From positions 1 through 59,054 of IMG/VR virus record IMGVR_UViG_3300047476_000223: a DNA stretch of 59,054 nucleotides. The stretch is one strand, 5' to 3'. The stretch is from a virus. How positions within the stretch are numbered: the stretch's first letter is position 1; the number at the start of each line of letters is the position of its first letter. The position numbers and the translations under genes were made by a program. The notes beneath the pieces were generated by a model that saw only the letters and a list, made by a program, of their open reading frames with translations, was not told the DNA's origin and ran no database searches. Positions 1 to 59,054 of this stretch are shown here, one piece after another.

Positions 1-373
1 CCCTTGCCAATTCCGAACCGGTCGTTCCAACACAAGCGGTGGGGGTACCGGGCACTTCAACACGGGTGGTGGTAACGATTCTTTCGGGGCGGTTGCGCAA
101 CTCACTAAGAGCAGCGTTGAGCTTACGGTTAATACCAGCGACTTCCACATTGCGTTTCTCCTGCGCTTGGGCGGCAGAGGCTACCAACCGCTGTTCTTGC
201 TCCCGATACTTAGTTTCCGTGTCCCGCGCCGCCTTTTCAATCTTGGCAAGTTCGTCCGTGTGTTTTGCCTGTATTGTCGCTATTTCGTTGCCTAAACGCC
301 AGCCCTGTGTTTTCCACCCTGTCAAAAAACCGACAGCTAAAGCTATTAGTAGAATTATAACGTCCCGGTACAT
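1..373 (-). CDS. Rz: Rz-like inner-membrane spanin (i-spanin), 3' end cut by window edge
   Basis: The reading frame opens at ATG 373 and stays open for 124 codons to the left edge, so the C-terminus is missing. The product starts with a short basic/polar head, one hydrophobic segment at about residues 5-20 (VIILLIALAVGFLTGW), then a long charged heptad-like stretch (about 30-95) typical of a periplasmic coiled coil. This is the architecture of Rz, the inner-membrane half of the spanin that fuses the two membranes in the last step of lysis. A GAGGAGT ribosome site lies 9 bases upstream, and the start overlaps the last 19 bases of the endolysin gene, the usual lysis-cassette order. An Rz1 partner could be embedded further left but is not visible here. 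Confidence 0.8.
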   Translation of the reverse strand, partial: MYRDVIILLIALAVGFLTGWKTQGWRLGNEIATIQAKHTDELAKIEKAARDTETKYREQEQRLVASAAQAQEKRNVEVAGINRKLNAALSELRNRPERIVTTTRVEVPGTPTACVGTTGSELAR

Positions 374-813
374 TGTTTGTACTCCTCTTGACGACGAATC
401 GTCAGCCCACGAACAACACGCCCTTGCGCCCGGTCCCAACGTAGTATTTCTTTACAGGCACCCTCGTAATCTTGGGCGTTGAGTTTCTTCACCAGCGTGG
501 ACCGGCAGAAGTTACCTGACCCAATGTTGTAAGACAGGCTGATATACGCATCGTATTCGTACTGATACAGGGGTACTTTGACACACTGCTTGACCGCACC
601 TTCGAACCGCTGTACATCCCGCATAGCTTGCTTCAAGGCTTTAATCGGCGTGGTCTTGTCGCCCATCTTTACGCCTTCCGTTGTGCCAAAACCAATCGTC
701 GGCACGTCGCCGGGGATCGGAATGTAAGCGTCGTCCCTGTATCCCTCATGCGAGACAATCCCCACCAGTGCGAGGGCGGACAGGGTTAGGGTGGCTATTT
801 TGGCTCGGCTCAT
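355..813 (-). CDS. Endolysin, GH24 lysozyme (RrrD/R21 type) with N-terminal signal-anchor
   Basis: A 152-residue protein that cleaves peptidoglycan to release phage. A hydrophobic N-terminal segment (about residues 6-20, rich in Ala, Leu, Val) resembles a signal-arrest-release anchor, so export could be Sec-dependent and release holin-assisted. The GH24 signature follows directly: E23 in the HEG motif, then PGDVPTIGFGT at about 34-44, where D36 and T39 are the likely remaining catalytic positions. The middle part (YDAYISLSYNIG) is the conserved substrate-cleft helix seen in T4-like phage lysozymes. It overlaps the upstream fibre gene by four bases (ATGA) and the Rz gene downstream. Family assignment is firm; the SAR behaviour is inferred from composition. 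Confidence 0.9.
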   Translation of the reverse strand: MSRAKIATLTLSALALVGIVSHEGYRDDAYIPIPGDVPTIGFGTTEGVKMGDKTTPIKALKQAMRDVQRFEGAVKQCVKVPLYQYEYDAYISLSYNIGSGNFCRSTLVKKLNAQDYEGACKEILRWDRAQGRVVRGLTIRRQEEYKQCTGTL

Positions 814-1535
814 ATCGTATCTATCTTGGTCCAGCCCGGCGGCATGTCTGTGTCAATCACCACCCAGCCAGAGTTCGTGTTCGAGTTAATTACCTGCCAG
901 TTCACCGTCTGGTTGTCGTCAATCAGTTCCCACAACAGGCGCTGAACGATGGAGTCAAACGCTTGGGCTGTCTCCGCAACGATGGCAACCGCGATAAGAT
1001 TATTTACCACAGATGCAACCACCGATCCAGTTTCCGATACGAAAGCTACGGCGTCCACGGTGTTGGCAACGGAGTCATCTATTTCTGCGGTTTCAGACAG
1101 GCTGGAGTTCTGTATTGTGGTGTTGGTTACAGTATCTACCGCGTCAGACACCTCGGCGCACACGTCACTGAAGACAGACCCGGCAGTCGTAATCGTCTCG
1201 GACACCTGCGCGTAGGGGTCAATATTAGCTACTGCGTCAAGCTGGGCAGCAACCGTGTCCACACCTTCTAATATCTCGGCAATGGCTGCGGCGGCGTCGT
1301 TGGTGTTTGTAACTGCGTCTGATACTTCGGCGGTCTCTGCGATGTTGACCGGGATTGTGGATACACCCACCACAGCGTCTGCGCCTTGTGCTGTCTCGTT
1401 TATGCTGACTGGAATTGTGGATACCCCAACGACAGTGTCAGAGCCTTGTGCCGTTTCACTGAGCGCAACTTGCCATGTACGTGCAGCCGCCGTAGCAAAT
1501 GGGGTAGTACAAAATGCGCTGTCAGCAAATAGCAT
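810..1535 (-). CDS. Repetitive tail-fibre-like protein with ETA..D repeats
   Basis: This 241-residue protein is built mostly of about 20-residue repeats with an ETA(Q/E)..D core followed by small and beta-branched residues. The clearest pair carries the segment VVGVSTIP twice, near residues 36-43 and 56-63. Cysteines and aromatics are rare until a C-terminal Trp/Asn-rich end (about 195-241). Such repeats in the tail region usually form elongated beta-rich fibre shafts. It stands between the fibre-module genes and the endolysin and overlaps the latter. No enzymatic domain is visible. Exact role in the tail is unknown. Confidence 0.6.
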   Translation of the reverse strand: MLFADSAFCTTPFATAAARTWQVALSETAQGSDTVVGVSTIPVSINETAQGADAVVGVSTIPVNIAETAEVSDAVTNTNDAAAAIAEILEGVDTVAAQLDAVANIDPYAQVSETITTAGSVFSDVCAEVSDAVDTVTNTTIQNSSLSETAEIDDSVANTVDAVAFVSETGSVVASVVNNLIAVAIVAETAQAFDSIVQRLLWELIDDNQTVNWQVINSNTNSGWVVIDTDMPPGWTKIDTI

Positions 1536-2117
1536 TTATTCCCACATGATATTAATGGAGCCAGCGTCGAATAAGTCTGTACCGTTGACTGTGGTGACGC
1601 GGACGCGGTCTAGTGTTCCTGATAAGGTTACTGAGCCACTACCAGACCAAGTATCACTTTGATTTGAGAGCCCAGTATTGAGAGCCGCACACCAAACGTT
1701 TGACCCTAAATTTACAATCGAATAAACACCATGCCTTACGTATGTGGCGAGTCCACTGGCACTATCGGTTGTTGCAAAACCAGAAGAAAAGTTAGAGCGC
1801 AAAGTAGACGTTTGTATTGAGCCGAGATATCCTGAAGAAGTAACCCCGCCAGACGTTCCAAGCTGTAACTGCACGACACTAGTACCGTTGGTACTCACAC
1901 CGCTAAACATCACCGTAACCCGTTTTGCTGTACTTGGGATACCTGTGAAGTCCACAACATTGGGGCCAAGAGATGCGGGGAATGGGTTTGTACCACCTGC
2001 GTTGACTGTGCCAGACGTTAGAGTTGTAGTCCAAGCGCCGTCACCACGGAAAAAGGTGGACGAACTGGGGGTTCCAGTTGCCTCAAGAAGTCCGGGTTGT
2101 ACCTTAGTTAATGCCAT
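1536..2117 (-). CDS. Tail-fibre module protein, copy 1 of 3
   Basis: A 193-residue protein with a modular layout. The N-terminus holds the phage fibre collar motif SSSTFFRGDGAW (about 18-29), common upstream of exchangeable receptor-binding domains. The body begins with DFTGIPSTAKRVTVMFSGVS (about 56-75), has a variable centre, and ends with the conserved tail LDRVRVTTVNGTD..FDAGSINIMWE. The same start and end frames recur in the products of 3897-4463 and 2849-3895, so these three are paralogs. Likely a fibre tip or side-fibre subunit that contacts the host surface. The variable centre is where receptor contact would be expected; this is inference. Confidence 0.65.
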   Translation of the reverse strand: MALTKVQPGLLEATGTPSSSTFFRGDGAWTTTLTSGTVNAGGTNPFPASLGPNVVDFTGIPSTAKRVTVMFSGVSTNGTSVVQLQLGTSGGVTSSGYLGSIQTSTLRSNFSSGFATTDSASGLATYVRHGVYSIVNLGSNVWCAALNTGLSNQSDTWSGSGSVTLSGTLDRVRVTTVNGTDLFDAGSINIMWE

Positions 2118-2120
2118 GTC

Positions 2121-2384
2121 TTACTCCGGTTTCGGATACTTTGTCTTGACTGCATCAATCGCAGCTTTCCATGCGTCATAGCCGCCGTGGTAGAGAAGAT
2201 CGAATTGGTCAGCGAATGACGGGTACTCTGCTGCGCGTTGGCGTTGGTATTCTGTCTTTGCGATCTCGGCGTCAACAAGAGCGGCGTCATACTCAACCAC
2301 GTTATCTTGCGCGTCATAAGCCACATCGCCACGGATGGTGACAACTTGTGGGTATAGCTTAAAAACGAAATTGGAACGATTCAT
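2121..2384 (-). CDS. Small tail-fibre assembly-like protein (XkdW-like)
   Basis: An 87-residue protein whose C-terminal half, YPSFADQFDLLYHGGYDAW followed by a Lys-rich helix, matches a motif that is very common in small proteins beside phage fibre genes. The related XkdW family is named after a defective prophage of Bacillus. Function is not established; a fibre chaperone or accessory role is inferred from position. The start overlaps the end of the upstream gene by four bases, so both are probably translated together. Confidence 0.55.
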   Translation of the reverse strand: MNRSNFVFKLYPQVVTIRGDVAYDAQDNVVEYDAALVDAEIAKTEYQRQRAAEYPSFADQFDLLYHGGYDAWKAAIDAVKTKYPKPE

Positions 2385-2845
2385 CCCGCGATCTCCATAA
2401 GTGTGATCGTTGAGCGATTGTTTGCGCTGGGGTTTACCGAAAAGACATAACTTATGCCCGACGATGACACTCTTCGCAACTGAACCTTGTAAGTAGTTGC
2501 ACTTGTCGTATTTGGGGAGTCTAGGTAGTTCATACTCGCGTGCGTTGCAACGCCCACGTTGGCATTAACACCAATTTGGAACGCGTAGTTATCCGTATGG
2601 ACAGCGGTAGCGTCTCGCACAATTTGTAGGCCGCCAAGAATAGAATCACTTGCTTGCCCACGCACAGCAACATCAACAAGAACCAATATTTTGCTCGACG
2701 TACTTTGCGGTGTAATAGATGCAGTTAAACCCGCTGCATCTGTAAATGTAGTGCTTGTGGTATCTGTGACGGTGGAGGAAATGACCTGCACAACCTGCAA
2801 CACCCCGCCTGATCCGGCTAACGCTGTATTAACTGCGCGTGTCAT
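2381..2845 (-). CDS. Tail structural protein, beta-rich
   Basis: A 154-residue protein rich in Ser, Thr and Val. It begins with a short basic head and the segment GGVLQVVQVISST, followed by TFTDAAGLTASITPQSTSSKILVLV, a combination often seen in fibre-region proteins of aquatic phages. It ends with STITLMEIAG. No catalytic motif is present. Probably a beta-sandwich fibre or tip domain. Located between fibre-module copies 1 and 2, in the same transcript. Confidence 0.5.
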   Translation of the reverse strand: MTRAVNTALAGSGGVLQVVQVISSTVTDTTSTTFTDAAGLTASITPQSTSSKILVLVDVAVRGQASDSILGGLQIVRDATAVHTDNYAFQIGVNANVGVATHASMNYLDSPNTTSATTYKVQLRRVSSSGISYVFSVNPSANNRSTITLMEIAG

Positions 2846-2848
2846 TCG

Positions 2849-3895
2849 TTACTCCCACATGATGTTTATAGTGCCAGCGTCGAAGGTGTCTGTGCCGTTG
2901 ACTGTGGTAATGCGGATGCGGTCTAGGGTGTCGGATAGGGTTTTGCTTCCACCACCAGTAAAACAATAGATAGTACCTGTTGAATTTATCCCAATTACAT
3001 GAGATCCAATCCAAAGATTGGCCCCACTTAACGTAAACACCATGTGCCCATACATAAGATTACCGGCGTTTGCACCGTTAATACCAAAACCTGAAGTAAA
3101 AGAAGCACTGGCAACTATATTTGTTGCGCCTGAAACAATTCCTTGAGAAAGATACCCGGTAGTTTCAATTCCACCAGAATCTCCTAATTGAATTAACGGA
3201 TTACTTGTTCCACTCGTACTCACACCACTTAACATCACGGTAATCCGCTTAGCTGTTGCCGGAATACCCGTGAAATCCACCGACGTACCTGATGCACTTA
3301 CCGCTGTGCCAGACACCAACGGATAAAGCGTCCCCGTAGGTACAGAAAAGCTTGTGCCCGATACCGCGCCTGTGAACGTACCGCCGCTTTGTGGGATGGC
3401 GTTGGCGATAGAAGTCAGGGTAAAGTAGACAATCGTTACCAAGTCGCCCGCAGTACAAGCATTTGCCAGTGTTACCGTCGTACCATTAGTCGCAGTAAAG
3501 TCAGCCGACCCAAGCCTTGCGCCGTTGCGATACACATCAAGAAACCCAACGGTGTAAGAACCGCTCGGCGTAAATACTGTCTGACTGGCAGTTGCAGTGA
3601 AATCCTGTGCTGTTCTATAAGCCGTGTTGCCCGGTGACGGTACACCAATGACTGGCAGGCCCAGATACAGCACCGAAATATTGTTCGTACCAGATGGTGG
3701 AGCAGGTGAAAATGTCAGGGTTGTGCCGATGACTGAGTACAGGTTCGGGTTCTGCACCACACCGCTGATTGCTACGATGATCGAAGTCGCACTGGCTGGC
3801 GCATAGGTCAGCGTAAAAGACGGAGTTGATCCATCACCGCTGAACTGATCGAACGGGAACGAGCCGGTAGTTGGTTGTGCGCCGATGTAACTCAT
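2849..3895 (-). CDS. Tail-fibre protein with attachment domain and fibre module, copy 2 of 3
   Basis: A 348-residue fibre. Residues about 1-80 (MSYIGAQPTTGSF... SGVVQNPNLYSV... TFSPAPPSGTNNISVLYLG) form an N-terminal domain that is shared with the glycine-rich adhesin at 5339-6550, so both probably dock on the same virion partner. A linker with a SYTVGFLDVYRNGARL motif (about 112-127) follows. The C-terminal third repeats the exchangeable module of the neighbouring copies: DFTGIPATAKRITVMLSGVS, a variable centre, then TLDRIRITTVNGTDTFDAGT and INIMWE. This is the only copy with a full attachment domain. Confidence 0.65.
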   Translation of the reverse strand: MSYIGAQPTTGSFPFDQFSGDGSTPSFTLTYAPASATSIIVAISGVVQNPNLYSVIGTTLTFSPAPPSGTNNISVLYLGLPVIGVPSPGNTAYRTAQDFTATASQTVFTPSGSYTVGFLDVYRNGARLGSADFTATNGTTVTLANACTAGDLVTIVYFTLTSIANAIPQSGGTFTGAVSGTSFSVPTGTLYPLVSGTAVSASGTSVDFTGIPATAKRITVMLSGVSTSGTSNPLIQLGDSGGIETTGYLSQGIVSGATNIVASASFTSGFGINGANAGNLMYGHMVFTLSGANLWIGSHVIGINSTGTIYCFTGGGSKTLSDTLDRIRITTVNGTDTFDAGTINIMWE

Positions 3896-3896
3896 C

Positions 3897-4463
3897 TTAT
3901 TCCCACATGATGTTTATAGTGCCAGCGTCGAAGGTGTCTGTGCCGTTGACGGTGGTGATACGGACGCGGTCTAGGGTTCCGGAAAGAGCTAAATATCCAG
4001 CCGTTGCCCCACCTGTGTTTGTTCCGGTATGTACAAAATTGCCTCTAGCAACCCATGTATTTCCTGTTTGCAAAACAAGATCCAATATGCCGTGGCGAAC
4101 AGTTGATGATGTAATACTTCCTGACGATTGTTCTATATAAAAACCGCTTGAAAACGAAGCTATGCCATTAGCTGTGTTAAGAATTGCAATTGCTGCACCA
4201 ACGTACCCTGTTGTTACTACTGAGCCTGAACCAATTTGCACTTGAGGCGGGCTTGATCCACTTGTGCTTACTCCACTAAACATCACCGTAATCCGCTTGG
4301 CTGTTGCAGGGATACCAGTAAAGTCAACCGACGTACCTGATGCACTGACCGCAGTACCAGACGTTATTGTCGTAGCCCACGCGCCGTCACCACGAAAAAA
4401 GGTGGACGAACTTGGTGTTCCCGTCGCCTCCATCCCCGCACTTGGTATCTTATCTACTGGCAT
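3897..4463 (-). CDS. Tail-fibre module protein, copy 3 of 3
   Basis: A 188-residue paralog of the product of 1536-2117. It has the same N-terminal collar (SSSTFFRGDGAWATTITSGT) and the same C-terminal frame (LDRVRITTVNGTDTFDAGT, INIMWE). Its module start (SGTAVSASGTSVDFTGIPAT) is almost identical to that of the 348-residue neighbour, also at DNA level, while the centre differs. This mosaic points to recombination between copies. Role in receptor binding is inferred. Confidence 0.6.
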   Translation of the reverse strand: MPVDKIPSAGMEATGTPSSSTFFRGDGAWATTITSGTAVSASGTSVDFTGIPATAKRITVMFSGVSTSGSSPPQVQIGSGSVVTTGYVGAAIAILNTANGIASFSSGFYIEQSSGSITSSTVRHGILDLVLQTGNTWVARGNFVHTGTNTGGATAGYLALSGTLDRVRITTVNGTDTFDAGTINIMWE

Positions 4464-4751
4464 TTATTGCTCCTGAATCACTTCTTCCCACAGGCACGTC
4501 TCTTCATTCAGAACGTAATTGCCCTCTGGCTTCGGCGGAATAAACGCATCGCGCTCACGGTCGTAGGTATATCCAATACCGGCGTAGTTTTTACGTAGTG
4601 GTCTGCCCTCTGGATGCTGACCGCCATACGTGTTGTAGCTGGTTTGAATCCACTCGCCGGGGGACGTATCTACGAACGTCTGAAAAAACTCCGGCTCGGC
4701 CACGATCACGCTGACCACAATACCGTTTTGTACTTTAGCAAAGTGCGTCAT
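4464..4751 (-). CDS. Conserved small tail-region protein
   Basis: A 95-residue protein of a type found beside fibre genes in many phages, with the sequence KNYAGIGYTYDRERDAFIPP near residues 54-73 and a Trp-containing end (NEETCLWEEV). The N-terminus (VQNGIVVSVIVAEPEFF) looks like a small beta domain. No known catalytic motif. It may be a fibre chaperone or a minor tip component. Function unknown. Confidence 0.5.
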   Translation of the reverse strand: MTHFAKVQNGIVVSVIVAEPEFFQTFVDTSPGEWIQTSYNTYGGQHPEGRPLRKNYAGIGYTYDRERDAFIPPKPEGNYVLNEETCLWEEVIQEQ

Positions 4752-4760
4752 ATTTTTACC

Positions 4761-5342
4761 TTAAAACTCTACCCACCCAGTCAAAATATATTTGGTATTT
4801 GATATTGGTGGATTACCTCTGTGCGTATGCGTAAAGCCCCCGGGAAACAAAACAAGTTTTCCTGTTTTTGGTTTTATTCTGCACGGGGTATACAAAAATT
4901 CTGTTTCGCCGCCCTCAACAATATCGTTTAAATACAATATAAAAGACAGCAGCCGCGAAGAAGTTTGTCTAGTTGCGCTCTCACAATGCCACGAATGATA
5001 GCCCTGACCCACTTCCGTTTTTTGCGCCTTCATATAATAAATAGAATGCGACGCCAAATCTTTCAAAATACTAAATTTCTTTGCGTAAGCTGGGTAAGCT
5101 TTCGCCCAAAACTCTGTTACAAAAGAATCGCAAAGATGTTGCGTGCCGTCTATCTGTATTGAGTATTCGCCATGCAAAGTCAGTGTTCTGTCGTCAAACA
5201 CATGGCTTAAAGCTTCCGCAGATCTATCCGCAACAAGCCCAGACGATTGCATATTTTCAAAATATTGAACGGCATGGTTACACCATTCGACTGGCAAAAA
5301 CTCGTCAATCTCTAATATAAAATTATTTATTGTGGCGCTCAT
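4761..5342 (-). CDS. 2-oxoglutarate/Fe(II)-dependent oxygenase (prolyl-4-hydroxylase-like)
   Basis: A 193-residue double-stranded beta-helix enzyme of the 2OG-Fe(II) superfamily. Iron ligands are visible as an H-x-E pair (H119 and E121 in SWHCES) and a distal His (H172 or H174 in GFTHTHRG), with K183 (NTKYILTGW) placed to bind the 2-oxoglutarate carboxylate. The core LLSFILYLNDIVEGGETEFL is typical of phage and cyanophage members. Family function is hydroxylation of protein or small-molecule targets. It lies inside the fibre cluster and overlaps the start of the upstream adhesin gene by four bases, which suggests a virion protein as substrate, but no target can be read from the sequence. The H-x-E rather than H-x-D ligand is a variant seen in this family. 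Confidence 0.85.
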   Translation of the reverse strand: MSATINNFILEIDEFLPVEWCNHAVQYFENMQSSGLVADRSAEALSHVFDDRTLTLHGEYSIQIDGTQHLCDSFVTEFWAKAYPAYAKKFSILKDLASHSIYYMKAQKTEVGQGYHSWHCESATRQTSSRLLSFILYLNDIVEGGETEFLYTPCRIKPKTGKLVLFPGGFTHTHRGNPPISNTKYILTGWVEF

Positions 5343-6550
5343 GCGGTGTAGGTTCCTGAAGAATTAAACGTGTGGTAAGTATAACCACCGCTTGACGTAA
5401 CTGTTCCTCCCGAGCCGCGCTGAACACCAGAATAACGAACTATTACTATTCCAGAACCACCGTTCCTGTTTGTCGCGCTTCCACTATTATTTGACCCACC
5501 TCCGCCACCAGTATTTGCCGTTCCGGGAGTATTGAATGCGCCGCCGCCGCCAGTACCACCTACGGAGTTAGTCAAAGCAGAACCACCCCCGCCTCCGCCA
5601 CCTGCATAAGTTGTGCCATTAAGCCACTGCGTTCCTGCTCCGCCATTACCTGTACTGGAACCATCTACACCAACTGCCCCCGCACCACCTCCTCCGCCAC
5701 CACGAGTTGTATTACCACTTCCAGTAGAAGATCCGCCACGATTGCCCTGCCCGGTAGTTCCAGCACCAAATGTACCAACAGCATTTTGAGTAGAAGCGCC
5801 TCCGCCAGATCCTCCGGATCTACCGCTCTGCGCATCAGCAGTAGCTGGGTCATTACCACCCCCGCCTCCACCACCTATAGCAACTGCAATAGTGCTTAAA
5901 GATGAATTTACCCCATTGCCGCCATATAACGGAACAACGGTCGCGCCCGCGCCCCCCGCTCCTACAGTAATTGGGTACGGGGTCCCAACACTTAATGTTG
6001 CTGATCCTGACAAATACCCACCAGCACCGCCACCGCCACCGTAGTTACCGCCAGCGCCGCCACCCGCAACAACCAAATACTCAACAGAATACGTTGCAAT
6101 AAACTGCTGGCTCCACAACGAGCCGTCCCAATACTCCATCGCATTTAATGTGGTATTAAATCTCTGCATCCCTATTACGGGCGCAGAAGGGCGTTGTAAT
6201 GTTGTGCCCACAGGTATGGACACTCCGCCTGTGCCATTAAAATTTGCAATATCCAACTGCGCTTTACCTATGGTTCCTTGGCTGGGCGCAATACTCTGAT
6301 TCGTCGTACTCAAATACCTAACATACACATTATTCGTTCCAGCAGACGGAGCCGGAGAGATAGTCAGCGTATTGCCTGATACCGAGTAGTTCGGTGGGTA
6401 CTGCACCACGTTGTTGACCACGACTTGGATGTCGTTGGTGGAGTTGACAAAACGCGACAGCGTGAAGTTCGTAGCCGAACCCGTGCCGTTGAACGAGTCC
6501 GTCCCAGCAATGAAGCTCTGTGTCGTTGGGGTGGAGCCGATGTAACTCAT
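5339..6550 (-). CDS. Glycine-rich receptor-binding adhesin
   Basis: A 403-residue protein. The N-terminus (MSYIGSTPTTQSF; VVNNVVQYPPNYSV; TISPAPSAGTNNVYVRYL) is the same attachment domain as in the 348-residue fibre. A short linker carries a NTTLNAMEYWDGSLW motif, typical of fibre-tip collars. From about residue 160 to 385 the chain is dominated by GGGGGG runs separated by short variable loops and ends with GGSGIVIVRYSG. Polyglycine-II sandwich adhesins such as phage S16 gp38 show this composition, with host specificity in the loops. Likely the primary receptor-binding protein. The long GC-rich repeats may favour recombination. Confidence 0.75.
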   Translation of the reverse strand: MSYIGSTPTTQSFIAGTDSFNGTGSATNFTLSRFVNSTNDIQVVVNNVVQYPPNYSVSGNTLTISPAPSAGTNNVYVRYLSTTNQSIAPSQGTIGKAQLDIANFNGTGGVSIPVGTTLQRPSAPVIGMQRFNTTLNAMEYWDGSLWSQQFIATYSVEYLVVAGGGAGGNYGGGGGAGGYLSGSATLSVGTPYPITVGAGGAGATVVPLYGGNGVNSSLSTIAVAIGGGGGGGNDPATADAQSGRSGGSGGGASTQNAVGTFGAGTTGQGNRGGSSTGSGNTTRGGGGGGAGAVGVDGSSTGNGGAGTQWLNGTTYAGGGGGGGSALTNSVGGTGGGGAFNTPGTANTGGGGGSNNSGSATNRNGGSGIVIVRYSGVQRGSGGTVTSSGGYTYHTFNSSGTYTA

Positions 6551-6876
6551 CAGGTGATCTCCAACAGCGAAGCAAAACAGTCCGCAGACGAAGCCGCACT
6601 AGTCACAACCTTCAGCACATCAGATGGCTCCAACACTACCTTCTGCTCACCGCCCACAATCACCAACGTGCCACCGACTGGCACCACACCCGACTTGATC
6701 AGGTAGTAGTCCACCGCAGAGCGAGTCACATAAGCGTCTGCTGTAATAGGTGAGGCCGAAGTGTTTGCCACCGACAAGCCGATCAGTGTGGTTTGTGTCG
6801 CAGCAGGGCAGGTATATACGGTCGCCGGTGATGTACCGACATCTTTACTTGGATATGATTTAAATAGATTTGCCAT
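6550..6876 (-). CDS. Small beta-rich tail/virion protein
   Basis: A 108-residue protein, rich in Val, Thr and Ser, with the pattern YTCPAATQTTLIGLSVANTS near residues 21-40. It resembles small virion proteins found between adaptor and fibre genes in aquatic phages. It overlaps the start of the adhesin gene by one base. No catalytic residues are visible; a structural role is inferred from position. Confidence 0.5.
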   Translation of the reverse strand: MANLFKSYPSKDVGTSPATVYTCPAATQTTLIGLSVANTSASPITADAYVTRSAVDYYLIKSGVVPVGGTLVIVGGEQKVVLEPSDVLKVVTSAASSADCFASLLEIT

Positions 6877-6880
6877 GTTC

Positions 6881-7261
6881 TCAGCCCAAAGCTATGGATA
6901 AGGCCACTGCCGTCCCCGCCGGGTCAAATGGCGGCTCGTTTGCGGCGTTGTAGTACACAGCACGTTCGGACGGATACACCACAAACACATCCTTGATACC
7001 CGCAGAGAAAGTCACCAGCGACCCCGCATTTGAGGAAGACAGGACTGTGTCTCTGCTTAGTGTTGTACCAGATGAAGTGTATGTGCCGATGCCCACTTCC
7101 CACTCGGAAGTGCCCTGACCTGCGATGGTGTAATACGTGACATTGCCATCACCAACCGCAGCAAAAGACTGAAAGCCAACAACCGCACCGTCAAGCGTAA
7201 TAGCGCCTGTACCAGCAGTGGTTGTCGTCTCCCTAACGCGATCAGCAAGGACAAGAGCCAT
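6881..7261 (-). CDS. Conserved tail/virion structural protein
   Basis: A 126-residue protein of a family very common in marine and freshwater phage genomes. Recognisable parts are MALVLADRVRETTTTAGTGA at the N-terminus, the aromatic segment GNVTYYTIAGQGTSEWEVGI (about 40-59) and TTLSRDTVLSSS (about 66-77). Probably a small beta-sandwich of the tail or fibre base. Molecular role unknown. Start overlaps the stop of the upstream gene. Confidence 0.6.
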   Translation of the reverse strand: MALVLADRVRETTTTAGTGAITLDGAVVGFQSFAAVGDGNVTYYTIAGQGTSEWEVGIGTYTSSGTTLSRDTVLSSSNAGSLVTFSAGIKDVFVVYPSERAVYYNAANEPPFDPAGTAVALSIALG

Positions 7262-7839
7262 TACGGTGCTTCCAGAGTGAAGGTATAAGTCACGTTCAGT
7301 GTATCGCCCGACTGAAGCAGTCGATCTCCGCCGGTAAAGTCACTTGCTGAGAACAGCGTACCAGCCGTGCCGCCCTTGGTGTTGTCAGTCGTCAGAAACG
7401 CACCAGCCACCGTGGTTGTGCCGTTAATCGAGAACGAAGTCGCAGTCGTTGCAATCACCGAGGGGTCAGCCAGTGTGGCAGAGCCAAACGTCACCTGTGG
7501 TCGAGTTGCGTTGGAGTAGGTCGTGTCTTCTGTCCAGCCACCGTGGGAGAGCATTGTATCCGCAGCATTGAATGTCGTACCAGACGAAGGGCCGGTAATC
7601 AGGCCCAGATACCAAGCAGCCGTGTACGTGGTGCCGTCAAAGAAGGTGTCGTTCATCAACTGCAAACCAGAGTTGACCACCAGATTGGGGAACTCATCGC
7701 GCCACTTCTCAACACCATCAGCGCCAATACATACCACGGTATATACACCGGATGCGCCAGCGCCTTGTCTCAGATTCCCGCCAGCAACAAGCGAAGCACC
7801 GACGCTATCTGCCAAGTTGGATTTCTCTTTTGTGCTCAT
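7261..7839 (-). CDS. Conserved virion structural protein
   Basis: A 192-residue protein. The centre (DEFPNLVVNSGLQLMNDTFF, then YLGLITGPSSGTTFNAADTM) is a hallmark of a phage family encoded next to the head-tail adaptor. The C-terminal part (LLQSGDTLNVTYTFTLEAP) is beta-rich. It is presumably a virion component of the tail tube tip or neck. No enzyme signature; role inferred from synteny only. Confidence 0.55.
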   Translation of the reverse strand: MSTKEKSNLADSVGASLVAGGNLRQGAGASGVYTVVCIGADGVEKWRDEFPNLVVNSGLQLMNDTFFDGTTYTAAWYLGLITGPSSGTTFNAADTMLSHGGWTEDTTYSNATRPQVTFGSATLADPSVIATTATSFSINGTTTVAGAFLTTDNTKGGTAGTLFSASDFTGGDRLLQSGDTLNVTYTFTLEAP

Positions 7840-7848
7840 AACTACCTC

Positions 7849-8280
7849 TCAAGGAAAACGAATTAGCGCCGTCGTCGCCGTGTTTACTGGCATCGTGACG
7901 GTATTGTTGGTCGAAGTAAAGGTCTTGTCTGAACCAAAGTCCAATACAGCCACCGACTTGTTGCTACGAGTTACGTTGTAGATCAAAGCCCCACGAGCAG
8001 TAAAACTTGCTCCGGGCCAAGAAACATCTGCGAAGTCCACATATACAGTCCCAGCGTTCGGGCCTGTGGTTTCCGTGCTGATTGTCGCACCGGTTACTGC
8101 AACGCCACCTGCTACATACCCTGTACCCGTTACTTCATTTGCTGTTGTGTACACAGTAGTCAGTGGTCCGATATCAGAAAAGGCGGTATACAGGGCCATC
8201 TTCAGCGTATCAGTTGCCAAGTTCTGCCCCGCTTGGAGCATCTCTTGCTTGAAGCTGTTTGTCAGTCCTTGCTGGATCAT
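7849..8280 (-). CDS. Conserved virion structural protein
   Basis: A 143-residue protein of the same neighbourhood family set. The N-terminal helix (NSFKQEMLQAGQNLATDTLK) leads into MALYTAF and a beta-rich body with ARGALIYNVTRSNKSVAVLD near 95-114. It overlaps the adaptor gene upstream by four bases. Homologous proteins are usually annotated as hypothetical virion proteins. No catalytic motif. Confidence 0.55.
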   Translation of the reverse strand: MIQQGLTNSFKQEMLQAGQNLATDTLKMALYTAFSDIGPLTTVYTTANEVTGTGYVAGGVAVTGATISTETTGPNAGTVYVDFADVSWPGASFTARGALIYNVTRSNKSVAVLDFGSDKTFTSTNNTVTMPVNTATTALIRFP

Positions 8281-8990
8281 GGGTTAACCTTAATCTTTGC
8301 CTGACCATCGCGGTATGCGTCACCACGCTCCAGACCTGTGCCCAGACGATTCAACTGCGCCATAGCCTCGTCGTACTTAGCTTTGTAAGTCGCCATCATA
8401 TCGGTCTCGCCCTTCAGGAATACGTATGCTTCAAGCATCGTGCCATACAGCAGAACCGGCGAGTAGTTGTCGCCAAGCCATGTGCGTCCGTCAGCAGCGA
8501 CTGTGATTGATTCTGGGTAGGCGTAGTAGTGAAGCTCGACGTTGTAAATCGCGTCTGGTGTGGGTCCGAGGATAAAGCTCAACTCGTCGGTAATAACACT
8601 GGTCACAACTGTTGGGCCAAACAACGCGTAGTACTCAGGTCTGCCTGTATCTGATGGGTTTGGGTAGGCTGCGCGGATGAAGTTCACATCCTTGTTTAGC
8701 AGATAGTCATAACCGCCATCAGTGACTGCTATAGAAAAAACCGACATAAAGTCGGATGGGCAGGACAAATACTTATTCCCCGCAGTGGTGGTGCCCGTGA
8801 CGTTTTTCCGCAGTGGTGGAATCTGAACGCTGTTATATATGCGCTCTTCGGCCTGCGTAATAAACAAGTTGATCTGGTTAGTGCCGTTAGACGTGGTCGT
8901 GCCTGTACCTGCTACGTCCGTCCAAGTATTCGTTGGAAAGTCGTTTTGCAGGTAGTTCTTAACAGCAATAAACAGTTCGTTATACGTCAT
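8277..8990 (-). CDS. Head-tail adaptor protein (gp4/gp11/SU10 adaptor-like), copy A
   Basis: A 237-residue protein with the helix, beta-domain, helix layout of podovirus adaptors. An N-terminal helical part (INLFITQAEERIYNSVQIPP) is followed by a beta domain with RPEYYALFGPT and LSFILGPTPDAIYNVELHYY. The chain ends in long helices (LLYGTMLEAYVFLKGETDMM; KYDEAMAQLNRL). Adaptors of this class form a dodecameric ring under the portal and carry the tail. A second protein with the same order of elements is encoded at 9827-10570, so the phage seems to carry two related ring proteins. Assignment is from pattern and position; I cannot tell which one touches the portal. Confidence 0.65.
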   Translation of the reverse strand: MTYNELFIAVKNYLQNDFPTNTWTDVAGTGTTTSNGTNQINLFITQAEERIYNSVQIPPLRKNVTGTTTAGNKYLSCPSDFMSVFSIAVTDGGYDYLLNKDVNFIRAAYPNPSDTGRPEYYALFGPTVVTSVITDELSFILGPTPDAIYNVELHYYAYPESITVAADGRTWLGDNYSPVLLYGTMLEAYVFLKGETDMMATYKAKYDEAMAQLNRLGTGLERGDAYRDGQAKIKVNP

Positions 8991-8992
8991 GA

Positions 8993-9250
8993 TTAACCCA
9001 TCGGGCCACGAGCCATTACACCCTTAGTTGCAGCACCCGTACCACGGATTTTAATACCCGAAGTCTTGGCCTCTTTGTAGTTGCCCTTAGACAAGCCCGC
9101 AACTGACGGGTTCATCTCGTTTATTACTTTAGCACCTGCTGTGTAGGGCAGGTCAGCTTTAACTTTTTTACCGTCCATGGTGTGTGGCTCCGCGTAAACA
9201 GCAGCTTGGCCTACTTCTTTGCCGCCCTGCTTTTGTGAATATTTAGCCAT
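8993..9250 (-). CDS. Small basic protein of unknown function
   Basis: An 85-residue, Lys/Gly/Ala-rich protein (GQAAVYAEPHTMDGKKVKAD; IKIRGTGAATKGVMARGPMG). The RGTGAATKG(V/T)MARGPMG ending recurs in small proteins near adaptors of aquatic phages. It is strongly basic and lacks hydrophobic segments. It may be a minor virion protein that contacts DNA. Function not known. Confidence 0.5.
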   Translation of the reverse strand: MAKYSQKQGGKEVGQAAVYAEPHTMDGKKVKADLPYTAGAKVINEMNPSVAGLSKGNYKEAKTSGIKIRGTGAATKGVMARGPMG

Positions 9251-9252
9251 GC

Positions 9253-9408
9253 TTAGCCCGATTTTTGGTTCGCGGCCCGAGCCAGATTGCGGCCCATAGC
9301 CTTCATCTGTTCTGAAGTCACGCCGCCCTTAGCCATCTTCTTGGCACCGTGCATACGCTTCTCGTGAGCCTTAACTTCCGCTTTGGCTACTTTCTTCATG
9401 TTGTCCAT
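9253..9408 (-). CDS. Small basic protein, 51 residues
   Basis: A short frame with an AGGAGT ribosome site 7 bases before ATG 9408 and stop TAA at 9253-9255. The peptide starts MDNMKKVAKAEVKAHEKRMH, continues with GAKKMAKGGVTSEQMKAMGR and is Lys/Met/Ala-rich and probably helical. The KKMAKGG motif recurs in neighbouring small proteins and in the 807-residue internal protein (KMAEGG). It fills the gap between two genes on the same strand, which supports it being real. Confidence 0.6.
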   Translation of the reverse strand: MDNMKKVAKAEVKAHEKRMHGAKKMAKGGVTSEQMKAMGRNLARAANQKSG

Positions 9409-9416
9409 ATCAACTC

Positions 9417-9824
9417 CTAAGTAATTGTCACACTGCCTATCTGCGCGGACGACGTTAAAGCGTTTGGTGTCAACCCCACATCATTTGCACTCGCCCCGCC
9501 TACCGGAGCCCAGCCCCACTGGAATACCCGACTACCACCAGACGGATCACCAAAGTCTGTATTTACCGTCAACTGCAAGCCTGTGTAGCCCGCCTGCCTG
9601 TAACTGTTATCTGGCCGTGGTTCCCGTACTGCTTGCGGGTCGTCCACCGGGTACATACCTAATTGTAACTGTGGCTGGTCAGGTTCCCAACATGTGGGGC
9701 ACACTTTAATCGTAACCTGCTTAGTCTTAATGACAAGCTTTTTCAGGACCTTCAGCTTATAGCGAAATCCGCATCGATCACATTCCGAGATCGCATTTTT
9801 ACCTGAACTGAACCTGTTACCCAT
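9417..9824 (-). CDS. Zinc-ribbon virion-region protein
   Basis: A 135-residue protein. The N-terminus has paired cysteines CDRC and CPTC (about 15-18 and 42-45), a likely zinc ribbon, with a basic segment between them (RYKLKVLKKLVIKTKQVTIK). The C-terminal half is Gly/Ser/Thr-rich (FGDPSGGSRVFQWGWAPVGG). It lies between the two adaptor genes. Zinc-binding is read from the cysteine spacing; the biological role is unknown. Confidence 0.55.
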   Translation of the reverse strand: MGNRFSSGKNAISECDRCGFRYKLKVLKKLVIKTKQVTIKVCPTCWEPDQPQLQLGMYPVDDPQAVREPRPDNSYRQAGYTGLQLTVNTDFGDPSGGSRVFQWGWAPVGGASANDVGLTPNALTSSAQIGSVTIT

Positions 9825-9826
9825 CG

Positions 9827-10570
9827 TTAAGCAATAAAGAACTCACGTGGCACCAGACGGTCAGCCGCCTTCTCGCGGTCTTCACTTGCCGCCAACTCCC
9901 ATGCCTCGTCATACATAAGCTTCAGTGCCATCAGGCGATCCGGAGACACCTCGGGTTTCTTTACCGCCAGCATATACGCCAAGCCTGCAACCATGCAGTT
10001 CTGGAAGCGGAACGGAATATCGACCACGTTCACACCGTTGCCAGCGTCGTAGATGCGCTTCAACCGCCAGTAATAAAATACGTAATACGGGTTTTGCTGC
10101 GTACCCTGATCCGGAGCTGGCCACACGTTAATCTGCGGATACGACGGGGTTGCACCCAACAAGTCGGTGGTTTGGCCTGACTGCCGGTTAATCCAGACCT
10201 GAATCGGACGACCCTGCGCTAGTTTGTTTGGGATGGTCGAGTAGGTGGATACGCTAATCCGAGTGATATTGAGATCAGTCTGGTTGGGACCATTGCCAGA
10301 ATCGGTACGTATAACGTGCTCAATAAGATCAACGGTGTCGTTAGGAAGATCATAGGTCACCTGCCCCTGCACCATATTGATGGAGCCCTGCTCAATAGTC
10401 CACAGGTTGATACCCCGGTTTGCCCACTCACCTAGCAGGAAGTTTAAGCTGCGCCGAGCCGTACGGAAATCGTAACCAGTCCGTAGCTCCAAGCCGCAAC
10501 GCTCAAACGCCTCTTCAAATATCTCGTTGAGGTTGGGGTTAAACGCTGTTGTCGATGTAGTTACGGCCAT
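9827..10570 (-). CDS. Head-tail adaptor protein (gp4/SU10 adaptor-like), copy B
   Basis: A 247-residue protein. The N-terminal helices (LNEIFEEAFERCGLELRTGY; SLNFLLGEWANRGINLWTIE) are typical of P22 gp4/SU10-type adaptors. A beta part with RPIQVWINRQSG and YPQINVWPAPD follows, then YYVFYYWRLKRIYD and C-terminal helices (FQNCMVAGLAYMLAVKKPEV). Such proteins dock on the portal after packaging. The element order mirrors the product of 8277-8990, suggesting an old duplication. The gene starts directly at the stop of the small basic gene upstream. Confidence 0.7.
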   Translation of the reverse strand: MAVTTSTTAFNPNLNEIFEEAFERCGLELRTGYDFRTARRSLNFLLGEWANRGINLWTIEQGSINMVQGQVTYDLPNDTVDLIEHVIRTDSGNGPNQTDLNITRISVSTYSTIPNKLAQGRPIQVWINRQSGQTTDLLGATPSYPQINVWPAPDQGTQQNPYYVFYYWRLKRIYDAGNGVNVVDIPFRFQNCMVAGLAYMLAVKKPEVSPDRLMALKLMYDEAWELAASEDREKAADRLVPREFFIA

Positions 10571-10803
10571 TATCTAAACCCCGCTGTTTTCTTCGCAATG
10601 CTCTTAGGCTGCGCGACGAACTGCTTCCCTGCTTTCTTCCCTGCCCGCTTTGCCCTCGTTGTGGCGGCATACTCGGCTGGGCTTAGTGCCTTTATCGCCT
10701 TTTCCGGGAGGTAACGCTCCCCGGTCTTTGACGACGGCTTTCCGCTTTTGGTTCGCCATTTCTGGTCTCCCCAGTTTTTTAGCGATTGCTGTGGCGCTTT
10801 CAA
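10570..10803 (-). CDS. Small basic phage protein (GKPSSKTGERYLPE motif)
   Basis: A 77-residue strongly basic protein with the conserved core WRTKSGKPSSKTGERYLPEK and then ALSPAEYAATTRAKRAGKKA. This core is frequent in small proteins of environmental phages, normally next to a partner like the one at 10800-11075. No enzymatic motif; DNA or protein binding in the virion is possible. Overlaps its upstream neighbour by four bases. Confidence 0.55.
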   Translation of the reverse strand: MKAPQQSLKNWGDQKWRTKSGKPSSKTGERYLPEKAIKALSPAEYAATTRAKRAGKKAGKQFVAQPKSIAKKTAGFR

Positions 10804-11075
10804 TCTCTGTACCCACCGCCAGCGGCCTTGTACTTCTTAGCCACCAACTGTGCCTTGCGAGCACTCCACTGACCTGCGCCGGTGCCATGAGTTGCTGCGG
10901 CTTTCACCTGTGACACGATCCGCTTACGCAGACCGGGCTTGGTGTAATTACCAGCAGCATTGACCTTCCCACCTTCTTTGTACTGCGTAAAGTCGGTGTC
11001 GTCCCGACGGGCTTTCTTCTTCCCGCCGGGCATCTTGGATGGGTTAATTGCACCCATACCGCGTGAGGCCATCAT
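10800..11075 (-). CDS. Small basic phage protein (GQWSARKAQL motif, DUF5872-like)
   Basis: A 91-residue protein. The C-terminal half, LRKRIVSQVKAAATHGTGAG followed by QWSARKAQLVAKKYKAAGGG, carries a motif I associate with the DUF5872 type of phage and bacterial proteins. The N-terminal part is Gly/Lys-rich. ATG codons at 11075 and 11072 are both possible starts. Function unknown. It is one of a series of basic proteins encoded between capsid and adaptor genes. Confidence 0.55.
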   Translation of the reverse strand: MMASRGMGAINPSKMPGGKKKARRDDTDFTQYKEGGKVNAAGNYTKPGLRKRIVSQVKAAATHGTGAGQWSARKAQLVAKKYKAAGGGYRD

Positions 11076-11076
11076 C

Positions 11077-11490
11077 TCAGCACTTCCCGCCGTACTTCAT
11101 CTTGGTCATGCCGCCTTTTTTCATACCGGTCGAGCCAGCCATCTTGATCTCTTTGCCCTTGGTTTTACCCTTGGTAGCAACGCCATCAGCCGACTTATGG
11201 CCAGCAGCCAGACCGCCAGAAGCCATCTTCTTCATACCAGTCTTCAGCTCACCAACGATACGCTTCTTCTCTGCGGCCAGATTGCTTTTGCCCTTAGCTG
11301 TCTTCGCCTTCTCAGCGTTAACACGACCCAGCTCTTCCAGTCGATTCATACGTGATGTATTAGCCATACCGCCTCCTGATTTAGTAAATTCCTTACCCAC
11401 ACTTGTCGGAACACCGACCTTCTTTGCAAATTTGGGGTTGTTCGCCACGGCTTGCATGAACCGCTCTTGCTTTGCTGACTTGGCAGGCAT
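11077..11490 (-). CDS. Lys/Gly-rich virion-region protein with possible internal start
   Basis: A 137-residue protein. The N-terminus KSAKQERFMQAVANNPKFAK and VGVPTSVGKEFTKSGGG is a conserved phage block. The rest is basic and ends with DGVATKGKTKGKEI and repeated MKKGG/KMKYGGKC units. A textbook AGGAGG site lies 5 bases before an in-frame ATG at 11367, so a shorter product starting MANTSRMNRLEEL may be made from the same frame. The DGxAxxGKTxGK element recurs in the next two genes. Function unknown. Confidence 0.55.
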   Translation of the reverse strand: MPAKSAKQERFMQAVANNPKFAKKVGVPTSVGKEFTKSGGGMANTSRMNRLEELGRVNAEKAKTAKGKSNLAAEKKRIVGELKTGMKKMASGGLAAGHKSADGVATKGKTKGKEIKMAGSTGMKKGGMTKMKYGGKC

Positions 11491-11720
11491 CAGACTATCT
11501 TCCCACGAGTTTTACCACGCTGGGCACAGCCGTCTGCCGCCCGGACGTAGCCACCTTTTTTCTTACCGGTGACAGTCTTGACGACCTTGTTGATCTTGGC
11601 AGGCATGGACTCAGGGTTCTTTTTATCCCGCTCTTCCATGCGCTTTTCAGCCTCAGCGTTCTGCTCAGGTGTACCCATGACGTTCTCGTACATCCGACGA
11701 GCCATTGATTTATCAGCCAT
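11490..11720 (-). CDS. Small basic protein with C-terminal ADGxAQRGKTRGK motif
   Basis: A 76-residue protein starting MADKSMARRMYENVMGTPEQ. I place the start at ATG 11720 because AAAGGTG lies upstream and the codon overlaps the stop of the previous gene (TGATG). A GTG one codon earlier is less likely. The N-terminal half is helical and charged; the end reads KKKGGYVRAADGCAQRGKTR, matching the ends of its neighbours. Possible nucleic-acid binding, not proven. Confidence 0.5.
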   Translation of the reverse strand: MADKSMARRMYENVMGTPEQNAEAEKRMEERDKKNPESMPAKINKVVKTVTGKKKGGYVRAADGCAQRGKTRGKIV

Positions 11721-12487
11721 CACAGCACCTTTCCACGAGTTTTACCGCGTTGTGCGATACCGTCAGCACGCTTGGATGCTGAACCAACTGAACCACCAGC
11801 AGCGTACTTCTTAACCGCGCCGCCCTTCTTGATGCCGCGACCCAGTTCTGCTTCTTTGTGAAAACGGTTTTTCCGCATTATTTCTTCCCGACCGCTTGAC
11901 GCGTACGGAGCCATACCTTGACCTTTTTTACGCTCAGCATCAGCTTTCTTCTTTTCCGCAGCAACTGCTGGGTAGGACTTGGACTCGCGCTGTTCGTTAG
12001 GCTTACCCTTGATAGGTGCAGTTTTGCTCTGCGGTACCTTTGTAGCTGCTTCGATGACTGGTGAAGACTTAAACTTACTGGTTGCAGTCATGGGGGGTTT
12101 GACTTCGCCAGATGTATCAGATGCAGGGGTTTTGGCAGAGGACGTAGCTTTTACAGAGGGCGCAGTTTTCTTAACTGCAGGTGTCGTAGTCCTCTTGGTT
12201 GTGATGTCGTCGTTCGTCGCATCGCCCATCTCCGGACGTCCCTTCGACGCAGCTAACGCACGTTGTTTAGCAGCATCGTCTCCGCCGGTTACATCCTCAC
12301 CCATGGCGGACCTAGCCACCATAGTCTTAGCTGCATCCGGTGCGCCTTCTTTACCCGCTTCACCCTTCTTCTTACGTGACAGAAGATAGGCCAGTGTGCC
12401 CAGTCCAGCCAGAGCACCGACAGTGCCACCGACATCAAACTTCTTCACGCGGGCCGAACCCTTAGCGGGCTTAGTTTTACTCTTCAT
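11720..12487 (-). CDS. Low-complexity basic virion-region protein with ADGxAQRGKTRGK motif
   Basis: A 255-residue protein. After a basic head there is a short hydrophobic Gly/Ala/Leu segment (GGTVGALAGLGTLAYLLSRK, about 20-39), then a long Ala/Lys/Ser/Thr/Pro-rich linker that looks disordered. The end (KKGGAVKKYAAGGSVGSASK, then RADGIAQRGKTRGKVL) matches the ends of the two downstream products. It could anchor in a membrane or be an ejected virion protein. No family function is known to me. Confidence 0.5.
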   Translation of the reverse strand: MKSKTKPAKGSARVKKFDVGGTVGALAGLGTLAYLLSRKKKGEAGKEGAPDAAKTMVARSAMGEDVTGGDDAAKQRALAASKGRPEMGDATNDDITTKRTTTPAVKKTAPSVKATSSAKTPASDTSGEVKPPMTATSKFKSSPVIEAATKVPQSKTAPIKGKPNEQRESKSYPAVAAEKKKADAERKKGQGMAPYASSGREEIMRKNRFHKEAELGRGIKKGGAVKKYAAGGSVGSASKRADGIAQRGKTRGKVL

Positions 12488-12665
12488 CTTTTTTCCCCTT
12501 GCGCAGAAGTTTCTGCACAGTGTCGGTTTCGTAGATACGAATGCCAGTCCAGATTATTGTGAACAAAGCCGCCACGGCGGGCAGCACTTCCATAAGCGTA
12601 CCTACCACAGTCGCAATCGAAAGCGCATCTGCGACGTTCTTCGCAGTATCGTGATGGTTTTCCAT
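12477..12665 (-). CDS. Putative holin
   Basis: A 62-residue protein with a polar N-terminus, a long hydrophobic part (about residues 14-44, SIATVVGTLMEVLPAVAALF and following) that can form one or two membrane spans, a Tyr/Glu/Thr junction (RIYETDTVQ) and a charged end (KGKKDEE). Size and pattern match small class II/III holins that open the inner membrane for lysis. It is 12 kb from the endolysin/Rz cassette but on the same strand, an arrangement found in related phages. Confidence 0.65.
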   Translation of the reverse strand: MENHHDTAKNVADALSIATVVGTLMEVLPAVAALFTIIWTGIRIYETDTVQKLLRKGKKDEE

Positions 12666-12920
12666 TTAACACTTCCACGCACGTAAAGATTTATTAATGC
12701 GGCTATTTGGGTCGTTCGCGGTTTTCGACGAGGTGAGCTTCTTTTTCATTCCAGACATCCGGGCGCAAAACGACTTTTTCCTTGCGCCGCCTTCCGGCTG
12801 GGGGGCTTTCAACCCCGGCTTCCCCGGATTCGCTGCGTTGTAAGAAGCTCTCCCTTTGGCGTTTAGACCACCCTTGGGATTTTTGCCCTCTTTCCTCGTC
12901 CATGCCGGAGTCTTAGCCAT
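12666..12920 (-). CDS. Conserved small phage protein (DUF6321-like)
   Basis: An 84-residue basic protein from ATG 12920. The sequence TRKEGKNPKGGLNAKGRASY, then LKAPQP, SFCARMSGMKKKLTSSKTAN and DPNSRINKSLRAWKC forms a highly conserved block found in many tailed phages, which I believe is catalogued as DUF6321. Two conserved cysteines (CARM and the terminal Cys) may bind metal. Function unknown. The start overlaps the last codons of the upstream gene. Confidence 0.65.
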   Translation of the reverse strand: MAKTPAWTRKEGKNPKGGLNAKGRASYNAANPGKPGLKAPQPEGGARKKSFCARMSGMKKKLTSSKTANDPNSRINKSLRAWKC

Positions 12921-13188
12921 AGAACACCGTCGCCGTTGCGTTAGACAGAGTCGCATACACGTTGGTCGAGAAAAGCACGCCTTCGCCCGGAATGATTACG
13001 TTGAACGTCTCGCCCTGAGCTACGGTATCAATCGTCATGATTGTCGTGCCGCCTGACCCGCCGTCTTTGAGAATGACGCTCCCAGCACTTGCGCCGGGAG
13101 TAATCACCAGACCACGAACACGGGTACGGTCGCCAAAAACGCTCCCAGAAACGGAAACGCTTTTCGCTTTAACGTCTGTTTGCATCAT
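12913..13188 (-). CDS. Small beta-rich virion protein
   Basis: A 91-residue protein with a Val/Ser/Thr-rich beta pattern (AKSVSVSGSVFGDRTRVRGL; GGSGGTTIMTIDTVAQGETF). The start is decided by AAGGAGG seven bases before ATG 13188. It looks like a small decoration or stabilising protein of the head. It is encoded just below the 150-residue protein of similar composition. Role inferred. Confidence 0.5.
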   Translation of the reverse strand: MMQTDVKAKSVSVSGSVFGDRTRVRGLVITPGASAGSVILKDGGSGGTTIMTIDTVAQGETFNVIIPGEGVLFSTNVYATLSNATATVFYG

Positions 13189-13204
13189 GGTGATGCCTCC
13201 TTAA

Positions 13205-13654
13205 TTAGACGTTTTGCTGACCGGTCAGCGGATCGACAACGAAGTAAGTGATGTAGCCACCAACAGTGCCGCTACCCGAAGTGTCGTCACGCGAAGTCAC
13301 GTAAGCCATCTCGGTCGATGCAGTCAGGGTCAGGCCGCTGGTAACCACGCCAGCCGAAGCCACAGACAGGTTGTTAGCGATGGCAGCAGGAGTAGCCGTA
13401 CCAGAGGTGAAGCCAGTTGTGCCAAGGTCGATAGAACCAGCGCCAGCATTGTTGATTACAACAGACAGGACCACTGCACCAGCAGGCAGGATCAGGTTTG
13501 GAGCGCCAGTAGCCGAAGAGACCTTGACGTTGCCAGCCGCCGAAGCGTCAGCAACATAGAATTCAGCAGCCATGACGCCGGAGCCACAATAAGCGGTACG
13601 AGTTTGATCGCCGCCGCCCGAACGCCAGATGCTTTGGGTAGTAGAAAGTGCCAT
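13205..13654 (-). CDS. Beta-rich virion structural protein
   Basis: A 149-residue protein from ATG 13654 (MALSTTQSIWRSGGGDQTRT), chosen over an upstream start because a GAGGAC site fits it. The rest is rich in Ala, Gly, Ser, Thr and Val, with VKVSSATGAPNLILPAGAVV near the middle and a Tyr/Phe-containing end. Typical of capsid-associated or decoration proteins in this region. No catalytic motif. Confidence 0.5.
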   Translation of the reverse strand: MALSTTQSIWRSGGGDQTRTAYCGSGVMAAEFYVADASAAGNVKVSSATGAPNLILPAGAVVLSVVINNAGAGSIDLGTTGFTSGTATPAAIANNLSVASAGVVTSGLTLTASTEMAYVTSRDDTSGSGTVGGYITYFVVDPLTGQQNV

Positions 13655-13756
13655 TTGAGTTGTCCTCACATGCGAGTTAAGCGCAAACGATCTGCATGTC
13701 GTCAGGCCGGGAGCCTGTTCGTAAGCGCCGGATAGTCCCGGATTAGTGCTTTTATA

Positions 13757-14488
13757 CTAGGTGGAGTGTGGGGTGTCAAGATATTTAAACGACCAGCCTG
13801 TATAGGGACCCCGTTTCAATAATGCACCTGATTTTAGGGCCCGGTTGATTGTAGGCGGCTTCATCCCTGACGCTTCCCGTAAGGCTTGGATACTGGCGTA
13901 TTCTAGGGTTCTGCCGTCCGGACTTGTAGCTATAACGGCCCGGCTTACCTTGGCACCGTGGTCAGGACGTTTCTTACCAAACCAGAAATTACCCTCGCCA
14001 GATAGGGTGGCGGAGATTTTTGCTTTGGTGGACGAGGCTACATGGTGCCCGCGCATAGACTTGCGGCGTTTGGCTTTTTCCTCTTCGGTCTGGACCCGCG
14101 CTGCTGAGGCTGCGGCAATCTTGGCTTTGGCCTCACCGGTATGGGAGAAAGTTTTGCCCCACATGGCGTTTCTATCGCCGGACATCCCTAGCTGGGGGGC
14201 TGTGGCGTCTGTAGCTAAGTTATAGCAGTAGTCCTTACCTACATGTTCTTTAAGCCACACATTCTCCGCTGCGAGTATGTCGGCCTCTGGCGGCAACTCC
14301 TCCACAATAACAAACGTAAAAGACGGCTCACCATATTTTACCCACGCTGCTTGGAGATGTTTATTCGCATGGGTGCCGCGCCGCAACATCCACCAATGTT
14401 TACGTTTACGTACCGCAAAATCTACGGCACTCCCTACGTAAAACTTGTTGTTCAGTACATTGATGATCTTGTAGATACCTCGTGCCAT
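13757..14488 (-). mobile_element. Free-standing GIY-YIG homing endonuclease gene
   Basis: A 243-residue protein. The N-terminal nuclease domain has GIYKI (4-8), YVG (17-19) and the conserved Arg region (VRKRKHWW), the GIY-YIG catalytic core. The middle and C-terminal parts hold NUMOD3-type DNA-binding repeats (MWGKTFSHTGEAKAKI about 109-124; FWFGKKRPDHGAKV about 168-181) and a helix-turn-helix-like IQALREASGMKPPTINRALK. Such genes spread by cutting alleles that lack them. It sits between the major capsid gene and a head protein gene, behind a terminator and a possible own promoter, and has no partner in the pathway. No split host gene is visible, so it is intergenic rather than intron-borne. 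Confidence 0.88.
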
Positions 14489-14522
14489 ACACCCTCCAAT
14501 TCGATACAGGTAAAGTGAGGGT

Positions 14523-14551
14523 AGAATACACTAATGTAACGAGTAACACAA
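14523..14551 (-). promoter_or_regulatory. Possible promoter for the homing endonuclease and downstream genes
   Basis: On the minus strand TTGTGT (14546-14551), a 17-base spacer and TATTCT (14523-14528) lie directly after the capsid-gene terminator and before ATG 14488. The match to sigma70 consensus is moderate, but transcription has to restart here for the genes further left. Confidence 0.35.
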
Positions 14552-14559
14552 CACATAAT

Positions 14560-14582
14560 TAAAAAGGGGCCGAAGCCCCTTT
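14560..14582 (-). terminator. Intrinsic terminator after the major capsid gene
   Basis: On the minus strand AAAGGGGC, a TTCG tetraloop and GCCCCTTT form a strong stem followed by a T run. It lies 28 bases after the capsid stop and would lower expression of genes to the left relative to the capsid protein. Confidence 0.85.
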
Positions 14583-14610
14583 AAAACCCGCATAAACACT
14601 AGGTTTTAGG

Positions 14611-15519
14611 TCAAGCCCCTTGTGACCCGTACATACCCAGTGGATCCGACCAGCCAAACGAGTAACGCTCACGAGCCTTGTAACGAACGTTCCCTGTATC
14701 GAAATCCCCGTCCATTGATGTAGACATCGGCGTACGAACAAAGTGCTTCATGCCGTTTGGAACGTCAGTGGTCAGGAACCATGCGTTGTTGTCGGTCAGG
14801 AAGTGGTTGATCGTATAGCCTTCTGGGATCGAACCGTTGTTCTTGATCGCGTTGATGTCGTTGTCGTTAGTACCGACACGCAGCGATGTCTCCAGCAGAC
14901 GGGTTGCGACGAACTGGAGTGATGGAGGAACAACGAGTTTCTTCGGCTTAGCTGCGATCAGCAGACCACGTTCATCAGTCCATGCAGCGATCTGAATAAC
15001 GGCGGCTTCCAGAGAAGTCTCGTTCAGGTCAGCAGGGGTTGATGGAATGTTGCTGTTGACGCCACCAGAGACCAGAGGATGGTTAGCCGAGAACAGAGCC
15101 ACGTTGTCGCCACCGGGGTAGGACGCGGAGAAGCCGTTGTTCAGGACGTTAGCAGCCTTGACCTGCTTGGTGTAAGCCATGGCACGAGCCAGCGCCTTGG
15201 TATAACGAGCCGACAGGCTGTCATACAGGTTGTCTTCGATGGCCTCTTCGGTCAGCGAGAAACCCAGAGCGATGGTTTCGTGGTTGTATCGAGCGGTCCA
15301 AGCTTCCTGCGCGTTGTCATAAGCAATCGCAGAGCCTTCGTTCTTGACTGGAGCAGCCGAGAAACCCGACAGTTTTGTTTCTTCTTCGAAGGAACGCTCG
15401 GAAGTCTCTGTTTCGTAGATTTGCTTGTGCTCTTCGCCGTAACGTGCGTACTCCATGCCGAACAAAGCATTCAGACCGGGGAGCAGCTCTTTAAGTAGTT
15501 GTGCGCGTGAAATAGCCAT
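14611..15519 (-). CDS. Major capsid protein (Mu gpT-like, HK97 fold)
   Basis: A 302-residue protein. Its pattern matches the Mu gpT-like head subunit group: an N-terminal helix (LLKELLPGLNALFGMEYARY), an E-loop-like charged part (ETETSERSFEEETKLSGFSA), a long spine (GFSLTEEAIEDNLYDSLSAR) and the late segment VRTPMSTSMDGDFDTGNVRY. It forms the icosahedral shell. It follows the decoration and scaffold genes and ends before a strong terminator, as expected for the most abundant virion protein. No prohead protease gene is recognisable nearby, so maturation by cleavage is uncertain. Confidence 0.85.
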   Translation of the reverse strand: MAISRAQLLKELLPGLNALFGMEYARYGEEHKQIYETETSERSFEEETKLSGFSAAPVKNEGSAIAYDNAQEAWTARYNHETIALGFSLTEEAIEDNLYDSLSARYTKALARAMAYTKQVKAANVLNNGFSASYPGGDNVALFSANHPLVSGGVNSNIPSTPADLNETSLEAAVIQIAAWTDERGLLIAAKPKKLVVPPSLQFVATRLLETSLRVGTNDNDINAIKNNGSIPEGYTINHFLTDNNAWFLTTDVPNGMKHFVRTPMSTSMDGDFDTGNVRYKARERYSFGWSDPLGMYGSQGA

Positions 15520-15530
15520 TATTCAGCTCC

Positions 15531-16160
15531 TTAGATGCCGGTGGCGTTGTCGTACGAGTGGTAGCCGAAGTTGAACTTAACGATCACTTCAACAAAACCA
15601 GTCGAGGTTGCGGTGTCAGGCACCATATCTACTACACGCATTGGCAGTGAAGTCGTTACGCCGTTAGCGTAAATGCCGATGCGGGAGTCACCAGTTGTGG
15701 TCGAACCAGTGTTCAACACCAGAGCCACGTTGTTACCCAGAGTGGACTGTGTCAAAGGCACAGGAACCAAACCAGTAGTGTTAGCAGTATCGCCAACCGA
15801 CACGACCTTGTAGAGCTGGTCAGGATCGTCTGCGATATAAGCCTTAGCATCGGTCACGCCAGAAGCGAAGCCGGGCCAGTACTGGGAGAAAGTCAGTTGC
15901 TTAGTTACAGGGTTAGTGTAAGTGCATCCGAGGAATACACCGACAACACCAGCAACAGGGGAAGTATCAGTGTCCAGAGTTGCAACGGCCACCACACCAT
16001 CAGCCGTCAGAGCAACCACGTCACCGTTAAAAATAGCGGTGTTGTAGTTGACCGAAGCGGTCGTGATAGGGAGTTGGCGTGTTGCACCTGCGAACACCTG
16101 ACCACCGATCAGATTGATCGGCTTCAAGCCATAGGGCTTGTCAATCGTAGGATAAGCCAT
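15531..16160 (-). CDS. Head decoration-like protein
   Basis: A 209-residue, beta-rich protein. The N-terminus (TIDKPYGLKPINLIGGQVFA) and the body (DTDTSPVAGVVGVFLGCTYT; QLTFSQYWPGF) match a family found directly before the major capsid gene in many aquatic phages. Proteins here usually decorate or cement the capsid. It is separated from the capsid gene by only 11 bases. Function inferred from synteny. Confidence 0.6.
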   Translation of the reverse strand: MAYPTIDKPYGLKPINLIGGQVFAGATRQLPITTASVNYNTAIFNGDVVALTADGVVAVATLDTDTSPVAGVVGVFLGCTYTNPVTKQLTFSQYWPGFASGVTDAKAYIADDPDQLYKVVSVGDTANTTGLVPVPLTQSTLGNNVALVLNTGSTTTGDSRIGIYANGVTTSLPMRVVDMVPDTATSTGFVEVIVKFNFGYHSYDNATGI

Positions 16161-16177
16161 GAGTAAACTCCAAAAAA

Positions 16178-16630
16178 TTATTTTCCAGAGCCAAAGGTCG
16201 TTGACGACTTCTTCTCGTTAAAGAGAGGCATACGCGGATCGCTTTGGCGCATGAGGTTGTTGTCTACAGCAGTCATCTGGTCGTTTGCTTGTTTCTGGTA
16301 ATGTGAATTACGCTGTTCCACAAACTCAACCGGGGTCTTGCACAACATCAACCCACCAATCACAACGGTATCTTTACTAGCTCCGTCGGCGTCTAAGTGC
16401 AAATGTAGTTCAGGATGATCAGATGCCTTAACAGGCTCCCAACCCTCACGTCGTTTCGCAGAGAGATTAATAGGGTCTGGCGAGTTCAGTGTTGCAACAC
16501 GAACCCAACGAAACGCAAAGCCCGGCTCTGGATCAGGCGTAGGCAATAGTTCGGGGGGTGCCCACATCGCCTTACGTTGACTTTTTGCGCGGCTCTCAAG
16601 CTCACGGCTCAAGCGTGTTTCACTAACCAT
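16178..16630 (-). CDS. Conserved head-region protein
   Basis: A 150-residue protein. Its conserved centre (FAFRWVRVATLNSPDPINLS, then AKRREGWEPVKASDHPEL) and the segment GGLMLCKTPVEFVEQRNSHY recur in phages that carry this scaffold-capsid layout. Arg/Lys-rich N-terminus, disordered polar C-terminus. It starts at the last base of the scaffold gene. Possibly an assembly or minor head protein; no known activity. Confidence 0.5.
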   Translation of the reverse strand: MVSETRLSRELESRAKSQRKAMWAPPELLPTPDPEPGFAFRWVRVATLNSPDPINLSAKRREGWEPVKASDHPELHLHLDADGASKDTVVIGGLMLCKTPVEFVEQRNSHYQKQANDQMTAVDNNLMRQSDPRMPLFNEKKSSTTFGSGK

Positions 16631-17631
16631 TATCTATTCTCCTGTTGTTCAGCAACCTTTTTGGCGTAAAGTTCCAGAGGTACACCTAAACGTTTCGCAA
16701 TAGCTACCTGCGAAGCACTTAACTTTACCTTCTTGGGCGACGTGCTACGGGTGGCTGGTGCCACTACGGTAGCGGGTTTGGCACGAGGCGCAGCCTGTTG
16801 TTGAGGCTCTTCCTCGGTATCATCTTGATCTTCTTGGCTCCTGAAATAATCAGGGAAGGTGTTGCGCAAACGGGTATCAAGCTTCTGGTAATACTCGTCT
16901 GTTCCTGCATAATTTTGCCCATACTGTTTAACGAGGGCGGAGTGCACGCCAAGGGCGGTCGCGCTCATAATAGTATGTTGCTCATTACTTTCGTCCCCGT
17001 ACCAAGGATTTGCAGACATCCACTGCTGGAGTCGATCATTGGAAGGCTGGGGCCTTTGAGGCGGACTATACTCGGGTTTTTCCTGTACTTCAATAGGTCT
17101 AAGATTCTCTGCCTTATCAAGCTTTAAGGTCGCTGCAGCAATCTTAGCCTGAGCATCTGCCACGGCATCAACATCGCCTTGCTCATACGCGTCTTTGTAT
17201 TGCTTTTTGGCTTGTTCCAGCTCAAGCTGCGCAGCCGATTTACCTTGCTCAATAAATATCTTGGAGCCTTCGGACAACTGCTGTTGCAGCCGCTTGTTCT
17301 CCTCGTATACCTGACGGGCAAATTCCTCAGCGGCTTCACGCTCCCGCAACGCCTCTTCCTTGGCACGGCGCTCGTCGTGGTAGCCCTTTGTAAACTTTTT
17401 CAGCCGTTTTTGGACTTTTTCGTCATACGATTTAAGCTCATCCTCGGTAACTTCCTCGGGCGGCTCGTCCATAGGCTTGCGGCCACGATCCTGTGGTGGG
17501 GTATCGTCAACGATCTCAAGGTCAAATTCTGAGTCGTCAGCCGCTGCTTTGTTAACTTTTTCCTCGGGTGGGGTCTTAGTGCCTACCTCATCCGGGAACT
17601 CAAACTCCGTCAGTTCCATCTTATTTGCCAT
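16630..17631 (-). CDS. Capsid scaffolding protein
   Basis: A 333-residue, highly charged protein. An acidic N-terminal part (about 1-75) is followed by a long helical, coiled-coil-like stretch (about 85-200, rich in Glu, Lys, Gln, Ala), a Pro-rich linker (EYSPPQRPQPSNDRLQQWMS) and a basic C-terminal end (SPKKVKLSASQVAIAKRLGV) likely to touch the capsid shell. Composition and position just before the capsid genes fit an internal scaffold that is removed before DNA packaging. Confidence 0.75.
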   Translation of the reverse strand: MANKMELTEFEFPDEVGTKTPPEEKVNKAAADDSEFDLEIVDDTPPQDRGRKPMDEPPEEVTEDELKSYDEKVQKRLKKFTKGYHDERRAKEEALREREAAEEFARQVYEENKRLQQQLSEGSKIFIEQGKSAAQLELEQAKKQYKDAYEQGDVDAVADAQAKIAAATLKLDKAENLRPIEVQEKPEYSPPQRPQPSNDRLQQWMSANPWYGDESNEQHTIMSATALGVHSALVKQYGQNYAGTDEYYQKLDTRLRNTFPDYFRSQEDQDDTEEEPQQQAAPRAKPATVVAPATRSTSPKKVKLSASQVAIAKRLGVPLELYAKKVAEQQENR

Positions 17632-17641
17632 TGCTTACTCC

Positions 17642-18046
17642 TCAAGCACGTGTAATACCACGGGGGTCTTGGACAACTGCCTCAACCGTATCGTCGTTAA
17701 TCAACCGGAATTCCCGGCCATGAATCTTCAGGCGGGTGCCTGAATTGGGGCGGGCCAGAATAAAGTCACCTTCTTTGCACCATGGACCGGTTGGGAACTT
17801 CTCCTTGTCCTTGTAGCAATCCGGGCCCATTTTGACCACGAAAAACACTGTCGCCAGTACTTCTTCAAATCGACGGGTCTCGTCAGCCTTGATTAAGCCG
17901 CTGTCGTACTTCTCTTCCGCTTCGGGAAGCGCCACAAGGATGTGGTACCCCGAGGGTTCAGGCAGTTGCTTCGCTTTCTCTTCTGCGGTTTTGTCCATGA
18001 TGGCGGACAGGTCTACAGCTTGAGATAAGTCAACAGCACTATTCAT
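17642..18046 (-). CDS. GroES-like co-chaperonin
   Basis: A 134-residue protein. After a 30-residue helical head, residues about 33-130 follow the Cpn10 fold: GYHILVALPEAEEKYDSGLI corresponds to the start with the mobile loop, then ATVFFVVKMGPDCY, a WCKEGDFILAR turn and the closing IHGREFRLINDDTVEAVV. Phage GroES analogues (T4 gp31 type and those of aquatic phages) cap host GroEL so that it can fold the capsid protein. Placement between portal and scaffold supports such a role. Cys in the middle is unusual for GroES. Confidence 0.8.
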   Translation of the reverse strand: MNSAVDLSQAVDLSAIMDKTAEEKAKQLPEPSGYHILVALPEAEEKYDSGLIKADETRRFEEVLATVFFVVKMGPDCYKDKEKFPTGPWCKEGDFILARPNSGTRLKIHGREFRLINDDTVEAVVQDPRGITRA

Positions 18047-18236
18047 CAGATTTCTCCAGTCTTTGCACGAGGTCTTCTAGGATTTCCGTAGCCAGTGCTA
18101 GACCCCGGATGACTCCGGCTACGTGTTTGTACTCTTCAAGACTGCCTGCTTTGCCTTCGGCAAGAAACTCGATACGCGACTTCTGCTCTTCGGTAAACTT
18201 AGTTTTTAAGTACCCAAGGACGGTTTCCTCTTTCAT
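18039..18236 (-). CDS. Small helical protein
   Basis: A 65-residue, charged, helical protein (MKEETVLGYLKTKFTEEQKS; AGVIRGLALATEILEDLVQR) between portal and co-chaperonin genes, overlapping the latter by 8 bases. No motif is recognised. Could be a portal-associated or scaffold-like factor; unknown. Confidence 0.5.
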   Translation of the reverse strand: MKEETVLGYLKTKFTEEQKSRIEFLAEGKAGSLEEYKHVAGVIRGLALATEILEDLVQRLEKSDE

Positions 18237-20720
18237 TTATTTTTTCTCCTTTGGCCTTTGCGCCGCTGGTTGTTGTGCACGGCTTGCTTCTCGCCGGTCT
18301 TTTGCTGCTTGCATTCCGAGCTTCACGCCTTCTGCCTGCATACGAGCAGTCAACTCGTTTCTGGAGTGTGTAGTCTTTGCACCTACCTGCATACCAGCGA
18401 TCTTCTCTTGTGCTGCGATGCGGGCCTGCTCCACTTGTAGTTGCTGCTGCTTGAGCTGTGCATCGACCATGTCTTTCTGCATCTTGCGCTGAATCTCCTG
18501 CTGTTTGAGCTGAAGCTCTTGCATCTGCATCTGTACGACTGGGTCTTGTGCTGCTTGCTGGGCCTGCTCTTGCGCTGCTTCCTGCTGGTGTTGCATGAGG
18601 AGGCGTTGTGCTGCTTGAGCTGACATTTGAGCCACCTGTGCTGCAATCTCCGGGGGCATATTTTTGTTCTGGTCTTCGGTTGGCAGTGTGACACCCAGAG
18701 TTTTCTCAATCTCCTTGCGGTACTGGAAGCCCAAGTGCTCACTAACATGTGCCATACCTGCGGCCATCATTGCTTCTGCCATCGGATTGCCCTGCAACAT
18801 CTGCTGCAACTTAGGGTCTTGGATAGCTGCCATGTGCACAGCGATGTGTGCCTCGTGATCTTGCTCAATAAACGCTTTGACAGGTTTACCCTTCAGGATG
18901 TTTTGGTTCTCCGTGATGGGGTCAACTGGTGTCTGGTCATCTTCTGTAGGCACAAGCTTAGCTGCGTTCTTCACGCCCAACACCTCGATCATCTGACGGT
19001 GCAGGAGCGGGAGGTCATACAGTTGTGGTGCTTGTTGAGCCAGTTGAATCACCGCCTGATACTGCACGATCTTTTGCGCCATAGTGGCCGCGTTCGGATC
19101 GGATACAGGGATGATGTCTACTTGGTCGTAGTCGCTACGCTTAACTGCGCGAGTGCCGTCTGTCGGTTGGTAGTCATACTCAGCTGGTGTGTAGTCAGCA
19201 ATGATGGCCTTCAACAGCTTAAACTCGATCCGCATCGCATAGTGCAGTCGAGCTTGAACCGCTGTGCTGATCTTCAATGTACGCTCAAGGATAGCGAGTG
19301 TAGTACCCACTGGAGCCTGAGTGCTCATGTCGCTGACGTTGATGTCACCAGCAGACGCAAAGCTACGACCTTCTTGGATGATCTGATTTAGCAGTTGGAA
19401 CAGTGTCTGACTTGGCTCTTTATACGGCAACGGCAGGATGTTGTCGCGTATGGTGCCTGACGCCACATCCACATCACGGAACTCACCCGGAGAGATCGGT
19501 GTGTCATCGCCCTTGATGCGCAAGCCTTTGGACTTCATACCACCCGGCAGGTTACTGAGTGTGCCTGCATCAACCAGCTGACGCATGATGGACGTAGCAG
19601 CCTTGGCGTAACCACCGATCAAGTGAATAAAGCCGAAGCCATAGAAGCCAAAGCCGGGGACGTAGACGTAGTGGACAAAGTGATTGCGCTTTAACTTCAG
19701 CACGTCATCCTCGTACCAGTTCCGACGGATAGACAGAATAGTACCGGTGCCCTTCTCTATAGTGACGACGTAAGGTAGTGCGATACCTGTTGGCTTGTCA
19801 TCTTTATCCTTGTCCTCGTAACCCGGCAGGTCCAGCTCGACGTGCATCTCCAAGAGGCGGAACCGATCATCTATATTGCCGGTGTAGCCTTGCTCACGTT
19901 CCTTTTCTTTCTCGATGTCGTCCATCACGTTCTGTGGCTCGCCTAAGTCCACGTCACGATAAAACCCCGCTACCTGCAGCTTGCGCACCTCGTTAGGTGT
20001 CTTCCGCATCACGTGAGTTACTCGCTCCGCAGTCTCCAGACTAGACGCGCCGTACGGCACAACCATGTCTTCAGCGGGAATGAACATAGCTACTTGGCGA
20101 CCAAGCGATGGGTCGTAGTACACCTTCTTAAATGCAGAGCCTGCCAGTGGTAGTGAGAACAGCATCTTCTCGTGTTCCGGGCGGTACTCCACCATCTCTT
20201 CAGTCAGCTTGTAGTTCATGTCTTCACGAACCCGTGCTGCTGCTTCTTCCTTGAGCTTGTCGATTGCGCCGACGATCTGAGTCTTAACCGGACCCATGGC
20301 TGGGAACGTCTCAACAATAGCCTCGGACTGGAACCGCACAACTGCCTCGGTTAGCATCGGGTGGAACACACCACATGCGCCAGACCACGGCTCACTGCGC
20401 TCTTCTGTCTTCAAGCCCAGCAGTTTTAAGCCTTTGACGTAAGAGTCAACCCAGTCTTTGCGGGAGTCTTGGTCCGAAGTAAAGTCGGCAATAAGCTCGT
20501 CACCCAAGCCTTGCAGCTCACTGTCGGGGATGTACTCCGCAAGGTTGGCGTCGAATGCGTCCGGGCCTTCCTCTTCTTTCTCAATCTCTATCTCCATGCC
20601 GTCGGCACGGATGCTGACTGACTCCGGGTCTTCGATCTCAATTTCCAAGTCGGGTTCTGCCGCCGCTGCTTCAGCTATGCCGAGAGGCGCTGCGTACAGC
20701 CCTTTATCTATGTCTGCCAT
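18237..20720 (-). CDS. Portal protein (P22-like)
   Basis: An 827-residue protein, in the size range of P22-type portals. The acidic head (1-60) is followed by the clip/stem region (LIADFTSDQDSRKDWVDSYV; GVFHPMLTEAVVRFQSEAIV). The wing has HYVYVPGFGFYGFGFIHLIG, and the crown part QTLFQLLNQIIQEGRSFASA. The last 200 residues are a Gln/Ala/Met-rich coiled coil comparable to the P22 barrel. A ring of 12 would form the packaging and exit channel. AAGGAAAAATC precedes ATG 20720. Gene order TerS-TerL-zinc protein-portal is the classic packaging module. Confidence 0.88.
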   Translation of the reverse strand: MADIDKGLYAAPLGIAEAAAAEPDLEIEIEDPESVSIRADGMEIEIEKEEEGPDAFDANLAEYIPDSELQGLGDELIADFTSDQDSRKDWVDSYVKGLKLLGLKTEERSEPWSGACGVFHPMLTEAVVRFQSEAIVETFPAMGPVKTQIVGAIDKLKEEAAARVREDMNYKLTEEMVEYRPEHEKMLFSLPLAGSAFKKVYYDPSLGRQVAMFIPAEDMVVPYGASSLETAERVTHVMRKTPNEVRKLQVAGFYRDVDLGEPQNVMDDIEKEKEREQGYTGNIDDRFRLLEMHVELDLPGYEDKDKDDKPTGIALPYVVTIEKGTGTILSIRRNWYEDDVLKLKRNHFVHYVYVPGFGFYGFGFIHLIGGYAKAATSIMRQLVDAGTLSNLPGGMKSKGLRIKGDDTPISPGEFRDVDVASGTIRDNILPLPYKEPSQTLFQLLNQIIQEGRSFASAGDINVSDMSTQAPVGTTLAILERTLKISTAVQARLHYAMRIEFKLLKAIIADYTPAEYDYQPTDGTRAVKRSDYDQVDIIPVSDPNAATMAQKIVQYQAVIQLAQQAPQLYDLPLLHRQMIEVLGVKNAAKLVPTEDDQTPVDPITENQNILKGKPVKAFIEQDHEAHIAVHMAAIQDPKLQQMLQGNPMAEAMMAAGMAHVSEHLGFQYRKEIEKTLGVTLPTEDQNKNMPPEIAAQVAQMSAQAAQRLLMQHQQEAAQEQAQQAAQDPVVQMQMQELQLKQQEIQRKMQKDMVDAQLKQQQLQVEQARIAAQEKIAGMQVGAKTTHSRNELTARMQAEGVKLGMQAAKDRREASRAQQPAAQRPKEKK

Positions 20721-20729
20721 GATTTTTCC

Positions 20730-21005
20730 TTAAAAATTTTTTTGTGTCGTGCCGCACTTCGCGCAGTCAAACCCTGTCGGAGTGCAGAAAAATAATTGCC
20801 CGCCACAGTTGCATTCCCAGCGTTCTGCTGGAGGCTCAACGACGCCCATCCACGTACCTTTATGTGTGCCACAACTCGGGCACTCAAAGCACCGTACCCC
20901 AACAGGCGCAACTGCCGCCCACTCGTGTTTGCACTCGATGCAGTAACCCACACCATTTAGTGTTTCTTCCAGCTCAGGCTTTTTAAGCTCTATGACGTTG
21001 TTCAT
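20730..21005 (-). CDS. Zinc-ribbon protein
   Basis: A 91-residue protein with up to four cysteine knuckles: CIEC, CPSC, CNCGGQ and CAKC. The spacing suggests two zinc ribbons. Short N-terminal helix (MNNVIELKKPELEETL). It is wedged between terminase and portal genes with a TGA/ATG overlap, so it may assist packaging or act as a small nucleic-acid binder. No known family function. Confidence 0.55.
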   Translation of the reverse strand: MNNVIELKKPELEETLNGVGYCIECKHEWAAVAPVGVRCFECPSCGTHKGTWMGVVEPPAERWECNCGGQLFFCTPTGFDCAKCGTTQKNF

Positions 21006-22549
21006 ACGTTGTAGTAGCCAGCATTGCGCTGCGATTTAAACCACTTAATTTCTTCCGGCTCATCCGATGGTAGCCGTATGAAGCCCCCTGCACGGAACCT
21101 CATCAACGCAAGTGTCGTCGCATCGACCAAGTCATCATGCTCGCCAGATGGGAAGCTTGCTATCTCATCCACTAACTCCTCAGCCCAGCGAGTCTCTGGC
21201 ACCCATACCTTGCCTGACGCTATCAAGTCCGACACCGAGTTCAACCTCGTTATCTTGTCATTGCCTTTGCTGGGTGTGTACTCCTGCACCGGTATACCCA
21301 TCGCCCGGAACTCGTAGATCAGTGGCGCACCCGTCGCCTTCTTCTCTATCAATACCCCGTCCGGCTCCCACTCTTGGTAGTGTCGGAACGCTGTTTCCTT
21401 CAGCTCGATCCACTCCATCCGCTCTTTAAATGCGTTGAGTAGGATGATGTTGGCTTGCCCGTGGTCTTCGTCGTTATAGAAGATACCCCACGTCGTACAC
21501 GCACTAAAGTCGGCACGGCTGTTCTTTTCGAACGCAGTATCCCACGTTTGAAGTATGTACTCACACTGCGGGGGGCGCTCATGTGGCCAGACTTTCCACC
21601 ACTCCCGCTTAATAATTGCTGAGCTATCTGAAGTCGGCTGCTGCTGGTACTGCGCCATCCACTTACTATTGGGCAGTTCCGTGTGCAGGGCTTCAAGCTC
21701 GTCTTTACTCCAAAACTCAGGCCAGAGGGGATTTCCAGACGGGAGAATCGCGGGAAACTCAATGACTTCCCATTCATCACCGCCCCGTGAGGCACTGGAT
21801 TTGATCACTTGTCCTGTTAAATCACGCAACGACCATCGGGTCATCACGATTACGATGGCTCCACCCGGTTGTAAACGCTGCCTCGGACCGGATGTGTACC
21901 ACTCATAAACCTTATCGTATATATCTGGGTTCACCTGCGCCAGTGCAGCTTCCTGTTCGGAGTGCGGATCGTCAATTATCAGCACATCAGCGCCCTTACC
22001 AGTCACCGCACCGCCCACACCGATAGCGAAGTAGTCGCCACCCTTGCTGGTGTTCCACCGTCCCGCCGCTTTTGAGTCCGCAGACAGGGACAAGTTGGGG
22101 AAAATGCCCCGATACACCTCAGAATCTACCAAATTTCGCACTTTTCGACCAAAACCCACGGCCAATTCCGCCGTGTGTGACGCTTGAATCACTTTTTTGT
22201 GAGGAAACTTGCCCAGAAACCATGCTGGCAGCAAATATGAGGCGAATTCTGACTTTGTGTGCCGTGGTGGCATGTTGATAATGAGCCTTTTGCAGGTTCC
22301 ATTAGCCACTCTTTCAAACGCTTCAGCCATTCTCGCATGGTGTCTCCCCGCAATGAAGGTCGGCCAGACCGCTTCGACGAATTTTAAGAACCGCTCCTGC
22401 TGTAACTCCTTGGCTTTCATCGCCTCCAGCGTGTCCAGCTCGAACAACACCTGCCGCATCTCCTGTTCTGTCAGGTTAGGCAGCACTTTCAACAGGTCGG
22501 TTAGGGCGACGTTACTCACTTGGCTGGTCGTCATCCTCTTCCTCGCCAT
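21002..22549 (-). CDS. terL: Terminase large subunit, ATPase and nuclease
   Basis: Motor that drives DNA into the prohead and cuts the concatemer. ATPase part: deviant Walker A NMPPRHTKSE (about residue 92-101), Walker B VLIIDDPHSE (about 187-196), and the coupling motif VIVMTRW (about 232-238). Nuclease part: acidic clusters in QTWDTAFEKNSRADFSA, GVLIEKKATGAPLIYEF and GEHDDLVDATT, the RNase H-like metal site. The start lies inside the end of the small-subunit gene. ATG 22549 gives 515 residues; ATG 22534 (MTTSQVSNV) has a closer AGGA site and may be the true start. About 510 residues is normal for the family. Confidence 0.93.
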   Translation of the reverse strand: MARKRMTTSQVSNVALTDLLKVLPNLTEQEMRQVLFELDTLEAMKAKELQQERFLKFVEAVWPTFIAGRHHARMAEAFERVANGTCKRLIINMPPRHTKSEFASYLLPAWFLGKFPHKKVIQASHTAELAVGFGRKVRNLVDSEVYRGIFPNLSLSADSKAAGRWNTSKGGDYFAIGVGGAVTGKGADVLIIDDPHSEQEAALAQVNPDIYDKVYEWYTSGPRQRLQPGGAIVIVMTRWSLRDLTGQVIKSSASRGGDEWEVIEFPAILPSGNPLWPEFWSKDELEALHTELPNSKWMAQYQQQPTSDSSAIIKREWWKVWPHERPPQCEYILQTWDTAFEKNSRADFSACTTWGIFYNDEDHGQANIILLNAFKERMEWIELKETAFRHYQEWEPDGVLIEKKATGAPLIYEFRAMGIPVQEYTPSKGNDKITRLNSVSDLIASGKVWVPETRWAEELVDEIASFPSGEHDDLVDATTLALMRFRAGGFIRLPSDEPEEIKWFKSQRNAGYYNV

Positions 22550-23141
22550 CAAACAAGTCTTCCAGCAGAGGTGTCGCGCTTGGTTCCGGCTCAGCTACGC
22601 CTAACTCTACATCCAAGCTATCCGTAATGGGGGTCACGTCGATGACGTTGGAGTTCAGCAGGCGCTTGATCCGCTCTTTAATAGCATCTTCCAGCGAGTC
22701 CGAGGTCTTGTGGTTAATAGTGATCTCACTACGCTCAGTGAAGATACCCACGTCGCTATGCTTACCCAGCAATTCCAAGGCTTTCAACTCATAGCGCGGG
22801 TCGCCGCAGTTGGCAATCTCCATCAGTTTGGCCGTAATAGCTGAGCGCACCTCGTTGGCGTCGGCTGCAACTTGATTGGCGTATGACTTAAGGAACAATG
22901 CGGCGGCGCTTGCCGTACTGGGATTTTTTAGCGCACGCGATGCGGTGCTGCGGTTGTGATGCTCTGTTAGGTTTTTGAAGGCATCGATGTCGTCTGGCGC
23001 TACTTCAATAGTTGCACCCAGCTGGGATAGCAAGTCTGCCGTGTTGGCAGCGACGGTTACCTCGTCCTTGAAAGTAGCAGGACGTTCTGGACTGGTGTCG
23101 TAGGGGACCGGGTGGTCCTTTGTGGGTTCCAGATTAATCAT
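22512..23141 (-). CDS. Terminase small subunit-like DNA-packaging protein
   Basis: A 209-residue protein directly upstream of TerL with a 38-base overlap. It is helical, with an N-terminal part (LSQLGATIEVAPDDIDAFKN), the segment AITAKLMEIANCGDPRYELK, then LELLGKHSDVGIFTERSEIT, which is a pattern recurring in phage TerS proteins. The C-terminal end is very acidic (EEEDDDQ). It should recognise the packaging site and form a ring. The DNA-binding part cannot be pinned down by eye. First gene of the leftward late operon. Confidence 0.72.
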   Translation of the reverse strand: MINLEPTKDHPVPYDTSPERPATFKDEVTVAANTADLLSQLGATIEVAPDDIDAFKNLTEHHNRSTASRALKNPSTASAAALFLKSYANQVAADANEVRSAITAKLMEIANCGDPRYELKALELLGKHSDVGIFTERSEITINHKTSDSLEDAIKERIKRLLNSNVIDVTPITDSLDVELGVAEPEPSATPLLEDLFDGEEEDDDQPSE

Positions 23142-23163
23142 TATGCACCGTGAGACGGGAGTT

Positions 23164-23176
23164 GCGAAGTATATAC
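23164..23176. repeat. 13-bp direct repeat, copy 1 (GCGAAGTATATAC)
   Basis: Identical to 24779-24791. Read on the minus strand it gives GTATATACTTCGC some 23-35 bases before the TerS start, where a -10 element could be. Both copies lie in non-coding control regions. Confidence 0.6.
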
Positions 23177-23389
23177 CACTAATTAAGAAGGAGGTAAAGA
23201 TACTCTTGACGGGGGGTGTTTCGCATGGGGGCTTAGTAAAGCTTGGCAGAAAAGCGAAGGGGGTGGGGGTAATGTTGTCAATTTAGTTACAGAGTTGTGA
23301 AGTGTGGTATCGGTTGTGCAAACTAGTGTGTATGTAGTTGGTAGGAGTCCCAAGCTGCTGAGTCGATGGGTGGGGGTCGAGTTGCCAGA

Positions 23390-23417
23390 TTGATACTAAC
23401 AATGTTAGCCTTATTTT
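23390..23417 (+). promoter_or_regulatory. Possible early promoter with palindrome in its spacer
   Basis: TTGATA (23390-23395), 16-base spacer, TATTTT (23412-23417). The exact palindrome CTAACAATGTTAG fills most of the spacer, the classic place for a repressor site. The -10 match is weak, so the call is tentative. Confidence 0.4.
23396..23408. repeat. Palindrome CTAACAATGTTAG, exact, site 1
   Basis: Non-coding, in the spacer of a possible promoter before the first early gene. Confidence 0.85.
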
Positions 23418-23527
23418 CGCTTACAAAAAACAATGCGAATCTAATCTAATTGTGTTACATTCAAATCATCGAAACAGCGCAGCATTGTCTCGATACTCTT
23501 ATCAACGTAACTGTAAAGGATTACAAA

Positions 23528-24085
23528 ATGGAAAACGTCAAAAATGTTAGTACCGCCCCCGCCGCCGCTGCAGTTGTCGATATTCCGAAGGATGTCATTG
23601 TTGCACGTAACCGCGTGATCGAAGCAGAAACAAAATCGTACGGTGCGCGCATCGGTTACGCATCGGCGCTCAATAGCATGGCGGGCTCTGCGTGGTATCG
23701 CGACGGCGCGGACAAAGTGATCAGCATTGAAGCGGAGAAGGCTAATCTTTACGCTGGCTTGAAAAAGGCTAATCACTCAAACCCGTCGAAGGTATGGGGC
23801 GATATTAAAAAGTACGCGCTGATCGACGCACAAGAACGCGGCCTGTTCGGTGAGACTAAGCCCGTCGAAGGCGAAGACGGCGAAGGCGAATCCACCGGCG
23901 GCGCAAACGCAAATGCCCCGCGCCCGCTGCAGTTGCGCCTTGTCGAGGAGTTAACCGCGCTTTACAAAGTGTGTGACAAAGAGAAAGCTTTCCTTACTGA
24001 TCAGCAGAAAGCAGCATCGCTCTGCATCACTAAGGCGCTGGAATCGCTGGGCGTGAATCTCGGCCTGATCAAAACCGGCAAATAA
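23528..24085 (+). CDS. First early-region protein, unknown function
   Basis: A 185-residue protein starting MENVKNVSTAPAAAAVVDIP at ATG 23528, with AGGA eight bases upstream. The N-terminal two thirds look helical with GYASALNSMAGSAWYRDGAD in the middle; an acidic Gly/Glu/Asn linker (about 117-130) follows, then a second helical part (LQLRLVEELTALYKVCDKEK). No catalytic motif. It is transcribed alone, flanked by palindromes and a terminator, which suggests high, separately controlled expression. Could be a virion-unrelated early host-takeover or DNA-binding protein; not known. Confidence 0.6.
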   Translation: MENVKNVSTAPAAAAVVDIPKDVIVARNRVIEAETKSYGARIGYASALNSMAGSAWYRDGADKVISIEAEKANLYAGLKKANHSNPSKVWGDIKKYALIDAQERGLFGETKPVEGEDGEGESTGGANANAPRPLQLRLVEELTALYKVCDKEKAFLTDQQKAASLCITKALESLGVNLGLIKTGK

Positions 24086-24092
24086 TCAACGA

Positions 24093-24110
24093 GCGGGGCG
24101 AAAGCCCCGC
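24093..24110 (+). terminator. GC-rich hairpin after the first early gene
   Basis: GCGGGGC, GAAA tetraloop, GCCCCGC: a perfect 7-bp stem. It is followed by palindrome site 2 instead of a T run, so it may stabilise the mRNA 3' end rather than terminate. The strong terminator comes at 24234. Confidence 0.5.
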
Positions 24111-24123
24111 CTAACAATGTTAG
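24111..24123. repeat. Palindrome CTAACAATGTTAG, exact, site 2
   Basis: Non-coding, directly after the hairpin. One more flanking base pair extends it to CCTAACAATGTTAGG. Confidence 0.85.
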
Positions 24124-24131
24124 GTTATCAA

Positions 24132-24215
24132 ATGAAAAACTACGGCTTCGAACTTCTCGCTACAATCTACTGCGCCGTGATGCTGTACTGCGCTGTCCTG
24201 ATGATGATCGTTTAA
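24132..24215 (+). CDS. Tiny hydrophobic peptide, 27 residues
   Basis: MKNYGFELLATIYCAVMLYC followed by AVLMMIV: a short polar head and a single membrane-spanning stretch with two cysteines. It lies between palindrome site 2 and a strong terminator, so it shares the transcript of the first early gene. Ribosome site is weak (TTAGG). Could be an inner-membrane effector; existence not certain. Confidence 0.4.
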   Translation: MKNYGFELLATIYCAVMLYCAVLMMIV

Positions 24216-24233
24216 CCCGCCCCGCTTCACCAG

Positions 24234-24255
24234 AACCCGCTTCGGCGGGTTTTTT
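24234..24255 (+). terminator. Intrinsic terminator
   Basis: AACCCGC, TTCG loop, GCGGGTT and a run of T. It ends the first early transcript and separates it from the convergent RHH gene. Confidence 0.9.
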
Positions 24256-24261
24256 GTTTTG

Positions 24262-24591
24262 TCACTGCCATTCATCGACTATGGTTTTCAGGTCTGCACC
24301 TTGTGATAGTTCTCGGGGTCGCTCGGTGGTCTGGTTGCGTTGCGCTTCGGCTTGGGCACGAATTGCACGTCGCTCTGCGTTCGTCCAGCCGTCAATTCCG
24401 ACTTTATCGTCGGGGTCTTCGACGGGTTTTGGCGGCGCGACAGCGGGGGGTTTGGCTTGATGCGCATCCACAAAAGCCTGCAAAGCTTGGCGAGAAATGG
24501 TCGAAACATTCGTGTGAAAAATTTGTGCTAAATTTTCGATCTGTTGGTAAAGGGTTTCGTTCATTTCAAAAGCGATTCGTTTTTTGCTCAT
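24262..24591 (-). CDS. Ribbon-helix-helix (Arc/MetJ/CopG-type) DNA-binding regulator
   Basis: A 109-residue protein beginning MSKKRIAFEMNETLYQQIEN. A basic beta strand (KRIAFEMN) is followed by two helices (TLYQQIENLAQIF; STISRQALQAFVDAH), which is the RHH fold that binds short palindromes as dimers of dimers. The C-terminal half is Pro-rich then charged (TNAERRAIRAQAEAQRNQTT). ATG 24591 is chosen over GTG 24600 because GGAG lies 8 bases before it. It is the only minus-strand gene in the early block, has its own promoter, and faces the early promoter at 25018. It is therefore the best candidate to bind the CTAACAWTGTTAG sites; direct evidence is absent. Confidence 0.75.
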   Translation of the reverse strand: MSKKRIAFEMNETLYQQIENLAQIFHTNVSTISRQALQAFVDAHQAKPPAVAPPKPVEDPDDKVGIDGWTNAERRAIRAQAEAQRNQTTERPRELSQGADLKTIVDEWQ

Positions 24592-24626
24592 TTTTTTCAC
24601 TCCGTTTTTTTGAAGAAAGTGTACGA

Positions 24627-24655
24627 ATCATACACAAGGTTCAAAAAATTTTCAA
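24627..24655 (-). promoter_or_regulatory. Promoter of the RHH regulator gene
   Basis: On the minus strand TTGAAA (24650-24655), 17-base spacer, TATGAT (24627-24632) preceded by TTGTG. It lies 36 bases before ATG 24591. The inverted repeat 24619-24635 covers the -10 box and may be an autoregulatory site. Confidence 0.65.
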
Positions 24656-24675
24656 TGGTTTGTAAGCGATTTAAC

Positions 24676-24688
24676 CTAACTTTGTTAG
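24676..24688. repeat. Palindrome variant CTAACTTTGTTAG, site 3
   Basis: Same arms as the exact sites but centre TTT. It lies 20 bases upstream of the -35 box of the RHH gene. Confidence 0.65.
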
Positions 24689-24778
24689 GGAATTTGGCGT
24701 TTTTTGACGTTGTTCTTACAATAACAGTCCTTTAAAATCAATGACTTACGATGCAATGTTAAGTGTTAGGCTTTTTTG

Positions 24779-24791
24779 GCGAAGTATATAC
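24779..24791. repeat. 13-bp direct repeat, copy 2 (GCGAAGTATATAC)
   Basis: Identical to 23164-23176; located in the second divergent control region. Confidence 0.6.
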
Positions 24792-25017
24792 GCAACTGCG
24801 AGCGGAGAAGCAGCCTCGCAAGTGCAAAAAATAAAATTGGGTGGACGTATATATATTATTTTTCCTAAACAAATTAACATTAGACAAGCAAAATCTTTCA
24901 GATGCCGCACCAGCACTGCGTTTTGCCTGTTAGGTTTTTTGTTAGGTTCGCAAAATAATCCACAACATTGCCCCTCATTTCCTAAACACCCGCGTGCGCA
25001 CCAGACCCGCCAAAAGC

Positions 25018-25046
25018 TTGACTTGCCCACTATATTGTGTTATAAT
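25018..25046 (+). promoter_or_regulatory. Strong early promoter P1
   Basis: TTGACT (25018-25023), 17-base spacer, perfect TATAAT (25041-25046). From the spacer end on it matches the promoter at 27836 (TTGTGTTATAATTAA), and TTGACTTG is also shared. Serves the rightward small-gene operon. Confidence 0.88.
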
Positions 25047-25075
25047 TAAAAGAAAACAGCGTGAGAAACCAAAAC

Positions 25076-25088
25076 CTAACAATGTTAG
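25076..25088. repeat. Palindrome CTAACAATGTTAG, exact, site 4
   Basis: In the leader of the operon, about 30 bases after the -10 box of promoter P1, just before the first gene. Confidence 0.85.
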
Positions 25089-25102
25089 ATACGGAGCGAA
25101 CG

Positions 25103-25291
25103 ATGGCTAAACTTAAGACCTACCTGATGGAGCAGCAGGAACAGCACATGAACGACGAAGAAATCGAAACCTACCTTGAACTGCTGCACGAAGAATGGCT
25201 CGCTAAACACGAAGCTTACCGTTACGAAGATAACCCTAACCCAAACGACACAAACAAAGGGGCTAACAATGTTAGGTGCAGTGATGGCTAG
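25103..25291 (+). CDS. Small acidic early protein
   Basis: A 62-residue protein starting MAKLKTYLMEQQEQHMNDEE. ATG 25103 is favoured by GGAG seven bases upstream; an in-frame ATG at 25082 lies inside palindrome site 4 and has no ribosome site. Helical and acidic with a polar end. First gene after the strong promoter P1. Function unknown. Confidence 0.5.
   Translation: MAKLKTYLMEQQEQHMNDEEIETYLELLHEEWLAKHEAYRYEDNPNPNDTNKGANNVRCSDG
25263..25275. repeat. Palindrome CTAACAATGTTAG, exact, site 5
   Basis: Contains the start codon of the next gene (ATG 25269) between its arms. Confidence 0.85.
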
Positions 25292-25514
25292 GGTTGAGTG
25301 GGTTGTGGCAGAGGAGTGGTGTGACCTGATAGACCACGACAAAAAGTGGTGGCAGGTGACGTACCGCCAAGCTAGAACAAATTATGCCGTGTGGGAAGTG
25401 ATGTACCCCGGCACTCGGAACACAGAGTACATACCCATAAAAGACATGCCAGAACATCAACTGCGCGACCGACTGAGAATGGAATACCTACTACTGAGGG
25501 GTGCTGATGACTAA
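25269..25514 (+). CDS. Small early protein, paralog A (LRDRLRxEYLL family)
   Basis: An 81-residue protein, Trp-rich (ARVEWVVAEEWCDLIDHDKK, WWQVTYRQARTNYAVWEVMY), ending HQLRDRLRMEYLLLRG. AAAGGGG precedes ATG 25269, which lies inside palindrome site 5, so a bound protein or a folded leader could affect initiation. The neighbour at 25507 shares the layout and the final motif, showing tandem duplication. Function unknown. Confidence 0.55.
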   Translation: MLGAVMARVEWVVAEEWCDLIDHDKKWWQVTYRQARTNYAVWEVMYPGTRNTEYIPIKDMPEHQLRDRLRMEYLLLRGADD

Positions 25515-25758
25515 GGTCATATGGAAACGGTGCAAGCCTGACTCAGATGGCGTGGTGTGGTGCGACTTGCTTGACCCTGATGCTAATGCTAACGGCGCGT
25601 GCTGGGTCATTACGTACCGCGACTATTACGAAAGCTGGCACGTGATGTGGAACACCCTTATCTCAGACAGACCCGACCATCTAATCAGCAAAACCATACC
25701 AGAAAAGCAACTACGCGACCGACTGAGGCTTGAGTACTTATTAACGAGGGGAGGCTAA
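25507..25758 (+). CDS. Small early protein, paralog B (LRDRLRxEYLL family)
   Basis: An 83-residue protein from ATG 25507, six bases after GAGGGG. It shares with the preceding product a Trp-rich body (VWCDLLDP; CWVITYRDYYESWHVMWNTL) and the end KQLRDRLRLEYLLTRG. Compact alpha/beta layout is likely. Function unknown. Confidence 0.55.
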   Translation: MTKVIWKRCKPDSDGVVWCDLLDPDANANGACWVITYRDYYESWHVMWNTLISDRPDHLISKTIPEKQLRDRLRLEYLLTRGG

Positions 25759-25767
25759 CAATGTTAG
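25755..25767. repeat. Palindrome CTAACAATGTTAG, exact, site 6
   Basis: Spans the stop of paralog B and the start codon of the next gene (ATG 25761). Confidence 0.85.
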
Positions 25768-25958
25768 AGAAGGAGCGCATAGCAAAAACGAAACATTGGA
25801 TACAACACATCATCCTGAGTAAAAAACTAGGCGTAGACATACAGATACCCGACGAGGACTGGGACTGGATGGTGTGCAACTGGGGCAGCGAAAGTGGGAA
25901 CCGCAGCCTGTACGGGCAGCTATGGGACGAAGTAGAAAAGGAGATGCACAATGACTAA
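25761..25958 (+). CDS. Small early protein
   Basis: A 65-residue protein starting MLEKERIAKTKHWIQHIILS, with a Trp-rich centre (DEDWDWMVCNWGSE) and a charged helical end. GAGG precedes the start, which is embedded in palindrome site 6. No family recognised. Confidence 0.5.
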   Translation: MLEKERIAKTKHWIQHIILSKKLGVDIQIPDEDWDWMVCNWGSESGNRSLYGQLWDEVEKEMHND

Positions 25959-26163
25959 CGAAGATGCGCGGTATCTGTGCGTAGTATGCGGTGGCTACAT
26001 TGCCCACGAGCGGTACAAACTGGGCTATAAAACATGTACCCAGTGCGGGGAAGACGCAGCCAAGAAAGTCAGACACTGCATCGCTCCGATCAACAAAAGC
26101 AACTACATGTACATCAGCGACTTATCACAACTGAAACAACTCAACCCAAAGAGGACGACATGA
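25951..26163 (+). CDS. Small zinc-finger protein
   Basis: A 70-residue protein with CVVC and CTQC knuckles (about residues 10-13 and 30-33) that form a likely zinc ribbon, and a basic stretch after them. The YLCVVCGGYI start resembles the 41-residue product at 37957. Eight-base overlap with the gene before, ATGA overlap with the gene after. Nucleic-acid or protein binding is plausible. Confidence 0.55.
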   Translation: MTNEDARYLCVVCGGYIAHERYKLGYKTCTQCGEDAAKKVRHCIAPINKSNYMYISDLSQLKQLNPKRTT

Positions 26164-26546
26164 GCCTAAGACCACAACGCCATATACCGACAATCGAACC
26201 TGTCATTGAGTACACCCCGTCGATGTGCGAGTTAGATAGCCCCGAAGGTGGTCATGCGTTGGACTGGGAGTTAGCAGTTCAGGAAATAGCGAAGCTAACC
26301 GAAGCGATTGACCAGTTGTATCACCACAAAGCCAGTGCCCCCGACAAACTCAATGCGCTACTTGACGACGCTAATAACGCATGGTGCAGCTACAACCACG
26401 CCGAGCCGGAAGATTACGAGCGGTTTGAGGACGACAGGGACATACTGAAGGCCGAGGTGTACGACTGCATACGCAAAGCCTACATCGACGGTTATATGGT
26501 TGGATTCCAACTGCGAATATCAGGGCAACGGTACAGTGACGGCTGA
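26160..26546 (+). CDS. Early protein of unknown function
   Basis: A 128-residue acidic protein from ATG 26160 (MSLRPQRHIPTIEPVIEYTP), with GAGG upstream. The middle is helical (DWELAVQEIAKLTEAIDQLY), the end aromatic (RKAYIDGYMVGFQLRISGQR). No catalytic residues are evident. Confidence 0.55.
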   Translation: MSLRPQRHIPTIEPVIEYTPSMCELDSPEGGHALDWELAVQEIAKLTEAIDQLYHHKASAPDKLNALLDDANNAWCSYNHAEPEDYERFEDDRDILKAEVYDCIRKAYIDGYMVGFQLRISGQRYSDG

Positions 26547-26571
26547 TAAACAAAGGCAAACGAAAGGAGAC

Positions 26572-26584
26572 ATAACAATGTTAG
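26572..26584. repeat. Palindrome near match ATAACAATGTTAG, site 7
   Basis: One mismatch at the left outer base. Contains start codon ATG 26578. Confidence 0.7.
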
Positions 26585-26814
26585 ACCGGCGACCAAGAAC
26601 CAAGCCCACTGCAACCAAGGATGGGTACAAGATCAGACGCGAGGCGTACAGCGCGGCGGCGGCACATAGTCACGAGCTGCAATGCAGTCTGTTCGGCAAG
26701 ACGTACGAGCCAGTGCCAGAGATACGCAAGCGGCTAGACATGCACTTAACTACGCACACAGTAAACAAAATGAAACACGAGATAGATGAGATCAACAAGG
26801 AGGGGGGTGCATGA
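26578..26814 (+). CDS. Small basic early protein
   Basis: A 78-residue protein starting MLDRRPRTKPTATKDGYKIR; AAAGGAGA lies six bases upstream and the start is inside palindrome site 7. Basic N-terminus, helical C-terminus (HTVNKMKHEIDEINKEG). Could bind DNA; no family known. Confidence 0.5.
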   Translation: MLDRRPRTKPTATKDGYKIRREAYSAAAAHSHELQCSLFGKTYEPVPEIRKRLDMHLTTHTVNKMKHEIDEINKEGGA

Positions 26815-27047
26815 CTGACGAGGAGGAAGCCAGAGTGCGGGAGATCATAGACCGCGAGGTGCAAGCACTGGTGTTAAAGGTGAAGTTCGAGCACGATGGG
26901 TCTGATATATCGTTCGCTGGGGATATGCACTGGCACTACCCAAGAGCATACAGGCGCATCAGTGACGAGGTGCTGGCTAAGTACAACCTAACCCGGAAGC
27001 AGATGGACAAGCTGCTACAACGACAAAAGGAGCAAGAATGGACATAG
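26811..27047 (+). CDS. Small early protein
   Basis: A 78-residue protein. Helical N-terminus (EEEARVREIIDREVQALVLK), a short beta part with MHWHYPRAYRRI, and a basic C-terminal helix (KYNLTRKQMDKLLQRQKEQE). ATGA overlap with the gene before. Function unknown. Confidence 0.5.
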   Translation: MTDEEEARVREIIDREVQALVLKVKFEHDGSDISFAGDMHWHYPRAYRRISDEVLAKYNLTRKQMDKLLQRQKEQEWT

Positions 27048-27121
27048 ATGACGTGGTGACATGGGTGTGCTGGACATTGATAGCACTGCTACCCGTGGTG
27101 CTTTACTTGGGGGTGGTATGA
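27038..27121 (+). CDS. Tiny membrane peptide, 27 residues
   Basis: MDIDDVVTWVCWTLIALLPV then VLYLGVV. An acidic head and one hydrophobic helix. AAGGAGC precedes ATG 27038 by five bases, and the gene overlaps both neighbours, so translation is likely. Resembles single-span phage peptides that act on the host inner membrane. Confidence 0.55.
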   Translation: MDIDDVVTWVCWTLIALLPVVLYLGVV

Positions 27122-27366
27122 CGCACATGACCGAAGAAGAGTGGCGAGGGTGTATGAGTGTGGCTACGGCGAACACGCCGACTGTGTATAGGCAAGCATT
27201 GATAGCGTGGAGGGGTTGGAACCCTGAGTGGCTGCTAGACAAGGTGAACGCTGAAGGTGGCGACTCAAGCAAAGCCAAGTTCACCATCGACGAGGTGATG
27301 CGGGCCTTCATGGAGGCATACATACTAGGCGTAACCAAGAAGATAACAGGAGGAGACCATGAGTGA
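27118..27366 (+). CDS. Small early protein
   Basis: An 82-residue protein, start ATG 27118 (MTHMTEEEWRGCMSVATANT) in overlap with the previous stop. Aromatic centre (LIAWRGWNPEWLLDKV), helical end (TIDEVMRAFMEAYILGV). No recognised domain. Confidence 0.5.
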   Translation: MTHMTEEEWRGCMSVATANTPTVYRQALIAWRGWNPEWLLDKVNAEGGDSSKAKFTIDEVMRAFMEAYILGVTKKITGGDHE

Positions 27367-27583
27367 CATAACATTGTTAGGCGTATTAGCTGCGGGGCTG
27401 GGGGTGTATTGCTTGTACTTACAGCTACGCGTCAACACACTAAACGCTGCGGGGAAGTTCATGACCGGGCTGCTTATCAAAACGGTGCAGGGATACACCA
27501 ACAAGTCCGAGCTTGAGGCAGCAGAAGAAGTACGGCGCATGGCAAAAGAGCACGCCGCACACGAGGTAGCAAAACATTTCTAA
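27359..27583 (+). CDS. Small membrane-anchored protein
   Basis: A 74-residue protein with one N-terminal membrane helix (about residues 4-22, ITLLGVLAAGLGVYCLYLQL) and a charged cytoplasmic helix (ELEAAEEVRRMAKEHAAHEV). AGGAGG lies six bases upstream. The palindrome near match site 8 encodes the ITLLG part. Function unknown. Confidence 0.55.
   Translation: MSDITLLGVLAAGLGVYCLYLQLRVNTLNAAGKFMTGLLIKTVQGYTNKSELEAAEEVRRMAKEHAAHEVAKHF
27368..27380. repeat. Palindrome near match ATAACATTGTTAG, site 8
   Basis: Inside a coding region, four codons after the start; one outer mismatch. Confidence 0.7.
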
Positions 27584-27593
27584 GGAGAACGAC

Positions 27594-27809
27594 ATGGGTA
27601 CATACATCGAAGTAAGTCTGGACGAGTTTGATACGAGCGACATCGTGGAGTACTTGGAGAACCAAGGGTTTAAGGTCTTCGAGGAGGACACCACCGAACA
27701 AGATGCCGAGCTGGAGCGCATCTGGGCAGCAATGCGACTCAACCAGAACGAGCAAGCACTGGAACTAATGCGCACCTACGTGTGCGACAAGCTGGGGAAA
27801 ATACTGTGA
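27594..27809 (+). CDS. Conserved small phage protein
   Basis: A 71-residue acidic protein; the start MGTYIEVSLDEFDTSDIVEY with LENQGFKVFEED recurs in many phage early regions. C-terminal helix rich in Glu, Gln and Leu (LERIWAAMRLNQNEQALELM). Good ribosome site (AAGGAGAACGAC). Last gene before promoter P2. Function unknown. Confidence 0.55.
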   Translation: MGTYIEVSLDEFDTSDIVEYLENQGFKVFEEDTTEQDAELERIWAAMRLNQNEQALELMRTYVCDKLGKIL

Positions 27810-27835
27810 CATGCGCACGTGACCGTGTCACAACC

Positions 27836-27864
27836 TTGACTTGATTACTATTTTGTGTTATAAT
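27836..27864 (+). promoter_or_regulatory. Strong early promoter P2
   Basis: TTGACT (27836-27841), 17-base spacer, TATAAT (27859-27864). Nearly identical to P1. A 6-bp inverted repeat GTGACA/TGTCAC (27806-27831) lies just upstream. It drives the MoxR/VWA operon. Confidence 0.88.
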
Positions 27865-27915
27865 TAAGTATAAGTCGGGGAAGTAAACGCAGTAAGTGCA
27901 ACGCCGCAGTGAAGC

Positions 27916-27928
27916 CTAACATTGTTAG
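27916..27928. repeat. Palindrome CTAACATTGTTAG, exact, site 9
   Basis: In the non-coding leader about 50 bases after the -10 box of P2; extended to CCTAACATTGTTAGG. Confidence 0.85.
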
Positions 27929-27989
27929 GTGTATCAAAGCAACAGCAACACACGCAACATAATATAAATAACTTTTTAGGAGAATCACG

Positions 27990-29054
27990 ATGTCTGAAAT
28001 TACTTTCGGTAAGACCGTCTCGCTCGACCAAGCAGCGAACGTAATCCTGCACACCCCGATGAACCGCTATCTGCTCGAAGGTGAGCCCGGTATCGGTAAG
28101 TCAACACTTATTAAAGCAATCGCAGCCAAGCTGCCCACACATGAGGTGGCGTACATCGACGTGCCGAACATGGACTTGGGCGACATTGCCATGCCTGTCG
28201 TTGACCACGAGACCCGCACTACCAAGTACTACCCGAACTCCCGCTTCAAGCTGCAGACCGGCAAGCCAGCAATCATCATGCTTGATGAGTACACCAAAGG
28301 TGCGCAACCAGTTAAGAACATGCTACATCCACTGCTTGAGGTTACTAACCCACGGCTAGGCGACATGCCCATACACCCTGAGTCCATCATCTTTCTGACG
28401 GGCAATCTCAGCACTGACGGGGTGGGTGACCAGCTACCTGCACACAGCCGCAACCGCATCATCCCACTACAAGTACGCAAGCCAGACGCGGAAGAGTGGA
28501 TCAGCTGGGGTATCAACAACGGCATCGAGGCCGAGCTGTTGGCGTGGGCGCGTCAGTATCCGCATGCCTTCGCGTCATACACAGATGCAGGGCAAGCTGA
28601 GAATCCGTACATCTTCAACCCACGCAAGCAACAGAAAGGCTTTGTGTCTGGCCGCTCGCTGGAACGTGCATCTAACATTGTTAGGATTCGCAAGCTGTTG
28701 GATAGCGACACATTGATCGCAGCCATGAGCGGTGCAGTGGGTGAGTCAGCAGCACGTGACATCCAAGCGTACATCGACTTCTCTTCGCAGCTACCAACGT
28801 GGGAGCAGACGATAACTAACCCAATGACAGCGCCTGTGCCTACGTCTGCTGGTGCATGTGCAGTGGTGGTGTATGGCGCAATCGCTAAGGTGGATAAGCA
28901 AACCATCACACCATTTATGCAATACCTTGAGCGGTTCGACCCTGAGTGGCAAGCATGCTTCGCTATCAACATCGCCAAGTCGAGCAAGCAAAGCATTGCG
29001 TTCAGTTGCAAAGCATTCAGTGATTGGGTGAGTCGTAACGAGGATTTGTTGTGA
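27990..29054 (+). CDS. MoxR-type AAA+ ATPase
   Basis: A 354-residue AAA+ protein. Walker A GEPGIGKST (about 31-39), Walker B IIMLDEY (about 95-101), sensor-1 region FLTGN (about 132-136) and an Arg pair in PAHSRNR that may serve as the finger. MoxR ATPases work as chaperones or chelatases with a VWA-domain partner, and such a partner is encoded two genes downstream. The whole pair follows the strong promoter P2. Palindrome site 10 lies within the gene and encodes SNIVR. Role in the phage cycle is unknown; remodelling of a host complex is one possibility. Confidence 0.85.
   Translation: MSEITFGKTVSLDQAANVILHTPMNRYLLEGEPGIGKSTLIKAIAAKLPTHEVAYIDVPNMDLGDIAMPVVDHETRTTKYYPNSRFKLQTGKPAIIMLDEYTKGAQPVKNMLHPLLEVTNPRLGDMPIHPESIIFLTGNLSTDGVGDQLPAHSRNRIIPLQVRKPDAEEWISWGINNGIEAELLAWARQYPHAFASYTDAGQAENPYIFNPRKQQKGFVSGRSLERASNIVRIRKLLDSDTLIAAMSGAVGESAARDIQAYIDFSSQLPTWEQTITNPMTAPVPTSAGACAVVVYGAIAKVDKQTITPFMQYLERFDPEWQACFAINIAKSSKQSIAFSCKAFSDWVSRNEDLL
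28672..28684. repeat. Palindrome CTAACATTGTTAG, exact, site 10
   Basis: Inside the AAA+ ATPase gene; read as Ser-Asn-Ile-Val-Arg. Confidence 0.85.
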
Positions 29055-29062
29055 GGTGAGTG

Positions 29063-29272
29063 ATGCGGATTTATTTTGACCGAAGAAGACGTGCTTGGGT
29101 GGGCGCTAAAAATTTACAGCGGCTGCATGACACAGATCACTCGCTTGATTTTGACGACGCTACAAGGTTGTATCGGATATGCCGAGAAGATGGAAATACT
29201 ACACCAGTAACCGATTGGATTCCGTACCAAGAAATGATCCGATATGTGAAGTTAATCATAGGGGGAGACTAA
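29063..29272 (+). CDS. Small early protein
   Basis: A 69-residue protein from ATG 29063 (MRIYFDRRRRAWVGAKNLQR), preceded by GAGGTG. Basic N-terminus, then a compact alpha/beta part (WIPYQEMIRYVKLIIGG). The layout resembles the Trp-rich small proteins at 25269 and 29275. Function unknown. Confidence 0.5.
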   Translation: MRIYFDRRRRAWVGAKNLQRLHDTDHSLDFDDATRLYRICREDGNTTPVTDWIPYQEMIRYVKLIIGGD

Positions 29273-29281
29273 CAATGTTAG
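29269..29281. repeat. Palindrome CTAACAATGTTAG, exact, site 11
   Basis: Contains start codon ATG 29275; the left arm overlaps the stop of the previous gene. Confidence 0.85.
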
Positions 29282-29487
29282 ATGAGGATAAGCATGTGTA
29301 CTACTGGGCATGGGCTGAGTATGACAACCCTAATGTATACACAAACCCCAAACTGTACAGGGTGTTTCGATTGACCCCAAAAATGGGTACTAAAGACGAG
29401 CCAATCACCGAAGCAATGAGCAAGGTTGAGGCTATCGAGTACTGCAAACGCATTGTCAAGCTAACCGGAGGGAGAGAAATCAGATGA
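29275..29487 (+). CDS. Small early protein
   Basis: A 70-residue protein starting MLDEDKHVYYWAWAEYDNPN. Strong GGGGGAG ribosome site, start within palindrome site 11. Compact, aromatic, with a helical end (AMSKVEAIEYCKRIVKLTGG). It lies between the ATPase and its VWA partner. Unknown function. Confidence 0.5.
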   Translation: MLDEDKHVYYWAWAEYDNPNVYTNPKLYRVFRLTPKMGTKDEPITEAMSKVEAIEYCKRIVKLTGGREIR

Positions 29488-30665
29488 GCGAACCAAGAGA
29501 CAAGGAAGAGCGCAAGCTCAAGAAGGTCAAGATTGCATTGATGCGTAACCCACTCTTTGCGCTGTATCAAGGCGTGATGATGGTGGGTAAGACATCGCTG
29601 CGTGATGACATTCCGACTGCGTGTACCAACGGACGCGACGAGATATACGGACGCACATTCGTCAAGGAGCTAGACGAGAAGGAGCTTGCCTTCGTGGTAA
29701 TGCACGAGTGTATGCACAAGGTCTATCGTCACCTGACCACATGGAAGAAGCTGCACGAGGAGAACGCTCTGCTTACTAATGCAGCGTGTGACTACGTGAT
29801 CAACCTGAAGCTTAAAGACATCGACCCCGATGGTAAGTACATGCGCATGCCAATGAAGAACGGCAAGCCATTCGGTCTGATCGACGAGAAGTATCGGGGC
29901 ATGCACACCAAGCAAGTCTTCGACGCACTAAAGCAAGACGGTGCGGGTGGTGGGGGTGATGGCTTCGACGAGCACGACTGGGACGGTGCCGAGGAGATGA
30001 CTGACCAAGAGAAGGAAGAGCTTCACCGCGAGATCGACCGAGCTATCCGCCAAGGGCAGATTGCAGCTAAGAAAGCAGGTACAGGTGCGGGTGGGCTTGA
30101 CCGTGAACTGGGTGACTTGATGGAACCCAAGGTGGACTGGCGCGAGGTGCTGCGTGAGTTTGTGAAATCAATCTGTAATGCAAAGGATGCTTCATCATGG
30201 AGACGAGTAAACCGCCGGTTCATCGGCAGCGACATCTACTTGCCCACACTTATCGGGGAACGAGTAGGGCATATCGTAATAGGCATAGACACCAGTGGGT
30301 CTATCGGGGGCAAGGAGTTAAGCGACTTCCTATCTGAGGTGAAAGGGATTGCTGATGAGGTTCGACCGGAGCGCGTTGACTTGCTGTACTGGGATAGCGA
30401 GGTGGCAGGGCATGAAGAGTATGACGAGTACAGCGTGGCTAACATTGTTAGCAGTACGAAACCACGTGGAGGTGGTGGTACGAGCCCTTCATGTGTTACT
30501 GCTTATCTTAAGGATAAAGCTATCAAGCCCGAGTGCGTCATCATGCTCACGGACGGCTACGTCGGTGATGATTGGGGTGGAGACTGGCCGTGTCCTGTTC
30601 TCTGGACTATCGTGGCTGGCAATAGTGACGTTGCCCCAAGCGGCAAAACTATTCACATTAACTAA
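29484..30665 (+). CDS. VWA-like protein with N-terminal putative metallopeptidase domain (DUF2201-type)
   Basis: A 393-residue partner of the MoxR ATPase. The N-terminal domain has HECMHKVYRH (about 74-83), an HExxH zinc site as in the metallopeptidase-like half of DUF2201 proteins. A Gly/Asp/Glu-rich linker (about 150-200) follows. The C-terminal VWA domain has the MIDAS motif DTSGS (269-273), a Thr in GGGGTSPS and LTDGY, the third metal-site element. VWA domains of this group bind protein targets for MoxR. Palindrome site 12 lies in the gene as ANIVSS. Confidence 0.85.
   Translation: MSEPRDKEERKLKKVKIALMRNPLFALYQGVMMVGKTSLRDDIPTACTNGRDEIYGRTFVKELDEKELAFVVMHECMHKVYRHLTTWKKLHEENALLTNAACDYVINLKLKDIDPDGKYMRMPMKNGKPFGLIDEKYRGMHTKQVFDALKQDGAGGGGDGFDEHDWDGAEEMTDQEKEELHREIDRAIRQGQIAAKKAGTGAGGLDRELGDLMEPKVDWREVLREFVKSICNAKDASSWRRVNRRFIGSDIYLPTLIGERVGHIVIGIDTSGSIGGKELSDFLSEVKGIADEVRPERVDLLYWDSEVAGHEEYDEYSVANIVSSTKPRGGGGTSPSCVTAYLKDKAIKPECVIMLTDGYVGDDWGGDWPCPVLWTIVAGNSDVAPSGKTIHIN
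30439..30451. repeat. Palindrome CTAACATTGTTAG, exact, site 12
   Basis: Inside the VWA gene; extended to GCTAACATTGTTAGC, read as Ala-Asn-Ile-Val-Ser. Confidence 0.85.
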
Positions 30666-30675
30666 GGAGACAAGT

Positions 30676-30927
30676 ATGAGTAAAGTAATTGTGAACTTGG
30701 GGTATAGGTCTATCGTGGTAGACGCAGACAAGGCACTTGCTCTCGCTGAATTGATACAAGACGCAGAGATGTATCAGTCTAAGTACCACAGCGCACAGGA
30801 CGGCAAGCCGTCATACAACACGCATCACATATTTCCTGTCGAGCCGGACAACGGGTTCACTATGCAGATGCTGACTAACGAGGCGTACAACTTGTACAAG
30901 TTAGCAGGTAAGCCGGAGGAGCGATGA
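30676..30927 (+). CDS. Conserved small phage protein
   Basis: An 83-residue protein from ATG 30676 (AAGGAGA upstream). The pattern VIVNLGYRSIVVDADKALAL, LIQDAEMY, and THHIFPVEPDNGFTMQML recurs in phage early genes near MoxR/VWA pairs. Mixed alpha/beta. Function unknown. Confidence 0.55.
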   Translation: MSKVIVNLGYRSIVVDADKALALAELIQDAEMYQSKYHSAQDGKPSYNTHHIFPVEPDNGFTMQMLTNEAYNLYKLAGKPEER

Positions 30928-31133
30928 GTAGAGCACTAACGTTAGAGGCCGTAACACGAGAGGCATTGAAGATACTGGAGCAGGGGCTAAGCGGTGGGCC
31001 GCGTTACTACAAGGTGCGGGGGTTGGATGGTAAGCACTACATCGCCAAAAACTTCCCGACTGGCCAGAGTGTCAAGGGTGGGCTTACTGAAGCAGAAGCA
31101 GACGCATACCTGAAGCTACTAAGGGAGGAGTGA
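30924..31133 (+). CDS. Small early protein, paralog of next gene
   Basis: A 69-residue basic protein with RYYKVRGLDGKHYIAKNF and the end LTEAEADAYLKLLREE. The following gene encodes a protein with the same YYK start of domain and EAxAYxKLL end, so these are tandem paralogs. ATGA overlap with the gene before. Function unknown. Confidence 0.5.
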   Translation: MSRALTLEAVTREALKILEQGLSGGPRYYKVRGLDGKHYIAKNFPTGQSVKGGLTEAEADAYLKLLREE

Positions 31134-31327
31134 TGAGTAGGCACAAGGTGCTGTACTACAAAAGCGATGACAATGGGGTGTACAAAATAGTTAAGCGCAA
31201 GTCTGTTGGGCGCAAGCGAGTGCTGTACAAAGCTGCGGGGACCGCGTGGAAACTAGTTAAACAAGGTATGAGTGCAAACGAAGCAGAAGCATATATAAAG
31301 CTGTTGGGTTTAAAACTTTGGGACTAA
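31133..31327 (+). CDS. Small early protein, paralog of previous gene
   Basis: A 64-residue basic protein from ATG 31133 (GGGAGGAG upstream; a GTG one codon earlier is less fitting). VLYYKSDDNGVYKIVKRKSV and MSANEAEAYIKLLGLKLWD. Likely a beta-hairpin domain with a C-terminal helix. Function unknown. Confidence 0.5.
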   Translation: MSRHKVLYYKSDDNGVYKIVKRKSVGRKRVLYKAAGTAWKLVKQGMSANEAEAYIKLLGLKLWD

Positions 31328-31341
31328 AAAGGAGCAATAAC

Positions 31342-32202
31342 ATGGGTATCTCATCAAGCGCAGTATTGGTAGAGCTGAACGTATCCGTCTGGGGTGCAAG
31401 CAAGGTAGACCGCGATGCAACCGACGACGTGAACATCCGCAACAACGCAACACGTGACGCATCCAAGGTCTACAAGAACCTGACCGCAGGTACATCCCTG
31501 CGCAAAGACATCAGCGACTACGCTGCAAAGATTCGCCAGTTTCATAACCGACAGACTTTACCGTGGACGCATAAAGGTGCTCGACTGCTGCCTACTTCCC
31601 ACGTACTAGAGTACAAGCAACACATGAATGCAATGGAGCGCCAGTTCAATGCGCTGTTGCATAAGTTTTACGTCGAGTACCCTAACATTGTTAGCCAAGC
31701 GCAGACTAACTTGCGCGGCATGTTCAAGGCCGATGACTATCCAACCCTTGAGGAAGTGCAGGAGAAGTTCGGATACAAGCTGGTGTTCTCTCCCCTACCC
31801 GAAGCGGGGGACTTCCGTCTGGACGTAGCTAACGAAGAGCTGCGGGAACTATCACTCTCTTATGAAGCGGACTTCAACGAGCGTCTGGGTAAAGCTATGC
31901 GTGAGCCATGGGAACGACTGCATGAGACGTTGACTCACCTGAGCACTAAACTGACCGATGCGCAGGATGGTAGCGAGGAAGTTAAGCGCCGTTACCACGA
32001 CAGTCTTGTGACCAACGCGCAAGGGCTGTGTGAGCTGCTGACTAAACTAAATATTACGAACGACCCTAAGCTTGAGGAAGCACGCCGCAGTCTTGAGCTA
32101 ACAATGTTAGGTGTGGACATCGACTCCATCAAAGAGTCACCCGAGGTGCGACACAGCGTCAAGTCTAGGGTGGATGCAATCCTTGAGAAGTTTGACTGGT
32201 GA
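31342..32202 (+). CDS. Conserved phage early protein (MGISSSAVLVELN family)
   Basis: A 286-residue protein. Its opening MGISSSAVLVELNVSVWGAS, the segment LTAGTSLRKDISDYAAKIRQ, LPWTHKGARLLPTS and the late LVFSPLPEAGDFRL are strongly conserved in many phages. Mostly helical. The family has no known activity that I can name. AAGGAGC lies before ATG 31342. Palindrome sites 13 and 14 are within the gene, read as PNIVS and LTMLG. Confidence 0.65.
   Translation: MGISSSAVLVELNVSVWGASKVDRDATDDVNIRNNATRDASKVYKNLTAGTSLRKDISDYAAKIRQFHNRQTLPWTHKGARLLPTSHVLEYKQHMNAMERQFNALLHKFYVEYPNIVSQAQTNLRGMFKADDYPTLEEVQEKFGYKLVFSPLPEAGDFRLDVANEELRELSLSYEADFNERLGKAMREPWERLHETLTHLSTKLTDAQDGSEEVKRRYHDSLVTNAQGLCELLTKLNITNDPKLEEARRSLELTMLGVDIDSIKESPEVRHSVKSRVDAILEKFDW
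31682..31694. repeat. Palindrome CTAACATTGTTAG, exact, site 13
   Basis: Inside the 286-residue gene; read as Pro-Asn-Ile-Val-Ser. Confidence 0.85.
32098..32110. repeat. Palindrome CTAACAATGTTAG, exact, site 14
   Basis: Second site in the same gene, 416 bases on; read as Leu-Thr-Met-Leu-Gly. Confidence 0.85.
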
Positions 32203-32212
32203 GGAGAACGAC

Positions 32213-32587
32213 ATGGGCTATCGAAGTGATGTGGCTGCTGTGTTCTACGTAAGTAAGGAGAAACATTTTCCTGTACTGAAACTGTGGCTTGACGAGAACT
32301 TTCCTATAAAAATGTTTAACGACGCTATACGATGGTTTGATAAGGGTATGGTGCTTGAGTGCGAGAACGTGAAGTGGTACGACAATTATCCAGATGTGCA
32401 AGCCTTCGAATTTGCTGCCAATAAGTTTATTGAATTATGCAACGCCACGGTAAGTGAAGGTACGCCTACGTTCAACTATGAGTTTGTGCGTATCGGTGAG
32501 GACTACGATGATGTGGAGGTAGTCAGGGAAGGTATTGCGTATGAGTGTCTATTGGGGGTGAGTCGCGGTGTAATGGTGGAGGTGTGA
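32213..32587 (+). CDS. Conserved small phage protein (MGYRSDV family)
   Basis: A 124-residue protein from ATG 32213 with GAGGAGA upstream. MGYRSDVAAVFYVSKEKHFP is the conserved start; the family occurs in many phages. Later part is aromatic and acidic (FNYEFVRIGEDYDDVEVVRE). Probably an alpha/beta sandwich. Function unknown. Confidence 0.6.
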   Translation: MGYRSDVAAVFYVSKEKHFPVLKLWLDENFPIKMFNDAIRWFDKGMVLECENVKWYDNYPDVQAFEFAANKFIELCNATVSEGTPTFNYEFVRIGEDYDDVEVVREGIAYECLLGVSRGVMVEV

Positions 32588-32590
32588 GAT

Positions 32591-32692
32591 ATGGATGAGG
32601 ACATGCTGTTGATGATTTGTAAGGCGGCGGTGTTCGCCATCGTGTGCATCATGCTGGGTATGGGTTTGGCTCACTGGATTATATGGGGGTAA
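32591..32692 (+). CDS. Tiny membrane peptide, 33 residues
   Basis: MDEDMLLMICKAAVFAIVCI then MLGMGLAHWIIWG. Acidic head plus one hydrophobic helix, as in the peptide at 27038. Tight spacing to both neighbours supports it. Ribosome site is GGTGTGAG, moderate. Confidence 0.5.
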   Translation: MDEDMLLMICKAAVFAIVCIMLGMGLAHWIIWG

Positions 32693-32694
32693 CT

Positions 32695-33678
32695 ATGTTC
32701 GGACGATTTAAGGGTGGCGGTATACCCGCACTGAGTAGCTACGCAGAAGCAATGGCGCACTGGGAGAACGTCAAGCCTATACGTGGGCGCAGGGATGACG
32801 AGCGACCACTGGGTGATCGGCGTAAGAGCGAGATGCAGATTGCTCGTAACTTGGACACTGTTATATGCGTGCTGTACCACACGAACGTCATTACGTTTCA
32901 CCCGGACGACACAATAACAGTCAACGTACCGGAGGAGTGGCGCACACATACAACTGCGGAGTTTATCCATGCGGTGCTACGCAACTACACCAAGTACGTG
33001 GGTATCGCTGATGGTGATGTAGTGATGGCACTCAACGGGCCAACCCCCGGCTATTTCCGTATGGGTACGAAGACTAGGTTCAAGCTGCACCCCAACAGAC
33101 TGGAGTTACTCGGGGGTAACATTGTTAAGAACACCCACGCAGTTAACCGTAAGGCGATGAACGCAGCACGCAAGGAGATCGATGGCTTTCTGACTTACCT
33201 ACGCGGGGCGCATAAGCTGCGGGATGGGCTCTACTCTTCGGATGAGATGCAAATACTTTATGACTTTTTACTTAACCATAAGCAATTAGAAGCAAGCTTT
33301 CCGTTTGATTCGTTCATGTCTTCGAACTTTCATTGGTCGTTATCTTTACCTTTGACTAATAAATGGGCGGGGCGTGGGACTAGCATAATGACGTGGCACG
33401 ACAGGGCTAAGTTTGCAATGAAGTTAATGCGTGAGGGTTCACATGAGGACTGGTATGCGGTATCGTTGTGGTTAGTTGCGAGTTCTTACCTTGTGGCTCA
33501 CGGCAAAGATGTAAATGTCCACCTTGGGTCTTTGACTCAAGACATAACAGACATGCTACTGGTAACGACACCGGGCGCACTTGTCGCAACACCTGAGCCG
33601 TATGGGGTGATCAAGGTAGACAGCAACAGGCAGGTAGCCGAGGTTAGAAACTATATTGCAGAAGTGGAGGCGAGTTGA
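32695..33678 (+). CDS. Conserved phage early protein, unknown function
   Basis: A 327-residue protein from ATG 32695 (MFGRFKGGGIPALSSYAEAM, then WENVKPIRGRRDDERPLGDR), a start seen in other phages. The body mixes alpha and beta elements (AVLRNYTKYVGIADGDVVMA; NPTPGYF-like GPTPGYFRMG). No metal or nucleotide motif found. A palindrome near match (site 15) gives GNIVK. Confidence 0.6.
   Translation: MFGRFKGGGIPALSSYAEAMAHWENVKPIRGRRDDERPLGDRRKSEMQIARNLDTVICVLYHTNVITFHPDDTITVNVPEEWRTHTTAEFIHAVLRNYTKYVGIADGDVVMALNGPTPGYFRMGTKTRFKLHPNRLELLGGNIVKNTHAVNRKAMNAARKEIDGFLTYLRGAHKLRDGLYSSDEMQILYDFLLNHKQLEASFPFDSFMSSNFHWSLSLPLTNKWAGRGTSIMTWHDRAKFAMKLMREGSHEDWYAVSLWLVASSYLVAHGKDVNVHLGSLTQDITDMLLVTTPGALVATPEPYGVIKVDSNRQVAEVRNYIAEVEAS
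33116..33128. repeat. Palindrome near match GTAACATTGTTAA, site 15
   Basis: Core TAACATTGTTA intact; outer pair changed. Inside the 327-residue gene as Gly-Asn-Ile-Val-Lys. Confidence 0.55.
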
Positions 33679-33971
33679 ACAAGGTCAATCAGGATACGTA
33701 CGCACGGGCTTTTAAGTTATTGCTAAGCCGCCCTGTATCGGCGCATGAGATCGTAAAAGAAACAGGCATACACATAGTCACGGCACAGCGGTTGATGCGT
33801 ACGCTAAAGCAGCACGAGATTATTTATATATGCAACTGGCGGCAAGATACAAAAGGACGGGACGCTATCCCTGTGTACGAGATCGGGTTCCACAAAGATA
33901 AACCACGGCGTGCTATGACTCAGGCACAACGACAACAACGATGCAGAGCTAAGAAGGAGAAGAACGGATGA
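33675..33971 (+). CDS. Winged helix-turn-helix DNA-binding protein
   Basis: A 98-residue protein that starts at TTG 33675, overlapping the previous stop (TTGA) with GGAGG upstream. Residues about 11-65 form a wHTH: LLLSRPVSAHEIVKETGIHI, then VTAQRLMRTLKQHEIIYICN as recognition helix and wing. The C-terminus is very basic (RRAMTQAQRQQRCRAKKEKN). Likely a transcription regulator of middle or late genes. The rare TTG start suggests low expression. Confidence 0.65.
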   Translation: MNKVNQDTYARAFKLLLSRPVSAHEIVKETGIHIVTAQRLMRTLKQHEIIYICNWRQDTKGRDAIPVYEIGFHKDKPRRAMTQAQRQQRCRAKKEKNG

Positions 33972-34162
33972 ACCCACGCCTACAAGAAATACTACACAAC
34001 ATCACAACGCGACTAGCTGCGCTGGAAGAAGCACAGAAGAAAGAATGGCAGGGGCTGCCGAACGACGAAGTGATTGAAAGGGCGAATGAGTTTCGTGACC
34101 CTGAGACGTACTTACGTGGGGTATTGTGGGCAGAAGCCAAGCTTAAGGAGAAGAACGGATGA
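33968..34162 (+). CDS. Small helical early protein
   Basis: A 64-residue helical protein (LQEILHNITTRLAALEEAQK, then KEWQGLPNDEVIERANEF, ending AEAKLKEKNG). The EWQGL(P/T).(D/E)E(V/I) and AEAKLKEKN elements recur in the 113-residue product at 38079. ATGA overlap with the gene before. Function unknown. Confidence 0.5.
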   Translation: MNPRLQEILHNITTRLAALEEAQKKEWQGLPNDEVIERANEFRDPETYLRGVLWAEAKLKEKNG

Positions 34163-35067
34163 CACGAGTATGTTTTGCTGATGTCGGGTTCCCGACTAAC
34201 ATTGTTATATCGAACAAGATAGACCAATGGCGCACCAAGGTATTTACGCTAGACGATGTGGTGTTTGGCAAAATGTCTTCGCAGGTAATACCAGTGGTGG
34301 CGAGGATGTTCCCGGCGTGGGAATTCATGGTGACCCACGTTCATACGGAAGGGTTTTACGAGAAGCGTTGGGTGTTTCCGACGAGAATAATAGTGTCTGA
34401 GAAAGGTGTCGAACGGGGCAAGATACAGATCGACAATCCATGGCGTTCATACGGCGAGAGCTTAGTCTTTTTAAACCCACGTATTCATAACGCCATGCAA
34501 CGGGGAAGGTATAAGATCACAACCAAACCCAAGGTAGCTATACAAATTGTGAAGCAATACTTCACTGACCCACCCATTACAGAAACTATAGCAGTGGTAA
34601 GCAAGCAGCTCAAGTCTACTGCGAATATGCAACGGACTACGTTCAAAGCATCGAGAGACTTAGAGTACCTACGGTTAACAGATTTAGTGCGGCCATACGT
34701 TGATGAACACTTAGTAGAGATTGCAAAGCAAGTGCACGAAGTAAACGCTAACTTCAATGTGCCAAAGTACTTGGAGCTTGTTGAGGACACAAAAATATCT
34801 GAGTCTGTTGCTGATGTCCCGGCCAATTCTGCATTGACAGTCATGATACGTAATGATAAATATGTGTTACATAGAAGTAATATGCCAGTCTTTGCGCTGA
34901 CCTCAGAGCACTTACCGGAACAGGTTCGTACGGCGATAGGGCTGCTCAAGCTGGTAGATGACGGCCAGTTTGTGCGGGATGTAGGGTACAGGCACAAGGC
35001 AGATCAATTTTTAGTTGTATACGCTGGGCCATTTAACGAGGAGCTAACATGCAAAACTTCAAGCTGA
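34159..35067 (+). CDS. Early protein of unknown function, 302 residues
   Basis: MTRVCFADVGFPTNIVISNK opens a mixed alpha/beta protein. The first third is beta-rich and aromatic (FPAWEFMVTHVHTEGFYEKR), the middle helical (VRPYVDEHLVEIAKQVHEVN), the end beta again. No catalytic motif stands out. A palindrome near match (site 16) lies at the very start of the gene (TNIVI). Confidence 0.5.
   Translation: MTRVCFADVGFPTNIVISNKIDQWRTKVFTLDDVVFGKMSSQVIPVVARMFPAWEFMVTHVHTEGFYEKRWVFPTRIIVSEKGVERGKIQIDNPWRSYGESLVFLNPRIHNAMQRGRYKITTKPKVAIQIVKQYFTDPPITETIAVVSKQLKSTANMQRTTFKASRDLEYLRLTDLVRPYVDEHLVEIAKQVHEVNANFNVPKYLELVEDTKISESVADVPANSALTVMIRNDKYVLHRSNMPVFALTSEHLPEQVRTAIGLLKLVDDGQFVRDVGYRHKADQFLVVYAGPFNEELTCKTSS
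34196..34208. repeat. Palindrome near match CTAACATTGTTAT, site 16
   Basis: One outer mismatch; 37 bases after the start of the 302-residue gene. Confidence 0.65.
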
Positions 35068-35237
35068 AACTGATTGATAAGAAGAAAGAAGCCAAAGAAG
35101 AGTTAAAGAAGGAAAGAGTGACGAGCATTCTGGATGAACGGTTTGCTTACACCCCCGCAGCAGAGACTGATCTTGCCTCACGGTTCAAGGCCATGGGGTT
35201 CAAAGCTAAACCCAAGAAGCCACGGTTCGGTAAATGA
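35049..35237 (+). CDS. Small basic protein
   Basis: A 62-residue protein, Lys-rich (LKLIDKKKEAKEELKKERVT) with a C-terminal part ASRFKAMGFKAKPKKPRFGK. Probably nucleic-acid binding by charge. Starts inside the previous gene after GAGGAGC. Confidence 0.5.
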   Translation: MQNFKLKLIDKKKEAKEELKKERVTSILDERFAYTPAAETDLASRFKAMGFKAKPKKPRFGK

Positions 35238-35494
35238 AGGGCGACAATCTAGGCAACCAGCACTCGCGTACGGTTAAGGATGGGAGGCTTACCCCAAGAC
35301 AAGACTTAGTTATGCGTCTGCTGGCGCAAGGGCTACGCAGTAAGGATATTTCCGCAAGGTTAAACGTGAAGCCCAACACCGTTGCATCCATAGTCGAGCG
35401 CATATGCGTATCGTTAGATACAAAAACAATGGCACAAGCTATGGCAGTGTGGGCAGTTGCAGATTACATAGAGGCTAATGAGGAAGACGAATGA
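35234..35494 (+). CDS. LuxR-type helix-turn-helix regulator
   Basis: An 86-residue protein made almost only of a GerE/LuxR HTH: LTPRQDLVMRLLAQGLRSKD then ISARLNVKPNTVASIVERIC (about 18-57). No receiver or ligand domain. Such stand-alone domains bind DNA as dimers. One of several possible ligands of the dispersed palindromes. ATGA overlap with the gene before. Confidence 0.7.
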   Translation: MKGDNLGNQHSRTVKDGRLTPRQDLVMRLLAQGLRSKDISARLNVKPNTVASIVERICVSLDTKTMAQAMAVWAVADYIEANEEDE

Positions 35495-35700
35495 GTATCA
35501 GAAGACGCGCCATACGTTTGGCAAACGCATTGGAAGAAGCACCGCGCACAGAGAATGACCTTGAGACAGCAGCAATACTACGCCAGCTTGTACGAGTGCA
35601 TGAGGTGGCGCACGAGGTAGTTTTGGCGAAGACACACGAGGCAAGCAAAGCAGCGTATTGCGAACTTATAGACTTAATAAAGGGGAAAACATATGAGTGA
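35491..35700 (+). CDS. Small helical early protein
   Basis: A 69-residue protein (IRLANALEEAPRTENDLETA, ILRQLVRVHEVAHEVVLAK). The RLANALE..AAxLRxLHEV pattern resembles the product at 36403, so these belong to one small phage family, helical and likely coiled. Function unknown. Confidence 0.5.
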   Translation: MSIRRRAIRLANALEEAPRTENDLETAAILRQLVRVHEVAHEVVLAKTHEASKAAYCELIDLIKGKTYE

Positions 35701-35896
35701 GATCAGAACAGCACGACAAAGCATCATCGACTTCCTTGAGAGAAACAAAGCATTGATGGGTAGCATTGAAGTCGTACAGACACAGGACGGGAGAACCATA
35801 GACCTTTCCAACATGACTGACGAAGAAGCAGCAGAAGCGGCTGACATTCTTATGGTTGCGGGTACGCCAACACGACTAGGCGCGTTAGCAAAATGA
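35693..35896 (+). CDS. Small early protein
   Basis: A 67-residue protein (ARQSIIDFLERNKALMGSIE; TIDLSNMTDEEAAEAADILM). Acidic helical end. Eight-base overlap with the previous gene. No family recognised. Confidence 0.45.
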   Translation: MSEIRTARQSIIDFLERNKALMGSIEVVQTQDGRTIDLSNMTDEEAAEAADILMVAGTPTRLGALAK

Positions 35897-36099
35897 AGTG
35901 GACTGAAGCTATGGCTGTGGCTTTCGCTATGTGTGTGGCGTTATTCTCTGTTGTGTTCGGGTACAAGGCGGTAACTACAAACCCGCCGTTGCCTTGTGGT
36001 GTGTCAGAAATTAGTCCAGACCTGACTGCTGAAGACAGAGAGAAGTGCCGTCAGATGAGAGAGCAACGGGCGAAAGAACATAGGGGGCATAAGCTGTGA
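35893..36099 (+). CDS. Small membrane or exported protein
   Basis: A 68-residue protein with an N-terminal hydrophobic helix (about 5-25, AMAVAFAMCVALFSVVFGYK) and a charged C-terminus (LTAEDREKCRQMREQRAKEH). Two further cysteines. Type of signal anchor. Function unknown. Confidence 0.5.
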   Translation: MKWTEAMAVAFAMCVALFSVVFGYKAVTTNPPLPCGVSEISPDLTAEDREKCRQMREQRAKEHRGHKL

Positions 36100-36410
36100 A
36101 ACGCATCCGGCCCGACGCCAACTTTGTAGCAGAGCAAGCAACCAGAATGACCGAGCTGCTACAGCAACGTGCAGCCATACCACGTGAGGACTTAGAGTAT
36201 CTAGTGGAGCGGGCATCGAAGTTAAAAGATGAGCGTATGCAAGGCGCAATCGCTGGACTGATTGGGTGGGGCGACGAGGAGCGGGCTGAAGTCGAGACGT
36301 TCGTTGCTATTGCTATAGAAATTATGAAGCGCACTAACCTAACAAAGTTACGTGAAGCTGCGCAGACCGTGGAGATACGGTACCTAACTAAGGAGATGAG
36401 AGATGACTGA
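36096..36410 (+). CDS. Early helical protein
   Basis: A 104-residue protein starting at GTG 36096 (ATGA-like overlap, GGGGG upstream). Helical throughout (FVAEQATRMTELLQQRAAIP; ERAEVETFVAIAIEIMKRTN). Palindrome-like CTAACAAAGTTAC at 36339 is inside. Function unknown. Confidence 0.45.
   Translation: MKRIRPDANFVAEQATRMTELLQQRAAIPREDLEYLVERASKLKDERMQGAIAGLIGWGDEERAEVETFVAIAIEIMKRTNLTKLREAAQTVEIRYLTKEMRDD
36339..36351. repeat. Degenerate palindrome CTAACAAAGTTAC, site 17
   Basis: Arms nearly conserved, centre AAA, one outer mismatch. Inside a coding region (LTKL). Weak member of the set. Confidence 0.4.
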
Positions 36411-36648
36411 CAAACAACCCGAAGCCCTGCGGCTGGCTAATGCGATTGATTTGGGGAGACCTCGACTGGTTCTAGATTGCATTGATGCCGCCGCCGAACT
36501 ACGCCGCTTGCATGAGGTGAATGCTGAGTTGGTGGAGGCGTTGAAGAAAATACAAGATGAATGCCGTAGCTGTCCAGATGAATGCGCCATGATGGGTGCG
36601 ATTGCCGAAGATGCTATAGCAAAAGCTACAGGAGAACAAAATGGGTGA
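36403..36648 (+). CDS. Small early protein with KATGEQ end
   Basis: An 81-residue protein (EALRLANAIDLGRPRLVLDC; AAELRRLHEVNAELVEALKK), with three further cysteines in ECRSCPDEC, a possible metal site. Its last residues AKATGEQNG are the translation of the ribosome-site linker ACAGGAGAACA that serves the next gene. Related to the product at 35491. Confidence 0.5.
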   Translation: MTDKQPEALRLANAIDLGRPRLVLDCIDAAAELRRLHEVNAELVEALKKIQDECRSCPDECAMMGAIAEDAIAKATGEQNG

Positions 36649-36871
36649 CTGGGCAGATATGTATGACTATGGCTATGAACCACGCAACGCAAAGCCGCAT
36701 AAAGAAGTAAGAAATTTAACTTGGAATTGTAAAGATGGAAGTGAAATATCCATTGGTGATATGACAGACAGGCATTTGCTTAACGCTTATAAAATGTTTG
36801 GTGACGAAGATTTGTTTAAAGAAATGGTTGTTCGTTTATTTGAGGCCAAAGCTACAGGAGAACAACAATGA
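36641..36871 (+). CDS. Small early protein with KATGEQ end
   Basis: A 76-residue acidic protein (WADMYDYGYEPRNAKPHKEV; DRHLLNAYKMFGDEDLFKEM). It ends with AKATGEQQ, again the translated linker before the next start. Base composition here is more AT-rich than in flanking genes. Function unknown. Confidence 0.5.
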   Translation: MGDWADMYDYGYEPRNAKPHKEVRNLTWNCKDGSEISIGDMTDRHLLNAYKMFGDEDLFKEMVVRLFEAKATGEQQ

Positions 36872-37272
36872 CTGACCGAGAGCTATTAGAACTGGCTGCA
36901 AAAGCAGCAGGGTTCAGATGGTGGCAAAGCAAGCATGGATATTGGAATGTTAAATATCCAGACGGAAAAGAACAGTTATGTTGTGTTGGTTGGGCAAAGT
37001 TTGACCAAAATACCGGAGAGAAATTGCCGGAGCCAACAATAGCTGATGCTATTGAAGAATGCGGTTGGAATCCGTTTATAAGCGACGGCGCTGCGCTACG
37101 ACTGGCGGTGAAATTGGGAATGCGTTTGGAGTTAGACAAAGAATGGAAACGATCTCATGCCCAACAAATACCAAATGGAGAATGGGTTACTTCCCCGCAC
37201 AATGACGATCCCTACGCAGCCACACGCCGCGCCATTGTTTGCGCTGCTGCTGAGATTGGGAGGAAACAATGA
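36868..37272 (+). CDS. Conserved phage protein, unknown function
   Basis: A 134-residue protein (MTDRELLELAAKAAGFRWWQ; WNPFISDGAALRLAVKLGMR), a pattern found in many phages of Gram-negative hosts. The C-terminal part, with ATRRAIVCAAAEIGR, is typical. Mixed alpha/beta; no catalytic residues known. Starts in the shared linker. Confidence 0.6.
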   Translation: MTDRELLELAAKAAGFRWWQSKHGYWNVKYPDGKEQLCCVGWAKFDQNTGEKLPEPTIADAIEECGWNPFISDGAALRLAVKLGMRLELDKEWKRSHAQQIPNGEWVTSPHNDDPYAATRRAIVCAAAEIGRKQ

Positions 37273-37316
37273 CCATCACACTAACCCGCGAGGAAGATAC
37301 AGGAGAACAACAATGA
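37269..37316 (+). pseudogene. Truncated gene start (MTITLTREE remnant)
   Basis: Fifteen codons, MTITLTREEDTGEQQ, then stop. The first 28 bases are identical to the start of the intact gene at 37521, after which the sequence jumps to the linker ATACAGGAGAACAACAATG. This is what a deletion between two linkers or a failed cassette insertion would leave. Confidence 0.7.
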
Positions 37317-37513
37317 CACCAAAAGAAATCAACGAATTAAAGAAACTGCACAACCAATATCAAGAAGAAGGCCAAAAAGTCTACGCCTTAGTGATGGATT
37401 TGCATGAGAAATGTATGAACTTGCAAAAAGAGATTCAAGATGCCGAGGGTGATGACTACGATCCAATCCCGCTGATCTTTGGCGCAGGGTTTTGGATTGA
37501 TCCAGATCTGTGA
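37313..37513 (+). CDS. Small coiled-coil early protein
   Basis: A 66-residue helical protein (INELKKLHNQYQEEGQKVYA; LHEKCMNLQKEIQDAEGDD) from ATG 37313, which follows the shared linker. Aromatic end (IFGAGFWIDPDL). Function unknown. Confidence 0.5.
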   Translation: MTPKEINELKKLHNQYQEEGQKVYALVMDLHEKCMNLQKEIQDAEGDDYDPIPLIFGAGFWIDPDL

Positions 37514-37520
37514 GGCCGTA

Positions 37521-37730
37521 ATGACCATCACACTAACCCGCGAGGAAGCGCAGCAGGTGCTGGATGCGCTAGGTAGTTGCGAAGAAGATTGGATTTACGA
37601 TGGTGAAGACGAATGTCCGGTAGATGTGTACGACAAAGAAAAGGTGGGTAAGGCGTTTTCATTTCTGAAAAACCTACTCGCACTACACGACATGAACAAA
37701 GCAGCAGAACAGAATGGGGAGGAACTGTGA
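37521..37730 (+). CDS. TLTREEAQQVLDAL family protein, copy 1
   Basis: A 69-residue acidic protein. The N-terminus MTITLTREEAQQVLDALGSC is encoded by a 42-base stretch identical to that of the next gene. The centre carries EEDWIYDGEDECPVDVYDKE, the end is helical. Related small proteins are widespread in phages; function unknown. Confidence 0.55.
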   Translation: MTITLTREEAQQVLDALGSCEEDWIYDGEDECPVDVYDKEKVGKAFSFLKNLLALHDMNKAAEQNGEEL

Positions 37731-37771
37731 TCACACTAACCCGCGAGGAAGCGCAGCAGGTGCTGGATGCG
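37526..37771 (+). repeat. Direct repeat pair marking duplicated gene starts
   Basis: The 42 bases from ATCACACTAACCCGCGAGGA onward occur at 37527-37568 and 37730-37771, and the first 23 bases (with C in front) also at 37274-37296. They form the 5' ends of three adjacent genes or remnants. Confidence 0.8.
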
Positions 37772-37960
37772 TTGGAACAATGGAACACGCCTTTGTATAA
37801 ACGAGGAACCGCAATTAAAACCCTACGCCAAGCCATCGCAGAGGTAGAGAAGCAAGAGCCGGTGGCGTGGCATGAACCCGGTTCGTACAGTAACGTGACT
37901 GTGTATAAAAAATGGGCTGAAGAAAATGGGTGGTTGCCGCTTTATGAGAAAAGAACATGA
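37727..37960 (+). CDS. TLTREEAQQVLDAL family protein, copy 2
   Basis: A 77-residue protein starting at GTG 37727, overlapping the previous stop. MITLTREEAQQVLDALEQWN then IKTLRQAIAEVEKQEPVAWH and an aromatic end. The EVEKQEPVAW element is very common in phage small proteins. Paralog of copy 1 with a different C-terminus. Confidence 0.55.
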   Translation: MITLTREEAQQVLDALEQWNTPLYKRGTAIKTLRQAIAEVEKQEPVAWHEPGSYSNVTVYKKWAEENGWLPLYEKRT

Positions 37961-38082
37961 ATGACGGCTACTACTGCGTAGTGTGCGGCAGATATATAGA
38001 AGCCGATAAGTATGGGGTGATTGTACATGACGACATACCTCACCCCGATATGGACTTTGCAGAAGAGGAGAAACCACAATGA
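37957..38082 (+). CDS. Small zinc-knuckle protein, 41 residues
   Basis: MNDGYYCVVCGRYIEADKYG then VIVHDDIPHPDMDFAEEEKP. One CVVC knuckle and two His may bind zinc. The VIVHDDxPHPDMxF pattern is common in phage small proteins. ATGA overlaps on both sides. Its start resembles that of the zinc protein at 25951. Confidence 0.6.
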   Translation: MNDGYYCVVCGRYIEADKYGVIVHDDIPHPDMDFAEEEKPQ

Positions 38083-38420
38083 AACCCGTAGCGTGGATAA
38101 AGATACGAGAACTTACATATATGCAAGCCGTTAAAGCGTATGGCAAAGACGATTGGCAGACGAACCTTGGTTTGAAGCCTGAGCCTGATGACGAAGGTTT
38201 GTACACCGAGACTCAAGTGCAAGAACTGAAGAGAAGTTTTGAGCAGTCTGTCACTGACCCCGAGAATCAACCGAGCCAGTACGGAACAGTGCCAATGAAG
38301 GAATGGCAAGGGCTGACGGATGAGGAGATTACTGCTTTGAAGCGCAACGGCGAGAGATACATCAGTTCGCAAGACTTTGCCCGCGCCATCGAAGCCAAGC
38401 TGAAGGAGAAGAACACGTGA
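38079..38420 (+). CDS. Conserved phage early protein (EWQGLTDEEI family)
   Basis: A 113-residue protein. N-terminus KPVAWIKIRELTYMQAVKAY; a coiled middle (TETQVQELKRSFEQSV); then KEWQGLTDEEITALKRNGER and the end FARAIEAKLKEKNT. The last block is shared with the 64-residue protein at 33968 and with many phage proteins. Function unknown. Confidence 0.55.
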   Translation: MKPVAWIKIRELTYMQAVKAYGKDDWQTNLGLKPEPDDEGLYTETQVQELKRSFEQSVTDPENQPSQYGTVPMKEWQGLTDEEITALKRNGERYISSQDFARAIEAKLKEKNT

Positions 38421-38626
38421 ACGAACAGAAAGTAAGACGGGGGCGTGGGCCCGGCAAAAAGCCACGACACGGCATCACGAGCGTGCGCCTACCAGTGTAC
38501 GTTCTTGATTATTACCGCCGGAACTTTGACAACAGCACAGCTAAGATGCGCGAGGTTCTGGTTAACTATGCAGAAGAAAATGGAGCTAACAATGGTAAAG
38601 AAAGTAAAGAAGGTATTGAGCCCTGA
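38417..38626 (+). CDS. Basic ribbon-helix-helix-like protein
   Basis: A 69-residue protein starting at GTG 38417. Basic arm (RRGRGPGKKPRHG) followed by SVRLPVYVLDYYRRNF and STAKMREVLVNYAEENG, a beta strand and two helices as in RHH proteins. It is a second possible DNA-binding partner for palindromic sites. Fold assignment is tentative. Confidence 0.5.
   Translation: MNEQKVRRGRGPGKKPRHGITSVRLPVYVLDYYRRNFDNSTAKMREVLVNYAEENGANNGKESKEGIEP
38586..38598. repeat. Degenerate palindrome CTAACAATGGTAA, site 18
   Basis: Left half exact, right half with two changes. Contains start codon ATG 38592, as at five other genes. Confidence 0.5.
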
Positions 38627-39050
38627 AGCATTAGAAACCTTACGGCGTACTGCAGCGTACGCAAGACAGGTTCGACAGGAGAAGCGCAAAGAGCGTGAAC
38701 TGCGGGGTGAGCCACACCCGTACACGCCACCTAAACACAAAAAGAAAAAAGCAGCGTCAAGCCCCCAGCGCGTAGTGCAGTGGGATGAGATAAAGATACC
38801 TATGCACAAGACAGCGCAAATGATACAGGCGGTTACGAGCGGCAAGTCTGTGCTGCACGACCCAGTCAACCACCCCGCGCACTACACCACGGGCGGCATT
38901 GAGACTATCGACTTCATCGAGGCTAAAGGCTTAGGCTATAACTTGGGTAATGTGGTTAAGTACATAACTCGTGCTGGGCACAAAGGTAACCGCAAGGAAG
39001 ACCTTGAGAAAGCGCGTTGGTATTTGACGCGAGAGATTGAAACATCGTAA
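38592..39050 (+). CDS. DUF3310 protein (T7 gp1.7-like nucleotide kinase domain)
   Basis: A 152-residue protein. A basic N-terminal helix (TLRRTAAYARQVRQEKRKER) and Lys-rich linker precede the DUF3310 domain (about 92-152): DPVNHPAHYTTGGIETIDFI, then GLGYNLGNVVKYITRAGHKG and LEKARWYLTREIE. T7 gp1.7, which contains this domain, phosphorylates nucleotides, so a role in dNTP supply is plausible. Start is within a degenerate palindrome. Confidence 0.75.
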   Translation: MVKKVKKVLSPEALETLRRTAAYARQVRQEKRKERELRGEPHPYTPPKHKKKKAASSPQRVVQWDEIKIPMHKTAQMIQAVTSGKSVLHDPVNHPAHYTTGGIETIDFIEAKGLGYNLGNVVKYITRAGHKGNRKEDLEKARWYLTREIETS

Positions 39051-39059
39051 GGAGACAGT

Positions 39060-39356
39060 ATGGCTGGTACGCCTGAGAGTAAGGTTAAGTTAGCTGTCGT
39101 TAAATTGCTTAAGCAATACGGCGTTTATTTCTTTTTCCCCGCAACTCACGGGTACGGACGCTCAGGCGTGCCAGACATCGTATGCTGTATCAACGGTAGG
39201 TTTTTAGCTATTGAATGTAAAGCTGGAAAGAACGAGCCCACTGCACTGCAACAACGAGAAATAAACCAGATACAAGCAGCGGGTGGTATGGCAATGGTGG
39301 TCAGAGAAGACCTAACATTGTTAGAATTTTTATTGAAGGAGCTAACGTATGAGTGA
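39060..39356 (+). CDS. VRR-NUC domain nuclease
   Basis: A 98-residue PD-(D/E)XK nuclease. The catalytic order is visible: an early Glu/Lys helix (TPESKVKLAVVKLLKQYGVY), GRSGVPDIV with D38, then AIECKAG with E52 and K54, and QQREINQIQAAGG. VRR-NUC proteins cut branched DNA such as Holliday junctions. Placement just before DNA polymerase suits recombination or debranching before packaging. Palindrome site 19 lies near its end (DLTLLEF). Confidence 0.82.
   Translation: MAGTPESKVKLAVVKLLKQYGVYFFFPATHGYGRSGVPDIVCCINGRFLAIECKAGKNEPTALQQREINQIQAAGGMAMVVREDLTLLEFLLKELTYE
39312..39324. repeat. Palindrome CTAACATTGTTAG, exact, site 19
   Basis: Inside the VRR-NUC gene near its 3' end; read as Leu-Thr-Leu-Leu. 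Confidence 0.85.
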
Positions 39357-39849
39357 AATGCAAGCAGAATTACGGGTAGAACTAAGCGAAGGCGTTGCGC
39401 TGTTGCTGCAGCGTATGGAGTCGCACCCAGAAGAGTTTAACTCGGAGCGTGGTAAGTGGAGTCATGTGCTGAGTGTAGTAGAGGAGCGGATGTTTAACCC
39501 GCAGAACAAACGCAGGGCTGAGCCGTGGATGACTGACGAAGAAATCCGTGCCGTATGGGGTGGCTACCAAAAGATCAAGCAAAAAAGCTTTCACGACTTT
39601 GTGATGAAGAAGCTGCTGGACGATGGTGAGGGAGAAATAATGACACCTGAGCTGCGGGCGTTTACAACAAAGCACCCACCTGTCTTAAACCCGAACTACC
39701 CCATGCAACCCGGCGGAGTATATCCTTCGTGGGAAACCGCGACATCTCAAACTTCAACCACATCTTTAGTCACTAGTACCTTTGGGTCAGTAGAGCCTGA
39801 ACCATCGCCGTCGTTCATCGAAAAAGTTAAAAAGGCACTTGGCCAATGA
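39349..39849 (+). CDS. Conserved phage protein next to DNA polymerase
   Basis: A 166-residue protein. The N-terminal part (LSEGVALLLQRMESHPEEFN, then WSHVLSVVEERMF) and the segment WMTDEEIRAVWGGYQKI are frequent in phages with a similar replication block. The C-terminal half is Pro/Ser/Thr-rich and probably disordered. No catalytic motif. Possibly a polymerase accessory; unknown. Confidence 0.5.
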   Translation: MSEMQAELRVELSEGVALLLQRMESHPEEFNSERGKWSHVLSVVEERMFNPQNKRRAEPWMTDEEIRAVWGGYQKIKQKSFHDFVMKKLLDDGEGEIMTPELRAFTTKHPPVLNPNYPMQPGGVYPSWETATSQTSTTSLVTSTFGSVEPEPSPSFIEKVKKALGQ

Positions 39850-41672
39850 AAATAATCGCGTTGGATTTTGAGACGTACTACGATAGAGAGTACAGCCTCA
39901 GCAAAATAACGACTGAGGAGTACATACGCGATCCACGATTTGAAACTATAGGAGTGGGGGTAAAAGAAGATGGACAACCTGCAGTGTGGGTATCAGGTAC
40001 ACACGACAAAATCAAGGCGTTTCTTGAATCGCTCGACCTACATGAGCATCTGGTACTCGCTCATAACGCTATGTTTGATGCCGCTATTCTTAACTGGCGT
40101 TTTGGTATCCGCCCTCGGGGTTGGCTTGATACGCTTAGCATGGCCCGTGCTCTACATACCATTGAAGTGGGGGGATCACTGGCTGCACTCGCTGCGTATT
40201 ACAAGCTGGGTGCGAAAGGTACGGAAGTCATCAACGCTCTTGGTAAAAGGCGAACGGACTTCACGGCGCAAGAGTTAGCTGCGTATGGCGAGTACTGCAA
40301 GAACGACTGTGCACTGACCCTTGACCTGTTCAAGATACTGTCGCAGAACTTCGCCAAGGAAGAGTTGAAGCTTGTCGACTTGACCATCCGCATGTTCTCG
40401 GAGCCAGTGCTGGAGTTGAGCCCTACTATATTGCACGGGCACTTGGATGAGGTGCAGGTAAATAAGAAAAAACTATTAGAGGCTGTGACCATGGTGGACA
40501 AAGGCCAGCTCATGTCGAACGACAAGTTAGCGGCAACGCTAAAGCTGTTGAGGGTGCAGCCACCTACGAAGATAAGCCCAACGACGGGTAAGGAGACCTA
40601 CGCTTTTGCAAAGAGTGACGAAACATTCAAGCTATTGCTAGAACACCCTGACGTTCGAGTGCAAGCTATTGTGGCTGCTAGGTTAGGTGTTAAGTCTACG
40701 CTGGAGGAGACACGCACTCAACGTTTCATCGAGATTGCTGCGCGGGGCACTTTGCCTATCCCTCTGCGCTACTACGCTGCACACACCGGGCGTTGGGGTG
40801 GGGACGACAAAGTCAATATGCAGAACCTCCCCCGAAGCTCTCCGCTCAAACAAGCCATCTTAGCCCCGCCGGGTTACATGATGATTGACGCTGACTCTTC
40901 GCAGATTGAAGCGCGAACGCTGGCGTGGCTGGCGGAGCAGAACGATTTGGTGGAAGCATTCGACCGGGGTGAAGACGTGTATTGCATTATGGCATCTGCC
41001 ATCTACGGGCGACACATTACCAAGGCTGACAAAAACGAACGATTTGTCGGAAAGACAACTATTCTGGGTTGTGGCTACGGGATGGGCGCGGCTAAGTTTC
41101 AGGCCCAGCTAAAGAACTTCAACGTGGTGTTAGAGCTTGAAGAGTGCCAGCGCATCATCAACGTGTACCGCGAGACCTACCCCATGATTCCGGCATTCTG
41201 GAAAAAGGCTGGCGATGCTCTTGGAACTATCATGTCTAATCAGGCGGGGGAGCTGGGTAGGGATGGCATCTTAAAAATTGACGGGTTGCAAGGCATTCTT
41301 TTGCCAAACGGCATGCGCGTTAAGTACCCCAACCTGCGCAAGGTCATAAATGATGACGGCAAGACGGAGATGGTGTACGATACAAAGAGGGGGAAAGCAA
41401 CCATACCGAATAGGATATACGGCGGCAAGGTGACAGAGAACGTTTGCCAAGCCCTAGCCCGCATCGCAATCGGTAAGCAAATGCTGATGATTGCCAAGAA
41501 ATACAAGGTTGTAATGACGGTGCACGATGCTGTTGCTTGTATCGTGCCGGAGAGTGAAGTTGAGACAGCACGGGAATTCGTTGAGATTTGTATGCGTATA
41601 CGCCCCGAGTGGGCACCTGAGCTGCCTCTTAATTGCGAATCAGGGTATGGAAGGAGCTACGGAGAATGTTAG
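39846..41672 (+). CDS. Family A DNA polymerase with 3'-5' exonuclease
   Basis: A 608-residue replicative polymerase of the Pol I/T7 group. The exonuclease domain has DFET (about 7-10), LVLAHNAMFDAAIL (about 69-82) and YCKNDC. In the polymerase domain motif A is MMIDADSSQIEAR (about 345-357), motif B VGKTTILGCGYGMG (about 400-413) and motif C VHDAV (about 559-563). It is shorter than T7 gp5 and lacks a 5'-3' exonuclease. All catalytic acids are present. It overlaps the gene before by four bases. Confidence 0.95.
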   Translation: MKIIALDFETYYDREYSLSKITTEEYIRDPRFETIGVGVKEDGQPAVWVSGTHDKIKAFLESLDLHEHLVLAHNAMFDAAILNWRFGIRPRGWLDTLSMARALHTIEVGGSLAALAAYYKLGAKGTEVINALGKRRTDFTAQELAAYGEYCKNDCALTLDLFKILSQNFAKEELKLVDLTIRMFSEPVLELSPTILHGHLDEVQVNKKKLLEAVTMVDKGQLMSNDKLAATLKLLRVQPPTKISPTTGKETYAFAKSDETFKLLLEHPDVRVQAIVAARLGVKSTLEETRTQRFIEIAARGTLPIPLRYYAAHTGRWGGDDKVNMQNLPRSSPLKQAILAPPGYMMIDADSSQIEARTLAWLAEQNDLVEAFDRGEDVYCIMASAIYGRHITKADKNERFVGKTTILGCGYGMGAAKFQAQLKNFNVVLELEECQRIINVYRETYPMIPAFWKKAGDALGTIMSNQAGELGRDGILKIDGLQGILLPNGMRVKYPNLRKVINDDGKTEMVYDTKRGKATIPNRIYGGKVTENVCQALARIAIGKQMLMIAKKYKVVMTVHDAVACIVPESEVETAREFVEICMRIRPEWAPELPLNCESGYGRSYGEC

Positions 41673-42013
41673 ACATTACATGGGGTGTCGTTGGGCTATC
41701 GTGCGGTATCGTCGGTAGTATGGTGTATAGCTGGGTTGAGCAGAAGAAACGCAAGGCTGGTGCTAGACCAGAAGAAATTTCCTATGAAACACAGACCGCC
41801 ATATTGAAGAGCGCCGACCACAACACTACACCCCAGATGCGCGTAGGAGTGATCGAGGCCATGAACGGACGCATCCTTGAAGTTGCAACCGCCACACAAA
41901 TACACGGGCACAATCACTACGAGTGGAAGACAGAGATGTACGTGGTACCTGAAGACCAAAAGCTGAGTGAAGCTATCGCTGTCGTGATGTTGATGAAGGG
42001 TTTGGAGAAATGA
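41666..42013 (+). CDS. Small membrane-anchored protein
   Basis: A 115-residue protein from ATG 41666 (MLDITWGVVGLSCGIVGSMV). One N-terminal membrane helix (about 5-22), then a soluble domain (PQMRVGVIEAMNGRILEVAT; HYEWKTEMYVV). The start codon region GAGAATGTTAGA keeps one half of the palindrome. It lies between polymerase and Cas4-like nuclease genes. Function unknown. Confidence 0.5.
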   Translation: MLDITWGVVGLSCGIVGSMVYSWVEQKKRKAGARPEEISYETQTAILKSADHNTTPQMRVGVIEAMNGRILEVATATQIHGHNHYEWKTEMYVVPEDQKLSEAIAVVMLMKGLEK

Positions 42014-42684
42014 TTCCAGCATGGTCTTACAGCAGCATCAAAACCTTCGATCAATGCCCGAAGAAATATCATCATCTACGTATACTTAAGGACTTCAAAG
42101 ATGAGGATTCGACTGCGACGATCTATGGTAAGGAGCTTCATAAAGCGGCGGAAGATTACATCAAGGAAGGCACTCCGATTCCGCCGAGGTTTGCTTTTCT
42201 CCAACCTGTTATGGACTCGCTTAGCAAAATTGAAGGCGAGAAGCACTGCGAAATAAAACTGGGTATAGCCAAGCGTGACGGTAAGTTTGCGCCGTGCGAC
42301 TTCTTTGCAAAGGACGTGTGGTGGCGGGGTATTGCCGACCTTCTTATCATTAACGAAGAGAAACAGACTGCTTATCTGGTGGACTACAAGACCAGCAAGA
42401 ACGCTAAGTACGCCGATACCAAACAGCTAGACCTGTTGGCCGGTGCAGTGTTCACGCACTTTCCCAAAGTGGTAGAGATTAAATCCGCGCTGCTGTTTGT
42501 AGTTAGTAATGAGATCGTAAAGAAAAAGCACGAGTTTATGATGCAGACTTCGTACCTAAACTCGATGGAGCCGGAGTTGGTTCGGTTGGAAGCCGCAATA
42601 AAGACAAACGTGTGGAACCCAGTACCTAGCCCACTGTGCAAGTTCTGCCCTGTAACAAGCTGTGCACACAATAGGAAAGGATAG
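42010..42684 (+). CDS. Cas4/RecB-like PD-(D/E)XK nuclease with Fe-S cysteines
   Basis: A 224-residue nuclease. The start SYSSIKTFDQCPKKYHHL is typical of the RecB/AddB/Cas4 group. Active-site parts are a GKELHKAAEDYI helix, GIADLLI (D about 108) and YLVDYKTSK (D125, K127). One cysteine near residue 16 and three near the end (CKFCPVTSC) have the layout of a 4Fe-4S cluster. Known relatives are 5'-3' exonucleases. It probably processes DNA ends with the SNF2 helicase or the polymerase. Confidence 0.82.
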   Translation: MIPAWSYSSIKTFDQCPKKYHHLRILKDFKDEDSTATIYGKELHKAAEDYIKEGTPIPPRFAFLQPVMDSLSKIEGEKHCEIKLGIAKRDGKFAPCDFFAKDVWWRGIADLLIINEEKQTAYLVDYKTSKNAKYADTKQLDLLAGAVFTHFPKVVEIKSALLFVVSNEIVKKKHEFMMQTSYLNSMEPELVRLEAAIKTNVWNPVPSPLCKFCPVTSCAHNRKG

Positions 42685-42686
42685 CT

Positions 42687-42896
42687 ATGACAGACGAAGA
42701 AAAGCAACAAACAGAAGCGTATATAAAGTTGCAAGATAACGTACAAAAACTGGTAATTAGCGCGGTGTACGATGAGCTGGTTGCTAACCCTTACGGCATG
42801 CTGGCAAACCACATAAGAATGATCTTACAAAGCACGATAAACGACGAAATGAAGCAGTACCGTATAACCCGTACAGGGCAGACGGCACAATACTAA
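42687..42896 (+). CDS. Small helical protein
   Basis: A 69-residue protein (EEKQQTEAYIKLQDNVQKLV; LANHIRMILQSTINDEMKQY), all helical, two bases after the nuclease stop. Could be a subunit of a replication complex; not recognised. Confidence 0.45.
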   Translation: MTDEEKQQTEAYIKLQDNVQKLVISAVYDELVANPYGMLANHIRMILQSTINDEMKQYRITRTGQTAQY

Positions 42897-42906
42897 GGAG
42901 AAGTTG

Positions 42907-43287
42907 ATGACTGAAGCTGAAGCACAAAAGTGCATCGACCTAGTACTTAAAGAGTACCCCGACTTAACTGCAAACGGGTTTAAGTACACAAGCAGGTATG
43001 ACGGAGATTGGGGTAATGACCACGGGCCTGTCTCACCCGAAGGGTTTATTACTGTAGTCGAATGGCTACTTAACTACGATGCGCTTGACCGTAGGAAAAC
43101 CATCAATACCAGCAGAGGTAGTTACGGATGGAAGCACGTAGTGGAGCGGGACACTAAGCAGTACGTAAGCAACGGGGACTTTATTTGTGGCGCTTTATAT
43201 CTCAAATACAATATGAAACGTATGCCCCGTTCCCCCAATGCGTATTTCAATTTAAGGAAGGAAACATCTCATGCCGTACGTAAATAA
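42907..43287 (+). CDS. Early protein of unknown function
   Basis: A 126-residue protein from ATG 42907 (AAGGAGAAGTTG upstream; TTG one codon earlier is possible). Helical N-terminus (AEAQKCIDLVLKEYPDLTAN), aromatic centre (SRYDGDWGNDHGPVSPEGFI), basic end. No family recognised. Confidence 0.5.
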   Translation: MTEAEAQKCIDLVLKEYPDLTANGFKYTSRYDGDWGNDHGPVSPEGFITVVEWLLNYDALDRRKTINTSRGSYGWKHVVERDTKQYVSNGDFICGALYLKYNMKRMPRSPNAYFNLRKETSHAVRK

Positions 43288-43564
43288 ACCACGCCCATAC
43301 AAAAAAGAATACGAAGAGTATCAGGGCACACCAGAGCAGATTAAGAAACGCGCCACGCGCAATGCAGCCCGTGCCAAGCTGATGAAGGAAGGCAAAGTCA
43401 GCAAGGGTGACGGTAAAGATGTTGCGCACACTAAAGCTTTATCTAAGGGCGGCACCAACGCAACAGGCCTCAAGGTAGAGAGTGCTGGCGCTAACCGGTC
43501 TTTCTTACGCGGTGCTGACCGTAGCCTGAAATCTGAAGTCAGTAAGCGGGAACGGAAGAAGTGA
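43271..43564 (+). CDS. HNH-like small basic protein
   Basis: A 97-residue protein. PRPYKKEYEEYQGTPEQIKK and the later KGDGKDVAHTKALSKGGTNA, VESAGANRSF match a phage family related to HNH nucleases, in which the motif is usually D-H...GG...N. Here the first position reads VAH, so the first acid is lost while His, the GG turn and N remain. Activity is therefore doubtful. Strongly basic, DNA binding likely. Confidence 0.6.
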   Translation: MPYVNKPRPYKKEYEEYQGTPEQIKKRATRNAARAKLMKEGKVSKGDGKDVAHTKALSKGGTNATGLKVESAGANRSFLRGADRSLKSEVSKRERKK

Positions 43565-43776
43565 CGATTGATGGGCCCCCCTATGACGACATGACGGTGG
43601 AAGAAGCCAAGATGATCTGGCTAACAATGTTAGGTTCTGATTGGGTAGACGAAGACATACTGCTAAACGAGCCGTACGGCTCTATGCTTGACGTTGCGGG
43701 CATGGTTTTAGAGCAGGAAGGTTTATTGGAATACGACTCTTACAAATACAAAATAAAACTCAGATGCAAATCGTAG
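43561..43776 (+). CDS. Small acidic protein
   Basis: A 71-residue protein from GTG 43561, overlapping the previous stop. MTIDGPPYDDMTVEEAKMIW with LTMLG encoded by palindrome site 20. Acidic and helical. Function unknown. Confidence 0.45.
   Translation: MTIDGPPYDDMTVEEAKMIWLTMLGSDWVDEDILLNEPYGSMLDVAGMVLEQEGLLEYDSYKYKIKLRCKS
43621..43633. repeat. Palindrome CTAACAATGTTAG, exact, site 20
   Basis: Most rightward exact copy; inside a small gene as Leu-Thr-Met-Leu-Gly, 140 bases before the helicase start. Confidence 0.85.
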
Positions 43777-45323
43777 ATAACAAAGTCATCGTCATACGTA
43801 CGAGACGCCCGCACTTGATAACGGAGACGATCAAAAAGAGCAAGGTCATCGGTAGACTGCCGGATGATCTGCATGATGTCGCCGTGCATTACGGGTTACC
43901 TGAAACCCAAGCACTAGCTAAGCTGAACATAAAGAATGTGCCGTCACCCATAATCCGAGACTACGACTGGCCGGGCCAGTTCAAACCATTCGAGCACCAA
44001 AAGCAAACCGCAGCGTTCCTCACCCTGCGCAAACGTGCGTTCTGTTTTAACGAACAGGGTACAGGCAAGACGGCTGCTGTTATCTGGGCGGCGGACTATC
44101 TGATGAAGCTGGGTCTGGTGCGCCGTGTGCTTATCATTTGCCCGTTGTCTATTATGAAATCGGCATGGCAGAACGACCTGTTCCGGTTTGCTGTGCACCG
44201 TAGCTGCGACATTGCGTATGGCAAGCGCGACCAGCGTAAGTCAGTAATCAACGGCGAGGCAGAGTTTGTCATTATTAATTTTGACGGGCTGGATATTGTT
44301 AAGGACGAAGTTATGAACGGCGGGTTTGACCTGATCGTCGTAGACGAAGCCTCGGCATATAAGAACATGCAGACTGCACGCTGGAAAACATTGAAGTCAG
44401 TGCTCACTCCGGATACTTGGCTGTGGATGCTGACCGGCACTCCGGCGGCACAATCCCCTGTGGACGCTTACGGCATAGCAAAGCTGGTCAATCCCGATGG
44501 GGTGCCCAAGTTCTTTGGTCAGTTCCGCGACAAGGTGATGGAAAAGGTAGGCCAGTTCCGTTGGATACCAAGGCCCAACGCGGAAGTCACCGTGCATAAC
44601 GCATTACAACCGGCAATAAGGTTTGAAAAAGCGCAATGTCTGGACCTGCCGGAGGTAACCTATACAGAACGGGATGCCCCGCTGAGCCCTCAGCAGAGGT
44701 TGTACTACAAGATTCTGAAGGAGCAAATGCTGATCAACGCCGGGGGTGAGGAAGTTACGTCTGTCAACGCAGCGGTAAACCTGAACAAGCTTCTGCAAAT
44801 CTCGGGCGGTGCGGTCTACTCTGACACTAAGGAGATCATTGAGTTTGATGTGTCCAACCGGCTGAAGGTAGTGCAAGAAGTTATCGAGGAATCAAGCAAC
44901 AAGGTGCTGGTGTTTGTGCCGTTCACACATACTATTGAGCTACTGATGAGCCACCTTACAGCTGTTGGTATTACGTGCGACATCATAAGCGGGCAGGTTA
45001 CGGTCAACAAACGCAACGATGTAATACAAAGGTTTCAAAATAGTAAAGAGCCAAGAGTGTTAATTATTCAACCACAGGCAGCGTCCCATGGGTTGACATT
45101 GACGGCAGCAGATACGATTATTTGGTACGCGCCCGTAACGAGTGTAGAAACTTACCTACAGGCAAATGCACGGATCAATCGCCCCGGACAGAAGAACGCG
45201 ATGACTATTGTGCATATCAAAGGCAGCGAGGTGGAGGCAAGGCTTTATCGCATGCTGCGCAACAACATAGCTAACCACACAAAAATAATCGATTTATACA
45301 AACAAGAGCTTAAAGACGCTTGA
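43764..45323 (+). CDS. SNF2-like DEAD/DEAH helicase
   Basis: A 519-residue superfamily 2 ATPase. Walker A EQGTGKT (about 97-103), motif Ia ICPLSIMKSAWQ, motif II VVDEAS (DEAS form, about 192-197), motif III LTGTP (about 222-226), and C-terminal motifs V/VI ASHGLTLTAADTIIW and QANARINRPGQ (about 466-476). The DEAS and NRxGQ forms are typical of phage SNF2-type helicases used in DNA repair, recombination or replication restart. Preceded by nucleases, consistent with end processing. Confidence 0.9.
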   Translation: MQIVDNKVIVIRTRRPHLITETIKKSKVIGRLPDDLHDVAVHYGLPETQALAKLNIKNVPSPIIRDYDWPGQFKPFEHQKQTAAFLTLRKRAFCFNEQGTGKTAAVIWAADYLMKLGLVRRVLIICPLSIMKSAWQNDLFRFAVHRSCDIAYGKRDQRKSVINGEAEFVIINFDGLDIVKDEVMNGGFDLIVVDEASAYKNMQTARWKTLKSVLTPDTWLWMLTGTPAAQSPVDAYGIAKLVNPDGVPKFFGQFRDKVMEKVGQFRWIPRPNAEVTVHNALQPAIRFEKAQCLDLPEVTYTERDAPLSPQQRLYYKILKEQMLINAGGEEVTSVNAAVNLNKLLQISGGAVYSDTKEIIEFDVSNRLKVVQEVIEESSNKVLVFVPFTHTIELLMSHLTAVGITCDIISGQVTVNKRNDVIQRFQNSKEPRVLIIQPQAASHGLTLTAADTIIWYAPVTSVETYLQANARINRPGQKNAMTIVHIKGSEVEARLYRMLRNNIANHTKIIDLYKQELKDA

Positions 45324-45347
45324 CAATGTCAAAAGTTAGTGTATAGT
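45320..45347 (+). promoter_or_regulatory. Promoter of the SSB-like operon with overlapping palindrome
   Basis: TTGACA (45320-45325), 16-base spacer, TATAGT (45342-45347). The -35 box is half of a perfect palindrome TTGACAATGTCAA (45320-45332), which has the same centre and shape as the dispersed CTAACAATGTTAG. A 180-base leader without a gene follows up to 45527. Confidence 0.65.
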
Positions 45348-45527
45348 TCAGGTATCAGCGCGCGAGTGCTGGTGGTAGTGGCAGGTTGAATGTTGAAGTG
45401 ACGACACCCAAGCTGCGTGTGGGGCTAATAACTGCAGCGGCGGGGGCTGAGCTAAAACCGTAGGATTTTTTCGTTTGCCTATAGGTCTTCCACTCAGTGA
45501 CCCCGCAATTTTATTGAAGGAGCTACG

Positions 45528-45929
45528 ATGGATATATCGGATTACCCCGCAGATAAGTTGGCGGAGGTGTATATAAAAATACGAGATAAGCGGGACGAGC
45601 TGCAGCGTCAGTTTGACGCGGAATACAAAAGGCTTGAAGAACAACTATCGCTCGTGGCAAGCGAAATGTTGGAGTTGTGCAAAGAGAACGGCGCTGATAG
45701 CATCAAGACCCCCGCCGGTACCATAATGCGCAGAGTAGATACAAGGTTTTGGACAAGTGATTGGGATTCGTTCTACGACTTTGTGCAGGAGCATAATGCG
45801 TTTGGTCTGTTTGAAAAACGTATTAGTCAAGGTAACATGAAGCAGTTCCTCGAAGAAAACCCGGATGTACTGCCGAAAGGTCTTATGTCCGATAGTAAGT
45901 ATAAAATTACCGTAAGGAGAAGCAAATGA
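45528..45929 (+). CDS. Conserved coiled-coil phage protein
   Basis: A 133-residue protein. N-terminal coiled coil (LAEVYIKIRDKRDELQRQFD, about 11-55), then IKTPAGTIMRRVDTRFWTSD and FGLFEKRISQGNMKQFLEEN with PDVLPKGL. This layout is widely found in phages beside an SSB-like gene; some call it Mu Gam-like, which binds DNA ends, but the match here is only general. GAAGGAG precedes the start. Confidence 0.6.
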   Translation: MDISDYPADKLAEVYIKIRDKRDELQRQFDAEYKRLEEQLSLVASEMLELCKENGADSIKTPAGTIMRRVDTRFWTSDWDSFYDFVQEHNAFGLFEKRISQGNMKQFLEENPDVLPKGLMSDSKYKITVRRSK

Positions 45930-46846
45930 GCAATGAAGTTTCCATTTTTAAGTCTGGTGATGTAGCACTCTCAGCAAAGAAAACCCCATCGGCACTGACC
46001 CAGTCGCTGATGAAAAAGAAAGCCCTGAAGCGTATCGTTGCTAAGAACGGTATTCTGCGCCGACTGGCTAACGGTGAGGAAGTAGGTAAGTTGAAAGCAC
46101 CTTTGCGTGTGGTCATCGTCAACGCATCTACGGACATCTCCCGCACTTTCTACGCTAAGACCTATGACCCAAACGCAGAAGCTGCGCCGCCTGACTGCTG
46201 GTCACCAGATGGCCGCAAGCCGGATGCAAGTGTGAAGCAGCCACAAGGTAAAACCTGCGAGACCTGCCCTAAGAATATTGCGGGTTCAGGTCAGGGCAAT
46301 ACCAAGGCATGTCGTTACGGTCGTCGCATCGCTGTAGTCCTGCCAGATGATCTGGATACTAACGTGGCTGGTGATGTATATCAGATGCAGTTGTCGGCTA
46401 AGTCTATCTTCGGTAAGGGTAGCGGCCATACTTTCCCGTTCAACGCGTACATCGACTACATCTTTGCCAACGGCAGTGACCTTGAGTCTGTGGTTACAGA
46501 GATTAGCTTTAACGAAGACAACGACAACCAGACGGTGCTGTTTAAGGCTGTGGACTTCGTTGCTAAAGACCCGCAGCTGGAAGCTATTGTTGCCGAGGCA
46601 GCAGTGTCGGAGACTGCACAAAAAGCTGTCGTTATGTCTGTGTATCAAACTGATACGGAAGGTAAGACAAGTAATGAGGAGTTTGAGCAATCGCCTGTAC
46701 CAAAAGCCGAGAAAGCCAAGGCAGAAGCAGTCGAAGCGGAAGAGGTGGCAGAACCTACGAAGCGTGCTTCTAAACCAAAGGCCGAGGTTTCGGATACGCC
46801 TAAGAAATCTCTTGCGGATGTGGTCAGTGACTGGAGCGACGACTAA
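45926..46846 (+). CDS. Single-stranded DNA-binding-like protein
   Basis: A 306-residue protein. Centre with CETCPKN...GQGNTKACRYGRR (about 111-135), cysteines for a zinc site, flanked by beta-rich parts (APLRVVIVNASTDISRTFYA; FGKGSGHTFPFNAYIDYIFA). The C-terminal quarter is Lys/Glu/Ala-rich and ends in the acidic DVVSDWSDD, like the tails of SSB and T7 gp2.5 that recruit replication partners. Function is inferred from this tail, from the zinc core shared with phage ssDNA-binding proteins, and from the neighbours. Confidence 0.6.
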   Translation: MSNEVSIFKSGDVALSAKKTPSALTQSLMKKKALKRIVAKNGILRRLANGEEVGKLKAPLRVVIVNASTDISRTFYAKTYDPNAEAAPPDCWSPDGRKPDASVKQPQGKTCETCPKNIAGSGQGNTKACRYGRRIAVVLPDDLDTNVAGDVYQMQLSAKSIFGKGSGHTFPFNAYIDYIFANGSDLESVVTEISFNEDNDNQTVLFKAVDFVAKDPQLEAIVAEAAVSETAQKAVVMSVYQTDTEGKTSNEEFEQSPVPKAEKAKAEAVEAEEVAEPTKRASKPKAEVSDTPKKSLADVVSDWSDD

Positions 46847-47076
46847 TGAGCTACGGATATAGCCAACGACTTGTTGACCTGAACAAACGGGCTGACAAGA
46901 AGCTGCTTGGCGTTATCTTGGGCAAGGCATGTATCGAAGCTGAGTCTCCGGTACGTGCTGTTGCTGACCAACTGGGGGTGAGCCGTGCTACGGTTTACAA
47001 CTGGTTCACTGGTCTTTGCGACCCGCATCCAAAACACCACGCAGCAATCAACAAACTGCTTAAGCGTTTGAAGTAA
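46846..47076 (+). CDS. Helix-turn-helix protein
   Basis: A 76-residue protein whose first base is the last base of the previous stop (TAATG). Helical start (QRLVDLNKRADKKLLGVILG) and HTH SPVRAVADQLGVSRATVYNW (about 34-53), basic end. Possibly a Cro/XRE-like regulator of middle to late switch. Its own stop is followed by a terminator. Confidence 0.65.
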   Translation: MSYGYSQRLVDLNKRADKKLLGVILGKACIEAESPVRAVADQLGVSRATVYNWFTGLCDPHPKHHAAINKLLKRLK

Positions 47077-47100
47077 AGAGTAGGGCACCTAGTGCTTTTT

Positions 47101-47124
47101 GGGGGGAGCGATCCCCCCTTTTTT
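47101..47124 (+). terminator. Intrinsic terminator
   Basis: GGGGGGA, GCGA loop, TCCCCCC and a T run: ends the SSB/HTH transcript 20 bases before the primase gene. Confidence 0.9.
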
Positions 47125-47143
47125 ACCCTTATACAATAATTAA

Positions 47144-50029
47144 ATGGCTAACTTCGACTTAATGAATGCTGTGCTGCCCGATGAGGGTTGGTATTGCATT
47201 TTGGGGATTAAGGACGACGTAGCGTGGCAGGAGCTTGTACAGACTAGAGAAGAGGCAGATGATTTTATCAAGCAGTATCTGGATGGTGGGCGCGATGTTT
47301 ACTTTGGTTGCGCTAAGTTTGAAACCAACGCGAACCGTAAGCAGGATAACGCTGCATACTTCCGTGCCCTCTGGATGGATATTGACTGCGGTGAAGATAA
47401 AGCAAAGCCAAACCCTAAAAAGAACAACCGGATTGAAGGCTACGTAGATCAAGCCACCGGGCTACAAGCACTGAGAGAGTTCTGTTCCACGATAGGACTG
47501 CCCAAACCTACAGTCGTTAACTCAGGACGTGGCTGGCATCTGTACTGGCTGCTTACTGAAACCATAGACAAAGCACGCTGGCAACCATTAGCTAAGCGGC
47601 TATCCAAGCTTTGCAATATCCACGGGCTGATTGTGGACCCTTCCGTCTTCGAGGCGGCTCGGGTGCTGCGCGTACCGGGGACACTGAACTTTAAGGATAA
47701 CCCACCTAAACCGGTTGAGGTGCTATCCGTTGCACCCGCCATAGAATACGAAAAGCTCAAGGAAATTCTGGGTGTAAGTATTGAGGACGAGCAGTACATA
47801 CCTAAGCGGAGAGGCCCCCCGTCAGCCCTGACCATGGCGCTGATGAAGAACCGTACGGCGTCGTTTAAGAAGATTATGCTGTTAGGTAACGATGGCTGCG
47901 CACAACTAACACACTGCTACCAGAACCAAGAGTCCATAGACTACAACTTGTGGCGCTCGGCCTTGTCGATTGCGGCGTTCTGTGAGGACTCGTACTCGGC
48001 AGTGCATAAAATGTCTATGAACCACCCGCACTATGATCCGGCGGAAGTGGATGAGAAAGCGCACAACCTACAGTCCACCGGAGCCCCACACCACTGCGAG
48101 ACGTTTGAGCGGTGGAATCCGGGCGGCTGCAACGGCTGCAAACATAAAGGCTCATTTAAATCTCCTATTGCTTTGGGCCGGACTATAGCTATTTCCGAAG
48201 CAACAGAGGAAGGCTATTTGGTCGAGGCGGACGAAGAGGAAGCCGAAGATGAAGGCAGCGTAGCGGTTGCGCCTACTTATATTCCGACATACCCGTTCCC
48301 ATATATGCGCGGTGCAAACGGCGGGGTTTACCGGGAGGCGATGAAGGATGAGGAAGAACCCAAGCTAATTTACGAGCACGACATTTATGTAGTGCAGCGC
48401 ATGATCGATCCGGAGGTTGGGGAAATTATGCGGATACGGCTGCATCTACCCAAGGACGGTGTTAAGGATTTTGTAGTGGCAGCAAGTGCCCTGACGGGTA
48501 AGGATGAGCCAAAGAAACTATTGGGTGCTCAGGGCGTACTCGCTCGGGGTGTGCAGATGGATGAGGTAATTAACTTTTTGCTTAGGTGTGCAAAGGAAAT
48601 ACAGGTAACCACAAAGGCAGACATTATGAGAACACAATTTGGTTGGGCTGACGGAGACAGCAAATTTATTTTGGGTGACAGGGAGATCACGGCTGACAGC
48701 ATTTACTACAGCCCCCCTTCGACAGCAACGAAGCATCTGGCACCGTACGTCATAGAGTCAGGCACCCTAGAAAAATGGAAAGAAGTATTCAACCTGTACA
48801 CCCGCCCCGGTCTGGAGCCGAACGCGTTTGCTGCGCTGTCAGCCTTTGGTGCGCCACTCCTTAAGTTCACCGGACAAAAAGGCGCGATCATTAACTTGGT
48901 CTTCCGTGGTTCTGGCTCTGGTAAGTCAACAACCCTCGCTGCATGCAATAGCGTATGGGGGCATCCAGACCACCTGATGTGTATTCCGAAGGATACGATT
49001 AATGCCAAGATGCTAAAGCTTGGGGTGATGAATAACTTGCCGTTCACGATGGACGAGATCACCAACATGATCGCTGAGGAGTTCTCTGATATGTCCTACG
49101 GTATGTCTCAGGGCCGCTGGAAAGACCGGTCCAAGGCATCCACCAACGAACTCCGACTTAACACGACATTCTGGCAGACCATATCTTTGTGCTCAGCCAA
49201 CGCACACTTTGCGCAAAAGCTGGCGGCACTGAAGGCTACGCCGGACGGCGAGATGATGCGCTTGATGGAGTACCAGATTGGCTACTCAGATGCTATTAGC
49301 GTGGCAGAAGGTAAGCAGTACTTTGACCACCAGTTGCGGGAGAACTACGGCGTGGCTGGCGGGATTTACGCACAGTGGCTTGTGGGCAATAAGGAAGAAG
49401 CAGTCCAGACCATGCGGGCCATACAAGCCAAGATTGACAAAGAGTTAAAACTCACCCAGCGAGAGCGGTTCTGGTCTGCTGTTGTTGCATGTAACATCAC
49501 CGGTGGTTTGATCGCACGTAATCTGGGTCTGATCGACTACGACATGAAGGCTATTTACAAGTGGGCAACAGACCTGATTAAAGAACTGCGCAAGGAAGGC
49601 AGCGCCCCAATGGATGACGGTTCGACCGTACTGGGTGACTTCCTCAACCGCCACGTGGACCAGTGCTTAGTTGTCAACGGAGAAGCTGATGCTCGCACTA
49701 ACCTGAGCCCTGCACCTTTGCGGGAACCCCGAGGTGCGTTGGTTGCGCGGTATGAGCCCGATACCAAAAAGTTATTTATTCAGTCCAGTGCATTTAAGGA
49801 TGACTGCGTCAAACGGCAGATTGGCTATAGCGACGTGCTACGGGAGCTGAAGATTAAAGGGGTGTTCAAGGGGCGGGTCACGCGCCGTCTTGGTACCGGG
49901 ATGAAGATGGTGACGGCACCTGTGTATGTATTGGAGTTTGACTGCACCAACCCTGAGTACCTGAACGTCGAAGACTTTGTCCCAGTGGAGAAACCTGATG
50001 CGGGTGGAGAAAGTCAGCTACCAGATTAA
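47144..50029 (+). CDS. PrimPol-type primase fused to DUF927-like helicase
   Basis: A 961-residue replication protein. The N-terminal archaeo-eukaryotic primase part has ALWMDIDCG (D78, D80 region), then SGRGWHLYW (about 127-135) with the catalytic His, and a cysteine-rich region HCETF...GGCNGCKHKG (about 318-342). The C-terminal helicase part has Walker A GSGSGKST (about 589-596) and Walker B TMDEITN (about 635-641), then sensor-like SLCSANAHFA. It would make primers and unwind the fork. The start has no visible ribosome site (ATAATTAAATG), which is odd for so large a gene; ATG 47162 is an alternative. Confidence 0.88.
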   Translation: MANFDLMNAVLPDEGWYCILGIKDDVAWQELVQTREEADDFIKQYLDGGRDVYFGCAKFETNANRKQDNAAYFRALWMDIDCGEDKAKPNPKKNNRIEGYVDQATGLQALREFCSTIGLPKPTVVNSGRGWHLYWLLTETIDKARWQPLAKRLSKLCNIHGLIVDPSVFEAARVLRVPGTLNFKDNPPKPVEVLSVAPAIEYEKLKEILGVSIEDEQYIPKRRGPPSALTMALMKNRTASFKKIMLLGNDGCAQLTHCYQNQESIDYNLWRSALSIAAFCEDSYSAVHKMSMNHPHYDPAEVDEKAHNLQSTGAPHHCETFERWNPGGCNGCKHKGSFKSPIALGRTIAISEATEEGYLVEADEEEAEDEGSVAVAPTYIPTYPFPYMRGANGGVYREAMKDEEEPKLIYEHDIYVVQRMIDPEVGEIMRIRLHLPKDGVKDFVVAASALTGKDEPKKLLGAQGVLARGVQMDEVINFLLRCAKEIQVTTKADIMRTQFGWADGDSKFILGDREITADSIYYSPPSTATKHLAPYVIESGTLEKWKEVFNLYTRPGLEPNAFAALSAFGAPLLKFTGQKGAIINLVFRGSGSGKSTTLAACNSVWGHPDHLMCIPKDTINAKMLKLGVMNNLPFTMDEITNMIAEEFSDMSYGMSQGRWKDRSKASTNELRLNTTFWQTISLCSANAHFAQKLAALKATPDGEMMRLMEYQIGYSDAISVAEGKQYFDHQLRENYGVAGGIYAQWLVGNKEEAVQTMRAIQAKIDKELKLTQRERFWSAVVACNITGGLIARNLGLIDYDMKAIYKWATDLIKELRKEGSAPMDDGSTVLGDFLNRHVDQCLVVNGEADARTNLSPAPLREPRGALVARYEPDTKKLFIQSSAFKDDCVKRQIGYSDVLRELKIKGVFKGRVTRRLGTGMKMVTAPVYVLEFDCTNPEYLNVEDFVPVEKPDAGGESQLPD

Positions 50030-50192
50030 TTGGCAAGCGTTTAAGCCGGGGGCTTCGTTTTTCATCCCGTGTCTGGACCCGGCTAAAGCAATCCAAGACA
50101 TTACACGTGTTACGAAAAGACTCAGGTTTAAAACCGTAACACGCGTTGTTATACAGGAGGGCGTACAGGGGGTGCGAGTGTGGAGGGTCTAG
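49998..50192 (+). CDS. Small conserved phage protein
   Basis: A 64-residue basic protein from ATG 49998 (GGAG upstream), overlapping the primase end. INWQAFKPGASFFIPCLDPA, then ITRVTKRLRFKTVTRVVIQE and GVRVWRV: a compact alpha/beta phage family often next to primase-helicase genes. Function unknown. Confidence 0.6.
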   Translation: MRVEKVSYQINWQAFKPGASFFIPCLDPAKAIQDITRVTKRLRFKTVTRVVIQEGVQGVRVWRV

Positions 50193-50253
50193 GTTATACT
50201 GCGCCGGACGGCACCCTCCGAAGTTAGCTCCTTCTGCCGTCGCTCTCCTTTTC

Positions 50254-50279
50254 GCCCCCGCTTAGCCGGGGGCTTTTTT
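50254..50279 (+). terminator. Intrinsic terminator between convergent blocks
   Basis: GCCCCCG, CTTAGC loop, CGGGGGC and six T. It stops rightward early transcription just before the leftward ejection-protein gene, whose stop overlaps the T run. Confidence 0.88.
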
Positions 50280-53200
50280 ATTCCTTGTACGGACTACGCG
50301 GGAGTAGGCGCTCTAATGCAGGACGGAGTTTCTCAGATACCCGGATACCACGTACAGACATTGCACTTGCTTCAACTTCCCCTTCAACGGCTTTGATGAT
50401 GGTATCAGCATCCAGCCCAACCATCGGGTTCATACGGTTGAACTCTTTAAGCGCACGGAATGCCTCGTCTCGACGTGACGGAGTAAACTTCTTGTTGAGG
50501 TCTTTAAACAAAGTCAGCACGCGAGTACGATCCGCTTGGATTTTATCCAGCTCTGCCCTAGCTTGTGCTGCGTCTTCTTGCGTTGCTGCAACCTTAGTGG
50601 GGGAGAAGCCCGTAGCAGCGATAGCAATTTCTTTATCGCTTAGCTTGTCACGAGGAATAATCTTGTCGTCCTTAAGGTTACGCACCCCTTCCTCGTTCAA
50701 CCTCATAGCCGCTGCAAATCCACGAAGGCCAGCAGGTAGCAACATCTCTACACCACGCTGAACGTCACCGTCATTTATACGGCGCAGTGCTTCAGATGCG
50801 TTTACAGCCAACCCGACGCTGGGGCCCATCATGTTGATCATGAACTCCTTCAACGCTTCAGGCTCAGACTTACCTGCCTTTAGCTCACGGAACCACAACT
50901 GATCCAGCTTCACACGGCTATGGAAGTCGATGTCTGTTGCCCACGAGATAGGCCCACGTTCGATAGCTAAGCCTAAGTCTTCGCCAAACTCGTCGCGCAA
51001 GAACTTACGGAACCGCAGTTTAGGGTTGCGCTTCTCCGGGTCTTTCTCATCTTCACTTGCTAATGACATAGCCCATGTAAGGACTGACACTAACGGCAGA
51101 CCCAACGCACCCGCAAACATGGCTGTCATACCCAAGGTGCCAATAAACTTAGTCGCAGCGGCGCTCCGAACTCCGGGTGGCTGCTTACCAAACATGGCTT
51201 TAAAGTTCTTAACCAGATAGAACGTGGTCTGCTGAGCAAACGATTTGAACTGCAATATGACGCGGGCTACGTTGCCACGGAAGAATCGGGGCTTATTAAA
51301 CTCAGAGTAATCAAACATCGCCTCATCAGTTAACCGAGCGGCTTCGTTCAATCCTTCTTCCATTGCAGTCTTAGCGTCACGCCCAGCCTTAGTAGCACGC
51401 TCGTAGGCCAAGTCGTAGGCTGTCATGAACATCACTTCGCGGTTAATCTTTTCGCTGTGATGGAACAGATAACCCACTGCATTCATTATGCTTACAGTAG
51501 ACCCACTATATTTTTCCGACGGTGTCCGTGCAAGCTGAAGTGTGTCGTAGGTCAGCGTCGTATCAATCTTACCCCGGCGCAGGGCTTCCATGTACGCATC
51601 ACGGCGGTGCCCAGCCAACTTAGAGAGCAACGTAGGAAAGGTAAACTTGCCGTCTTTATCGGTTGTACCAACTGCCTTGAAGATGTTCATGTTCTTGGCA
51701 AGTGCCAAGTTAGCTCGTGGGCCAAACTCACCGTTAAGCACAGGCATGCCGAACACAAACAGACCCGACAAGTTAGTAATTGCCGAGGCCGGAGCACTCA
51801 TGTAATACAAGAAGCTGGCGCTGCCAAGGAAGTTAGCAAACTTAGTTGCTGCTGCATCTGACCGGTCTGGAGACAACACATTCTCCACACGATCTTTCAT
51901 CTCATCAACCAGCGGCCTAAACAGTATTTCCCGTTGGGGCTTGCCTTCCGTAGCGTCCCAAGCTCGTGTCACAGCACTGCGCAATTTCTGCCCGTACTCA
52001 ATCTTTGCTAACTGCACCGAGGTATGGAAGCTGGACTTAGCAAAGTTACGTAGTGCGTCCGAACGGAAACCCGCTGTGCCTTTACGGTGAATAAAGTGCT
52101 TACGGAAGTTCTGTTCAGGCAGCGTAGAAAAGTACAACTGGTGTATCTCGTCTTTGAGTGCTGGCTTGTCTACCATGTTGGCGTTATCCACCAACTCAAG
52201 AATATCTTTTAGCATCTTGGAAGACCGCATACCTTCGTCAACGGCTTGTTTAAAGTCGTCGCCCATCGCAAAGATATTACTCTCGTCTTCCTTCAGTGCT
52301 TCTACAGTAGTGCCAAGCTCCTTAGCCCGCTGACGCACGAAGAAGTTACGCTCGCGTGGGTCCTCAAACATGTAGTACTCCATGTTCGGGCTTTTTGGGT
52401 TACCGATACGCACCCAGTATTTACCTTCACGCACTAACGGGAAGTACGGTTGTGGCAGCTTCTCAAAGTCTTTTTCTAGCTTGGCAATAATCTGCGCTTT
52501 GGTCGCGTCGTCTGCTTCCGTTTGCGCTATGCGATCCAACAGTATTTGTTTGTACTGATCAAACCGTGCTTTATAGAAGTCGCGGATGTCGTTGTACAGC
52601 TTCTTACCGTCCGCACCCAGCGCCTCATACATTTGCGTAAGCGTAGCCGACCGTGTGTCTATCGAAGGGTCAAGCTGGTTGATGGTAGAGAGGTGGATGA
52701 GCCGGTTCAAAGTGCGGTACTTACCCGGATTGGCGCGTTGCCATTCATGCCAGACCTTAGCCATAGCAGCGGTGTCGTCCAGCATCTTGGACTTAGCGCC
52801 GTTCATATCTTCTGCGATGCGCAGCACCTCATCTAACAGCGGATTGCCATCAGCGTCGGTCATCTGTTTTGCGGCGTTAAGTTCTGTCAGTTGGCGGGTA
52901 GTCAACGCCCCCAACAGAGGGCGGCGGAACTGAGACTCTGTGCCGTTGTATATGTCAGATACCACATCCTTAGCGTCATCCCAGCTACGCACCTTGATAA
53001 TCTGACCGATAGTGGTAAGGGCTTCTTCAGGGCTTGCTAGTGGTTGCTTTAACTTTTTGTCAAAGTCTTCTACCTTCTTACCGTTGTTCTTTATTGCAGC
53101 CAGCGTATCAGGTGTAGTGGCTATGATGCTCGCATCACGTGGCAGGCGCTCACTTAGGAGTGCGTCGGTAGTTACAACTAAGTCTTGGAATGCGGACTGG

Positions 53201-56037
53201 GAGTTAGCGTCAAAGCCAAACAGCTTGCGGATTGCCTCGACAAAACGCGAGAACATAGACATCTTCATCCCCGGCACTTCCGTAGCCAAGAACTGCTGCA
53301 TCATGTTGTCGGTTAAGCCATACGACACAAACTCACGCACGTCGGTAAATGCACCCACTTTGTTCAGCGCGTCAAGGTAAGGCGTGGAGCGCCCCTCTGC
53401 TTTAGCAACACGATACACAAGCTCAGCCCGGTTCATCGTCTTTTGCATCATCTGAGCAAATGCTTGCAAAGCGGGCGCAGTGTCTAGCTCACCACGTTCA
53501 GCCAGAGCCAGTGCGTAATCCAAACGCAGTGTAGTAGCAGCGTGCAATGCCTCATGCAGAATCGTCGTGTTGTTTACGCCGTTGACATCACCAAAGCTCT
53601 CATCCCGCACATAGATAGTCTTGCGAGACTCAGAGTACACACCTTGGGTGGTGTCTTTAAACGCCTTACTTATTTCTGCGGGTAGCTTAGTATCTGGGCG
53701 GATTACGACAAACTGTACACCCTTGACCGCATTCAACAGACGTTGAGCCAGCAGCTTTTCAAACGGCTTGCCGGTGTTCATTATCCGGCGCAGTGCCTGC
53801 TGTGCAGTTGTGGCTGTCCCAAACTTAGGGTCTGCCGTGTCCGACATATAAATGCTTGTGGACTTAAGAGGTGCCCTGCCCTGCTCCGCTTTATACGAAG
53901 CGTAAAGCTCTTTGTACTGCGCCTGCTCTTGTGGAGTGAACTGCGCTACGGCTTCCCGCGCTATCCGACCAGCCTTAGTGTCGCGGCGTGTAGGGTCTAC
54001 GCTGGCGATGTACAAGTACATCTTGTTGTTCCACAAGTCTTCCTTGCGGGCAGTCTCGGCTTCTTCGTACGCGGTCTGCGCTTCCTCGGCGCTAACTCCG
54101 CGCTTAGCGAACTGCTCGGGGGCCAACCCTAATGATAGTTTCTGGACAGCCTTAGCCCGGCCCTCGATGTCACGAGCGTCTTGAATTAAATCAGCAGCTT
54201 GCGCTTTGCGTTCTTCCGGCGTTTTTGCAATCTCAGACTTTTTGCGTCCACCACCCGGTGCACGTTTGCGTGCGGGGGTTTCGGCTTGCTCAGCTATGGC
54301 TGCGACGGTAGCGGCTGTTTCTTGCGGTCTTTCTTCTTTTGCTTCGACGGTTTCAAGGGCTTCAGCGACACGTGGTTCCTCCGTGGGTGTAACGATTTCT
54401 TGGGCAGCAGGCTGGGTTACAGGCTCAGCAGCTTCAGGAACAGGCGCTGCTTCCACCGCTTCGGCTGGGGCAACTTGTACAACAGGCTGTACAGCTTCCG
54501 GAGTAACTCCAGCTGCTTCAACGGGGGCTGCTTCTCCCACCATTTCAGTAGGAGCAATAGGAGCCACAGCAGTAGGTTCAGCCACAGGAGCACGTTGTGC
54601 AACGACAAAGCCGCCATCTGGGGCCTCCGTAATTTCTAGCTGTTCTTTGTTCTCAAGCGTATCCAGCACAGCCTGTGCTTGCTCAAGCGTTGGTAGCGGT
54701 GGGGTTAGTGGAGTTGACTGTACTGCTGCTCCAGTAATAGGTTCTCCAACAAGTTGCTCAGCAGTAGCCAGTCCAGATGCGAGAGGTGCTTCAACTCCTG
54801 CGGCAGCGGCGTCAACTCCTCCGACAGGCATACTAGTGCTAGGCTCAACTGCTCCGTTGACAGCTGGTGAAGGTTCGACGACATCAGCAACTCCTTCCTC
54901 GGGTACAACAGGACCCATCTCTTGTTCAATCAGTGTTTGCAGGCGGTCCAGTTCTCTCTGCTCCTGCGTAGCCGCACGGCGTTCCGTAGCAACTTCAGTT
55001 ACCCCAGTGGTTGCACCAAGACCAGCACCAGCAGCAGCTTCCAACGTACCTTGCGCCACAACACCACGCATAGTAGGCACATCAAAGCCTTCTTCTTGGA
55101 GAGCAAGGTTCTTGGCCAGTTGTTCTTGTGCGCCTTGGAGGAACTCAGGACCGGCTTCTTTTGCGGCAGACTTCGCCGCTGTACCCAGATAACCTTTGAC
55201 AGCTTGCTCGGCTACGTCTTCTGCAATATCTGCTGCACCTTTGCGGGCAAGCTTATTGGCGATCATGCGGGCAATAGCTGGTTGGGCACCAGTAATAGCT
55301 TCAAGCGTACCAAGGCCAGCGCCTGTGGTAATCATGCCCATGTTCTCGCCAAAGTACTCCTGTGCCTTTACAGCCCGCGCTTCGGCTTCAGCCGGTTTCA
55401 AACCAGCCTTAATAAGTTCTTCCGCAACAGTTTCGTAAATAGCACCCTTGATGGTACCCGCACCCATGACGGAACCCACTGCCGCCGTAGTACCGAGAAC
55501 AGCAGCCGCAGGCGCACCTGCCAAAGTAGCTGTAAGCCCTGCAATAATAGCTGGGCCGGATGTACCTAGCGCGTTGACAATGGTGTCTACTGGAGCAACA
55601 GACAAAGCCTTGACACCTGCTACCACTTGATCAGCTATGCCTTTGTCTTCGGCATCTTTCATGATCCGCGCCATCTCACGCGAGTCTTGTTTGGACTGCG
55701 CAGACATCAAACTTGCTAGGTGGTCTTCTACAGAGCGTAGATTCTTAGATACAGAAGAGTTTGCGCCAAACGCATCAGAGATAAGCCGAACGCCGGTAAC
55801 TGCACCTTTTTGAAGTTGCAATGGAATATCCGCAACCTGCCGGAATACAGACTGGTCTTCAGGTGTCGGCTCGGCGGTCTTAGTGCGAGCGTCAATGAAC
55901 TGAGTAGGCTGCGCTTCCTCAAAGGAAAACGACGTGGGTTTAACCGGAGCTACTGCTTCCTCGAAAGAGAAGGACTGCGGCTGCTGTGGTTGCGGATTGG
56001 GCCGCAGCGCATCTTCAAACGAAAAAGAGTTCGCCAT
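50278..56037 (-). CDS. Giant ejection/internal virion protein with zincin motif (LPD38-like C-terminus)
   Basis: A 1919-residue protein, the largest here. Residues 1-50 hold three copies of SFSFE(D/E)A. A membrane-active, Ala/Gly-rich helical part (about 150-350) and a Pro/Glu/Ala-rich linker (about 350-610) follow. At 828-832 HEALH is an HExxH zinc-protease motif. The C-terminal third has SEFNKPRFFRGNVARVILQF and QTTFYLVKNFKAMFG, typical of large polyvalent protein domain LPD38. Such giants are packaged in the head and injected with DNA, in the manner of T7 gp16 or N4-type proteins. Protease activity is predicted only. Confidence 0.75.
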   Translation of the reverse strand: MANSFSFEDALRPNPQPQQPQSFSFEEAVAPVKPTSFSFEEAQPTQFIDARTKTAEPTPEDQSVFRQVADIPLQLQKGAVTGVRLISDAFGANSSVSKNLRSVEDHLASLMSAQSKQDSREMARIMKDAEDKGIADQVVAGVKALSVAPVDTIVNALGTSGPAIIAGLTATLAGAPAAAVLGTTAAVGSVMGAGTIKGAIYETVAEELIKAGLKPAEAEARAVKAQEYFGENMGMITTGAGLGTLEAITGAQPAIARMIANKLARKGAADIAEDVAEQAVKGYLGTAAKSAAKEAGPEFLQGAQEQLAKNLALQEEGFDVPTMRGVVAQGTLEAAAGAGLGATTGVTEVATERRAATQEQRELDRLQTLIEQEMGPVVPEEGVADVVEPSPAVNGAVEPSTSMPVGGVDAAAAGVEAPLASGLATAEQLVGEPITGAAVQSTPLTPPLPTLEQAQAVLDTLENKEQLEITEAPDGGFVVAQRAPVAEPTAVAPIAPTEMVGEAAPVEAAGVTPEAVQPVVQVAPAEAVEAAPVPEAAEPVTQPAAQEIVTPTEEPRVAEALETVEAKEERPQETAATVAAIAEQAETPARKRAPGGGRKKSEIAKTPEERKAQAADLIQDARDIEGRAKAVQKLSLGLAPEQFAKRGVSAEEAQTAYEEAETARKEDLWNNKMYLYIASVDPTRRDTKAGRIAREAVAQFTPQEQAQYKELYASYKAEQGRAPLKSTSIYMSDTADPKFGTATTAQQALRRIMNTGKPFEKLLAQRLLNAVKGVQFVVIRPDTKLPAEISKAFKDTTQGVYSESRKTIYVRDESFGDVNGVNNTTILHEALHAATTLRLDYALALAERGELDTAPALQAFAQMMQKTMNRAELVYRVAKAEGRSTPYLDALNKVGAFTDVREFVSYGLTDNMMQQFLATEVPGMKMSMFSRFVEAIRKLFGFDANSQSAFQDLVVTTDALLSERLPRDASIIATTPDTLAAIKNNGKKVEDFDKKLKQPLASPEEALTTIGQIIKVRSWDDAKDVVSDIYNGTESQFRRPLLGALTTRQLTELNAAKQMTDADGNPLLDEVLRIAEDMNGAKSKMLDDTAAMAKVWHEWQRANPGKYRTLNRLIHLSTINQLDPSIDTRSATLTQMYEALGADGKKLYNDIRDFYKARFDQYKQILLDRIAQTEADDATKAQIIAKLEKDFEKLPQPYFPLVREGKYWVRIGNPKSPNMEYYMFEDPRERNFFVRQRAKELGTTVEALKEDESNIFAMGDDFKQAVDEGMRSSKMLKDILELVDNANMVDKPALKDEIHQLYFSTLPEQNFRKHFIHRKGTAGFRSDALRNFAKSSFHTSVQLAKIEYGQKLRSAVTRAWDATEGKPQREILFRPLVDEMKDRVENVLSPDRSDAAATKFANFLGSASFLYYMSAPASAITNLSGLFVFGMPVLNGEFGPRANLALAKNMNIFKAVGTTDKDGKFTFPTLLSKLAGHRRDAYMEALRRGKIDTTLTYDTLQLARTPSEKYSGSTVSIMNAVGYLFHHSEKINREVMFMTAYDLAYERATKAGRDAKTAMEEGLNEAARLTDEAMFDYSEFNKPRFFRGNVARVILQFKSFAQQTTFYLVKNFKAMFGKQPPGVRSAAATKFIGTLGMTAMFAGALGLPLVSVLTWAMSLASEDEKDPEKRNPKLRFRKFLRDEFGEDLGLAIERGPISWATDIDFHSRVKLDQLWFRELKAGKSEPEALKEFMINMMGPSVGLAVNASEALRRINDGDVQRGVEMLLPAGLRGFAAAMRLNEEGVRNLKDDKIIPRDKLSDKEIAIAATGFSPTKVAATQEDAAQARAELDKIQADRTRVLTLFKDLNKKFTPSRRDEAFRALKEFNRMNPMVGLDADTIIKAVEGEVEASAMSVRGIRVSEKLRPALERLLPRSPYKE

Positions 56038-56039
56038 AG

Positions 56040-58463
56040 TTAAATAGGATCAAATGCAGTGCCGTTCCAGCGTGCTGGGCCTCGTGCAGTATTGTATATC
56101 TGCCCTTTTTGCAGTTCTGCTTTGCTTGTAGGCATAGGTAATGCGTTAGCCGGAGGTGGAGGCGTAGTAGCACCGGGCCCCGGAATCTGGGATTGAATAT
56201 CCCTAGCGATTTGCGCTTCCCGTGCAGCTATTTGAGCTTGGATTGCAGGTTTATCTTTCGGGTCAGCTCCCATCAACTGCAGGTTCAGGTCTTTCAGGAC
56301 AATATCTTTAGCCTTAGCATCAGTAATGCGACCTTGCACTGTAGCTTCTAAGCGTCCAGCACCGTAAGGATCAACCTTCAACAAGTTAGCTGAGTCACGT
56401 GCAGCGTTACCTTCAATGACCGCCATCTGCTGTGCGTTAGGCTGCTGCCCTGTACGAGCTACAAACTCTGCAACGCCTTGGTTGACCAGTTTACCAAGCA
56501 CGTCACGGTTGTAATCCAATCTACCCGCAGCCGCACGAGTTGCTGCGACCTGAGCCATACCCACTTTCTCAGTAGACGCAATCTGTTCTTTTTTGAGCTG
56601 TATGTCGGCCAATGCTTTGTTTTTATCCGCCTCAAGGCCGTACAGTTTAGCTTTGCGATCCTCTATCCGATCCGCAATCTTATTAGCCTCACCATACCGC
56701 TGCATTTTCTCCGCCCGCTCGTAACGCGCTGTGTCCAGACGTAGCTTGTTGGCTTCCTTCTCGGACTCACGCTTGAGCTTCTCGAACTCTTTCATGTTGC
56801 GCCCAGCCGCAGCACCTGCTTTACCCAGTGCAGTAGCAAACGGTACCGGCTCACCAAACGCCGCCATCATCTCAAATGCCGCAGCAGCCTTAGCGTTAGA
56901 CTCAGCCTGTGGGCCAAGCTCAGACGCCTTAGCCACTTTTTCAGCCAGTTCAACTGACCGGTCAGGACCAAGGAACTTCTCCAACCGAGCCAAACCTTTT
57001 TCTTCCGCACCGGCCCGCTCTTCTTCCGTCATCAAAGCTTTGGATGGGTCCAGTGCACGAAGCGCAGCTACGTCGTCCGCAGGGGCGGGGGCGGCTTTAA
57101 CCTCTTTACCTTTAGCGAACGCCACGATGCCGCCGCCACGCATAGCAGGTTCTTCTGAGGTTTCGCCCACTGCTGTATCTGCAAACATAGTCGCAGGGAG
57201 TGGGGCCGTAGCAATACCCGAGTCAGCAGCTTCATCAGCCGCAACCATTTCTTCTTTAATAGTAGATTGGGGGATGGACTCAGCCAGAATATTAGCGTTG
57301 CGCATCCGTGCGTTTAGCGACTTCTGTTCCTGCACCAGCGCCAGTGTTGTAGCGTCACCCGCACCTTGCGCCACCTGATCCAACTGCTCATCAGACATAT
57401 CGCCCAGTGCAGCACGTAGTTTCTCGATAGGCATCGTATTAGGCACAGAGCCTTGTGGCGCAGCATCCGCAATACCACCCTCGGCCATCTTGATGATGCC
57501 ACCATCCTTCTTCATCATCTGCGAGACGCCATAAGCGCCAAGACCCAACTGAGCAAGCTGGGATGTTATCGGAGGCGGTGCCTGATACTGCACTTGAGTC
57601 TGCTGGCCGAGCGGAACACCGCGCAGGATATCCGACATAAATGCCAACTGCTGCTGTGGGTAGCCACGCTGAGACAAGAAGTCTTGGTAGGCTTGGCTAA
57701 GTTTCTGCTGTTCCAGACCCTGCTGCTGAGCACCTGCCGCTGCCTGCGCTTGGATTGCACCTTGTTGCTGACCGAACTGAGTCTGACCTAATTGACCCAG
57801 CGTGCCCGCCAGTTGCCCTGCCATACCATAGCCACGAAGACCGATATCTGCGCCAAACTGCTGAGCCTGACGTGCTTGCTCGTATGCAGTCTGCATACCT
57901 CTACCGTAGATGTCAGCCTGTTGCTGGCCTAAGTTACGCTGACGCTCAGCTTCCATGATCCCAAACCGGGACCCACCAAAAGCACCTGCGCGTACAGCCT
58001 GACCTGCGTTTTGTTGGCCCTGAATTGCAGATGCTCGTGCGGCTTCTCTGAGCGCCGGGGCCATAGCGCCCTCGATATACGGCGACATATACGCCTGCAT
58101 AGAGCCGGGAGATGTAGCTTGCTGTGCGTACTGCTGACCTGCACCCAAAGCCCCAAGCCCACCCAACCCCGCGAGTTGTGTACCAACACCAAGTTGTTTT
58201 GCGGGGCCAAGATTAGCTGCACCTTGAAAGGCTTGCTCTTGCATCGGGGTAAAACCAGCTACGCGTTCGCCGCCATATGCCTGATATGGAGACTCTGAAA
58301 AAGCCTCGGCCTTACCCAGCATGCGTTCGACATAGGGCCGAGCATACTCAGGGATCGTCGTTGTGGTTTGTGTAGTGCTTTGGGGTTGGCTACTACCTCC
58401 GCCGCCGGGGTAAAGTCTGTTATTGCCGCCGATATAGCCGTTGAATTTATTACGGATAATCAT
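56040..58463 (-). CDS. Internal virion/ejection-type protein
   Basis: An 807-residue Ala/Gln/Gly-rich protein. Conserved block: YMSPYIEGAMAPALREAARA and GAFGGSRFGIMEAERQRNLG (about 129-180), found in many podovirus-like phages just after the portal/adaptor set. The chain continues with long helices, the short MKKDGGIIKMAEGGI motif also seen in the small basic proteins, and a coiled coil (KLKRESEKEANKLRLDTARY). Likely part of the injected channel, as T7 gp15. The product start follows the GNAT-like gene. Confidence 0.65.
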   Translation of the reverse strand: MIIRNKFNGYIGGNNRLYPGGGGSSQPQSTTQTTTTIPEYARPYVERMLGKAEAFSESPYQAYGGERVAGFTPMQEQAFQGAANLGPAKQLGVGTQLAGLGGLGALGAGQQYAQQATSPGSMQAYMSPYIEGAMAPALREAARASAIQGQQNAGQAVRAGAFGGSRFGIMEAERQRNLGQQQADIYGRGMQTAYEQARQAQQFGADIGLRGYGMAGQLAGTLGQLGQTQFGQQQGAIQAQAAAGAQQQGLEQQKLSQAYQDFLSQRGYPQQQLAFMSDILRGVPLGQQTQVQYQAPPPITSQLAQLGLGAYGVSQMMKKDGGIIKMAEGGIADAAPQGSVPNTMPIEKLRAALGDMSDEQLDQVAQGAGDATTLALVQEQKSLNARMRNANILAESIPQSTIKEEMVAADEAADSGIATAPLPATMFADTAVGETSEEPAMRGGGIVAFAKGKEVKAAPAPADDVAALRALDPSKALMTEEERAGAEEKGLARLEKFLGPDRSVELAEKVAKASELGPQAESNAKAAAAFEMMAAFGEPVPFATALGKAGAAAGRNMKEFEKLKRESEKEANKLRLDTARYERAEKMQRYGEANKIADRIEDRKAKLYGLEADKNKALADIQLKKEQIASTEKVGMAQVAATRAAAGRLDYNRDVLGKLVNQGVAEFVARTGQQPNAQQMAVIEGNAARDSANLLKVDPYGAGRLEATVQGRITDAKAKDIVLKDLNLQLMGADPKDKPAIQAQIAAREAQIARDIQSQIPGPGATTPPPPANALPMPTSKAELQKGQIYNTARGPARWNGTAFDPI

Positions 58464-58864
58464 AATTTTGCCCCTACGATCCTATACTTTTCCTCGAACC
58501 CATACCGCTTCCACAATCTAGCGATAGATTCTCTGGCAGCGCCTTCAATAGCGGTTGCGCCAAACGCCTTAAGCAAGTCAGAAAACTGCTGGAACGTATC
58601 CTTGCTAGATATTAACTTGCCACCCATAGCCACAACAAACGCAACCCGATCGTTCGGGCGGTTAAAAAACTGCACTGCAGACGCGCCTTTAATCTCTCCT
58701 GCCTCGTCTACAGCAACCACAAGAGTCCATGCCCCCGTAGCTATAAATACTTTGACGTGCTCAATCGTGTAATCAGTCTGGTAATCCAGCGCCCAGCGAA
58801 TGTAATCTTCGACTTTGGGCCAGACTTGGTTTACGTATTCTAAGTGTACGTGTTGTATCTTCAT
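58460..58864 (-). CDS. GNAT-like protein (T7 gp13-type position)
   Basis: A 134-residue protein with the beta/alpha pattern of GNAT folds (TLVVAVDEAGEIKGASAVQF; AIEGAARESIARLWKRYGFE). The acetyl-CoA loop is not well kept, so catalysis is uncertain. T7 gp13 has a related fold and helps ejection proteins enter the virion; here the gene likewise precedes two ejection-type genes. It overlaps both neighbours by four bases. Confidence 0.65.
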   Translation of the reverse strand: MKIQHVHLEYVNQVWPKVEDYIRWALDYQTDYTIEHVKVFIATGAWTLVVAVDEAGEIKGASAVQFFNRPNDRVAFVVAMGGKLISSKDTFQQFSDLLKAFGATAIEGAARESIARLWKRYGFEEKYRIVGAKL

Positions 58865-59054
58865 GCAGGCAGATGCTTTTCGGATTTGCTATCTACTGCA
58901 ACCTTACCTTTCCCCACTGATTTACGCCGCCCTTTTTGTACTCGGTCCATCATCGCGTAGAGCTTACGGGCACCGGCCTCAGTTGAACCGTTGCCGAGTT
59001 CGGAAACAATACGTGCGGGAACCACAAACTCACCATCAGCAAGACGAGCAGGCT
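58861..59054 (-). CDS. C-terminal part of a virion-region protein, cut by window edge
   Basis: Open frame from the right edge to TGA 58861-58863. The visible 64 residues, LADGEFVVPARIVSELGNGS, then TEAGARKLYAMMDRVQKGRR and a basic end, are the highly conserved tail of a structural protein in many aquatic phages. Its start lies outside the window. ATGA overlap with the GNAT-like gene. Confidence 0.65.
   Translation of the reverse strand, partial: PARLADGEFVVPARIVSELGNGSTEAGARKLYAMMDRVQKGRRKSVGKGKVAVDSKSEKHLPA

Follow-up and report, generated by a model that had tools for sequence, protein, structure and literature searches.

Repeated palindromes in the early region

We analyzed a stretch of 59,054 nucleotides (the window; positions 1-59,054 of the IMG/VR viral record IMGVR_UViG_3300047476_000223), in which genes were called with a simple script. 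Structural genes lie on the minus strand up to ~23.1 kb, and early and replication genes run on the plus strand from 23.4 kb. The early region carries dispersed copies of a 13-letter palindrome, CTAACA-A-TGTTAG, with two arms around a 1-bp center. The exact sequence CTAACAWTGTTAG was identified 13 times in the window, against a mean of 0.00 expected from 100 dinucleotide shuffles, and all exact copies fall within 23,396-43,633, with 0 in the window outside that span. Copies with one mismatch were found at 24676, 26572, 27368, and 34196. The initial annotation covered only copies that overlap start codons; the window also holds intergenic and intragenic ones.

The intergenic copies include the exact CTAACAATGTTAG at the head of the early region (23396..23408), an exact copy 3' of the gene at 23528-24085 (24111..24123), and 2 exact copies just 3' of early promoters, at 25076..25088 (about +29 relative to the start predicted for the plus-strand sigma70-type promoter TTGACT-17-TATAAT at 25018..25046) and at 27916..27928 (about +51 relative to that for the plus-strand early promoter TTGACT-17-TATAAT at 27836..27864). 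The copy at 25076 includes an ATG (25082) without an SD, and the gene beside it more likely starts at 25103, which has one. The variant CTAACTTTGTTAG, with 1 mismatch to CTAACAWTGTTAG, lies upstream of a minus-strand ribbon-helix-helix (RHH)-like gene (24262-24591) at 24676..24688. Exact intragenic copies were identified within the ATPase gene (28672..28684, peptide ASNIVR, a position common to most relatives) and at 30439..30451, 31682..31694, 32098..32110, 39312..39324, and 43621..43633, the last being the final exact copy, along with intragenic copies with 1 mismatch at 27368..27380 (within the gene at 27359-27583) and 34196..34208 and a degenerate one with 2 mismatches at 33116..33128.

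Palindromes at start codons and gene junctions

Palindromes cover the start codons at 25269 (25263..25275, exact), 25761 (25755..25767, exact), 26578 (26572..26584, ATAACAATGTTAG, with one arm mismatch), and 29275 (29269..29281, exact), as the initial annotation had reported, and at 25761 and 29275 the palindrome also supplies the TAA stop of the upstream gene. An SD-like GGGG or GGAG stands just 5' of the left arm at all four. The partial versions described earlier were likewise confirmed, with only the left arm kept at the start codon 38592 (CTAACAATGGTAA, 38586..38598) and only the right arm at 41666 (CGGAGAATGTTAG), where the letters of the arm also end the DNA polymerase ORF (39846-41672).

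Across motif-bearing loci of related viruses, 128 of 2,347 ATG genes had the full palindrome over the ATG and 6 the left arm alone, compared with 0 of 234 ATG genes in motif-less loci. Relative to random placement within the array, 100 of 833 sites (~12%) overlapped start codons where 17 were expected, a ~6-fold enrichment, and gene edges without start overlap were enriched ~5.5-fold (58 sites vs 11 expected). Intergenic sites numbered 205 against 78 expected, and the 470 intragenic sites, although most of the total, fell below the 728 expected. Because starts and other gene edges are enriched alike, the pattern looks like a preference for gene junctions. An SD of at least 4 letters stood directly 5' of the left arm in 95 of 104 start sites, and the upstream gene's TAA was also supplied in 30 of the 104. 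The letters of the palindrome thus suit such junctions, providing a TAA stop and an ATG together with a 6-nt spacer to the SD, and the overlap with start codons would be a by-product of these letters; we read start-codon use in this way, with selection acting on the DNA. Palindromic starts are conserved in the two commonest start-site families (43/54 and 22/38 members), but other orthologs of these genes start without a palindrome, including those of the window itself at 29484 and 25951, and this is the outcome that the initial annotation had named as refuting its proposal.

Occurrence and variation among relatives

An ATPase search of IMG/VR returned 80 loci, and the set was widened by two further ATPase scans, with overlaps removed. 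Of the 107 related viral contigs kept as non-redundant, 92 have at least 3 palindrome sites and 10 have none by a relaxed pattern, the label "motif-less" resting in part on incomplete contigs. Most well-covered relatives have ~10-25 copies, confined to the early region as in the window. The general form of the site is (C)TAACA-W(1-3)-TGTTA(G). Both arms change together across phages (CTAACA, ATAACA, GTAACA, and CTGACA), and the spacer between them is 1, 2, or 3 bp, with some genomes mixing 1 and 2; spacer-1 sites have an A/T center in 987 of 1,022 cases. The motif was absent from the stretches fetched of the distant named phages Rhizobium RHph_TM, KPP25, and Rollin, and a literature search found no printed occurrence of its sequence.

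Within the ATPase gene, sites are conserved to a degree comparable with those at starts, at an offset of ~680 in most loci and of 283 in 35 of 77, the latter encoding MLDE in frame with an internal ATG. The ATPase peptide ASN(I/V)V was encoded by a palindrome in 6 of 6 motif-bearing and 0 of 8 motif-less sequences matched, a comparison limited to these 14 sequences by a search pattern that missed most loci. We read this conservation, together with palindromic ASN(I/V)V DNA in the motif-bearing sequences alone among those matched, as selection on the DNA.

Array layout and promoters

For 11 of the 13 large records, the span that holds nearly all sites begins ~5 kb 5' of the ATPase gene, or at the contig end, and closes within ~1.5 kb of the gene of an RHH protein, with 0 to 2 sites further on; the contigs of the remaining two open inside the array and are less simply scored. 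Gaps between sites have a median of 566 bp and are more even than chance (CV 0.57 vs 0.87 for random placement). Of 140 promoter-like sequences within arrays, 46% are followed by a site at +20 to +60 of the predicted start (5.5% at random), and none has one at -10 to +20; the relaxed pattern used to score sites here also picks up TTGACA palindromes at -35.

Candidate DNA-binding proteins

The RHH family comprises proteins of 55-120 aa in which a basic arm (RGRGxGKKP) accompanies an RHH-like core. Its member in the window (38417..38626, plus strand) is a candidate regulator of 69 aa with the arm RRGRGPGKKP and a predicted RHH-like fold similar to BrnA. Pfam BrnA (PF14384) matches 15 of 32 family members (best 1.5e-7), the window's own member being without a match. 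BrnA normally controls its own operon, and the match to PF14384 and the strand-helix-helix-like predicted structure liken the candidate family to BrnA and other RHH antitoxin repressors. In the AlphaFold model of the candidate (pLDDT 74), a strand-like stretch precedes two helices. Sequence and fold matches to the PDB were weak and include a plasmid ParR and a SegB; the best Foldseek match (E 9.8) was not significant.

The RHH protein with arm was identified in 72 motif-bearing loci, and a further 20 lacked a detected RHH, mostly on contigs that end early. Motif-less relatives have an RHH protein without the arm, or none detected, although "no RHH" also rests partly on incomplete contigs and the arm status of one locus (L069) was read by eye. 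The motif-less phages form one well-supported clade, so loss of the arm and loss of the motif count as one event. Co-variation of RHH and motif was inspected by eye only. The RHH proteins of loci L148 and L151 are almost identical, yet the sites are CTGACA in the former and CTAACA in the latter, and the nearly identical RHH proteins of L196 and L198 go with spacers of 2 and 3. RHH therefore does not obviously set the motif, and a simple recognition code between them is opposed by both pairs.

The window also encodes an XRE/Cro-like HTH protein of 76 aa on the plus strand (46846..47076), and such a protein was detected in all but one of the 13 large records. A related palindrome, TTGACAWTGTCAA or the looser TTGACAAAGTCMAA, overlaps -35 boxes; in most records each genome has one or two of these, and TTGACAWTGTCAA overlaps the -35 box of the promoter that precedes the XRE operon. 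In the window, this second type is represented by TTGACAATGTCAA over a promoter -35 box (45320..45332; TATAGT, 16-bp spacer). The motif-less loci L167, L172, and L174 retain an XRE whose core recognition helix (VSRTT.YNWF) is unchanged; L172 and L174, without the CTAACA array or RHH, yet retain the -35 palindrome, and in L167 XRE is present with no -35-type palindrome nearby. In L164 and L165, no XRE was detected, and no TTGACAWTGTCAA was present in the fetched parts. This distribution suggests that XRE may bind the -35 palindrome and RHH the array.

A search for a conserved minus-strand regulator upstream gave antisense noise only.

A putative transcriptional operator array

From the sites, their conservation, their placement, and their co-occurrence with the armed RHH protein, we infer that the palindromes act on transcription, and they are best read as a transcriptional operator array. 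We put at about even the chance that the palindrome is a two-armed DNA operator arrayed across the early region, with the phage's own RHH protein as its likeliest ligand, and that it switches off early genes. The RHH ribbon would read the TAACA arms, and the AT-hook-like basic arm might sit in the A/T-rich center. With its gene near the far end of the array, the protein would accumulate as early transcription arrives there, and it would then occupy sites just 3' of early promoters and along the operon. Bound RHH could halt RNA polymerase at these sites and so turn the early genes off, as a self-limiting roadblock. Against RHH as the binder of the array stand the few sites beyond its gene and the presence of a second conserved DNA-binding protein, XRE.

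The phage family is probably lytic. No integrase (PF00589) was identified in the 10 records searched and no relatives were found in genome contigs, and a temperate repressor system was rejected on these grounds. More tentatively, with the odds leaning slightly against it, lytic phages with no lysogeny to keep may run a genome-scale transcription roadblock, in which a very small arm-plus-RHH protein on evenly spaced palindromes, set in conserved coding sequence and at stop/start junctions, shuts off its own early operon.

A function much like this is retained if the array is bound by the conserved XRE/Cro-like protein instead of RHH. We consider this unlikely: an HTH dimer is a plausible palindrome reader, the protein is widely detected, and the related TTGACAWTGTCAA lies over the -35 box upstream of its own operon, but motif-less phages keep XRE with an unchanged core recognition helix, two of them keep the -35 palindrome without the array, and the array end lies close to the RHH gene and not to the XRE gene. 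The XRE protein is more likely tied to the -35 palindrome.

There is a slim chance that a host DNA-binding protein recognizes the sites and that the phage exploits or counters it. The phage binders named here are themselves candidates, and the genome contigs searched held no phage relative; however, arms and spacer vary between related phages in concert within a genome, the sites are limited to the early region, and a phage gene of DNA-binding type stands at the array end. Rather improbable, too, is that the sites organize or segregate the phage genome, in a nucleoid-like or centromere-like manner, instead of acting on transcription. Their regular spacing and the presence of ParR and SegB among the weak PDB matches would suit such a role, but the sites are strongly linked to promoter positions +20 to +60 and to early genes only, and no ParB_N domain was identified in the 10 records searched, for which reason a ParB/KorB-like binder was also rejected.

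The initial annotation had proposed that a protein on the DNA or mRNA directly blocks translation initiation, so that the motif might act at translation as well as transcription. A protein-bound motif acting on DNA and transcription is consistent with the family-wide palindrome, the sites at +20 to +60, and the DNA-binding-type gene near the array end, whereas a block of initiation by a protein or hairpin on the mRNA is very improbable: the 6-fold enrichment at starts and the palindromic start kept in 43 of 54 orthologs of one gene would fit it, but the majority of sites lie away from starts, gene edges without a start are enriched too, the ATPase-gene sites are as well conserved, orthologs can start without the palindrome, and intragenic sites have no strand preference. 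At non-start intragenic sites, the central letter on the sense strand is A in 287 and T in 255, and this near equality speaks against an RNA element tied to one strand. On its own, the 13-mer RNA hairpin reaches only -1.1 kcal/mol, and a hairpin at the start codon was rejected for this weakness and for the missing strand preference.

Comparison with known systems

Temperate actinobacteriophages provide the best-known examples of repressor-site arrays at which elongation is stopped. In temperate phiC31, conserved inverted repeats are many copies of the repressor site across the early region; the present array resembles these in its inverted-repeat copies over the early region and differs in sequence, repressor family, and host. 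Also close in form are the operators bound by KorB in plasmid RK2, a 13-bp palindrome with a 1-bp center that is dispersed in about a dozen copies, but KorB is a ParB-family protein, and the 10 phage records searched here gave no ParB_N domain.

The nearest known system in layout is that of cluster A mycobacteriophages (L5, TipsytheTRex), in which >20 stoperators, copies of a 13-bp repressor site, lie in promoters and short intergenic spaces and are proposed to stop initiation and elongation (PMC9283540). Those stoperators are asymmetric, are oriented with transcription, and are bound by a monomeric repressor with HTH and stoperator domains in temperate phages (PMC9283540). The array here works like this system, with many dispersed copies of one short site, and is not a member of it: the sites are palindromic, without strand preference, and often inside ORFs, no integrase was found in the 10 records, and the DNA-binding candidates identified are a 69-aa RHH and a 76-aa XRE, the cluster A repressor being larger. 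In SPbeta, a conserved 15-bp element (SPBRE) repeated in intergenic and promoter regions was noticed in silico and later tied to the repressor MrpR, which has a tyrosine-recombinase fold and whose SPBRE sites lie at prophage promoters (PMC10516654). The palindrome is likewise a repeated conserved phage element; it differs from SPBRE, with its MrpR fold and its sites at the promoters of a prophage.

Such an array, evenly spaced and co-evolving, in a large family of uncultured and apparently lytic phages would extend the idea to the switch from early to late genes, and the candidate protein is far smaller. It would also illustrate how an operator embedded in gene junctions need not imply control of translation. 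The arm and spacer variants over ~100 contigs make a recognition code testable, and the ATPase peptides, in which the same residues are encoded with and without the palindrome, are natural controls.

In 43 of 54 relatives, the orthologue of the gene at 29484 carries the 13-letter CTAACA-A-TGTTAG-type palindrome at its start, whereas in the window the palindrome is instead found at the start of a small gene immediately upstream (29275-29487). A variant, CTAACTTTGTTAG, was identified upstream of a second, divergently transcribed RHH-like (ribbon-helix-helix) gene (24262-24591, minus strand), whose product has homologues in the related phage loci L005 and L006, and both score weakly for RHH_1.

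The early promoters at 25018 and 27836, and those of many relatives, share the consensus TTGAC(T/A)-17-TATAAT, with TGTG preceding the -10 box (extended -10). A second palindrome, TTGACAWTGTCAA or TTGACAAAGTCMAA, present in the window at 45320-45332, overlaps the -35 element in promoters whose spacer measures 16 bp. It was also identified in 8 large related records (G001, G002, G003, G004, G005, G008, G010, and G012), with 1 to 2 copies per genome. On the contig of L172 (L224, L240, L241), a relative lacking the CTAACA array, TGTAGCTACA occurs 6 times.

Further, a conserved XRE/Cro-like protein of 76 aa is encoded at 46846-47076 on the plus strand, directly followed by the primase gene, and its recognition helix, VSR.TVYNWF, is near-invariant.
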